From: Bacillota bacterium
Lineage (GTDB): Bacteria; Bacillota; Bacilli; Bu12
Assembly (NCBI GenBank): GCA_014896485.1
Contig: JADBKH010000021.1
Span: 1 to 37,316, forward strand
Length of the DNA: 37,316 bases
Direction: 5' to 3'
The notes under the pieces were generated by a model, which saw only the letters and a list, made by a program, of their open reading frames with translations, had not been told where the DNA came from and did not search any database. The translations under genes and the position numbers were made by a program. Of the stretch, positions 1-37,316 are shown piece after piece; position 1 is the first letter of the stretch, and each line of letters starts with the position of its first letter.

Positions 1-359
1 ACAGTGTACCGCTTGTGGCGGGGCGATTTCATCGAGTAAGGCGCAGAGCGCTGTTCGGCAAAATGCACGATGACGTCGAGCTGCTCTTTTTGGATCACTT
101 GCAGCAAAGTTTCATATTCTTTGGCAATATTAAAGTTGTAAAAACCGATCTGCTTACCGGTGTGCTCTTTCCAGACGCGCAAACGGGTGCCCATCGGCTG
201 GATCGGGGTCAACGAACCGGCTTCGAGCTCATTGTCGATGTTGCGCCGGGAAAGGTTGTCGACAATGACCACCTCGTATCCCTGGTTAGAAAGATGCAAG
301 CTGGTCGGCCATCCGCAAAAGCCATCCCCACCCAGCACCATCACTTTGGACAACATCAT
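1..359 (-). CDS. SqdB-like NAD-dependent epimerase, 5' part (cut by left edge)
   Basis: This is the N-terminal part (about 119 residues) of a UDP-sulfoquinovose synthase-like short-chain dehydrogenase/epimerase; the rest lies left of the window. The start reads MMLSKVMVLGGDGFCGW, which holds the GGDGFCGW dinucleotide-binding loop typical of SqdB/SQD1. The rest matches the complete paralogue at 6668-7903, with about 35 base differences in roughly 345. A GAGGAG ribosome site lies just upstream, and spacing favours the second ATG (356) over the first (359). The extreme N-terminus differs from the paralogue, which has a longer lysine-rich start. SqdB makes UDP-sulfoquinovose from UDP-glucose and sulfite. 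That exact substrate is inferred from the family; another nucleotide-sugar epimerase is possible. Confidence 0.85.
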   Translation of the reverse strand, partial: MMLSKVMVLGGDGFCGWPTSLHLSNQGYEVVIVDNLSRRNIDNELEAGSLTPIQPMGTRLRVWKEHTGKQIGFYNFNIAKEYETLLQVIQKEQLDVIVHFAEQRSAPYSMKSPRHKRYT

Positions 360-800
360 CGCTCCTCATGCTGCTCACGGAGTAACCCATATTATCCCTT
401 AAAAACACATCTAAGAGGTACCTTTAAAAAGTCACCATTCTGTATGCTGACTGAGACAATTCATCAATCTGGCGTCGAACTACCTGAGTTTATTGCACAA
501 TCTCCTTCTTTCCTTTGTAAGGTGTGGGCAGACGACACATATCTCCACACTCTATAATTCGACAATGTATTCTTCTTCCCCTGCTTATACGGAGAGAAAA
601 TGCACCTTGAAAATGCTGTATTTACATTATTGAAGTTTCTGCCCATAGCATCTATTTGAAAGTACTATTTTTTTCAAAATTATTATTGCATCTACATTGC
701 TGTGTTTAGGCAATTTGTTACATGATACGACAGAAAGCTTAGCTATCCCACTGTCGAAATCTATATACCTGCCTACACCTTCTCAAGCAGGGATGCTACA
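360..800. other. AT-rich intergenic region between divergent genes
   Basis: This stretch separates the divergently transcribed SqdB-like gene and the polysaccharide co-polymerase gene, and is clearly richer in A+T than the flanking genes. I see no convincing protein gene: the longest minus-strand frame (464-646) lacks a ribosome site. I also found no sigma-A promoter with both boxes close to consensus. A weak possibility for the rightward gene is TTAGCT, 17 bases, then TATATA near 740-775. The promoters of both neighbours should lie here. Confidence 0.5.
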
Positions 801-1553
801 ATGACGACATTCGAATCATTTTCCCCATTCAGTGAGGTGAAGCACGCTCTTATGGAAGAAGAGATCGATCTACGTCAATGGGGACACATTCTTGTAGCTC
901 GCTGGCGTATGATTGCACTTATCACGGTAGTTGTCACGTTGCTCAGTGGCATGGTGACGGTTTTTCTCATCACCCCCAAGTACACGGCGACGGGTACGGT
1001 ATTGGTAAACAGCACCACGCAGCCGAACACGCCCATGTACAACGATGTCCAGGCAAGCCAGCAGTTGGCCAATACGTACGCACAGATCATGCAATCCGAC
1101 CGAGTGCTCCATCAAGCCCTACATGAAGCCAACAGTACCCTTTCGACCGAAGATCTGCGCAAGGAATTGAAAGTGGAAGCGGTTGCCCAGACCCAGGTGA
1201 TACAGCTTTCGGTCACGAGCACTTCACCAGAATCGGCAGCCGCTTTGGCCAATGGCGTACTGACGGCCTTTACCGACATCATTCCAACGTTGATGAAGAT
1301 CGACAATGTACATATCGTCGACAAAGCGGTTCCCCCGGCGAATCCAAGCTCACCCAACTTGAAATTAAACCTCGTCATCGCCTTTGTGCTTGGACTACTC
1401 TTCTCAATCGGTATTGCTTTCTTGCTCAACGCCCTCGATGAAGGCATTCACAGCGAAGACGATCTGGAGCAAGTGAGTGGTTTGCCGGTGTTGGGAGTCA
1501 TCTCCCTCATCGAAGCACAAGATTTACGTTCTGCTGGAGGGGAATCGCGTTGA
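801..1553 (+). CDS. Wzz/YveK-type polysaccharide co-polymerase, BY-kinase modulator
   Basis: This 250-residue membrane protein is of the Wzz/CapA/YveK type, which sets chain length of exported polysaccharide and activates a separate cytoplasmic tyrosine kinase in Gram-positives. It has an N-terminal cytoplasmic stretch, a first membrane helix at about 36-57, an extracytoplasmic alpha/beta region starting with the family pattern PKYTATGTVLV, and a proline-rich run (PPANPSSPN) just before the second helix at about 187-210. The C-terminal tail ends in a short cytoplasmic region that normally contacts the kinase. The ATG at 801 has AGGGA eight bases upstream. The stop overlaps the TTG start of the kinase (TTGA), so the two are translationally coupled, the usual split BY-kinase layout of Bacillota. 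Confidence 0.88.
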   Translation: MTTFESFSPFSEVKHALMEEEIDLRQWGHILVARWRMIALITVVVTLLSGMVTVFLITPKYTATGTVLVNSTTQPNTPMYNDVQASQQLANTYAQIMQSDRVLHQALHEANSTLSTEDLRKELKVEAVAQTQVIQLSVTSTSPESAAALANGVLTAFTDIIPTLMKIDNVHIVDKAVPPANPSSPNLKLNLVIAFVLGLLFSIGIAFLLNALDEGIHSEDDLEQVSGLPVLGVISLIEAQDLRSAGGESR

Positions 1554-2455
1554 GCAAACGTTCCAAAAGGGCCACAAACATCGATCCTTTTCTAAATCCA
1601 GAAGAACGCAAGCTCGTCACCTTTTTCAATCCGCTTTCCCCGGTCGCAGAAGGTTATCGCACACTGCGCACCAACGTACACTTTGTTTCTCCCGATCAGC
1701 CGTTGCATGTTTTGGCGATTACCAGTGCCATGACCGCAGAGGGCAAGACAACCACTGCGGCCAATCTCGCGATCACCTTGGCCCAAGAAGGCCACAAGAC
1801 GCTGCTTATCGACGGTGATCTGCGCAAGCCTTCGATGCACCGGCTCTTTGATTTGGCCAATACCCAAGGATTGACCAATGTGCTGGTCGGCCAGATCAGC
1901 TACGAAGAGGTCATCCAAGCGCTTCCCGTCGAGCATCTGCACCTTTTGACCGCTGGACCGACCCCCCCCAATCCGAGTGAAATGCTCATGTCACGGGCGA
2001 TGGACAACCTGGTCAAGCAGCTGCGCGGTGCCTATACCTATATTGTTTTCGATACCTCCCCGGTTACTGCGGTAACCGACGCACAGCTGATCGCTTCCCT
2101 GGCCGACGGGGTGCTTTTGGTGGCACGGGTCGACTTTTCCAGGCGGGAACCGCTGGTGAGGGCTTTGCAGCTGCTGGAATCGGTACAGGCCCATGTAGTT
2201 GGAACGGTGCTCAATGCGGTGCCGAAAAAATCGGCCCTCTATCGCTACGGGTATGGCTATGGATATGGTTACGGGTATGGTTATGGCGCTGGGGCTTCTA
2301 AAAAGGGCCGGAAAAAAGCCAAGTCAGAAGAACCGGCAGCCCCCTCCTACGGACCACTCTCTCCACAGCCGTCTAAACCGAACTTTTCTTCTATCGAAGC
2401 AGTTGCAACGCAAGAGCTCCCCGAGCACCTCAGCCGCAATCGCCGTAAAAGGTAA
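1550..2455 (+). CDS. CpsD/CapB-type cytoplasmic tyrosine kinase (BY-kinase)
   Basis: This 301-residue P-loop tyrosine autokinase partners the preceding membrane protein in control of capsule or exopolysaccharide synthesis. Visible are a Walker A-like SAMTAEGKTTTAAN (about 59-72), Walker A' LLIDGDLRKP (85-94) and Walker B YIVFDTSP (164-171). The C-terminal tyrosine cluster, normally the autophosphorylation site, is a run of alternating Tyr and Gly with one Arg (residues 231-247, eight tyrosines). A basic and proline/serine-rich tail follows. The TTG start at 1550 follows GGAGGGG at good spacing and overlaps the upstream stop. No polysaccharide glycosyltransferase, flippase or polymerase follows, so the substrate system must lie elsewhere. 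Family assignment is secure; the pathway served is not. Confidence 0.9.
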   Translation: MSKRSKRATNIDPFLNPEERKLVTFFNPLSPVAEGYRTLRTNVHFVSPDQPLHVLAITSAMTAEGKTTTAANLAITLAQEGHKTLLIDGDLRKPSMHRLFDLANTQGLTNVLVGQISYEEVIQALPVEHLHLLTAGPTPPNPSEMLMSRAMDNLVKQLRGAYTYIVFDTSPVTAVTDAQLIASLADGVLLVARVDFSRREPLVRALQLLESVQAHVVGTVLNAVPKKSALYRYGYGYGYGYGYGYGAGASKKGRKKAKSEEPAAPSYGPLSPQPSKPNFSSIEAVATQELPEHLSRNRRKR

Positions 2456-2461
2456 GTCGAG

Positions 2462-2487
2462 CAGCAATATCGATATCGATATTGCTG
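2462..2487. repeat. Perfect 26-bp palindrome after the kinase gene
   Basis: The half-site CAGCAATATCGAT is followed immediately by its exact reverse complement, six bases after the kinase stop codon. There is no loop and no T-run, so it is not a standard intrinsic terminator. It could be a protein-binding site or an mRNA 3'-end hairpin. Confidence 0.6.
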
Positions 2488-2583
2488 GCGAATAGCCAAG
2501 GGTTCATGCTCATACACATGGCTTTGCTTCGACCATTGCTTGCCCTTCTCCTGTGCTTAGGGGACGGCCATTTCACTGATACG

Positions 2584-2597
2584 CGAACAAATGTTCG
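2584..2597. promoter_or_regulatory. LexA/DinR (SOS) box-like palindrome
   Basis: CGAACAAATGTTCG has the GAAC-N4-GTTC core of the Bacillus SOS box and differs from the consensus CGAACRNRYGTTYC only in the last base. It sits inside a longer inverted repeat (2581-2600, nine-base arms). The flanking genes converge, so there is no obvious gene start for it to control, which lowers confidence in a regulatory role. Confidence 0.3.
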
Positions 2598-2620
2598 CGT
2601 ACACAAATAGCTGTGTTATA

Positions 2621-2657
2621 GATAAAAAGGCCGCTGATCCACAGGATCAGCGGCCTT
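2621..2657 (-). terminator. Rho-independent terminator of the RCC1/CWB2 gene
   Basis: A 14-base perfect stem (AAGGCCGCTGATCC and its complement) with a three-base loop is followed on the minus strand by a run of five T. It lies about 75 bases past the stop of the large minus-strand gene. The plus strand has only a short T-run, so the signal is directional, though the hairpin might also stop rightward transcripts. Confidence 0.9.
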
Positions 2658-2729
2658 GACGAACGATCGATGCCTCTCTCACCACACAGCGCTGTGGGAT
2701 AAGCTTTTGCGAGATGAACTAGAATCTAT

Positions 2730-5700
2730 CTACTGCTCCAAGGCCCCTTCTACGTCGGTTTTCAACGTATCCGAGAAAGCCTTGCCAACAAAGACAACAT
2801 TGGAGGCTTTGCCTCGGTATGCTTTTAGCCAGTCGCTTTGTGCTTTGGTCAATTGTTTTCCATCTGTCAACAGCAGCGGATTCTCAATCTGGCCGGCGAC
2901 ACTGCCTGCCGAAAGGGCATCTACTTCATGGCCCGGAGCTGCGTTGGTCACATAGATCGTCTGCGGGTCAAAGCTGTTTTCAAAACACTTTAAAAATGTA
3001 AGGTTGGTATCGTAGCGGGTCTCTCCGGGAACGCGTTGTGCATGGGTTTTTTCGACCACATCCGTTGGGACGACAGCATTACCACCTAGTGCGTACACTG
3101 TCGCTCCATAAAGTTGCTTAAGCTTGTTGGCTGTGTCGATTGCCGCATTGTTATCCCCTGTGGAATGGATCAGCAGCACAATGGAGCTCTCCGCAGCAGC
3201 TACCGGACCAGCACTCAGTGCATCCGGCAAAGCAGTGCCCGTGGTCAAAAAGATCTGCTTTGGCTTGGCGCCGGTCTTTCCCTGAATGTACTTCGCCACT
3301 GCTGCGGCGGTCTGATAGCGATCCTGGCCTTTCAACTGCTCCACTGCCAAGCCAAGATCCTTTTGGAGGTGCTGTAGAACGCCTTCTCCCATCACCCCGC
3401 CGACAATGAAGGCTTTCTTGGCCTGGAGAGGACGAATAAAGGCATCGGCTTGGGCACTGACTTGGCCGTTGCCATTCCCGTTGACCACAACGACAGGGGC
3501 CCCTAGCGCTCCGGCTAAACTGTTGGCTGCCAGTGCGTCTACTTCATGCCCTGGGGCACCGTTGACGATGATCACGTTGTCAGACGGTCCTTTGGTCCAA
3601 CCCATCGAATCATGGGTCAGCAGCTGCACGGAAGTATCGTATCGGTTTTGGCCACCGATGGAATATGAAGGAAAGGACCGTGTCTTTTCCGTTCGTGTGA
3701 CGACGATAGTATAGGTCTTAGAGGACCCGTCACTTGCGACAATTTCAATGGTGATGCGGTTTGGGCCCGTCGTTAACGAGATCGTTGCCGTCTGTTCTGA
3801 CAAGCCGTTGATCCTAACCGTTGCGTCTGGCTCTTTCGGGGAAGCATGGACACTCACACTGTCCACGTCTGCGGAGACATTGGCAGAATAGCTGGCAACT
3901 TGGGGATCAAAAGCCGGGCTGAGGGGAATGCCTGATAGAGATAGACTTTCCAACAGCGGACTTGGAGGCGACGTTTGTTCAAAACGTACGGGCACAGGGG
4001 TATGGTGTTCGGTGCGCAATCCATCTCCAAGTTCACCGGCAGAGCCTGTTCCCCAAGCCCAGATCGTCCCATCGGTAGTTGCAGCCAAAGAATGATAGAC
4101 ACCAGCAGCAATGGCGAAAACATTGCTTAGGCTGTTGATCTTTGTTGGTACCAACCGATCCACTGTAGTCCCATCGCCGAGCATACCATAATCATTGTTT
4201 CCCCAGGACCAAACGGTCCCGTCGGCCTCTAGGGCCATGGAATGCTGGTAGCTGGCATCGATTGCGATGACATCTGTAAGTCTCTGCACCTGTACTGGGC
4301 TTTCTTGATCCGAGAACGTTCCGTCACCAAGTATTCCGTAGGCATTGCCACCCCAAGCCCACACAGTGCCATCATATCTGAGTGCTAATGCAAAGCCACC
4401 CCCTGCCGAGATGGCTTCGACACCGCTGAGTCCTATCACTTTCACGGGCGTTGGGCTCCCTACTTGCGTTCCGTTGCCAAGTTGACCAAATTGGTCGGAT
4501 CCCCAGGACCAGACAGTGCCGTCTTTTTTGAGCGCAAGAGAAAAATTATCTCCTGCTGCTATGGCAGCGACATCGGAAAGCCCTTGCACTTGCACTGGAG
4601 TATTACGTTGTGTATGCGTTCCATCTCCGAGTTGACCAGAGGAATTGAATCCCCATGCCCAGACATGTCCATTACTATCAAGCGCCAACGAATGTTGTCC
4701 GCCAGCCGCCACTGCAATCGCACCTGTGAGACCGACGACTGGTGTCGGTGTTTCTTGTATGGTTTGCTGCTCTCCGTTGCCGATCTCACCTGTCGGATTA
4801 GCACCCCAGGCCCAGACCGTACCATCCGATTTTAGGGCAAGCGTATGATGCTCGCCGGAGTCGATCGCCACAACACTGCTCAGGTGCACAGGGACAGGGG
4901 TACTGTGTGAAACAGAGGTTCCATCGCCCAGCTCTCCATCTGTATTGTCTCCGAATCCCCAGACACTCCCATCTTCAAACAGCACCATGGAGAATCCGGT
5001 GCCCGCGGAAAGGGGTGAGACCCCTGTCTCGTTCGGAAAGGGCATCCTTTCTATTTGGATCGTGTACGTTCTCGAAATGCTGCTGTTGGGATCGATGACG
5101 CGTATGATAAGCGTATTTTGTCCTTTGAGAAGAGGAATCGTTTGGGTCGCACCGATTTTGTCGTTGATCACAACTATAGACTGGGGATCACTCGGTTCGG
5201 CATAGACCGTGATGCTTTCGACATCCGAGGCAACGCCGACCGAATAGGACTGCCGGTAAGGATCAAACGAAGGCTCTAAGGTGCCTGACGAAAGGTAGAG
5301 GCTGCTCAACGTGGGTATGGAAAAAGGTACTTTGATAGGTTGAGATTCCCCGGTGCTGGTCGTGCCATTGCCGAGTTCGCCGGCCTCGTTGCGGCCCCAT
5401 GCCCACAGGGTTCCTGCTTGATCTACAGCCAAAGAATGTTCTTCGCCTGCTACGATGGCTGAAACGTTACTCAACCCTAAGACGCGTGTGGGAGCCTCTC
5501 TTTGAGTCCTCGTTCCATCACCAAGCTGCCCATAATAGTTGTTCGACCAAGCCCAGGCAGAGCCATCTGCCTTCAAAGCCACGGCGTGGGAGGGCCCGGC
5601 ATCGATGGCCGTAATATTGTACAACCCTGGTATTTTCTGAGGGGTGTTCGAGCCATCGGTCGCCGTTCCAAGGCCAAGCTCGCCGATGCGATTGTCTCCC

Positions 5701-6491
5701 CATGCCCAAACGGATCCATCGTCTTTCAGTGCGAGGGAGTAGCCTTGGCCAGAAGCGACTGCAACAATGCCGGATAATCCTGGGATCTGCACGGGTATGT
5801 AGCGATTCGTAGTGGTCCCGTCTCCCAACTGGCCATACCTATTGTCTCCCCATGCCCAAACGCGCCCGTCTTTTCCCAAAGCAAGGGCATGATCTTGCCC
5901 TGCTGCAATAGCTTGGATGTCGGTCAATTGCGAGACGCGTACTGGTGAGTAGCGATCAACGGTTGTTCCGTCGCCGAGCGCCCCAAAATAATTAAAGCCC
6001 CAAGCCCATACAGTGCCGTCTGAATTTAAAGCCAAGGAGAATCCATAACCTGCGGAAATATCCACGATATCACGGAGTCCTGGAACACGAGTAGGTGTTT
6101 CCTGAACGATATTCGTTGTCCCAGTGCCGAGTTCTCCAGACCCATTGTTCCCCCAACCCCATACCGTTTTATCCGAGCCAAGTGCCAATGCATGGTCAAA
6201 ACCAGCATCTATCTTGGCAATTCCACTCAATCCCTTCACAGGCACCGGCGTGTGTTGTTCCGTTGTCTCTCCATTGCCCAATTGACCATGATCATTTTTT
6301 CCCCATCCCCATACAGTGCCATCTGCTAGAAGCGCCATCGAATATGCGCCACCTGCTGAAAGACCAACCACCTGCGTTCCCTGTGCGTGTGCAGCGCCTC
6401 GGTTCGAGGCAAAATCCACAGGTACCATAAGACCGCTCACCAACGCGATGGCTCCGATGATCTGCAAGAAACGCCTGGAAAATGAACGCAC
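2730..6491 (-). CDS. Secreted wall-anchored protein: two RCC1 propellers, two cadherin-like sandwiches, three CWB2 repeats
   Basis: This 1253-residue exported protein has a modular, duplicated build. Residues 1-36 are a signal peptide (basic start, hydrophobic core, cleavage near AHA-Q). Seven RCC1-type repeats (pattern GTVWAWGxN..GQLGDGT) make a first propeller at about 40-385. A cadherin-like beta-sandwich ([17 protein letters not shown] onward) covers about 390-485. A second set of seven RCC1 repeats covers about 490-840, and a second sandwich about 850-940. Three CWB2 repeats ([25 protein letters not shown]) cover about 945-1253 and should bind secondary wall polymers. The GTG at 6491 is preferred because GGAG lies six bases upstream; a GTG four codons earlier (6503) lacks a ribosome site. 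It has its own promoter and terminator. The ligand of the propellers is unknown. Confidence 0.9.
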
Positions 6492-6561
6492 GCTTTTCTC
6501 CACTCTAACGTTGTCCGATGATTATCTTTTAGGACAAACCAGATCGTTCAAAACTGTAAAA

Positions 6562-6590
6562 AGTATACGCAACATTTTCTTCTAAAACAA
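6562..6590 (-). promoter_or_regulatory. Sigma-A promoter of the RCC1/CWB2 gene
   Basis: On the minus strand, TTGTTT (6590-6585), a 17-base spacer and TATACT (6567-6562) form a near-consensus sigma-A promoter. It gives an expected leader of about 60 bases before the GTG at 6491. Confidence 0.75.
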
Positions 6591-6618
6591 GGATCAAATG
6601 TAGTACAACAAGCGCGAT

Positions 6619-6648
6619 CAAAAAACTGCCAGCCACTCGGTTGGCAGT
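6619..6648 (-). terminator. Rho-independent terminator of the SqdB-like gene
   Basis: A ten-base stem (ACTGCCAACC on the minus strand, one G-T pair) with a four-base loop is followed by six T. It lies 20 bases after the stop of the 6668-7903 gene and just upstream of the promoter of the RCC1 gene. Confidence 0.9.
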
Positions 6649-6667
6649 CTACTCAAAAGCGATAGGG

Positions 6668-7903
6668 CTACGCCCGCATGGGCTGCTCCAACGTGGGAAT
6701 ACCGGGCTGTTGGTGTTTGGTCCAGGTGCTGGTTGCAGGAATCTTGGAGAGATCGGCCCGGTCAGCGTAGCGCTTGGCGATCTCAATCACTTCTTCGAGC
6801 AGCCCGTCTTGTAGTGTGGTGGGGTTGAGCCCTTTGGAGAGAAAGAGCTCATTTTTGACGTGCAAGTCGTTTTCGGCGGCTTCATTGCGCGGATCGGGTA
6901 CGTAGGCAATGGGCGCACCGGTCAGCTCGCTGACCAGTTGGGCCAAGTCCCGTATCCGGTGGGTTTCAGTCATCTGGTTGAAGATCATGACCCGGTCACC
7001 CTGCTCAGGTGGATTTTCAATCGCCAGCTGGATGCAGCGCACTGTATCGCGAATGTGGATGAAAGCACGGGTCTGCCCCCCAGTGCCATGGACGGTCAAT
7101 GGATAGCCGACAGCGGCTTGCATGAGAAAACGATTTAAGACGGTGCCGTAATCGCCGTCGTAGTCAAAACGGTTGATCAGCCGCTCGTCTTGCATGGTCT
7201 CGGGAATGTTGGTCCCCCAGACAATGCCTTGGTGCAAGTCGGTAATGCGTACCCCGTCGTTTTTGTTGTAGTAGTAGAAGAAAAGCTGGTCCTGGGTCTT
7301 GGTCATGTGGTAGATCGAGCCCGGATTGGCCGGGTAGAGGATCTGCTGGTGAATGCGTTCGCCGGTCTCGGTCGGCACCTCGATGTCCAGATAGCCTTCG
7401 GGGATCTTCATGCCGGCGGTGCCGTAGCCATAGACGCCCATCGTGCCCAGATGGACCAAGTGGATATCCAATCCAGACTCCACGATGGCGCACAGCACAT
7501 TGTGGGTGGCGTTGAGGTTGTTGTCGACGGTGTACCGCTTGTGGCGGGGTGACTTCATCGAGTAAGGCGCAGAGCGTTGTTCAGCAAAGTGTACGATGAC
7601 ATCGGGCCGCTCTCTTTGGATCACTTGCAGCAAGGTTTCATATTCTTTGGCAATGTTAGAGTTGTAAAAGCCGATCTGCTTACCGGTGTGCTCTTTCCAG
7701 ACACGCAGACGGACACCCATCGGCTGGATCGGGGTCAACGAACCGGCTTCGAGCTCGTTGTCGATGTTGCGTCGGGAAAGGTTGTCGACAATGACCACGT
7801 CGTAACCATGATTGGAAAGGTGCAGGCTGGTTGGCCATCCGCAAAAGCCATCTCCGCCCAATATCATCACTTTATTCGTTTTTTCTTTTTTTTCATTCTC
7901 CAA
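6668..7903 (-). CDS. UDP-sulfoquinovose synthase-like NAD-dependent epimerase/dehydratase (SqdB family)
   Basis: This 411-residue extended short-chain dehydrogenase closely resembles SqdB/SQD1, which makes UDP-sulfoquinovose for the sulfolipid SQDG. The NAD-binding loop GGDGFCGW lies at about 16-23. The motif HLGTMGVYGYGTAGMKIPEG and the catalytic YHMTK (Tyr-x-x-x-Lys) are as in that family, and full length matches. The start is a TTG at 7903 with AAAGGAG ten bases upstream; an internal ATG nearer the dinucleotide loop lacks a ribosome site. It stands alone between its own weak promoter and a strong terminator. A paralogue about 90 percent identical in DNA begins at 359. No SqdX/SqdD glycosyltransferase is visible, so a role in sulfolipid or in a sulfonated surface glycan is inference. 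Confidence 0.88.
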   Translation of the reverse strand: MENEKKEKTNKVMILGGDGFCGWPTSLHLSNHGYDVVIVDNLSRRNIDNELEAGSLTPIQPMGVRLRVWKEHTGKQIGFYNSNIAKEYETLLQVIQRERPDVIVHFAEQRSAPYSMKSPRHKRYTVDNNLNATHNVLCAIVESGLDIHLVHLGTMGVYGYGTAGMKIPEGYLDIEVPTETGERIHQQILYPANPGSIYHMTKTQDQLFFYYYNKNDGVRITDLHQGIVWGTNIPETMQDERLINRFDYDGDYGTVLNRFLMQAAVGYPLTVHGTGGQTRAFIHIRDTVRCIQLAIENPPEQGDRVMIFNQMTETHRIRDLAQLVSELTGAPIAYVPDPRNEAAENDLHVKNELFLSKGLNPTTLQDGLLEEVIEIAKRYADRADLSKIPATSTWTKHQQPGIPTLEQPMRA

Positions 7904-7972
7904 TGTGCGTACGCTCCTTTAAAAATGTTGCGCGGGTTGGCCTTGCTTTCTTCCGATACAGAGACGTATTTC

Positions 7973-8001
7973 AGCTTAGCATGCGTATTCGAAACGTACA
8001 A
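7973..8001 (-). promoter_or_regulatory. Possible promoter of the SqdB-like gene
   Basis: TTGTAC (8001-7996), 17 bases, then TAAGCT (7978-7973) with a TG extension is the best candidate in the short gap before the gene. Both boxes are poor matches to consensus, so this is tentative. Confidence 0.3.
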
Positions 8002-8005
8002 TGCA

Positions 8006-8032
8006 CAAAAAAACCGGCATTTCGCCGGTTTT
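8006..8032 (-). terminator. Rho-independent terminator of the SDR gene
   Basis: The nine-base stem AAAACCGGC with its complement and a five-base loop is followed on the minus strand by a run of seven T. It lies about 25 bases past the stop of the SDR gene at 8059. Confidence 0.88.
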
Positions 8033-8058
8033 CGCATATCGAGATCTGTGCAGCTTAC

Positions 8059-8916
8059 TCAGCTTTCCACGATGGTACCCCCGTTGACGTGCAGCACTTG
8101 TCCAGACATGTAGCTGGAATCGTCACAAGCCAAGAAGAGGTAGGCCGGGGCAAGTTCGGCTGGCTGCGCCGCGCGCCGCATGGAGGTGTCGGCTCCAAAC
8201 GAAGCGACCTGGTCGGGCGCAAAGCTGGCTGGGATGAGTGGCGTCCAAACTGGTCCAGGAGCGACGGCGTTGACACGGATACCCCGCGGGGACAACGAGA
8301 GTGCCAAAGAGCGCGTAAAGGCGACGATAGCCCCTTTACTGGCAGAATAATCGAGCAGAATGGGATTGCCTTCGTAAGCCGTGATCGAAGTGGTATGGAT
8401 GATGGCACTGCCCGGCTGCAGGTGAGGGAGCACCGCTTTGACCATAAAAAAGCAGCCAAAGAAGTTGGTGCGAAAGGTGCGTTCCAATTGCTGTGCGCTG
8501 ATTTTGGCAATATCGTCAGTGGGATGTTGCTCTCCTGCGTTGTTCACCAGAATGTCCAGCCGTCCAAACGCTTCCATGACCTGCGCAACCGCTTGGGTAC
8601 AGAATGCTTCCTGCCCTACATCTCCGGCGATGGCGAGCGCGCGACGCCCCATTTGCTCCACGCGGCTGCGCGTCGTTTTGGCGTCGTCATGCTCGTTGAG
8701 GTAGACGATGGCTACATCGGCGCCTTCTTTGGCAAAGGCGACGGCCACAGCTCGACCAATGCCACTGTCCCCGCCGGTGATGAGGGCTGTCTTGCCGGTC
8801 AATTTGCCCGCCGCACGATAATGAGGATTTTCGGATTGCGGCAACGGCTTCATGTCGGCTTCGATGCCCGGTTGCCGCGGCTGTTGTTGTGGCGGAAAAG
8901 TTTGCGATGTCGCCAT
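8059..8916 (-). CDS. Short-chain dehydrogenase/reductase, YhdF/YdaD type
   Basis: This 285-residue SDR oxidoreductase has the long Q/P-rich N-terminal extension (about 35 residues, QPGIEADMKPLP) seen in the B. subtilis YdaD/YhdF/YhxD general-stress group. The NAD(P) loop TGGDSGIG lies at about 47-54, NNAG in the middle, and the catalytic YSASK (Tyr-x-x-x-Lys) after the Ser-containing strand HTTSIT. The C-terminus ends in the usual SGQVLHVNGG. The ATG at 8916 is preferred because GGGAGG lies four bases upstream; a GTG seven codons earlier would include the ribosome site. It is a single gene with its own terminator, divergent from the protease gene. The physiological substrate cannot be read from sequence. 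A SigB-type promoter was looked for but is not convincing. Confidence 0.9.
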   Translation of the reverse strand: MATSQTFPPQQQPRQPGIEADMKPLPQSENPHYRAAGKLTGKTALITGGDSGIGRAVAVAFAKEGADVAIVYLNEHDDAKTTRSRVEQMGRRALAIAGDVGQEAFCTQAVAQVMEAFGRLDILVNNAGEQHPTDDIAKISAQQLERTFRTNFFGCFFMVKAVLPHLQPGSAIIHTTSITAYEGNPILLDYSASKGAIVAFTRSLALSLSPRGIRVNAVAPGPVWTPLIPASFAPDQVASFGADTSMRRAAQPAELAPAYLFLACDDSSYMSGQVLHVNGGTIVES

Positions 8917-9109
8917 ACGTCCTCCCGATGCGCCCACTCATTCAGAATTCCTTTCGAATAGAATGTCTTGTACCCGCGGTCATCATACAGAGAGACTCCA
9001 TACAGAAAAGTGAATGAGCCGCAATTCCAGTATAGGACTTCTCTGCATTATCTACCTGTATTCTCCAATGTAAGAAGATTTGATATATTCGACGGAGCGA
9101 GGTGATTCG

Positions 9110-10798
9110 ATGTATCCTTCTCTTCAGAATTTGCAGCCGTATCTGAACCGTTGCGATCGGTATCTTCGTCAACACCTGATGGCGCAATCCGCACCACCCA
9201 ACAGCGTACGAGTCGTCATCCAACATGCACCGCAAGCGGGTACGACGCTTCGACAAGAGGTTCAACGCGTGGGCGGTTTCCTGCGCCGAGAACTCTCCTT
9301 GATTGACGGGTTAGCTGTGGAGCTGCCAGGAGATCAACTGCACGTGCTTGCCGCGCACCCCGACGTGCGCCGGCTCTCCCTCGATCGACCCGTTCACATG
9401 CTGCTCGACGTGGCTTCACCAACCTTGGGCGCTCCCCAGCTTTGGAACAAAGGTGAGACGGGCGAAGGTGCCGTTGTCGCCATCATCGATACGGGTGTCT
9501 ACCCCCATCCAGATTTGATGACGCCGACCAACCGTATCGCCGGCTTTATAGATCTGGTTCAAGGCAAGACCGATCCCTATGACGACAACGGTCACGGCAC
9601 CCATGTGGCTGGCTGTGCTTTAGGCAACGGGGCTTCGAGCAATGGGCAATACCGTGGTCCAGCACCAAACGCCAAGCTGGTGGCGGTCAAGGCACTGGAT
9701 GCACAAGGATCAGGGGAGCTATCGGCGATCATCGCCGGTGTCCAATGGTGCGTGCAGCAGAAGCAGGCTTTCGGGATCGGTGTGCTCTCGCTCTCATTGG
9801 GTGGGCCCGCCCAGGAGTCGTACCGAGATGATCCGCTCTGTCAGGCGCTAGAAAAGGCTTGGCAAGCAGGCATCGTGGTCTGCGTGGCCGCCGGAAATGA
9901 AGGACCGGGATCGAAAACGATCTCCTCCCCAGGCATCGATCCGCTCATCATCACGGTAGGCGCCGAAAACGACCAGCGTACTCCCAACCCCGCCGACGAC
10001 GTTATCGCCAATTTCTCCAGTCGTGGTCCTACCCTTGACGGATTGACCAAGCCAGACTTGGTCACGCCCGGGGTCAATATCATCTCTCTACGCGCCCCTG
10101 GGTCGGTGCTGGACCGTCAGATGCCCGATGCCCGCGTGGGTACCCAGTACTTCCAACTTTCCGGGACTTCGATGGCTACCCCTCTCTGTGCCGGAGTGGC
10201 CGCGGTTTTATTGGCACAACATCCTCAAACAACGCCCGATGCCCTGAAGCGAGCGCTGATGAACTCGGCCAACGATCTTTTTCACGCTCCTCTAGTGGCC
10301 GGAAAGGGCCTGGTCGACGCACCTGCCGCACAAGAGGCGTTGATGGCTGCCCCATCGCCCGCTCCTACACCGCCCATTTCCGAAGCACCGTTGCGTTTTG
10401 GCCGACCAGCGACCCTAGCTGTGCTCAACGCGCTGCAGCAAGCGACGAAACGAATCCGTCTGGCCGTGCCCACCGTCACCGTCGCCAGTGTCTTACAAGC
10501 ACTGCGCACCGCCTCTTCGAGAGGCGTGCAGGTTGACCTTTTGCTGGATGCCGGCGGTTCAGACGTATCGGGCGTCGCCCATTACTTGGCGGGCTATGGC
10601 GTCACCGTACGACAGAAAGCCGGATTGTCGCAGGCGCTGCTGTTGATCGACAATCAAGCGGTGCTGCAGGCTGGCGTTCCGTGGAATTACACCACTTTTT
10701 TGGGAGACAGCTTCCCCGCCACCGTGCACAGCGACGCAGCTTCCATCACAGCGGCAGAATCAGCTTGGGAAGTTCTGTGGGCTACTGCTCCCTCATGA
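9110..10798 (+). CDS. Intracellular subtilisin-like protease (S8) with PLD-like C-terminal domain
   Basis: This 562-residue serine protease lacks a signal peptide and so probably acts in the cytoplasm, like AprX. An inhibitor-I9-like propeptide covers about 30-98. The catalytic domain follows with Asp127 (AIIDTGVYPHPDL), His162 (GHGTHVAG), oxyanion Asn263 (AAGNEGPG) and Ser354 (SGTSMATP). After a Pro/Ala-rich linker (about 414-425), residues 430-560 resemble one lobe of a phospholipase D fold, with the patterns RGVQVDLLLDAGG, LLIDNQAVLQAG and ESAWEVLW. The HxK of the HKD motif is absent (LSQALLLID), so this domain is probably a binding module. The ATG at 9110 has GAGGTG five to six bases upstream. 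The gene stands alone and converges on the aminotransferase. Confidence 0.92.
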   Translation: MYPSLQNLQPYLNRCDRYLRQHLMAQSAPPNSVRVVIQHAPQAGTTLRQEVQRVGGFLRRELSLIDGLAVELPGDQLHVLAAHPDVRRLSLDRPVHMLLDVASPTLGAPQLWNKGETGEGAVVAIIDTGVYPHPDLMTPTNRIAGFIDLVQGKTDPYDDNGHGTHVAGCALGNGASSNGQYRGPAPNAKLVAVKALDAQGSGELSAIIAGVQWCVQQKQAFGIGVLSLSLGGPAQESYRDDPLCQALEKAWQAGIVVCVAAGNEGPGSKTISSPGIDPLIITVGAENDQRTPNPADDVIANFSSRGPTLDGLTKPDLVTPGVNIISLRAPGSVLDRQMPDARVGTQYFQLSGTSMATPLCAGVAAVLLAQHPQTTPDALKRALMNSANDLFHAPLVAGKGLVDAPAAQEALMAAPSPAPTPPISEAPLRFGRPATLAVLNALQQATKRIRLAVPTVTVASVLQALRTASSRGVQVDLLLDAGGSDVSGVAHYLAGYGVTVRQKAGLSQALLLIDNQAVLQAGVPWNYTTFLGDSFPATVHSDAASITAAESAWEVLWATAPS

Positions 10799-10876
10799 CC
10801 CCTCCCCGCTGCTTCTGTCAGGATAGAGCCGGCAGCTTGCTCCCGCACGGCCCCCCATCCGCATTTGACCTTTATT

Positions 10877-10896
10877 CGACCTTTCGGCCGGTTTTT
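10877..10896 (+). terminator. Possible weak terminator between convergent genes
   Basis: CGACC-TTTC-GGCCG followed by GTTTTTA lies about 80 bases past the protease stop. The stem has an A-C mismatch in the plus-strand RNA, so it is weak. No better terminator is visible in this 108-base convergent gap. Confidence 0.3.
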
Positions 10897-10906
10897 ATCC
10901 TCGTTT

Positions 10907-12205
10907 CTACCGTGCGGAGGTTTGCGACAAGCCGTTCAAGACGGCGCCTAGGCGGTGTGCGCCATCTTCCAAGTGCTCGATCGGCGCGTAGGAGAAACAG
11001 AGGCGCATGCTGTTTTTTCCGGCGCCGTGTGCACGATCGGACGCCAGGTGGAAGGCGCCTCCCGGTACGAAGTCGACACCCGACGCTACCGCTTGGGGAA
11101 GAGAATGCTCTACATCGACGCCTTGTGCAAGGGTGACCCAGACAAAGAAACCGCCTTGCGGCAGCACAAAGGCTGCCTCTGCAGGCAACGCCTCTCGCAG
11201 TCCTCGGACCAACACATCGCGGCGCTCTTGGTAGCGCTCCCGTAGATGTCGGACATGGGCGTCAAAGTCAAACCCCTGCAGCACTTCTGCGACAATCGCC
11301 TGGACCAGCCCGCTCGTCGCGCCGTCCGCCTTCTGGTCGCGCAGCCACCTGGTGCTCCCCTTGGGGCCGATCAGCCAACCGATACGCACGCCGGGAGCAA
11401 GGGTCTTGGAAAAGGTGCTCATATAAAACGTTTGTTCGGGTGCCAATGCTTTGAGAGCAGGCAGCGGTTCAGGAGCAAAGCGCAGTTCACCGTAGGCGTC
11501 ATCTTCCACCAAAAGCAGGCCATACATCTGCGCCAGATCGGCCAAAGCCTCCCGGCGATGACGAGAGAGCGTGCAGCCGGCAGGATTGTGGTAGTTGGGC
11601 ATCAGGTAGAAAAATTTCGGAAACGGTCGCTTTTGCGCCACAGCTTCTTGTAAAGCCTCACGCACCGCCTCAACGACGAGCCCTTCACCGTCGGTCGGGA
11701 AAGCACGCAGTCGCGCGCCAGCTGAGGCAAAAATGCGCAGTGCCCCGAAATACGACGGTGCTTCAACCCAAACTTCGTCTCCTTCGTCGATCAGCAAGCG
11801 TGCCAGCAGATCCATGGCCTGAGAAGAGCCGTTGGTCACCACAACCTCGTCGCCGCTCGCTAAAATTCCGAATTTCGCCGCACGTTGTGCGATCCACTCT
11901 GCCAAGTGCCCCACCGATTCGCTTCCACCGTATTGAAGCGCTTGACGTCCTTCCCTGCGCAAGACGCGGCCGGAGGCTTCTGCAAACGGCTCCACGGGAA
12001 AAAGATCGGGATCGGGTAGTCCCCACGAAAGCGGAAGCAGTGTCACCCCTTCCGGTGGTTGGGTCGTAAAGGCGGAGGCAGGTACCCCTTCCGAAATGAA
12101 GTTTCGAGAAGCCAGTCGCTCTTCTAAGAGAGTGGAGTTTTGCACGTGGTGCATCGCGATTCGAACACTCCTTTTGGGCTTTTTCATTAGACGATATGCT
12201 TCCAT
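10907..12205 (-). CDS. PLP-dependent fold-type I aminotransferase (LysN/MocR-C-terminal type)
   Basis: This 432-residue class I/II aminotransferase belongs to the group containing 2-aminoadipate aminotransferase and the C-terminal domain of MocR regulators, but it has no helix-turn-helix. Visible are QYGGSESVGHLAEWIA (about 91-106), NYHNPAG with Asn207, the VEDDAYGELRF strand with Asp236 and Tyr238, the Schiff-base lysine in STFSKTLAPG (Lys267) and Arg274. The ATG overlaps the permease stop by one base (TAATG), so translation is coupled. A downstream ATG (MHHVQNST) with AAGGAG at long spacing is an alternative. Pairing with an amino-acid permease suggests it removes the amino group from an imported or pathway-derived amino acid. 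The donor is unknown. Confidence 0.9.
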   Translation of the reverse strand: MEAYRLMKKPKRSVRIAMHHVQNSTLLEERLASRNFISEGVPASAFTTQPPEGVTLLPLSWGLPDPDLFPVEPFAEASGRVLRREGRQALQYGGSESVGHLAEWIAQRAAKFGILASGDEVVVTNGSSQAMDLLARLLIDEGDEVWVEAPSYFGALRIFASAGARLRAFPTDGEGLVVEAVREALQEAVAQKRPFPKFFYLMPNYHNPAGCTLSRHRREALADLAQMYGLLLVEDDAYGELRFAPEPLPALKALAPEQTFYMSTFSKTLAPGVRIGWLIGPKGSTRWLRDQKADGATSGLVQAIVAEVLQGFDFDAHVRHLRERYQERRDVLVRGLREALPAEAAFVLPQGGFFVWVTLAQGVDVEHSLPQAVASGVDFVPGGAFHLASDRAHGAGKNSMRLCFSYAPIEHLEDGAHRLGAVLNGLSQTSAR

Positions 12206-13650
12206 TACGCATTTGACTCTGGCATCGAAGGCTGCGTCGTAACCAAGATTTTCTCTTCTATCCTGCTATGCTTACGACTATAGAGGAAATAGACCAAAAA
12301 TCCCAGCAGCAGCCAGACACCAAACCGAATCAACGTCAACACGGGAAGGCTAACGATGAGGTAGATCGATGCCGCGGCGGCCAACAAAGGTACCACAGGT
12401 ACTCCGGGAACGCGGTAGGTCCGTGGGAGATCGGGCTGTGTGTAACGCAACACCAGCACACCGATAGAGACCAACGTAAACGCAGCCAACGTACCAACAT
12501 TGGTCAGCTCCGCCACCACATTGATCGGCAACAGTCCCGCACAGATCGACGAAATCAGCGCGCCCAGCCAAATGACGCGCTGTGGTGTACGCCGAGCTTC
12601 ATGCACCTTGGCCAGGCCTTTCGGAAGCAATCCGTCGCGAGACATCGCAAATAAGACCCGCGCTCCCGAGAAGACGCCGACCAGCATCACACTCGAAAGC
12701 CCCGCCAAAGCCCCGATGGAGATGGCCCCCGCTGCCCAACCTTGGCCCACGTGTTGCAGCGCATAGGCAAGGGGAGCTGCCTGGCCGCGGTAGGCTTGTG
12801 CTGGAAGCAGGCCGCTGGATACGAAGGCGACCAGCAAATACAGCAATGTGCAGACGCCCAGCGAAACGAGAATGCCAAACGGAATGCTGTGGCGAGAATC
12901 TCTTGCCTCCTCGGTAGCGGTCGCCACCGAATCGAAACCGATATACGCGTAAAAGATGATGGCCGCGCCGGTCATGACGCCTCCCCATCCATAAGGCATG
13001 AACGGTGTGTAGTTGGCGGGGTGGATAAAGAAGCTGCCCACCACAATAAAGAGTACAACAGCCAACAGCTTGACGATGACGATGACATTATTGACCCTTC
13101 GGCTTTGGTTGACGCCGCTGCTGACCAGCCAAGCCACCAACAAAAGAATCCCAACCGCAGGCAGATTGACAATCCCGGGTTGGACACTGTCGAAAGGACC
13201 ATGGAGCAAGGCCGTCGGCAAGTGAACACCCACACTTTCGAAGATACTGGCCAGATACCCGGACCAGCCGATGGCCACCGCCCCGCTGCCGACGCCGTAT
13301 TCGAGGATGAAGTCCCAGCCGATCACCCAGGCGATCAGCTCCCCGAGCGTGGCATAGGTAAACGTATACGAACTGCCCGTGACAGGTACACTTCCAGCAA
13401 GTTCTGCGTAACACAGCGCGGCTAAAGCGCTGGCGATACCGGCCACCACAAACGAAAGGATGACCGCTGGGCCAGCCATCGTGGCACCTACTCCGGAGAG
13501 AACAAAGATGCCCGTGCCGACAATGGCTCCAATCCCGAGCGCTGCCAAGTCCCAGCGGCCCAACGCTTGCGGCCGAAGACGATGTGCCTCCTCTTGGCTC
13601 TGTTCGATCATATCTGCGACCGGCTTCCGAGTCAGAACACCATGCGCCAT
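12205..13650 (-). CDS. APC-superfamily amino acid permease (cationic amino acid transporter type)
   Basis: This 481-residue permease has about twelve hydrophobic segments. The first membrane segment carries the APC signature GIGAIVGTGIFVLSG, and the PGVPVVPLLAAAAS stretch near the C-terminus is typical of the YfnA/YhdG (CAT) branch. The cytoplasmic N-terminus is about 40 residues long. The ATG at 13650 is chosen because AAGGAGG lies seven bases upstream; the reading frame stays open for 29 more codons without another ribosome site. It heads a two-gene operon with the aminotransferase and is driven by a strong promoter with a palindromic operator just downstream. Substrate specificity is not readable; a neutral or cationic amino acid is usual for the family. 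Confidence 0.9.
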   Translation of the reverse strand: MAHGVLTRKPVADMIEQSQEEAHRLRPQALGRWDLAALGIGAIVGTGIFVLSGVGATMAGPAVILSFVVAGIASALAALCYAELAGSVPVTGSSYTFTYATLGELIAWVIGWDFILEYGVGSGAVAIGWSGYLASIFESVGVHLPTALLHGPFDSVQPGIVNLPAVGILLLVAWLVSSGVNQSRRVNNVIVIVKLLAVVLFIVVGSFFIHPANYTPFMPYGWGGVMTGAAIIFYAYIGFDSVATATEEARDSRHSIPFGILVSLGVCTLLYLLVAFVSSGLLPAQAYRGQAAPLAYALQHVGQGWAAGAISIGALAGLSSVMLVGVFSGARVLFAMSRDGLLPKGLAKVHEARRTPQRVIWLGALISSICAGLLPINVVAELTNVGTLAAFTLVSIGVLVLRYTQPDLPRTYRVPGVPVVPLLAAAASIYLIVSLPVLTLIRFGVWLLLGFLVYFLYSRKHSRIEEKILVTTQPSMPESNA

Positions 13651-13745
13651 GGGAATACCTCCTTCTCGAAATCTGCTGCACCGTGCGGAGATCCTCTCCA
13701 TGTCCATAAAACGGGTGTCATCTTTGCAAGCGCACACACCCCCAT

Positions 13746-13766
13746 ATATTACATTTAATGTAATAT
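13746..13766. promoter_or_regulatory. Palindromic operator TTACATTTAATGTAA upstream of the permease
   Basis: The arms ATATTACATT and AATGTAATAT flank a single central base, giving a 21-base perfect palindrome with core TTACATNNNATGTAA. It lies about 14-34 bases downstream of the start expected from the TTGACA promoter and overlaps by two bases an extended -10 (TGATATAAT, TATAAT at 13770-13765). This placement suits a repressor. The same core occurs twice upstream of the ABC operon (22297-22325). Confidence 0.75.
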
Positions 13767-13786
13767 TATATCAGAAATTTGAAGAA

Positions 13787-13815
13787 ATTATCGCGCTCGC
13801 GGATTTTAATGTCAA
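13787..13815 (-). promoter_or_regulatory. Sigma-A promoter of the permease-aminotransferase operon
   Basis: TTGACA (13815-13810), a 17-base spacer and GATAAT (13792-13787) give the best promoter in the window. A second, extended -10 (TGATATAAT) lies just downstream. The leader to the ATG at 13650 is about 130 bases and contains the operator. Confidence 0.85.
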
Positions 13816-13894
13816 GTATTCTGCCGGATCTGTCCAGAGACCTCCGCTGGCTCCGGAAAGAACACCCACCGGAAAGCACACACATTGGATGGGC

Positions 13895-15157
13895 TTACAC
13901 GCTTTGCGGAAAGAAAGGAGCGAGTGCCGTTGTGAGCTTATGGGTCACAACCACTTGGCCGGCACGGATGACGTACTGAGGAGGAAGCCCTTCGGCCAAA
14001 ACACGGGCGGGATTACTCCCCCGGTGGATCACCAGATCGCCGCGCCCACCGGAAAAGATCCCGTATGCTTGCAGGTGCATCAGCTGCGCCGCTCGGTCGG
14101 TGACCATTTTCCAAACTGCTTCGATCTCGTCAAGAGTGGTTAAATGCGCTGCGTGCGCCATAAAAAGCGCCGTCTGCGCCTGGTTGGGAGCGCCAAAGGG
14201 ATAGAAGGGGTCTGCGAGATCATCTTGGCCGCAAGCCACACATATGCCTTCCCGTAACATTTCTTTAATTCTGGGAAGTCCTCGGCGCACCAGGCCTCGA
14301 TCGTTGCGCCCAGAGGTGACCAACGTCACGTGAGGATTGCTTACAACAGCGACGTTGGCTTGACACAACAGTTGAATGACCAGTTCGGCATAAGCATCAT
14401 CGTAAGCGGCAAGGGCTTCGCACTGAGAGGCCGAGACACGCCCTTGCCATCCCCGCTCGATGGTGTACCGGCAGAGGCTTTCTAGAGTATGAGAATCGGG
14501 ATCGTCTGTATTGTCTGCAACGACATGGAGATCCGCATCAAAGCGCTCTGCCAGATCGAAGAGGACGTTTAGATGGGCGTTCACTGCTGCTTGAGAAGTC
14601 TCAATCCAAGGAATCCCGCCCACCACGTCGGCTCCGTGTTCCATCGCTTGCGCAAGCAGCGTTTCCGTTCCTGGCATGCGAACGATCCCTTGTTGCGGAA
14701 AAGCGACCACCTGCAAGTCGATCCAAGGACGCAACTCCTCTCGTAAAGCGATCAGTGCGTCGACATGAGAGAGACCAAGTTGGGGCGAAACATCGGCAAA
14801 TCCACGAATGGCTGTACTTCCCCACATCAACGCGCAGCGAACGGATCGAAGCATTCGACGATGGAGCATCTCGAGCGCTTCCCCGGTCGCGTATCGATTC
14901 AAGTCGGCCACGACTTGAGGAATCATTCCAACCGTTTCTCCCGGTATCTCTGCAAGAAAGCTCTTATCTAGGTGAAAATGAGGATCGACAAAAGCCGGCG
15001 TTACCAAATTCGACTCTGCGTCGAGGTCGCCTTCTTGAACCGGCCATGGGTCCTCTTCCATCGCCTTCTCTGGATCGACAGAGCGGATTCGTCCTCTCTC
15101 TAAGTTTATTGAAAAATTCCCATCCTTTCCTAGTAGATGTGCGTGTCGAATACGCAC
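13895..15157 (-). CDS. CodA-like amidohydrolase with altered catalytic residues
   Basis: This 420-residue amidohydrolase-superfamily protein aligns by eye with cytosine deaminase CodA over its length. The metal ligands are kept: His60 and His62 (DPHFHLDKS), His211 (LHVVADNTDD) and Asp312 (GQDDLADPFYP). The substrate glutamine (FPQQG) is also kept. However, the catalytic Glu of the CodA HCDE motif is replaced by Asn216, with two extra residues in the loop, and the CodA His246 position is Gln245 (SASQCEAL). These changes make simple cytosine deamination doubtful; a different ring-opening or deamination reaction is possible. The start is GTG with AGGAG six bases upstream. It is the last gene of the ABC-importer operon, 92 bases after the FAD oxidase, with a small hairpin (15175-15191) in that gap. 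Confidence 0.85.
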   Translation of the reverse strand: MRIRHAHLLGKDGNFSINLERGRIRSVDPEKAMEEDPWPVQEGDLDAESNLVTPAFVDPHFHLDKSFLAEIPGETVGMIPQVVADLNRYATGEALEMLHRRMLRSVRCALMWGSTAIRGFADVSPQLGLSHVDALIALREELRPWIDLQVVAFPQQGIVRMPGTETLLAQAMEHGADVVGGIPWIETSQAAVNAHLNVLFDLAERFDADLHVVADNTDDPDSHTLESLCRYTIERGWQGRVSASQCEALAAYDDAYAELVIQLLCQANVAVVSNPHVTLVTSGRNDRGLVRRGLPRIKEMLREGICVACGQDDLADPFYPFGAPNQAQTALFMAHAAHLTTLDEIEAVWKMVTDRAAQLMHLQAYGIFSGGRGDLVIHRGSNPARVLAEGLPPQYVIRAGQVVVTHKLTTALAPFFPQSV

Positions 15158-15249
15158 AGGATGCTCCTTCCTGCAAGCGAAAAGATCGCTTACTTGCCTT
15201 CAACGGTCTTCCAATGATCTTCCTTCAAGGTAGGGGCCAGCTTGAGCGA

Positions 15250-16584
15250 TCAAACCAATAACTTACCGGGGTTGAGCAGATTGGCCGGATCGTTTTGCGC
15301 TTTGATGCGACGGATCTCTTCAAAATCAACGCCCCGCATGCCGCGGTAACCTGGATTGACCACCCAGAGATGGGGATCGGCAATGGAGATTTGGTTTGAT
15401 TCAAAAAATTCAATTACTTCATACAGCTGGCTGGGATCTCGGAAACGGACGAGGGGAAGACTTTGTGGAATGAAACGCGACCCGTCACGAATCCACTCGA
15501 AGTGCAGCAGTACATCTCCCCCAAAACGTGTTTTGACCGCGTCGATCTGTTCGTGAAGGTACTCCGGCACAAACGAGGCTTGTAGATAGGTCCATGTTGG
15601 ATCTTTCTTTTTTGCCCACAATGTGGTGTGATTCCAAGTAAATTCGGAAAGGCCGATGCCTCGATGATACTCACTCGCAACCGCATACCGGTAAAGACTT
15701 CCGCCGGAATCGGCAACCAGTGCTTCCAAAGTAGGCCGACCGTCTTCCTCGATTTCCAGCAGTACATTGGATTGGCCTTCTTGACAAAGGGAAACGATCG
15801 GCTCAAAAAGGGAGGGAATCGGCCATTCATTGACACTGACCAAACGTTTTTTTACACTTGATTTTTCACACAACGTTTGGGCAAATGCAGATGCGAGATG
15901 CAGATTGGGGAAAGAAGCGATCCATTGCTCCCACTCCACACGTGGCACCAGACGTAGAATCACTTGGGTGATCAAGCCTGTGGTTCCGTAGAAATGAATG
16001 AAGGGGCGGACTGCTTCCCCGTAAGATTCGATTCGGCGTGGCTCCTCCTCCATACTCCAAGCGATCACGCCCAGAACATTGCCGTCCCACAGACTGCCCC
16101 AATCAACCGACCCAATGCCGCCTGAACCGCCGCAGACAAAGCCCGCCGCGGTAGATCGCATGTATGTGCTCGGATAAATCGCCAACTCTTGTCCCAGACT
16201 GCGGGCCCTACGCTCTAAGGCCCCTAGGCGAACTCCCCCTTCTACACGGGCATACCCTTCACCGATCTCCAACACCCTGGACAACGCAGTGGTGTCGAGG
16301 ACCATGCCCCCTGACAGCGGCACGGCCTGGCCGTAGTTGCCAGTACCTGCACCCCGAATCGTAACCGGAATCCGTTGCTGAAAAGCGACGGATAAAAGCC
16401 GAACCGCCTCTTCCTCACTGCTCGGCACCGCAACCACGTCGGCCATTTTGTCTTTCAATCTTTCTTCCAAGATGGGCGAGTACCAAAAATAGTCTTGTGA
16501 ACGACGGAGTCGTTCTTGCGTATCCAAGTAAAGTAGGCCGCTTCCCATCGCTTCTTGCAGGGCCTGTACAGCAGGCTGTGTCAT
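15250..16584 (-). CDS. FAD-dependent oxidase/dehydrogenase of the GlcD/VAO family
   Basis: This 444-residue flavoprotein has an N-terminal FAD-binding PCMH domain. Signs are VAVPSSEEEAVRLLSVAFQQRIPVTIRGAGTGN-like features (about 50-85), the TRGAGTGNYGQ-type pyrophosphate loop and AGFVCGGSGGIGS further on. The ending NPANLLNPGKLL is the C-terminal signature of the glycolate oxidase GlcD/lactate dehydrogenase group. The middle substrate-binding region has no feature I can tie to a substrate. The ATG at 16584 is preferred (GGGAGGG seven bases upstream); ATG 16590 is too close to it. It lies 33 bases after the deaminase stop. In context it probably oxidises an alcohol or amine intermediate of the pathway. 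The electron acceptor is unknown. Confidence 0.85.
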   Translation of the reverse strand: MTQPAVQALQEAMGSGLLYLDTQERLRRSQDYFWYSPILEERLKDKMADVVAVPSSEEEAVRLLSVAFQQRIPVTIRGAGTGNYGQAVPLSGGMVLDTTALSRVLEIGEGYARVEGGVRLGALERRARSLGQELAIYPSTYMRSTAAGFVCGGSGGIGSVDWGSLWDGNVLGVIAWSMEEEPRRIESYGEAVRPFIHFYGTTGLITQVILRLVPRVEWEQWIASFPNLHLASAFAQTLCEKSSVKKRLVSVNEWPIPSLFEPIVSLCQEGQSNVLLEIEEDGRPTLEALVADSGGSLYRYAVASEYHRGIGLSEFTWNHTTLWAKKKDPTWTYLQASFVPEYLHEQIDAVKTRFGGDVLLHFEWIRDGSRFIPQSLPLVRFRDPSQLYEVIEFFESNQISIADPHLWVVNPGYRGMRGVDFEEIRRIKAQNDPANLLNPGKLLV

Positions 16585-16617
16585 CGTCATTCCCTCCCCG
16601 CCTGTCACCTATTCTGC

Positions 16618-17985
16618 TTACAGCAAACGGTATCGGCCAGCCATTAACTCTGCTACACCTGAAGAAGAGACCAGCTCCTCGGCGGCCGCTTGGGCTTCGC
16701 GCAGTATCTGAGCCTCGTCGACGGAAAGGATCTTCCTGTCAAGCATGAGGATGTGCCCATCGACCATTGTCATGGAAATGTTGCTCAAACTGGAGGAGAA
16801 GACAAGAGTAGAGACCGGGTCGAGCAGGGGAATCGCTTTGGCGCAGATGGCCGGATCGAACAGAAAGCAGTCCGCACGCTTTCCCTCTTCAATGGAGCCA
16901 TTCTCGTCTTCTATTCCCATCGCCGCAGCAGCGCCCCGCGTGGCCATCTGAACCGCATCGTACGCGGAAAGGAGAGCCGGATCCCGCAAGGCTCCATTCG
17001 GAAAGAGAACCGCAAACTTGAGCGCTTCGACCATATCTTGGCTGTCGTTGCTGGCTGCACCATCTGTGGCTAATCCGACGCGTAAGCCCTCCCGGAGCAT
17101 GCGGCGGATAGGGGGCAGTCCGCTACCCAAGATCATGTTGCTGACCGGGTTGTACGAGACGGCCACGCCGTGACGGGCAAAAGCGCTGATCTCGTCTTCG
17201 GAGAGGTTTACACAATGTACGGCCAGCAACTGAGGGCCGAGAAGTCCGCTCCTCTCTAGACGTTCGATGTTGGTCAAACCGCTCGCGCGCAGACTGGCAA
17301 GGTTGTCGTAGGTCACCTCGTTGGTGTGAATGGTGACGTGAAACCCCTCGTCGCGCGCCAATTCGCTCACGCGTTGAAGCGCCGCGTCGCTCATCTGCCA
17401 GGCAGTCCCTGGTGAAAGCCAGATGCGATCCCCATACCTTCGGCGCAACCGTTGCGCGTCTCGTATTCCTTCCTCCAACGAAGGTGCATGCAACCCTTCG
17501 CGAGGAAGATCAGAGAGACCTCGACCCAGATAAAGGCGTATACCGACCTCCTCACCGGCTTGTACAATCGCATCAAAGACTTCGGGAGTTGCTTCGGCCA
17601 CCATATAATCCAAGAGTGTCGTGGTTCCGCTGTGCAGCGCCTCGACGGCGCCGAGCATCGCGGCAGCATAGGCCAACTCTGGGGTCAAATGCGGCAGCAC
17701 GGGGTGGATGAGTACATGCAGCCAGTCGATCAAAGCGCGTCCGTCCCCAAGCCCTTTGAGGAGAGTCTGATAGAGGTGCGTATGGGTATTGATCATCCCG
17801 GGAAACAGAACCTTTCCTGTGGCATCGATCACCTGCTGCGCCTCAATCACCTCAGTCAATTGCTGCGAATCTCCCACCGCCACAAAACGTCCGTCGCGTA
17901 CGGCCACGGCTCCCCGGCCCCACACTTCGCGACGCGCATTGACGGTGACGACGCAAGCGTCTCGTATCAGTAGATCGGCCTGCAT
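16618..17985 (-). CDS. SsnA/AtzB/MtaD-type metal-dependent deaminase or chlorohydrolase
   Basis: This 455-residue amidohydrolase belongs to the COG0402 aminohydrolase group that holds guanine deaminase, 5-methylthioadenosine deaminase, TrzA/AtzB and SsnA. All expected active-site residues are present: His68 and His70 (INTHTHLYQT), His220 and Glu223 (TIHTNE), His257 (LAVHCVNL) and Asp308 (ATDGAASND). The phrase PGMINTHTHLYQTLLKG is typical. The ATG has AAGGAGGT five bases upstream. It lies in the same unit as the importer and creatininase-family gene and 27 bases after the flavin-reductase-like gene. It most likely removes an amino group from a nitrogen heterocycle; the exact substrate is unknown. 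Confidence 0.88.
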   Translation of the reverse strand: MQADLLIRDACVVTVNARREVWGRGAVAVRDGRFVAVGDSQQLTEVIEAQQVIDATGKVLFPGMINTHTHLYQTLLKGLGDGRALIDWLHVLIHPVLPHLTPELAYAAAMLGAVEALHSGTTTLLDYMVAEATPEVFDAIVQAGEEVGIRLYLGRGLSDLPREGLHAPSLEEGIRDAQRLRRRYGDRIWLSPGTAWQMSDAALQRVSELARDEGFHVTIHTNEVTYDNLASLRASGLTNIERLERSGLLGPQLLAVHCVNLSEDEISAFARHGVAVSYNPVSNMILGSGLPPIRRMLREGLRVGLATDGAASNDSQDMVEALKFAVLFPNGALRDPALLSAYDAVQMATRGAAAAMGIEDENGSIEEGKRADCFLFDPAICAKAIPLLDPVSTLVFSSSLSNISMTMVDGHILMLDRKILSVDEAQILREAQAAAEELVSSSGVAELMAGRYRLL

Positions 17986-18012
17986 ACCTGACCTCCTTTT
18001 GAATTCACCCGA

Positions 18013-18570
18013 TCAACACCAGACATGCAGTGTCCCGCGATGAAGCGCGTCGGGAAGCCAATCCCAAGGATCAAGGCGATTTGCCACATCAGGCGAAATG
18101 CGCAGCAACATGTTCCGATCCAAGACAGGAAGCGTTGGGGGAGATGCCGATTCCAGTGCGGCAATGAAGAGTAGATGCGTCTCCACATCGATCTGGTGGC
18201 AAACGCGGAAAAGGGCCCATCCCGGGACATCGGTGACCAACGGAATACCTTCGCGTTCTTGCCAAGCGATTTCCGCAAACTTATTCACTTCGCGTCCCGA
18301 GTGCAAGCCAAATCTTTCTGCAATCTTGGTCTGCCGCATTTCCAAATAAGAAAGGCCAAATCGCTTGGTTTCGCAGACCATAGAACAAGTCAGATTCTCT
18401 TTCCCTAGGGCAACGCCCATCAACGGTGTATCGCTATACGACAATTGCATCACTTGGGTGACAACACACCCGTTCGGCCTATCGTTTGCCATCACGGTAC
18501 AGAGAAAGAGCGGCTCGCACATCGCTTGGAAAAAGGATCGTGACAACGCGATCCTCTCTGCCGGGTTCAT
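18013..18570 (-). CDS. Flavin reductase-like FMN-binding split-barrel protein
   Basis: This 185-residue protein resembles the flavin reductase-like domain family (HpaC/RutF/flavoredoxin). The pattern PLFLCTVMANDRPNGCVVTQVMQLS near the start, then PLMGVALGKENLTCSMVCETKRFGLS, matches the usual order of the first strands, and the barrel continues for about 170 residues. Such proteins either reduce FMN for a partner monooxygenase or bind flavin themselves. No monooxygenase is encoded next to it, so a direct redox role or pairing with the FAD oxidase is possible. The ATG at 18570 shares one base with the previous stop (TGATG), with GGAGG six bases upstream. The similarity is moderate, so the family call is less certain than for its neighbours. 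Confidence 0.7.
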   Translation of the reverse strand: MNPAERIALSRSFFQAMCEPLFLCTVMANDRPNGCVVTQVMQLSYSDTPLMGVALGKENLTCSMVCETKRFGLSYLEMRQTKIAERFGLHSGREVNKFAEIAWQEREGIPLVTDVPGWALFRVCHQIDVETHLLFIAALESASPPTLPVLDRNMLLRISPDVANRLDPWDWLPDALHRGTLHVWC

Positions 18571-19394
18571 CACGCCCCTCCTTTCTCAATAAGCCGGTTG
18601 GACGAACGCGAAGGATCCCATGAAAGGCAAGCAGACAGGCATTCTGCCAGGCGCTGCACCCCATGGTTGAACCACCGCCGCCCCATCTCAAGGGAGGCTT
18701 GGGACGGGTCGCCGAGTACGCCGCTTTCCGACCAATCCGTGCTCGCCCAAGCATACGTCACGGGTGCATGCTCCGGTCCGATCCAGGCATCCTCAGGCGG
18801 CAACATGGCTTGTGGAAGCTCTCCTACCCACTCGGGAAAAGCGGCCATCGCGATGCTCGTCTCCACCTGTCCGGCATGGAGCCCCAAGCGCGCCTCTTCT
18901 TCGGATAATTCGTTGGGATCGACTTCCCACAGGCTCCCGCACGCGATGCTAAAAACGACCAAGCCTGATGAGAGATGCAACCGCCGCGCCGTCTCCTTTA
19001 GAATGGCGGTGTTGCCACCGTGTCCGTTAAGCAGGAGCAGTTTATGAAACCCGCTTCGGGCCAGGCTTTCGCCGATACCCATCACTGTCTTTTGGAGCGT
19101 TTCTCCATCTATGGTCAACGTGCCGGGAAAAGCCGCATGCTCGATGCTGTTGGCGTAGGCGATCGGCGGCAACGCGTAGACAGGACGCTCCTTGGGCAAT
19201 TGGTGCAGCGCTGCTTCAAGCGTGTGCACCACTGTAAGCGTATCGGTCAGCAGGGGGAGATGTGGCCCGTGTTGTTCTACGGAGCCGATGGGCAACACGA
19301 AGAGGGAGTCACGGGAGAGAGCGGCCACTCGCTGCCAAGTCATCAAGGGCAGGTAACGATCTGAAGCTAAGCTCATCCACGTCGAAACGTCCAT
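18570..19394 (-). CDS. Creatininase-family amidohydrolase
   Basis: This 274-residue protein is of the creatininase superfamily, which includes creatinine amidohydrolase, the formamide hydrolase ArfB and the peptidase MftE. The metal-binding motifs are visible in order: LPIGSVEQHGPHLPLLTDT (about 34-52, with Glu, His and Asp), LLLNGHGGNT (about 120-129) and GLHAGQVETS (about 170-179, with the Glu ligand). A Trp-rich segment near 218-222 (YAWASTDW) may line the pocket. Members hydrolyse cyclic amides or formamides. In this operon it may open or trim a nitrogen-containing ring taken up by the importer. The ATG at 19394 has AGGGGG about ten bases upstream and follows the binding-protein gene by 13 bases. 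Confidence 0.88.
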   Translation of the reverse strand: MDVSTWMSLASDRYLPLMTWQRVAALSRDSLFVLPIGSVEQHGPHLPLLTDTLTVVHTLEAALHQLPKERPVYALPPIAYANSIEHAAFPGTLTIDGETLQKTVMGIGESLARSGFHKLLLLNGHGGNTAILKETARRLHLSSGLVVFSIACGSLWEVDPNELSEEEARLGLHAGQVETSIAMAAFPEWVGELPQAMLPPEDAWIGPEHAPVTYAWASTDWSESGVLGDPSQASLEMGRRWFNHGVQRLAECLSACLSWDPSRSSNRLIEKGGA

Positions 19395-19407
19395 CTATGG
19401 CGACCCC

Positions 19408-20463
19408 CTACTTTTGTGGAAGGAATTCGGTGGTGTAGGCCTGGTGAAAATCGAAGCTCGTTTTGAGCAGTCCCAAATCCTTCAACTGGTTGTACAACTC
19501 TTGCCACCGCGCTTCCGTCATCGTGCCCACGCCTCCAGACGACGCGTCGCCCCCCATGATCAACGGTTTTTCCGCCTGCCACCCGTATTTCATCGCATTC
19601 ATGTCCAGATCCTTATTCTGGGTCTTCATATAGGCATTCGTATCGTCGGGCTGCTCCAGATAGCTGTTCCACCCCTTTATCGAAGCTTCGACGAACGCTT
19701 TCACCTGCTGCGGATGCTCCGCAAGGTACTTCTTGGTCGTAAACAGCACGTTGGCGTAAGGATTGTATCCAGAGTCGGCGATCAGCTTGTATCCAACCTT
19801 CACGTTTTGTTGCTTTGCGTAGTACGGTTCCGAGGTAACGTATCCTTGGGTCACCGCGGCAGGATCTGACAAGAAATTGGCCAGTGTGCCGTTATACGCT
19901 TGCTCTTTGACGTTCAAGCCATACTTTTTCTGCAAATACGTCCAGTAGACAACGCCGGGTGCGACGGCAACCGGACGGCCATTGAGGTCGGTCCACTGTT
20001 GGACGGGATGATCGCTGTGAAACATCAGAATTTGCGGATTGGTTTGAAAGACGGCAAAGAGGGCCACAATGGGAATTCCGTTGTCTATCGCTTGCAACAC
20101 TTGATCGGCTTCAGCCATTCCAAATTCGGCCCGTCCCCCGGCGACAATTTGAGTAACGCTCACCTGGGGACCGCCTTGCTGGACGGTCATATCCAGGCCG
20201 GCTTCTTTGTAATATCCCTTGATCAGCGCCTCATACTGCCCACCCTCTTCCGGTTCTGCAAACCAGTTCATCACCTGGGTCACTTTGGTGGGCGAAAGGC
20301 TCGTATTTTGTTGCTGGGGAGAGGCGCCCGTACTCGTCGTTTGCTCCGAAATCGTGTTCGATCCAGGATTTTGGGAGGCTCCCCCACAAGCGGTCAAGAT
20401 CCCCACCAATAAGGCGGTACACACTCCCAACCCCCATCCTCTTTTGAAACTGTGCTTTTTCAT
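19408..20463 (-). CDS. NMT1/THI5-type ABC transporter substrate-binding lipoprotein
   Basis: This 351-residue lipoprotein has a signal peptide with a lipobox LTAC (Cys26), a Ser/Thr/Gln-rich linker to about residue 58, and an NMT1/THI5-like periplasmic-binding domain (TQVMNWFAEPEEGGQYEALIKGYYKEAGLD onward in the usual order). This family binds pyrimidine thiamin precursors (ThiY), sulfonates (SsuA), nitrate or other small ring compounds. The W-F-A-EPEEGG strand resembles ThiY/RibY-like proteins more than SsuA, but I would not name the ligand. The ATG at 20463 is chosen because AAAAGGGGG lies five bases upstream and it begins the signal peptide. It sits between the permease and the catabolic enzymes, so its ligand is probably their substrate. 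Confidence 0.92.
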   Translation of the reverse strand: MKKHSFKRGWGLGVCTALLVGILTACGGASQNPGSNTISEQTTSTGASPQQQNTSLSPTKVTQVMNWFAEPEEGGQYEALIKGYYKEAGLDMTVQQGGPQVSVTQIVAGGRAEFGMAEADQVLQAIDNGIPIVALFAVFQTNPQILMFHSDHPVQQWTDLNGRPVAVAPGVVYWTYLQKKYGLNVKEQAYNGTLANFLSDPAAVTQGYVTSEPYYAKQQNVKVGYKLIADSGYNPYANVLFTTKKYLAEHPQQVKAFVEASIKGWNSYLEQPDDTNAYMKTQNKDLDMNAMKYGWQAEKPLIMGGDASSGGVGTMTEARWQELYNQLKDLGLLKTSFDFHQAYTTEFLPQK

Positions 20464-20476
20464 CTGTTCCCCCTTT

Positions 20477-21343
20477 TCAGTTTTCAACCACAATGCTTGA
20501 TTCGTGCCATTTTCCAAGCAAGAGCCTTCCCAACTGGCCCACACCGAGGTAGACCAGGATGCCCATGATGCAGGCGGTCAGCGCTGCCGCGAACAGGTAA
20601 TCCATGTGCAACTGGGTTGCCGCTACGATGATGCTGTATCCCAGCCCACCTTGACTGCCGCCGATGCCGGCCACGTACTCACCTACGATGGCTCCGATCA
20701 GTGACGAACCCGCCGAAATGCGCAAACCTCCCACAATGTACGGAAGCGCCGTCGGAATACGCAGTTTCCATGTGAATTGCCAACGTGACGCATGGTAGAG
20801 GCGCAGCAGGTTGGCCAGATTGGTATCGACGGAGTTAAGGCCCAACACGGTATTGGAGATGACGGGGAAGACGGCGATGATGAACGAGACAGCCACAATG
20901 GCGGTAAATCCGGCTCCGAACCAGACGATCAGGATGGGTGCTACCGCCACGATTGGAATCGTTTGCAAGACGACAGCATAGGGAGAGAGGCTACGCTCGA
21001 TCCACTTGCTTTGACTCATGACAACCGCCACCAAGACACCAAAGAGGCCGCTCAAAAGAAAGCCCAGCATGGCGGAGATAAAGGTGTGGTAGGCGGATTG
21101 CAACAGACTCGGCAAGTTGTCGATGGCGGCCGTTACAATAGCCGATGGCGTTGGGAAGATATAGACGGGCAAGTGCAGTGCCGTGACAAAAATTTGCCAC
21201 AGCCCGACGACAAAGACGAAGATCCCAAGCGGAGGGCCAAACTGGCGCAATCGTTCGCTGAGCCGGGGTTTGCGTTCCGGTGGATTCACAGAAAGCTCCT
21301 GGGATACGTCTTCCTCTGCTACAAGAGGGGATTGGAGACTCAT
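20477..21343 (-). CDS. ABC transporter permease, SsuC/ThiX type
   Basis: This 288-residue BPD_transp_1 permease has a cytoplasmic N-terminus and about six membrane segments. The coupling (EAA-like) loop is ISAGSSLIGAIVGEYVAGIGGSQGGLGY, split here as SSLIGAIVGEY and GGSQGGLGY (about 205-235). LPVYIFPTPSAIV near the start is characteristic of the taurine/sulfonate/pyrimidine importer branch. The ATG at 21343 overlaps the ATPase stop by four bases (ATGA), so translation is coupled. The longer frame starting further upstream is rejected because it would lie deep in the ATPase gene. It forms one importer with the flanking ATPase and lipoprotein. Confidence 0.92.
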   Translation of the reverse strand: MSLQSPLVAEEDVSQELSVNPPERKPRLSERLRQFGPPLGIFVFVVGLWQIFVTALHLPVYIFPTPSAIVTAAIDNLPSLLQSAYHTFISAMLGFLLSGLFGVLVAVVMSQSKWIERSLSPYAVVLQTIPIVAVAPILIVWFGAGFTAIVAVSFIIAVFPVISNTVLGLNSVDTNLANLLRLYHASRWQFTWKLRIPTALPYIVGGLRISAGSSLIGAIVGEYVAGIGGSQGGLGYSIIVAATQLHMDYLFAAALTACIMGILVYLGVGQLGRLLLGKWHESSIVVEN

Positions 21344-22146
21344 TCTTCCATGCCTCGCTCTCCACGCAGACACTCCAAAACGCGACCGACGGCATCGCCA
21401 AAGGTTGGAGTGGAACGAAACGCGTCGTCACGGGGATAGGGTGCGTCAATCTCCACGAAGCTGGCGATGCGACTCGGTTGTGCCGTCATGACCACGATGC
21501 GTTGAGAAAGAAAGACAGCCTCAAAGACGTTGTGCGTGACAAAGAGGGCCGTCAGCGCGTTTTCCTGCCAAAGGCGCAGCAGCTCACCGTTGAGGTATTG
21601 GCGTGTCAATTCATCCAGAGCACCGAAGGGCTCGTCCAACAGGAGCAGTTTCGGCTGGGAGACCAACGCCCTTGCCAAAGAGACGCGCATACGCATACCT
21701 CCCGACAACTCCCGCGGATAGCTCTTCGCAGTATGTTCAAGGCCCACCAAGCGCAGCGCAGACAGGGCGCGCTGCTCGCGCTCTCGTTTGGATACGCCTG
21801 CCAATTCCAGAGGAAGGGCGACATTTGGAAGCACCGTACGCCATGGCATCAGTGTGGCATCCTGGAAGACAAACGAGAGTCGGTTGTCCACGTGCGAAAC
21901 CGTCGGTGATTCTCCGTAAACCCGAATGTTCCCACTGCTCGCTTCTCCTAGACCGGCGATCATCCGCAATAAGGTCGATTTCCCGCAGCCGGAAGGGCCG
22001 ACCAAACTGACAAATTCACCGCTCTTAATCGAAAAGCTGACATTGCGGATCGCTACTGTCCCAGATGCGTAACGTTTTTGGACCTTTTCCACGACGACCG
22101 CGGGCGTTTCGGTCTGTCTCCCTTGTTCGGCGATTCCCACGCTCAC
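21340..22146 (-). CDS. ABC transporter ATP-binding protein, SsuB/TauB/ThiZ type
   Basis: This 268-residue ATPase has Walker A GPSGCGKST, Q-loop FQDATLMPW, signature LSGGMRMRVSLARAL, Walker B LLLLDEPFGALDELTR and the switch histidine in FVTHNVFEA. The GTG at 22146 is chosen because GGGAG lies eight bases upstream. An upstream in-frame ATG at 22233 would add 29 residues including a repeated MFQY, but has no ribosome site and family members start near the GTG. It is the first gene of the importer-catabolic operon. A strong promoter and a tandem operator lie about 110-180 bases upstream of the start. Confidence 0.92.
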   Translation of the reverse strand: MSVGIAEQGRQTETPAVVVEKVQKRYASGTVAIRNVSFSIKSGEFVSLVGPSGCGKSTLLRMIAGLGEASSGNIRVYGESPTVSHVDNRLSFVFQDATLMPWRTVLPNVALPLELAGVSKREREQRALSALRLVGLEHTAKSYPRELSGGMRMRVSLARALVSQPKLLLLDEPFGALDELTRQYLNGELLRLWQENALTALFVTHNVFEAVFLSQRIVVMTAQPSRIASFVEIDAPYPRDDAFRSTPTFGDAVGRVLECLRGERGMEE

Positions 22147-22161
22147 CGCATTCGCTCCCTT

Positions 22162-22185
22162 AAACATGTACTGAAACATGTACTG
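22162..22185. repeat. 12-bp tandem repeat in the ABC operon leader
   Basis: AAACATGTACTG occurs twice in perfect tandem, just upstream of the preferred GTG start. If the upstream ATG were used it would encode MFQY twice; otherwise it lies in the untranslated leader. Confidence 0.7.
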
Positions 22186-22265
22186 CGAAATCTCATGGAT
22201 TGGAATCTTCCATGAAGAATTGAAATCTTTCATGTATCGATTGTGAGAGCTCGATCATGGGAGTT

Positions 22266-22294
22266 AGTATAGCGCGTTCTGTCAGTAAATACAA
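22266..22294 (-). promoter_or_regulatory. Sigma-A promoter of the ABC importer-catabolic operon
   Basis: TTGTAT (22294-22289), a 17-base spacer and TATACT (22271-22266) form a good sigma-A promoter, giving a leader of about 113 bases to GTG 22146. The tandem operator ends two bases before the -35 box. Confidence 0.8.
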
Positions 22295-22296
22295 CC

Positions 22297-22325
22297 TTAC
22301 ATGATATGTATTACATTTCATGTAA
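22297..22325. promoter_or_regulatory. Tandem operator, two TTACATNNNATGTAA sites
   Basis: TTACATGATATGTAT (22297-22311) and TTACATTTCATGTAA (22311-22325) share one base. The second is a perfect copy of the core at 13749-13763; the first differs in one base. They lie about 38-66 bases upstream of the predicted transcript start, directly above the -35 box, a position that suits activation as well as repression. A further half-site ATGTAA lies at 22343-22348. Confidence 0.75.
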
Positions 22326-22438
22326 AGCTCTTTCGATCTCCCATGTAAGCCGCTCTCAAAGACATATTGTCTTCGGAGAAGCACAATCATTCTCGTCGTA
22401 CCTTCGAGCGAGGCGATTGTTGTTGCGCACAGGATCAC

Positions 22439-23380
22439 TTATCCGATGCTCTTTTTTAGCCATTCCAACAGTTGAGCAAAAAGCGAATGGATCGGAGCGG
22501 TTGCGCTGCCAAGCACGCGGATCAAGATTCCTGCTGGCAGCAAGGTAGCGCCTCCATAGAGCGGACCTCCATAGAGCGGAGAGAATGGACTTGTCCGATC
22601 AGCTGTTTCCTGCGAAATCGCCCTCCCTTCGAGCAGAGAAGCGTGCGTTTCGTGGAAAAAAGGGAGATCTTCGGCGGTTTGATCTGCAAATGCGTAAGGA
22701 CGTGGCAAAGGATTGGCCGCCGCGAGCAAACGCTCAGCTTCTTGTTTGAAAAGAGCGCATGCTTCGTCCGGGGGCTGCGTCAGAAACCAGAAACTTCCCA
22801 GATGGGTAGCGGATCCAAAAGCCGCTGCGTTATCCAAGGGCGCTTTTTTCGGACAAAACACTTGATTCTCCCATAGGATGGGCGTGTCAGATCCGCTTTC
22901 CCACACGTGCATACGTGTCTGATAGCGGCGATAGCGGAAGTATTCGTGTATCCCCGATCGTCCTGGGGTAAGGATCTCCCACAACACGGCGCGGGCTCCT
23001 TTTCCCAGATGCACGTCGATGCGTTGTTCGAAGTTCGATTCCGCAAAAGGGATCACTTCTTCGGGAAGATAACAGAAGAAGGCTCCATCGCCGAGACGCA
23101 CCTCCATCTTCTGCTTTGCCATCTGTTGTGGCATACGGTAAAGCTTCGTCGCCGCTTGGGTGGTCAGGCGCAAAGCAGCACGCTCGTGGAGATCGAGCCG
23201 CACGCGGTAGCGATCGCCCTGCAGAATGCCTCCAAGTTGAACCAGCGTCGCTCGCAGCCCAAAACTGTCATCGGTTGGAAAAAGCCATTGCAGCGGTGGT
23301 TGCGCGAAGCTATCCAACAGCTGTGTGCACCGCCGCCGCTGGTCATAGCCAACGGAGAGTGAGGCTTCTGCTTGGGCCAC
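22439..23380 (-). CDS. ureD: Urease accessory protein UreD (UreH)
   Basis: This 313-residue urease assembly factor binds apo-urease with UreF and UreG to deliver nickel. Family features are RVRLDLHERAALRLTTQAATKLYR (about 58-82, split as RVRLDLHERAAL and TTQAATKLYR) and the PEEVIPF stretch (about 106-112). The GTG start at 23380 overlaps the UreG stop (TAGTG). It is the last gene of the purine-urease operon. A 15-base tandem duplication (22551-22580) near the C-terminal coding end gives the doubled PLYGGPLYGG. No clear terminator follows; a 205-base gap with the next operon's control region does. Confidence 0.9.
   Translation of the reverse strand: MAQAEASLSVGYDQRRRCTQLLDSFAQPPLQWLFPTDDSFGLRATLVQLGGILQGDRYRVRLDLHERAALRLTTQAATKLYRMPQQMAKQKMEVRLGDGAFFCYLPEEVIPFAESNFEQRIDVHLGKGARAVLWEILTPGRSGIHEYFRYRRYQTRMHVWESGSDTPILWENQVFCPKKAPLDNAAAFGSATHLGSFWFLTQPPDEACALFKQEAERLLAAANPLPRPYAFADQTAEDLPFFHETHASLLEGRAISQETADRTSPFSPLYGGPLYGGATLLPAGILIRVLGSATAPIHSLFAQLLEWLKKSIG
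22551..22580. repeat. 15-bp perfect tandem duplication inside ureD
   Basis: CCTCCATAGAGCGGA is present twice head to tail and encodes PLYGG twice in UreD. It looks like a recent slippage event that keeps the frame. Confidence 0.8.
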
Positions 23381-24003
23381 TAATCCGTCTCACCAGCCAG
23401 TGAGTCCAGGGCCGTTTCGTGGATCAGCCAACTCTCAATTTGATCGACGCCTTGTTGCGTGCGAAGGTTGGTCAACAAGAACGGCCTTTCTCCGCGCATA
23501 CGCAGGGTATCACGCCGCATCACCTGCAGATCGGCGCCGACGTAAGGTGCCAGATCGATCTTGTTGATGAGCAATAAGTCGGAACGCAAAATGCCGGGGC
23601 CACCCTTGCGCGGGATCTTTTCTCCTTCGGCTACGTCGATGATGTAAATGACCAAGTCGGCCAACTCAGGACTAAAGGTGGCGGCCAGATTGTCTCCCCC
23701 ACTTTCGATGAAAACGAGATCCAATTGGGGGAAACGGTGTAACAAGGTATCGATCGCCTCCAAATTGATGGAGGCGTCTTCCCGGATAGCCGTATGGGGA
23801 CAGCCTCCTGTCTCCACACCGAGAATCCGCGACGCTTCCAGTGCGCCCGATTCCACCAAGATACGTTCGTCTTCGCGGGTATAGATGTCGTTGGTGACGA
23901 CGCCGATCTCAAAACGCCGGGAAAGGCGGCGGGCGAGATGCTCGATCAACGCGGTCTTTCCCGAACCGACCGGACCCGCCACACCCACGCGAACAGGTTT
24001 CAT
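23380..24003 (-). CDS. ureG: Urease accessory GTPase UreG
   Basis: This 207-residue SIMIBI GTPase supplies energy and nickel for urease maturation. The P-loop GPVGSGKT lies at 10-17. Also visible are the nickel-binding CPH motif ([11 protein letters not shown], about 67-77), [17 protein letters not shown] and the guanine-specificity NKID. The ATG at 24003 has GGGGG eight bases upstream. Length and motifs are standard. It follows ureF by 24 bases and overlaps ureD. Confidence 0.97.
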
Positions 24004-24027
24004 GAATGAATCCCCCTTTCAAACTAC

Positions 24028-24777
24028 TTACGAACGAAACAGGCGCGAGTAGAGCAACGCATGGCGCATTTGGGCAATCTCCATTGCGGGCAACGCCCCG
24101 CTCTCTAGATCGTCTTCCGTGTGTCCCTCCTGCTCTGCCAGTGCTGCTTCGATCGGCTCGCGTATTGCCGCCAATAGACGCTGCCCTTCGCTTTGCCCCA
24201 GCGGCACCAGTTTCACCAGCGCAACGACCAGTCCGGCTGCCGCGGCGAAGGCGGCAGCGAGGGTACTCTGCCCAGGCACCCAAGCGCAGTCCGCTCCCAG
24301 CAGCGCGTAGACGACGACGGCGTTACCCAATCGCTCGCGGCGCTCACGTTCTTCCTCTGAAACTTCTGTACTCCCTGCTCCTCCGCTGTCCAAGACGTAT
24401 CTCGCATAATCGGCGGTGTATCCCCCAGGCATCACGGTTGCGGCCTCGCGCAACAGATGCCGTCCGGTCGAAAGGGCGGCCAGGCGACTCTCTTGTGCCG
24501 TTTTCGAGGCAGTCAACCGCGCATCAAGCCGCACGATCCGAGCCAAGGCATCATGAGACGAGGTCAAAGCTTTTTCAGCCAATAAGCCGATCAAGCCGTC
24601 GGCAGGCGCCCACTGTCGTGTCATCACCTGTATGAGCCACACCTGTGCTTGTTTTCCATCGGTCAGCCGCCCTTCTTGCACCACGCTTTCCAAGCCAAAA
24701 GAGTGGGAAAAAGCGCCGGTCGGAAACATCGAATCGGAAAATTGCAGCAGCTGCCACAAAGCGGCGTGTTCGTTCAC
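24028..24777 (-). CDS. ureF: Urease accessory protein UreF
   Basis: This 249-residue all-helical protein acts as the GTPase regulator of UreG in the urease activation complex. It starts with LQFSDSMFPTGAFSHSFGLE, split as LQFSDSMFPTGAF and SHSFGLE, the hallmark of the family. The C-terminal part contains the usual PLGQSEGQRLL. The GTG start overlaps the ureE stop by four bases (GTGA). The length is about 20 residues above typical because of an acidic/basic insertion (SEEERERRERLG). Confidence 0.95.
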   Translation of the reverse strand: MNEHAALWQLLQFSDSMFPTGAFSHSFGLESVVQEGRLTDGKQAQVWLIQVMTRQWAPADGLIGLLAEKALTSSHDALARIVRLDARLTASKTAQESRLAALSTGRHLLREAATVMPGGYTADYARYVLDSGGAGSTEVSEEERERRERLGNAVVVYALLGADCAWVPGQSTLAAAFAAAAGLVVALVKLVPLGQSEGQRLLAAIREPIEAALAEQEGHTEDDLESGALPAMEIAQMRHALLYSRLFRS

Positions 24778-25226
24778 AGGACATGGGTATGCCCGGTGCG
24801 GCTGGTGGCAAAACCCTGTGGCAACAGGCGCCTCTCTTTGGCGTACGGTAAGTGGCTGCGTTGCAACAGTGCCTCATTCTGGGGCTCGTCTGGTAACACC
24901 ACCTCCTCCTCCCCCACCCAGACGGGTTGGTGCAGATTGCCTATCTGATAGCAGAGCGTCCCCATCTCACGAAGTGAAGCAGGTCGCGCCACCAATATGT
25001 CTGCTGGCAACATGCGCACGGCAATCGTGCGCTGTGTTTCGCGGATGAGTATGTCGCCGTCGGCCAAAGGTGGCCCCGGCGGCAGATCGATCACCACCTC
25101 TGTGCCGCGATCCGTCACTTTGCGCAAACGACGTCGCGCACACTCTTCCCAATGGACAGAAACATACTCGACGTTTGGTTCGTTGCCTTGCAATCGTCCC
25201 AGCACGTCACGCGCGGTCACTGCCAA
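24774..25226 (-). CDS. ureE: Urease accessory nickel-binding protein UreE
   Basis: This 150-residue nickel metallochaperone has an N-terminal peptide-binding domain (about 1-75) and a C-terminal ferredoxin-like metal-binding domain with YQIGNLHQPV, the conserved His-containing strand. The C-terminus is only weakly His-bearing (GHTHVL), unlike the His-rich tails of enterobacterial UreE. The start is TTG at 25226, with AAGGAGGT nine bases upstream; a GTG two codons later is possible. It is coupled to ureF by overlap. Confidence 0.93.
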   Translation of the reverse strand: MAVTARDVLGRLQGNEPNVEYVSVHWEECARRRLRKVTDRGTEVVIDLPPGPPLADGDILIRETQRTIAVRMLPADILVARPASLREMGTLCYQIGNLHQPVWVGEEEVVLPDEPQNEALLQRSHLPYAKERRLLPQGFATSRTGHTHVL

Positions 25227-25244
25227 CCTCTTTCGACCTCCTTA

Positions 25245-26960
25245 TCAAAACAAGAAATAACGTTGCGCCATAGCGAGGCGTTCTGCCGGGGCGCTGCTGC
25301 AGCGTTGGCCATCGACGAATACTTCGTACGTCTGCGGATCGACTTCGATATGCGGCGTTTTTTCGTTGAGACGCATCTGTGCTTTGCTCAGGTTGCGGCA
25401 TCCGCGAACAGCATAAAGTGGCTTTCGCAAGTGTAAGGCGCTCCCTATGTCGCGGTTTAGAGCGGTTTGAGAGACGAACGTCCACGAAAGAGCATGGCTC
25501 GCCTCCCCAAACGCCCCGAACATCGGCCGATAGAGAACCGGTTCCGGAGTTGGGATCGAGGCATTGGAATCGCCGATAGCAGCGTAAACAATCATGCCCC
25601 CCTTCAGGACAAGAGCCGGTTTGACACCGAAGAAGGCGGGGGACCAAAGTACCAGATCGGCCCACTTGCCCACTTCGATCGAACCGACCAGCGCATCGAT
25701 GCCATGCGCAATGGCAGGGTTGATGGTGTACTTGGCGATATACCGCCGAATGCGCACGTTGTCGTTCTCTCCCTGCTCTTCATCCAAGCGGCCGCGTTGC
25801 CGTTTCATCTTGTCCGCAGTTTGCCAGGTGCGTAGAATCACTTCCCCCACGCGGCCCATGGCTTGGGAATCAGAAGAGATCATGGAGAGCACGCCCAAAT
25901 CGTGGAGCACGTCTTCGGCTGCGATCGTCTCGCCGCGAATGCGCGAGTCCGCGAAGGCCACGTCTTCAGGCAAGTTCGGATCGAGATGATGGCAGACCAT
26001 CAGCATATCCAGATGTTCGGCCAGCGTATTGACGGTGTAGGGCCGGGTTGGATTCGTCGAAGAGGGCAGGACGTTCGGCTCGCCGGCAATGCGCAAGATA
26101 TCCGGCGCGTGTCCACCGCCAGCCCCTTCCGTGTGATAGGTGTGAATCGTCCGCCCGCCGATCGCCGCGATGGTACGCTCGACAAAGCCCGTCTCGTTGA
26201 GCGTATCGGTGTGAATCGTCACTTGGACGTCGTAGGCGTCGGCTACCCGCAGGCAAGTGTCGATGGCGGCCGGAGTACTGCCCCAATCTTCATGTAATTT
26301 CAGGCCGATCGCTCCCGCTTCGATCTGCTCCACCAGCGGCTGCTCAAATGAGGCATTCCCCTTTCCCGTAAAGCCCACATTGACCGGAAACGCTTCGGCG
26401 GCTTGAAGCATCCGGGAGAGATTCCAGGGGCCGGGCGTCGCGGTGGTCGCGTTTGTTCCTGTGGTAGGTCCCGTGCCCCCGCCGATCATCGTGGTGATTC
26501 CGCTTGCAACCGCGTGTCGTGTCAACTGCGGAGAGATGAAATGCACATGGGTGTCGATACCCCCTGCTGTCAGGATCATGCCTTCGGCCGAGATCACTTC
26601 GGTCGACGGCCCAATGATCAATGTCGGGGTAACCCCATCCATCGTCTCCGGATTGCCAGATTTGCCAATGCCACAGATTCGCCCGTCTACAACGCCTATA
26701 TCCGCTTTGAAGATTCCCTGCCAGTCGACGATCACCACGTTGGTGATGACCAAATCGGGGGCACCCAGCGCCCTTCCTACGCGACCCGATTGTCCCATTC
26801 CATCTCGGACAACCTTACCTCCCCCAAACTTCGCTTCTTCGCCGTAGACGGTGCGATCCTCCTCCACTTCGGCCCATAATTCGGTATCCGCCAAGCGAAT
26901 GCGATCGCCCGTGGTAGGCCCGAACATGGCGGCATAGGCGCGACGCTGCATGGTCGACAT
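25245..26960 (-). CDS. ureC: Urease alpha (catalytic) subunit
   Basis: This 571-residue nickel enzyme hydrolyses urea to ammonia and carbamate. The active site is complete: His138 and His140 (DTHVHF), carbamylated Lys221 (GLKLHEDWG), His250 (TIHTDT), His276 ([15 protein letters not shown]), flap Cys323 (MVCHHLD) and Asp364 (SSDSQAMGR). Size is normal for the three-gene bacterial type. ATG 26960 has GGAGG six bases upstream. It follows ureB by 34 bases and precedes ureE, the common ABCEFGD order. Confidence 0.98.
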
Positions 26961-26994
26961 GTCGCCCCTCCTTCAAAATTCACTCTGGCAAAGT

Positions 26995-27381
26995 TCACTC
27001 TGGTTTTACTGGCATACTGCCTAAAAAGCCTTGCTCTGCCGCGCGCGCCAACGCCTTTTGGCGGACAGCCGGATCGTCAAGCCACCCTTGCGTCAGTCCG
27101 TTTAAGCCGAAGATGCGTCGAAAGCCACCAATGGGGATGAGATCCACCCTTTTGGCTTCGCCTGGCTCAAAACGGACAGCCGTTCCCGCCGGAATGTCCA
27201 AACGGCGGCCAAAAGCAGCGGCACGATCAAAATACAGCGCTGGATTGATTTCAAAAAAGTGCATGTGTGAGCCGACTTGTACCGGCCGATCTCCGGTGTT
27301 GACCACCTGGATCGCAATCGATGAGCGTCCGACATTGAGTTCGACAGGCGCTGACATGGCCTCTATCTCACCCGGAATCAC
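26995..27381 (-). CDS. ureB: Urease beta subunit
   Basis: This 128-residue structural subunit starts MIPGEI and carries the conserved stretches [15 protein letters not shown] and [15 protein letters not shown] (about 36-75), then a C-terminal tail of about 20 residues beyond the core. The GTG start at 27381 overlaps ureA by 14 bases, with GAGGGGG seven bases upstream. Confidence 0.97.
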
Positions 27382-27700
27382 GCGGCAACCCCCTCTGCCC
27401 TCGGATCGGTTGATGCACCGTCACCAATTTGGTCCCATCCGGAAACGTAGCTTCTACTTGGACCGTCTCGACCATCTCCGCCACACCTTCCATCACTTCG
27501 TCCCGATGCAGAAGGGTGGCCCCGTACGACATCAGATCGGCAACGCTTCGTCCGTCACGCGCTCCCTCCAACAGCGCCGATGCGATGTAAGCAACCGCTT
27601 CCGGGTAGTTGAGTTTGAGACCGCGTTGCTTGCGGCGCGCAGCCAGTTCCCCGGCTACAGTGATCAAAAGCTTTTCTTGTTCCCGGGGTGAAAGCATCAT
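27368..27700 (-). CDS. ureA: Urease gamma subunit
   Basis: This 110-residue structural subunit starts [13 protein letters not shown] and contains [12 protein letters not shown] and the strand [20 protein letters not shown], all standard. The ATG at 27700 overlaps the allantoinase stop by four bases (ATGA), with AGAGGGGG eleven bases upstream. This direct coupling joins the urease genes to the purine pathway. Confidence 0.97.
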
Positions 27701-29073
27701 GGTCCGTCGATCCCCCTCTCTGCGTCCGACACTTCACCCATTGCACCCCGCGCCCCGTCGTGAGCATACAGCAATCGGCCGCCGGCCACCGTGGCCAAAA
27801 CGGTACCGCGAAACGTACGTCCCAAAAACGGACTTTGCTTGTGGCGATAAAGCAGATCGTTTTCACGCAATGTAAATGGAAGCTCAAGATTGACGACGAC
27901 CAGATCGGCGTCACTTCCGGGAAGAAGGCTGCCCTTTCGCGGAAAAAGTCCAAATCGTCTTGCCGGGTTGGCCGACGTAAGCCGCACGATCGTCGAAAGC
28001 GGTATTCCGCGCCGCCAATAGCCTTCCTCGAGGAGAACGGCAAGCGTCGTCTGCGCACCCGAAATTCCTCCCCATGCCTCAAAGAGATCGTCACGTGCTT
28101 TTAGCTCAGGCGGAGCGGGCGAGTGGTCAGAGGCGACAGTATCGATCTCTCCTTGGCGAATCGCCTCCCACAAGGCTTGTACCTCCTCTTGGGGGCGTAA
28201 AGGCGGCGCACATTTGGCGATGCTGCCCAACTCCTCAAAATCCTTTTGACATAAGGCCAGATAGTGCGGACAGGTTTCGATGGAAATGTCGGCTCCCCTT
28301 TGCTTTGCCCATTGCGCTGCTGCCACGGCGCTGCCGCTGGAAAGATGCAACAGGTGCAGTCGGCATCCGGTCGCAAGAGCGTACGCAGACGCTTTGGCTA
28401 CTGCCGCCACCTCGGCGGCGACCGGACGCGCCGCGCAATAGGCAGCGACATCGGTTGCGCCGGAATCCCGAATCCTCCTGCTCAACACTTCAACCATAGG
28501 ACCGTCCTCGGCATGGAGTGCCAAAAGCCCGTCCAACGCTGCGATGCGGCACATCCCCTCCAGCAATGTGAAATCGTCGACCGGCGGATATTCGGGCAAT
28601 CCGCTTTCGCAGAGAAAAGCTTTAAAGCCGACAACCCCGGCGTCGTACATCAGGTACAAATCGTCGAGGTGGTCCGGTACCAATCCTCCCCACTGCAGGA
28701 CGGTCTGCTCCAGCTGATACCCGGCCAGGCGGGCACGTTTGCGCTGCAACGCCGCCAACGAGACGGTCGGTTCGCTGTTGAGCGGCATATCGAAAAAGGT
28801 GGTCACTCCACCGGCTGCCAGACTTCGGGCTGCCGTTTCAAAGCCTTCCCAATGCTCGCGGCCTGGTTCGTTGCAATGCACGTGTGTATCGATGATGCCG
28901 GGCAGCAGATGAAATCCTTTTGCGTGCCAGAGCCTTTGCGGCCGAACCTTCTCTCCTAACGCCGGCCCTACAGCCGCAATGCGCCCTTCGTCGACCGCAA
29001 CATCAGCCGCAAAGACCCCTTCTTCCGTGACCAGTTGTCCCCCTTCAATCAACAGATCGACGTGATCCAGCAA
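27697..29073 (-). CDS. pucH: Allantoinase (AllB/PucH)
   Basis: This 458-residue cyclic amidohydrolase opens allantoin to allantoate. It has [17 protein letters not shown] (metal His pair, about 62-78), the lysine-bearing [27 protein letters not shown] and [13 protein letters not shown], the order seen in PucH/AllB. TTG at 29073 is preferred because AAGGAGGG lies five bases upstream; the frame extends to an ATG at 29112 without a ribosome site. Other dihydropyrimidinase-type roles are unlikely given the urate oxidase and hydroxyisourate hydrolase genes just upstream. It is coupled to ureA. Confidence 0.93.
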
Positions 29074-29142
29074 AGCTTCCCTCCTTACATCACTTAGGAA
29101 AGATCTCACCATAGGGCAGGGGCAACCGTGACGCTTTAAGAG

Positions 29143-29292
29143 CTAAAACGGAGCACTGTGCGGAATATGAGCGACCCAATCCGAAACCGAGACGGTTTTG
29201 AAGTCAGCTCGAGGAATCGCACTGGTATGGCGCATTCCGAAAAGCCGGATGATCCGTCGGCGCCAACGCCTTTTTCGCAGTGAAATGACCAT
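29143..29292 (-). CDS. Candidate 49-residue basic small protein in the purine operon gap
   Basis: I do not recognise this ORF. ATG at 29292 has AAAGGAG eight bases upstream, one of the better ribosome sites here. The product begins MVISLRKRRWRRR, has nine basic residues in its first fifteen, and ends HIPHSAPF. It lies in the only sizeable gap (29074-29426) of the operon, between hydroxyisourate hydrolase and allantoinase. It may be a real small gene, a leader peptide or the remnant of a lost gene. Confidence 0.3.
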   Translation of the reverse strand: MVISLRKRRWRRRIIRLFGMRHTSAIPRADFKTVSVSDWVAHIPHSAPF

Positions 29293-29313
29293 CGTCTCTT
29301 CTCCTTTCCAACA

Positions 29314-29347
29314 CTCATTGTCCAAATCACCTCATTGTCCAAATCAA
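29314..29347. repeat. 17-bp tandem repeat in the purine operon gap
   Basis: CTCATTGTCCAAATCAC is followed directly by a copy differing in the last base. It lies just upstream of the candidate small ORF. No other structure stands out in the rest of the 29293-29426 stretch. Confidence 0.6.
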
Positions 29348-29426
29348 CCGCATCGGCTCCATGGGCAGCAAGATCGACATCGGAAAATCGACTGGCTGCA
29401 CGACTCGTCAGCGGCGCACATGCAGG

Positions 29427-29774
29427 CTACGACCCGCGGTAGGTGGTATAGCCCCACGGAGTGACCAACAGCGGAATGTGAATGTCCCCTTCATCCCCAT
29501 TTAGGTGAAACGCGATCGGAACTTGACGCCACAAACCCTGGAACTCACCTCGTTGCGCAAAGTAGCCGCCGACATCAAAACGCAGTTCGAAATCACCAGA
29601 GATGTTCGCGGTTTCGTTGCAAAGCGGTTGCGCCAAACGCCCCAGCTCGTCGGTTGTTGCAGAGGCAAGCAGACGACTCTCTCCTTCCGACAGCGTACGA
29701 TAGAGCCGCACCTCCATCCCTTGCGCAGGCAATCCCCGCATCCAGTCCAAAACGTGTACGGTCAGCGCGGCCAC
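29427..29774 (-). CDS. pucM: 5-hydroxyisourate hydrolase (transthyretin-like, PucM)
   Basis: This 115-residue enzyme hydrolyses 5-hydroxyisourate, the product of urate oxidase, to OHCU. The N-terminal VHVLDWMRGLPAQGM carries the catalytic His and matches the family. The C-terminal tetrapeptide YRGS is diagnostic for the hydrolase against transthyretin. GTG start at 29774, three bases after the urate oxidase stop. Confidence 0.96.
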   Translation of the reverse strand: MAALTVHVLDWMRGLPAQGMEVRLYRTLSEGESRLLASATTDELGRLAQPLCNETANISGDFELRFDVGGYFAQRGEFQGLWRQVPIAFHLNGDEGDIHIPLLVTPWGYTTYRGS

Positions 29775-29777
29775 GGC

Positions 29778-30716
29778 TTACCGCCTCAGCGTCAAGGTGA
29801 TCAGGCCATTGGCCACAAAGGGCGCAGTATACACCTTGATCCTGGGATCGTCGGGATCCTCTGCGATTAAATCGTGGGTGTGATTTTCGGCTGCAAAGGA
29901 GAGGGATGAGATTTGGGGGAAGCGTTCGAACATGCGATTGCCCATCACATAGACCAACTCTTGGATGGAATGACTGACAAAGCCGTGAAAGGTCGTAGAC
30001 ACAAAATCCCGGACTTGCTGCGCAGGAAGATAACGGGAGAGATCATTGGAAGTACCATCTTGAGGCCGTTCATACGTCCACGTCAGATCCATTCGGACGA
30101 AGAGCGGACGATCCTCTGTCTGAGGTAAGGTGGTGTACTCGTCCTGGCGATATCCGGCGAAGCTGCTTCCCGTGATCTTGAGCAATTCGATCCCTGCGAT
30201 GCCGCTTTCCAATGAGGCCATTTGAAAGCCTTCGCCCAAAGGATCGCGACCCATACGCAATGTGCAAAAAGCATAGTCGCCGCTCCGCCTTCGAAAAAGG
30301 ATGGGATCGTCCTCTTGGATGGCATTTGGCGGCAGGTCAACCGCTTCAAACAGCAGTTCACGAGCGGTTAACTGCAAGGCTTCCATGGTTTGGTATTGGG
30401 TGAGAAACTGCTTCCCTAAAAAGGCGAGAAAGGCTTCAGGTGTGGCACCGTCAAAGAGGACGGCTTGGCGCAAGATAAAGTTTTTCATGGTATCGGTCGC
30501 CACCACGTTGCGATTGTCCCCTTCGGTGTACGCAGGAAGAAAGGTTTGTCCAAAGACCTCCACGTCGATTTCAAGAGCCAAAAGATGGTTGGCATCACCG
30601 GTAAACGTCGACTCGGGAATCGCAGCGAAACCGCTCAACGGCCGGGCATAGGTGCGGTGCACCGGAACGCGCAATTTTCCATAACTGATCTGTATCCGCT
30701 CATCATCAACAGACAT
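29778..30716 (-). CDS. pucL: Urate oxidase (uricase), stand-alone
   Basis: This 312-residue cofactor-free uricase oxidises urate to 5-hydroxyisourate. It has the paired catalytic residues Lys14 (SYGKLRV) and Thr74 (VATDTMKN), and NHTHDL near the C-terminus. In B. subtilis PucL the uricase is preceded by an OHCU decarboxylase domain; here that domain is missing from this protein and is attached instead to the xanthine dehydrogenase subunit encoded immediately upstream. GGGAGG lies six bases before the ATG at 30716, one base after the upstream stop. Confidence 0.95.
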   Translation of the reverse strand: MSVDDERIQISYGKLRVPVHRTYARPLSGFAAIPESTFTGDANHLLALEIDVEVFGQTFLPAYTEGDNRNVVATDTMKNFILRQAVLFDGATPEAFLAFLGKQFLTQYQTMEALQLTARELLFEAVDLPPNAIQEDDPILFRRRSGDYAFCTLRMGRDPLGEGFQMASLESGIAGIELLKITGSSFAGYRQDEYTTLPQTEDRPLFVRMDLTWTYERPQDGTSNDLSRYLPAQQVRDFVSTTFHGFVSHSIQELVYVMGNRMFERFPQISSLSFAAENHTHDLIAEDPDDPRIKVYTAPFVANGLITLTLRR

Positions 30717-30717
30717 G

Positions 30718-33579
30718 CTACGCCTCCCTTTCCATCACGCTTTGAAGACCGCCGACCCGATCGAGGATACGGGTGCGGGCGATTTGGCTCACCTCTTCGA
30801 TGGCACAGGCAAGCTCTATCGCCGGAGCATTTCGCAGACGCGCTCGCGCTACTGAAACCCGATCTTCTTCTGCGTGGGCACGCAATGCGAAGACATAGGG
30901 AAAGCCGAACTTGATCCGATAGAGATGGTTGAAACGGCGCCACCAGGAGAGAGCCCCGTCGTCCAAGGTGGAAAAACCGCCCTGTGCCTGCTCGCTGCGG
31001 GAGAGCGCGGAGAGTCCGACCGCGGCATTCCGCGCGGTGGCAAGTTCCGGATGAGTCATGAGGATCGCTCGTTGGCGTTTTGGAGAGGCCGAAATGAGCA
31101 CTTCACGAAACGCGTCTGCCAACGCCTGAGGATCCGGGAAAGGCCGCCGCTGAAAGACCGCTCGCGCCACCCACGGCGACTCTTCGACGGCAAAACCCAG
31201 CGTGGCAACAAAGTGTTCTTCGGTCATCGCGTTGATCTGTTCCATGGGAAGCGACTCCGCCTCTTGCTCTTGCGTAGGTGTCAGAAAAACCGCTACGTTC
31301 GGCTGTGGGAGCAGCAGATCTTCAGGCCGGATCGGAAAGCGCGTCAACGCGCGTCCGCTTGCTGCACGGACAGCTGCCGTGATGGCAGGTCCAGAGGAGA
31401 GCGTGGGCATCTCGCCGACTCCCTTGAGGCCATAAGGAGCGGAAGGGTCAGATTCTTCCAATAATTCGGTATAGATGGGGGGAACGTCCTCGGAAGTTGG
31501 AACCAGGTAGGATTCGAAAGAAGCGTTTTGCACAACACCCTCTTTGCTTTCCAGCGCTTCCATCAGCGCCAAGCCGAGCCCTTGAGCGCTGCCTCCCTCC
31601 ATCTGTCCACTCACCATCTTCGGATTGACGGCGCGACCGACCTCTTGGATGGTGGCCAACTCGACCGGGCGGATCGAGCCGCTGCCCAAGTCGACGTCGA
31701 CGACGGCACGGTGGGCGACGAAGGCAAAATCGAGATGCGCATTGCCTTGACCGGTTTGGGGATCGAGAGGCTGCGTAGGACGATGATGATGGGTTCGTTC
31801 CACCTCGACAGGAGTTTCACGGAGGAGGCTTTTTAATGAAACGTGCGGCTCCTCTTGCGCAGGAAGTTCCGTTTCGCGTGTACGCCACAACATCCCTTCG
31901 CGGATCACCAAGCGACCCGCTCCCTCTTGAGCCCCAAGTTCTTTTTCTGCGCGTTCCCACAGTACTTCGCGCAACGCAGCGCAGGCTTCTTTCAGAGCGG
32001 CGGCAGTCATCCACGTCTGTCTTGAAGCAGAAGTCGAGCCAGCAGAAGCCACATCCGTCGCGATCGGTTCGAGTACGATGCGAAGGTTGCCGAATTCCTC
32101 AGTCAGAATCTGGCGCTGCACGGTGCGGATCCCTTGGCCAACTTCGGCGGCGGCGGACCACAGATGCACTTCGGGCGACCCATCTTCTCCCGTCTGCATC
32201 CTCAGGCGCACCGTAGCTGTATCGTCCATGCCGGAGGAGTATCCGATATTTTTGAATGCGACCGCAAAGCCCACCCCTCGGTGCACTCCTGGAAAACCCG
32301 CTGAAGCAGATTGGGGCAACGGCACCTCTTGCAAGCGCTCCAAAAGCCGATCCACCGGTACAGGACCTTCGAGGCGTTGTCCGGTCGGAAGCACATCCCC
32401 AGTGCGCAGCGCGTTTTTCCGGCGAAGCTCCACGGGATCCATTCCCAATGCTTGTGCCAATCGATCCATTTGTGCTTCGTATGCAAAGGCCACTTGTACA
32501 GCACCAAAGCCACGCATCGCCCCCGCGATGGGATGGTTGGTAAAGACCACTTCCGCTTCGATGGAGCCGTTGGGCACGCGGTAAGGACCGCATGCAAAGG
32601 TAGCGGCGTTTACGACCACCGCATTGGAAGAAGAGGCGTAGGCACCCCCGTCGAGCAAAATATGAGCACGTACATAGCGCAAGGTGCCGTCGAGATCGGC
32701 ACCATGCTCGTACCACATCTGCGCCGGATGGCGGTGGGCATGGGCAAGGAAGGATTCTTCCCGCGTGTAGCTCATCTTGACCGGCCTGCCCGTCGCCTGT
32801 GCCAATAGGGCGAGATGGATCTGCAGGGTGATGTCTTCCCGACCACCAAACGCGCCACCGACCCCGGCCAGATGCAAGTGTACGCGCTCTTCGGGCAATG
32901 CCAATGCGGCTGCAATCTGGGCGCGATCGGCGTGCAGCCACTGCGAAGCTGCCCACACTTCGATCCCGCCTTCCCCGTCCGGCTGTGCCAACCCTGCTTC
33001 TGGGGCGAGAAAGGCGGGATCCTGCATGGCCACGCTGTAAGATTGACGTACCACTACGGGCGCTTGCATCTGCGGATTCCCCCAAACGATGGGGAGACGA
33101 CGTAGAGTGTTTCCCTGAGGATGCAGGTTGGCTCCCTCTCCTGAGGCGACTCGTTTCGGATCGGTGAGCGGCTCCAAGCGAACGTAACGTACCGTAATCG
33201 CTTGGAGCGCCGCTTGTGCCGCCTCAGCACTCTCCGCGGCCACAATCGCCACCGGTTCGCCTTGGTAACGCACCTGATCCCAAGCGAGCACGGGTTGATC
33301 CGGTTCTTCAAAGCCGTAGGTCGGTCGGCCAGGAATATCTGCGTGGGTGAGCACAGCTTGGACCCCCGGCAGACGTCTGGTCACCTGCGTGTCGATCGCC
33401 TCGATTCGAGCATGTGGGTAAGGAGAGCGCAACGTCGCCCCGTAGAGCATGCCTGCTCTCGTCAGATCGTTGGCGTATACAAACCGGCCGCGCACTTTAT
33501 CCATCGCCTCGATGTTGCTGACCGACGCGCCGATCCCACCTGGGGTCGCGCTGGTATGCCGTCTATTCTCCGTTATCAT
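30718..33579 (-). CDS. pucD: Xanthine dehydrogenase molybdenum subunit fused to OHCU decarboxylase
   Basis: This 953-residue protein appears to be a two-enzyme fusion. Residues 1 to about 756 are the molybdopterin subunit of xanthine dehydrogenase: GVGGAFGGRED (239-249), MRGFGAVQVAFAYE, EVGQGIRTVQ and the catalytic glutamate in GLKGVGEMP (Glu723), ending at RPEDLL. After a 22-residue linker, residues 779-953 form a complete OHCU decarboxylase: HPELA (His843), SRSEQ (Glu863) and FGFPYVFAL (from 891). No stop or frameshift separates them, though Met779 has GGAG nine bases upstream, so internal initiation may also occur. ATG at 33579 overlaps the deaminase stop (ATGA), with GGAGG nine bases upstream. 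The frame further upstream to 34149 is a shadow of the deaminase gene. Confidence 0.93.
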   Translation of the reverse strand: MITENRRHTSATPGGIGASVSNIEAMDKVRGRFVYANDLTRAGMLYGATLRSPYPHARIEAIDTQVTRRLPGVQAVLTHADIPGRPTYGFEEPDQPVLAWDQVRYQGEPVAIVAAESAEAAQAALQAITVRYVRLEPLTDPKRVASGEGANLHPQGNTLRRLPIVWGNPQMQAPVVVRQSYSVAMQDPAFLAPEAGLAQPDGEGGIEVWAASQWLHADRAQIAAALALPEERVHLHLAGVGGAFGGREDITLQIHLALLAQATGRPVKMSYTREESFLAHAHRHPAQMWYEHGADLDGTLRYVRAHILLDGGAYASSSNAVVVNAATFACGPYRVPNGSIEAEVVFTNHPIAGAMRGFGAVQVAFAYEAQMDRLAQALGMDPVELRRKNALRTGDVLPTGQRLEGPVPVDRLLERLQEVPLPQSASAGFPGVHRGVGFAVAFKNIGYSSGMDDTATVRLRMQTGEDGSPEVHLWSAAAEVGQGIRTVQRQILTEEFGNLRIVLEPIATDVASAGSTSASRQTWMTAAALKEACAALREVLWERAEKELGAQEGAGRLVIREGMLWRTRETELPAQEEPHVSLKSLLRETPVEVERTHHHRPTQPLDPQTGQGNAHLDFAFVAHRAVVDVDLGSGSIRPVELATIQEVGRAVNPKMVSGQMEGGSAQGLGLALMEALESKEGVVQNASFESYLVPTSEDVPPIYTELLEESDPSAPYGLKGVGEMPTLSSGPAITAAVRAASGRALTRFPIRPEDLLLPQPNVAVFLTPTQEQEAESLPMEQINAMTEEHFVATLGFAVEESPWVARAVFQRRPFPDPQALADAFREVLISASPKRQRAILMTHPELATARNAAVGLSALSRSEQAQGGFSTLDDGALSWWRRFNHLYRIKFGFPYVFALRAHAEEDRVSVARARLRNAPAIELACAIEEVSQIARTRILDRVGGLQSVMEREA

Positions 33580-34955
33580 CGCATCATCCCTCCTGCTTGA
33601 AGCAATCGGCGCGAGTGGGTGTCCAGTTCGCAAGCGAGCACTTCCATATCGAGATCGACGAGCCGTCCGCTCTGAACCACCGGACGGCCATCGACCCACA
33701 CGGCTTCCGCCGCTCGAGGAGTCCCCAGTACCCAGGCAGCGAGAGGATCGTGAATTCCAGAATCTGTAAGAGAATCGATGCGCCATGCCGCCATATCGGC
33801 CAGCATTCCGGGCTCCAACTTTCCCATTTCCGCTTCCCAACCCAGACAACGGGCGCCGCCCAAGGTCGCCATGGTCAAGACTTCCTGTGTGGAAAGCGCT
33901 GTGGGACCTTCTTTTGCACGGGCAAACAGGAGCGCTTGATGCAGTTCTGCTTGCATCTGTGCCCCTTCGTTGGAGGCGGCGCCGTCGACGCCCAATCCCA
34001 CGTTGACACCACCACGCATCATCTGTGCAACCGGTGCGATGCCGGCACCGAGACGTCCGTTTGAGGTGGGACAGTGCGCAACCGAAGTACCCGCCTCTGC
34101 GAAAGCGGCGATCTCCTCCTCGTCGAGATGGACGGCATGCGCTACCCACAGATCTGGGCCGTCAAAACCGAGAGATCGCACATACGCATACGGACGCACC
34201 CCGAAGCGCTCCCGCGTATACTCCTCTTCGTCCATCGTCTCCGCCAAGTGCGTATGCAGTCGTACCCCCAGCGATCGCGCCAAACGAGCCGACTCCCGAT
34301 ACAACTGCGAAGAAGCAGAGAAGGGCGAACAAGGCCCCAACGCCACCCGAACATGAGCATCCGGTTTTGGATCGTGCAGCTGTTTTACGGCTTGTGCCAT
34401 ACGCATCAGAGCTTCGTCGATGGTTTCAACCACTTCATCGGGCGGCAGGCCGCCCTGCGAACGACCGAGATCCATCGCACCGCGGGCCAAGTAAAGTCGC
34501 AAACCCACCCTCTGTGCTGCGGCAACTTCCGCCTGAATCCACTCGAAGGGATCGACGTCTTTTGGGAAAAGATAGGCGTGGTCTGCCACCGTCGTGCACC
34601 CAGAAAGTGCGAGGAGCGCTAATCCCGCCTGCGAGGAAATCTCGACCATTTCAGGCGTCAGATGCGCCCACAGCGGGTAAAGTGTCGTCAACCACTCAAA
34701 CAGGGTGGCGTCCGGGGCAAGTCCCCGGGTGATCGTCTGATAGAGATGGTGATGGGTACAGATCAGGCCAGGCGTAATCAAACAGCCGGAAAGGTCAAGT
34801 CGGCGCCATTCCGACGTGTAGACGGTATCCGGCGGCGTGCCTTCTCCCACGTCGTAAATGCGGTTATCTACGACAGCTACGTAGCCGGGGGAACGTAAAG
34901 GAACGCCGGGAGAGGCCACCACCGCGCCGCATAACAAGAATCGCCGCCCACCCAT
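33576..34955 (-). CDS. 8-oxoguanine deaminase-like amidohydrolase
   Basis: This 459-residue COG0402 aminohydrolase resembles 8-oxoguanine deaminase and the AtzB group. Metal and catalytic residues are His68 and His70 (CTHHHLYQT), His236 and Glu239 (THLAETMDEE), the AHAVHLD histidine (about 273-276) and Asp323 (GVDGAASNEG). The phrase LYPLWAHLTPEMV followed by LSGCTTVADHAYLFP is characteristic of the 8-oxoguanine deaminase branch. Placed between the Fe-S and molybdenum subunits of xanthine dehydrogenase, it probably feeds the pathway by turning 8-oxoguanine into urate, or guanine into xanthine. ATG 34955 has AAGGAG nine bases upstream, five bases after the Fe-S subunit stop. Confidence 0.88.
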   Translation of the reverse strand: MGGRRFLLCGAVVASPGVPLRSPGYVAVVDNRIYDVGEGTPPDTVYTSEWRRLDLSGCLITPGLICTHHHLYQTITRGLAPDATLFEWLTTLYPLWAHLTPEMVEISSQAGLALLALSGCTTVADHAYLFPKDVDPFEWIQAEVAAAQRVGLRLYLARGAMDLGRSQGGLPPDEVVETIDEALMRMAQAVKQLHDPKPDAHVRVALGPCSPFSASSQLYRESARLARSLGVRLHTHLAETMDEEEYTRERFGVRPYAYVRSLGFDGPDLWVAHAVHLDEEEIAAFAEAGTSVAHCPTSNGRLGAGIAPVAQMMRGGVNVGLGVDGAASNEGAQMQAELHQALLFARAKEGPTALSTQEVLTMATLGGARCLGWEAEMGKLEPGMLADMAAWRIDSLTDSGIHDPLAAWVLGTPRAAEAVWVDGRPVVQSGRLVDLDMEVLACELDTHSRRLLQAGGMMR

Positions 34956-34959
34956 CCCG

Positions 34960-35430
34960 TCACACTCCTTTAAGGCCGATTGCGGCTTGGTAGACCGCGT
35001 CGACGATCTTCTGATAACCTGTACACCTACAGAGATTTCCGGTTAAAGCGGATCGAATCTGCTCTTTTGTGGGGTTGGAGAGGGCACTTAACAATGCGTG
35101 GGCCGCCATCTCCATTCCAGCGGTACAAAAGCCACATTGCACGGCTCCAGCTTCGACAAAAGCTTGCTGAACGTTGTCTATCCCTTCAGAGGTTTCCAGC
35201 CCCTCTACCGTCGTCACCTGATGTCCTTGCAATTGTGCAGCCGGTACCAAGCATGCGTTGACCAATCTCTCGTCGATCAAAACGGAACAGGCACCGCAAT
35301 GTCCCGTTGCGCAACCGATCTTGGTACCCGTCAGCCCCAACCGATCACGAAGGATAACCGCCAGACTTTCCAATGGGGCCACACCAGCTAAGTTGTGGGA
35401 CTGCCCATTGACTTCAAAGGTGATCTCCAT
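34960..35430 (-). CDS. pucE: Xanthine dehydrogenase 2Fe-2S subunit
   Basis: This 156-residue small subunit has both iron-sulfur clusters: the plant-ferredoxin type with Cys40, Cys45, Cys48 and Cys60 (GCATGHCGACSVLID), and the second domain with Cys99, Cys102, Cys134 and Cys136 (QCGFCTAG, NLCRCTGY). ATG 35430 is chosen (GGAGG nine bases upstream); the longer frame would run into the FAD subunit gene. It overlaps that gene by 17 bases. It passes electrons from the molybdenum centre to the FAD subunit. Confidence 0.95.
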   Translation of the reverse strand: MEITFEVNGQSHNLAGVAPLESLAVILRDRLGLTGTKIGCATGHCGACSVLIDERLVNACLVPAAQLQGHQVTTVEGLETSEGIDNVQQAFVEAGAVQCGFCTAGMEMAAHALLSALSNPTKEQIRSALTGNLCRCTGYQKIVDAVYQAAIGLKGV

Positions 35431-36268
35431 CACTCCACACCTCCTGCAACGTTCGCACGGCAACTGCAGCGGCTGAGGTGCGAACGACTTCTGGGATCTC
35501 AGCAGAGTGAGCGGCCAGCGTTTCTTCCACAATCCCATAAAATTCCATACCAATCTCTTCCGGAGGTTCGGTTCCCATCATTGAAAGTGCTTCCGTTGCA
35601 AACTGCTCCGCATGGAGAAGACGGAAAGCCCCTGTTCCCACAGTCATCGCGATGCGCACGTACGGGCTCGGCAGCGTCGCGTCAATTGCAATGGCAGCCG
35701 CTACCTCAGGAAAGCAGAAGGCCGCGCGTCTACCCAAGCGGTGATAGGCCTGCGGGCCTTGGTCACGCGGAAATCGCAACGCCGTGATGATCTCGTCTGG
35801 CTGCAGAGAGGTTTGCGATGGCTCACACACCCAGGCTTCGATGGGTAGCACGCGGCTGCCGACTGTAGAGGTCAATACCACTTCAGCGCCGACGGCCAAC
35901 AACGCAGGCGGCAGATCAGCGTTGGGTAACGAGAGCGCAACTGCACCACCCAACGTTCCCTTGTTGCGCACTTGAGGCGTACCGACCGATCGACACGCCT
36001 GCGCCACGGCGGGTACCGTCGAGGCAAGAAAATCGGCCGCCCTGGCATAGGAGAAAGCGGCGCCTACTTGGATCACACACTCTTCTGTGTGGCAGCCATA
36101 CAGTTGCTCCACGCGGGAGAGATCGATGAAACGTGTGTATTGGGAGAGTGCCGTGCGTGGCTGCGTCATCAGATGAGTGGCACCGCAGAGCAAATAGGCA
36201 TCGGGATAGGTCATTCGAAGTTCCAACGCTTCTTCCAATGAGATCGGCCGAAACCAATCCGTACCCAT
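35414..36268 (-). CDS. pucC: Xanthine dehydrogenase FAD-binding subunit
   Basis: This 284-residue FAD-binding subunit has YLLCGATHLM (about 25-34) and RNKGTLGGAVALSLPNADL (about 101-119), the two flavin-binding regions of the CoxM/XdhB type, and a C-terminal CO-dehydrogenase-flavoprotein-like domain (YHRLGRRAAFCFPEVAAAI). ATG 36268 is preferred because GAGGAGG lies eight bases upstream; the ATG at 36295 lies before that ribosome site and has none of its own. It is the first gene of the long purine-urease operon. Confidence 0.93.
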   Translation of the reverse strand: MGTDWFRPISLEEALELRMTYPDAYLLCGATHLMTQPRTALSQYTRFIDLSRVEQLYGCHTEECVIQVGAAFSYARAADFLASTVPAVAQACRSVGTPQVRNKGTLGGAVALSLPNADLPPALLAVGAEVVLTSTVGSRVLPIEAWVCEPSQTSLQPDEIITALRFPRDQGPQAYHRLGRRAAFCFPEVAAAIAIDATLPSPYVRIAMTVGTGAFRLLHAEQFATEALSMMGTEPPEEIGMEFYGIVEETLAAHSAEIPEVVRTSAAAVAVRTLQEVWSDGDHL

Positions 36269-36323
36269 CTGCGGCGCCTCCTCAGATAACATCACATGAA
36301 ACGTCGTAATACAATGATTTGGT

Positions 36324-36340
36324 TGTTATGAATTATGACA
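36324..36340. promoter_or_regulatory. TnrA/GlnR nitrogen-control box
   Basis: TGTTATGAATTATGACA fits the TnrA/GlnR consensus TGTNAN7TNACA at every defined base. It completely covers the predicted -10 box of the purine-urease operon promoter, a position expected for repression by GlnR under nitrogen excess. Confidence 0.75.
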
Positions 36341-36360
36341 CGTATGAGAAGAGGATGCAA
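36332..36360 (-). promoter_or_regulatory. Predicted promoter of the purine-urease operon
   Basis: TTGCAT (36360-36355), 17 bases, and CATAAT (36337-36332) with an upstream TG give a plausible extended sigma-A promoter, with a leader of about 57 bases to the ATG at 36268. One arm of the inverted repeat at 36344-36404 fills most of the spacer. Confidence 0.6.
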
Positions 36361-36404
36361 GCCAGAGCGCCCCCAACGTCATCCCAGGGAGACCCTCTTC
36401 TCAT
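36344..36404. repeat. 11-bp inverted repeat around the purine operon promoter
   Basis: ATGAGAAGAGG (36344-36354) and its exact complement CCTCTTCTCAT (36394-36404) are 39 bases apart. The first arm lies between the -35 and -10 boxes. The spacing would suit a looping or dimer-of-dimers operator; it is not a terminator because no T-run follows on either strand. Confidence 0.55.
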
Positions 36405-36519
36405 CAGCATGTTCAGAAAGAGACGTCTAAAAAGATCACGGAGAGAGAGCGCAGAAAAAGCCGTCTCATCAGCTCGATACAAGAATCGTGCTCGAAAAGC
36501 AGCCTGTAAGTAAGAGGAT

Positions 36520-36741
36520 TTAGCGAAAGAAGCGAAAGATGAGATTGAGGAGGAACGTGACCAGAAGACTGATCAAAATCGATGAAGCAAGAGGAAAAAA
36601 GAACGTAAAGCGACCTTGGCGCCAAACGATATCCCCGGGTAGTCGGCCGAGCGGCAAAATCGCTGCAAGCAACCAGATCAGCCCGCCAAAGGCCGCAATA
36701 CTCAGACCAATGATCACCAAGAGTCGACCAAAGTTGCTCAT
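36520..36741 (-). CDS. DUF2905 small membrane protein
   Basis: This 73-residue protein has two membrane helices (about 6-28 and 48-70) joined by LGRLPGDIVWRQGRFTFFFPL, split as LGRLPGDI and FTFFFPL, the signature of the DUF2905 family found across Bacillota. Its function is not known. ATG 36741 overlaps the stop of the preceding small ORF (ATGA) and has GGGA about eight bases upstream. Its stop is followed by the control region of the purine operon; no clear terminator is visible. Confidence 0.85.
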   Translation of the reverse strand: MSNFGRLLVIIGLSIAAFGGLIWLLAAILPLGRLPGDIVWRQGRFTFFFPLASSILISLLVTFLLNLIFRFFR

Positions 36742-36851
36742 CGCTGTTTCCCACAACCCATGCAGCTGAAATGGAATATCCTTCCAGATCGAAACAGCTT
36801 CTTTGGTTGTACACGACGCTTACCCATCTCTTTTGTTACGGATTCAAGCAT
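36738..36851 (-). CDS. Candidate 37-residue CxxC small protein between coaD and DUF2905
   Basis: I do not recognise this ORF, but its signals are good. ATG 36851 has GAGGATAG (overlapping the coaD stop) at suitable spacing, and its TGA overlaps the ATG of the DUF2905 gene by four bases. The product begins MLESVTKEMGKRRVQPKK, is strongly basic and ends in CMGCGKQR, a CxxC that could bind metal or be half of a zinc ribbon. The coupled arrangement coaD - small ORF - DUF2905 argues for translation. Confidence 0.5.
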   Translation of the reverse strand: MLESVTKEMGKRRVQPKKLFRSGRIFHFSCMGCGKQR

Positions 36852-36855
36852 CGCT

Positions 36856-37316
36856 CTATCCTCGATGGGAAGCGAACTTGCTTCGCAACGCTGCTTCGAC
36901 ATGCGGCGGAACCAAATCGTGCACTGGACCTCCGAAAGAAGCAATTTCACGAACCAACGAAGAGCTTAAAAACGAGTATTCTGCACTGGTCATCAGGAAG
37001 AAAGTTTCCACTTCCGGAGCCATGGTGCGATTCATGAGCGCCATCTGCAGTTCGTGCTCGAAATCGCTCACCGCACGTAATCCGCGAACGACCACATCGG
37101 CGCCTTTACCACGGACGTAGTCAACCAACAGCCCATCGAAAGCATCGATCTCTACGCCAGCAAAACTCTGGTATGCTTCGCGCAAGAGTGCCACGCGCTC
37201 CTCGATAGAGAAGAGGCCAGGTTTGTCGGTATTGCGCAGTACGGCCACGATGACGCGATCGAAGGTACGCGCAGAATGTTCGATCAGGTCGAGGTGACCG
37301 TAGGTGACCGGATCAA
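36856..37316 (-). CDS. coaD: Phosphopantetheine adenylyltransferase CoaD (cut by right edge)
   Basis: CoaD makes dephospho-CoA from 4'-phosphopantetheine and ATP. About 152 residues are present, from DPVTYGHLDLIEHS near the N-terminus (the T/HxGH nucleotidyltransferase region) to the C-terminus. Only about the first eight to ten residues are missing beyond the window. Also visible are LRNTDKPGLFS, VVRGLRAVSDFEHELQMA, ETFFLMTSAEYSFLSSSLVREIA and VPPHVEAAL. An in-frame ATG at 37248 is not the true start. Confidence 0.97.
   Translation of the reverse strand, partial: DPVTYGHLDLIEHSARTFDRVIVAVLRNTDKPGLFSIEERVALLREAYQSFAGVEIDAFDGLLVDYVRGKGADVVVRGLRAVSDFEHELQMALMNRTMAPEVETFFLMTSAEYSFLSSSLVREIASFGGPVHDLVPPHVEAALRSKFASHRG

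Follow-up and report, generated by a model that had tools for sequence, protein, structure and literature searches.

Does one uninterrupted frame encode both the molybdenum subunit of a xanthine dehydrogenase (XDH) and an OHCU decarboxylase (UraD), and if it does, how did two enzymes that are not neighbours in urate breakdown come to share a polypeptide? XDH produces urate, uricase converts it to 5-hydroxyisourate (HIU), HIU hydrolase (HIUase) yields OHCU, and UraD forms (S)-allantoin, the uricase and HIUase steps separating XDH from UraD. The frame lies on the minus strand, at positions 30718-33579, of the window, by which we mean the whole stretch of 37,316 nucleotides analysed here.

Translation from 33579 to 30718 gave 953 residues and a stop, with no interruption. 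According to Pfam, NCBIfam, the molybdenum-site motifs and the structural model, the molybdenum-binding part of a PucD-type XDH occupies residues 1-756 (31312-33579). A linker (LPQPNVAVFLTPTQEQEAESLP; residues 757-778, 31246-31311), the middle of which is of low confidence in the model, leads to the UraD domain (residues 779-953, 30721-31245), identified by NCBIfam, alignment and model, with 2o70 as the nearest solved structure. The motif RPEDLL takes up residues 751-756 and Met779 opens UraD, leaving exactly 22 linker residues between them. Both other reading frames are interrupted by stops across the XDH/UraD junction, and the start of the gene is preceded by a good Shine-Dalgarno (SD) site (AGGAGG, -11.2 kcal/mol). 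A frame in which both domains score above the NCBIfam equivalog cut-offs, with a good SD site at its head, is beyond chance; the fusion is real at the sequence level, in one draft genome. A sequence-only reading made beforehand had described an XDH up to RPEDLL, a 22-residue linker and a UraD with HPEL and SxxEQ motifs in one frame, with a separate uricase starting one base downstream. Translation, Pfam and NCBIfam agree with the first part, and the second was confirmed, as a single base lies between the fusion stop and the uricase start at 30716 (TAG C ATG).

In the XDH part, Pfam recognised Ald_Xan_dh_C at residues 31-135, MoCoBD_1 at 172-390 and MoCoBD_2 at 428-700 of the fusion, and the NCBIfam model TIGR03196 (pucD) matched with 810.8 bits, above its equivalog cut-off of 783.65, which assigns this part to the PucD type. 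B. subtilis PucD belongs to the same family, the match spanning fusion residues 19-758; unlike the fusion, none of the ∼85 XDH relatives read carries a UraD tail. When aligned with relatives, the Gln, Glu, Arg and Glu motifs of the molybdenum site of xanthine dehydrogenases, as known for the R. capsulatus enzyme, carry Gln213, Glu248, Arg356 and Glu723. The Gln, the Arg and the second Glu are kept in 29 of the 29 aligned XDH relatives, while at the GGxE position (Glu248 in the fusion) 22 have Glu and seven have Asp. AlphaFold confidence, taken for this part from a first full-length model, was mostly above 80, and Foldseek matches of the model included 4-hydroxybenzoyl-CoA reductase, xanthine oxidoreductases and R. 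capsulatus XDH (1jro_B). In the XDH tree, this part falls inside a clade of Actinomycetota, Chloroflexota and Armatimonadota (SH-aLRT 100), outside the PucD-like relatives of its own class, on a rather long branch (0.61). Those class relatives mostly show the gene order FAD-XDH-FeS, whereas the order here is FAD-FeS-guaD-XDH.

The UraD part was recognised by Pfam (OHCU_decarbox, PF09349, residues 783-938; 117.9 bits against a cut-off of 24) and by NCBIfam (TIGR03164, UHCUDC; 114.3 bits against 96.25), which supports its assignment as an OHCU decarboxylase. Its motifs HPEL and SRSEQ start at residues 843 and 860, and every residue invariant over 37 aligned UraD sequences, including the His-Pro of HPEL, is kept. 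Zebrafish OHCU decarboxylase aligned with the domain nearly end to end, and the predicted all-helical fold matched the zebrafish structure 2o70 with a Foldseek TM score of 0.91 normalised by target (E = 3e-10). In a second AlphaFold model, from which the confidence values for UraD and the linker were taken, the UraD core lay mostly at 87-98, with one loop near 66-82, while the linker was partly below a pLDDT of 50, which in these predictions is consistent with a flexible tether. The domain scores lowest in the class sample (122 bits, the others reaching at least 144) and has the longest branch of the UraD tree (1.1), so its activity could be reduced. It is the sole UraD in the genome.

The fusion lies in a purine-breakdown operon of minus-strand genes in the order FAD subunit, FeS subunit, guaD, fusion, uricase, HIUase, AllB, and urease with its accessory genes. 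The XDH FAD subunit (35414-36295; Pfam and NCBIfam), the exact start of which is uncertain, and the [2Fe-2S] iron-sulphur subunit (34960-35430; Pfam and NCBIfam), which probably starts at codon 42 (ATG) of its listed ORF, preceded by a strong SD site, are present in the same operon as the fusion. An amidohydrolase resembling 8-oxoguanine/guanine deaminase (guaD, 33576-34955; NCBIfam) overlaps the fusion start by four bases. Downstream lie the genes for a separate uricase of 312 amino acids (factor-independent urate hydroxylase, 29778-30716; Pfam and NCBIfam), a HIUase of the transthyretin family (29427-29774), the allantoinase AllB (27697-29112; NCBIfam), and urease (ureABC) with the accessory genes ureEFGD (22439-27700), of which ureC, ureE, ureF and ureG were named from sequence and position. 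The guaD overlap and the one-base gap to the uricase gene suggest translational coupling. The annotated genes of the window span the conversion of guanine and xanthine to allantoate, plus urease; the steps from allantoate to urea were not identified among them. Elsewhere in the window, the minus strand carries a cluster (13895-22233) with an NMT1/THI5-like ABC transporter, a creatininase-family protein, a flavin reductase, an FAD-binding oxidoreductase and two amidohydrolases, which likely serves another nitrogen heterocycle, and a 1257-aa protein (2730-6503) with RCC1 repeats, cadherin-like domains and three CWB2 cell-wall-binding repeats. On the plus strand, one frame (9080-10798) holds a subtilase domain followed by a partial PLD-like match (residues 449-507).

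The distribution of UraD genes and fusions was surveyed by searching for PF09349 and recording the length of the open frame holding the UraD. This covered 399 genomes from the class of the window (49 with UraD), 398 of its phylum, 396 of Actinomycetota (71 with UraD), 400 of Chloroflexota (90 with UraD), 110 of a class to which several of the nearest XDH relatives belong (50 with UraD), and 33 with the closest XDH (26 with UraD); the genome of the fusion, in which no 16S gene was found, had no other member of its family or order in the sampled collection. No second XDH-UraD fusion was found among more than 210 UraD-bearing genomes of its own class and phylum, the Actinomycetota and the Chloroflexota. 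UraD frames of at least 900 amino acids, from six Actinomycetota genomes and one of Chloroflexota, were without XDH. Among the long UraD frames scanned, some were allantoicase-UraD or permease-UraD fusions and some had no recognised partner; the latter may reflect frame run-on where the genome is G+C-rich. In the 80 closest XDH loci of the genome contigs the match was confined to the XDH part, and the best 25 of 1109 plasmid records likewise showed XDH coverage only. The fusion's own genome has several other XDH-family proteins, none of them joined to UraD; among these are four further molybdenum subunits, on four other contigs, in frames of ∼780-815 aa. The sequence-only reading knew of no described fusion of this kind and proposed a search for the same two-domain order in related genomes; the survey brought no second case, and no description was found in the literature searched. 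As far as these collections show, XDH is an undescribed partner for UraD, and the protein is a new architecture built from two well-known families, one of which, UraD, is known to fuse readily.

UraD has several independent fusion partners, namely uricase, allantoicase and NCS2 permease. PucL of B. subtilis and its relatives resembles the present protein in that both join UraD to an enzyme from its own pathway, but there it is N-terminal to uricase, whereas here it is C-terminal to XDH and the uricase is separate. In the allantoicase-UraD fusions (compare NCBIfam NF010371), UraD sits, as here, at the C-terminus of a larger purine-breakdown enzyme, the partner being allantoicase rather than XDH; two were seen in Actinomycetota (L175:2491-5349 and L184:985-2994). 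The NCS2 (xanthine/uracil) permease-UraD fusions of Actinomycetota also join a C-terminal UraD to a protein that it does not adjoin in the pathway, although this partner, unlike XDH, is a membrane transporter. Two such frames were read (L185:2065-4161 and L192:469-2484), and UraD frames of ∼640-670 aa in several more genomes may be of the same kind. The eukaryotic allantoin synthase (UraD-HIUase; 5z5m, Arabidopsis TTL) is likewise bifunctional and holds a UraD (PMC2834698), but it joins consecutive steps, whereas HIUase here is a separate protein (29427-29774).

The junction is the meeting point of two natural gene ends, since the ends of ∼85 XDH relatives lie 0-43 residues beyond position 757, and the starts of several UraD relatives correspond to Met779. 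The order FAD-FeS-guaD-XDH recurs in three Chloroflexota loci (L014, L016 and L071), in which HIUase lies between XDH and UraD. A UraD-uricase-HIUase module, often with AllB, recurs in the window's own class and in Chloroflexota; the UraD and uricase of the window scored best against such clusters of other Chloroflexota genomes and of its own class. In two further loci (L201 and L213) a deaminase stands directly upstream of UraD. By gene order and similarity, the FAD-FeS-guaD-XDH and UraD-uricase-HIUase-AllB modules seem to differ in ancestry, the fusion taking one half from each. As the junction falls at the boundary between the two, their meeting point is probably where the fusion originated. 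The UraD tree has low resolution: neither grouping with its own class (P = 0.74) nor grouping with the UraD of L014 type (P = 0.10) was rejected. A single donor phylum for UraD was considered, and the tree names none.

The sequence-only reading, noting that in B. subtilis the decarboxylase is fused to uricase (PucL), had held that it 'swapped partners' here. In the class sample, however, which has 48 other UraD genes, 28 have frames shorter than a PucL-like protein would need, the remaining 20 being PucL-sized; seven of the latter were read, and all seven were UraD-uricase fusions. The presence of these PucL-bearing members suggests that the class is Bacilli-like. The commonest arrangement is a UraD with its own gene, directly upstream of uricase. 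Because most UraD genes of the class sample have short frames and are apparently free-standing, and several independent partners are known, a swap from a PucL ancestor was rejected as unnecessary. The simplest history would be that a free UraD gene joined its upstream neighbour: the FAD-FeS-guaD-XDH cassette would have arrived directly upstream of the UraD-uricase-HIUase-AllB cassette, and the short spacer between them would have opened in frame.

From these data we infer translation as one chain, both activities and the route just outlined; the product is probably a bifunctional chain of ∼100 kDa, with two independent activities on a flexible tether, that originated at the border of two modules. 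The XDH part would form a complex with the FAD and FeS subunits, whose genes lie upstream, and oxidise hypoxanthine and xanthine to urate, and the C-terminal UraD, on its flexible linker, would decarboxylate OHCU to (S)-allantoin after the action of uricase and HIUase, each activity working independently of the other. The half-lives of the metastable HIU and OHCU are 7.2 and 9.6 minutes (PMC4562309); as these compounds last only for minutes, UraD would speed and steer the last step. Direct channelling between XDH and UraD is unlikely because their steps are non-consecutive and share no intermediate. The simplest role of the fusion would be to provide the two activities at a constant 1:1 ratio, as parts of a single chain.

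Two other readings question whether a single chain is made. A free UraD might also, or mainly, be produced, either because translation starts at Met779 within the frame or because the linker is cleaved, leaving the enzymes separate, as in relatives. Met779 is indeed where free UraD proteins start, an SD-like GGAG lies nine bases upstream of it, and the linker, being of low predicted confidence, is possibly exposed; yet the anti-SD pairing (-7.8 kcal/mol) is weaker than that of most real starts in the operon (mostly -8 to -14), and Met779 is tied for about tenth place among 92 internal ATGs, several gene-less ones scoring equal or better. We therefore regard this reading as rather unlikely. It is quite improbable that a sequencing or assembly error masks a stop or frameshift between what are really two separate neighbours. 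Such an error would agree with the occurrence of the fusion in one genome only, with the assembly being an incomplete draft of 65 contigs, and with the junction stops in the neighbouring frames, one of them close to the XDH end of relatives. Nevertheless, the junction has no long homopolymer, the linker is free of stops and keeps UraD in frame, and its third-position GC (0.59) is near that of the two domains (0.62 and 0.64), a comparison in which 22 codons say little.

The remaining readings accept the fusion and differ over what UraD does. It could sit on the dimeric XDH complex and hold uricase and HIUase nearby, so that HIU and OHCU are cleared fast, which fits the metastability of both compounds (PMC4562309) and the tight clustering of the pathway genes. 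The sequence-only reading had likewise suggested that the fusion could draw the pathway enzymes together around XDH. XDH and UraD are not consecutive, however, relatives manage without such a fusion, and UraD is joined elsewhere to unrelated partners, a permease included, so that its partner looks interchangeable; as an account of the fusion this is extremely improbable. The idea that the fusion serves as a scaffold, tying the later enzymes of urate breakdown to the XDH complex, so that a non-consecutive pair would organise a purine-degrading metabolon, is very improbable. Finally, UraD might be decaying and without enzymatic purpose, spontaneous decay of OHCU being enough. The low HMM score and long branch fit such decay, but the invariant residues and the predicted fold are all kept, and the branch of the XDH part is rather long as well, which may mean no more than a divergent lineage; we find decay scarcely credible.

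If the preferred reading, a tethered bifunctional protein translated as one chain, is correct, XDH would be a further UraD partner, and one protein would link two steps of urate breakdown that do not directly follow each other. This would suggest that UraD fusions track gene neighbourhood as much as chemistry, and would advise caution against equating fusion with channelling. A natural bifunctional protein of 100 kDa would also offer a test of whether tethering aids the clearance of the unstable intermediates of urate oxidation.
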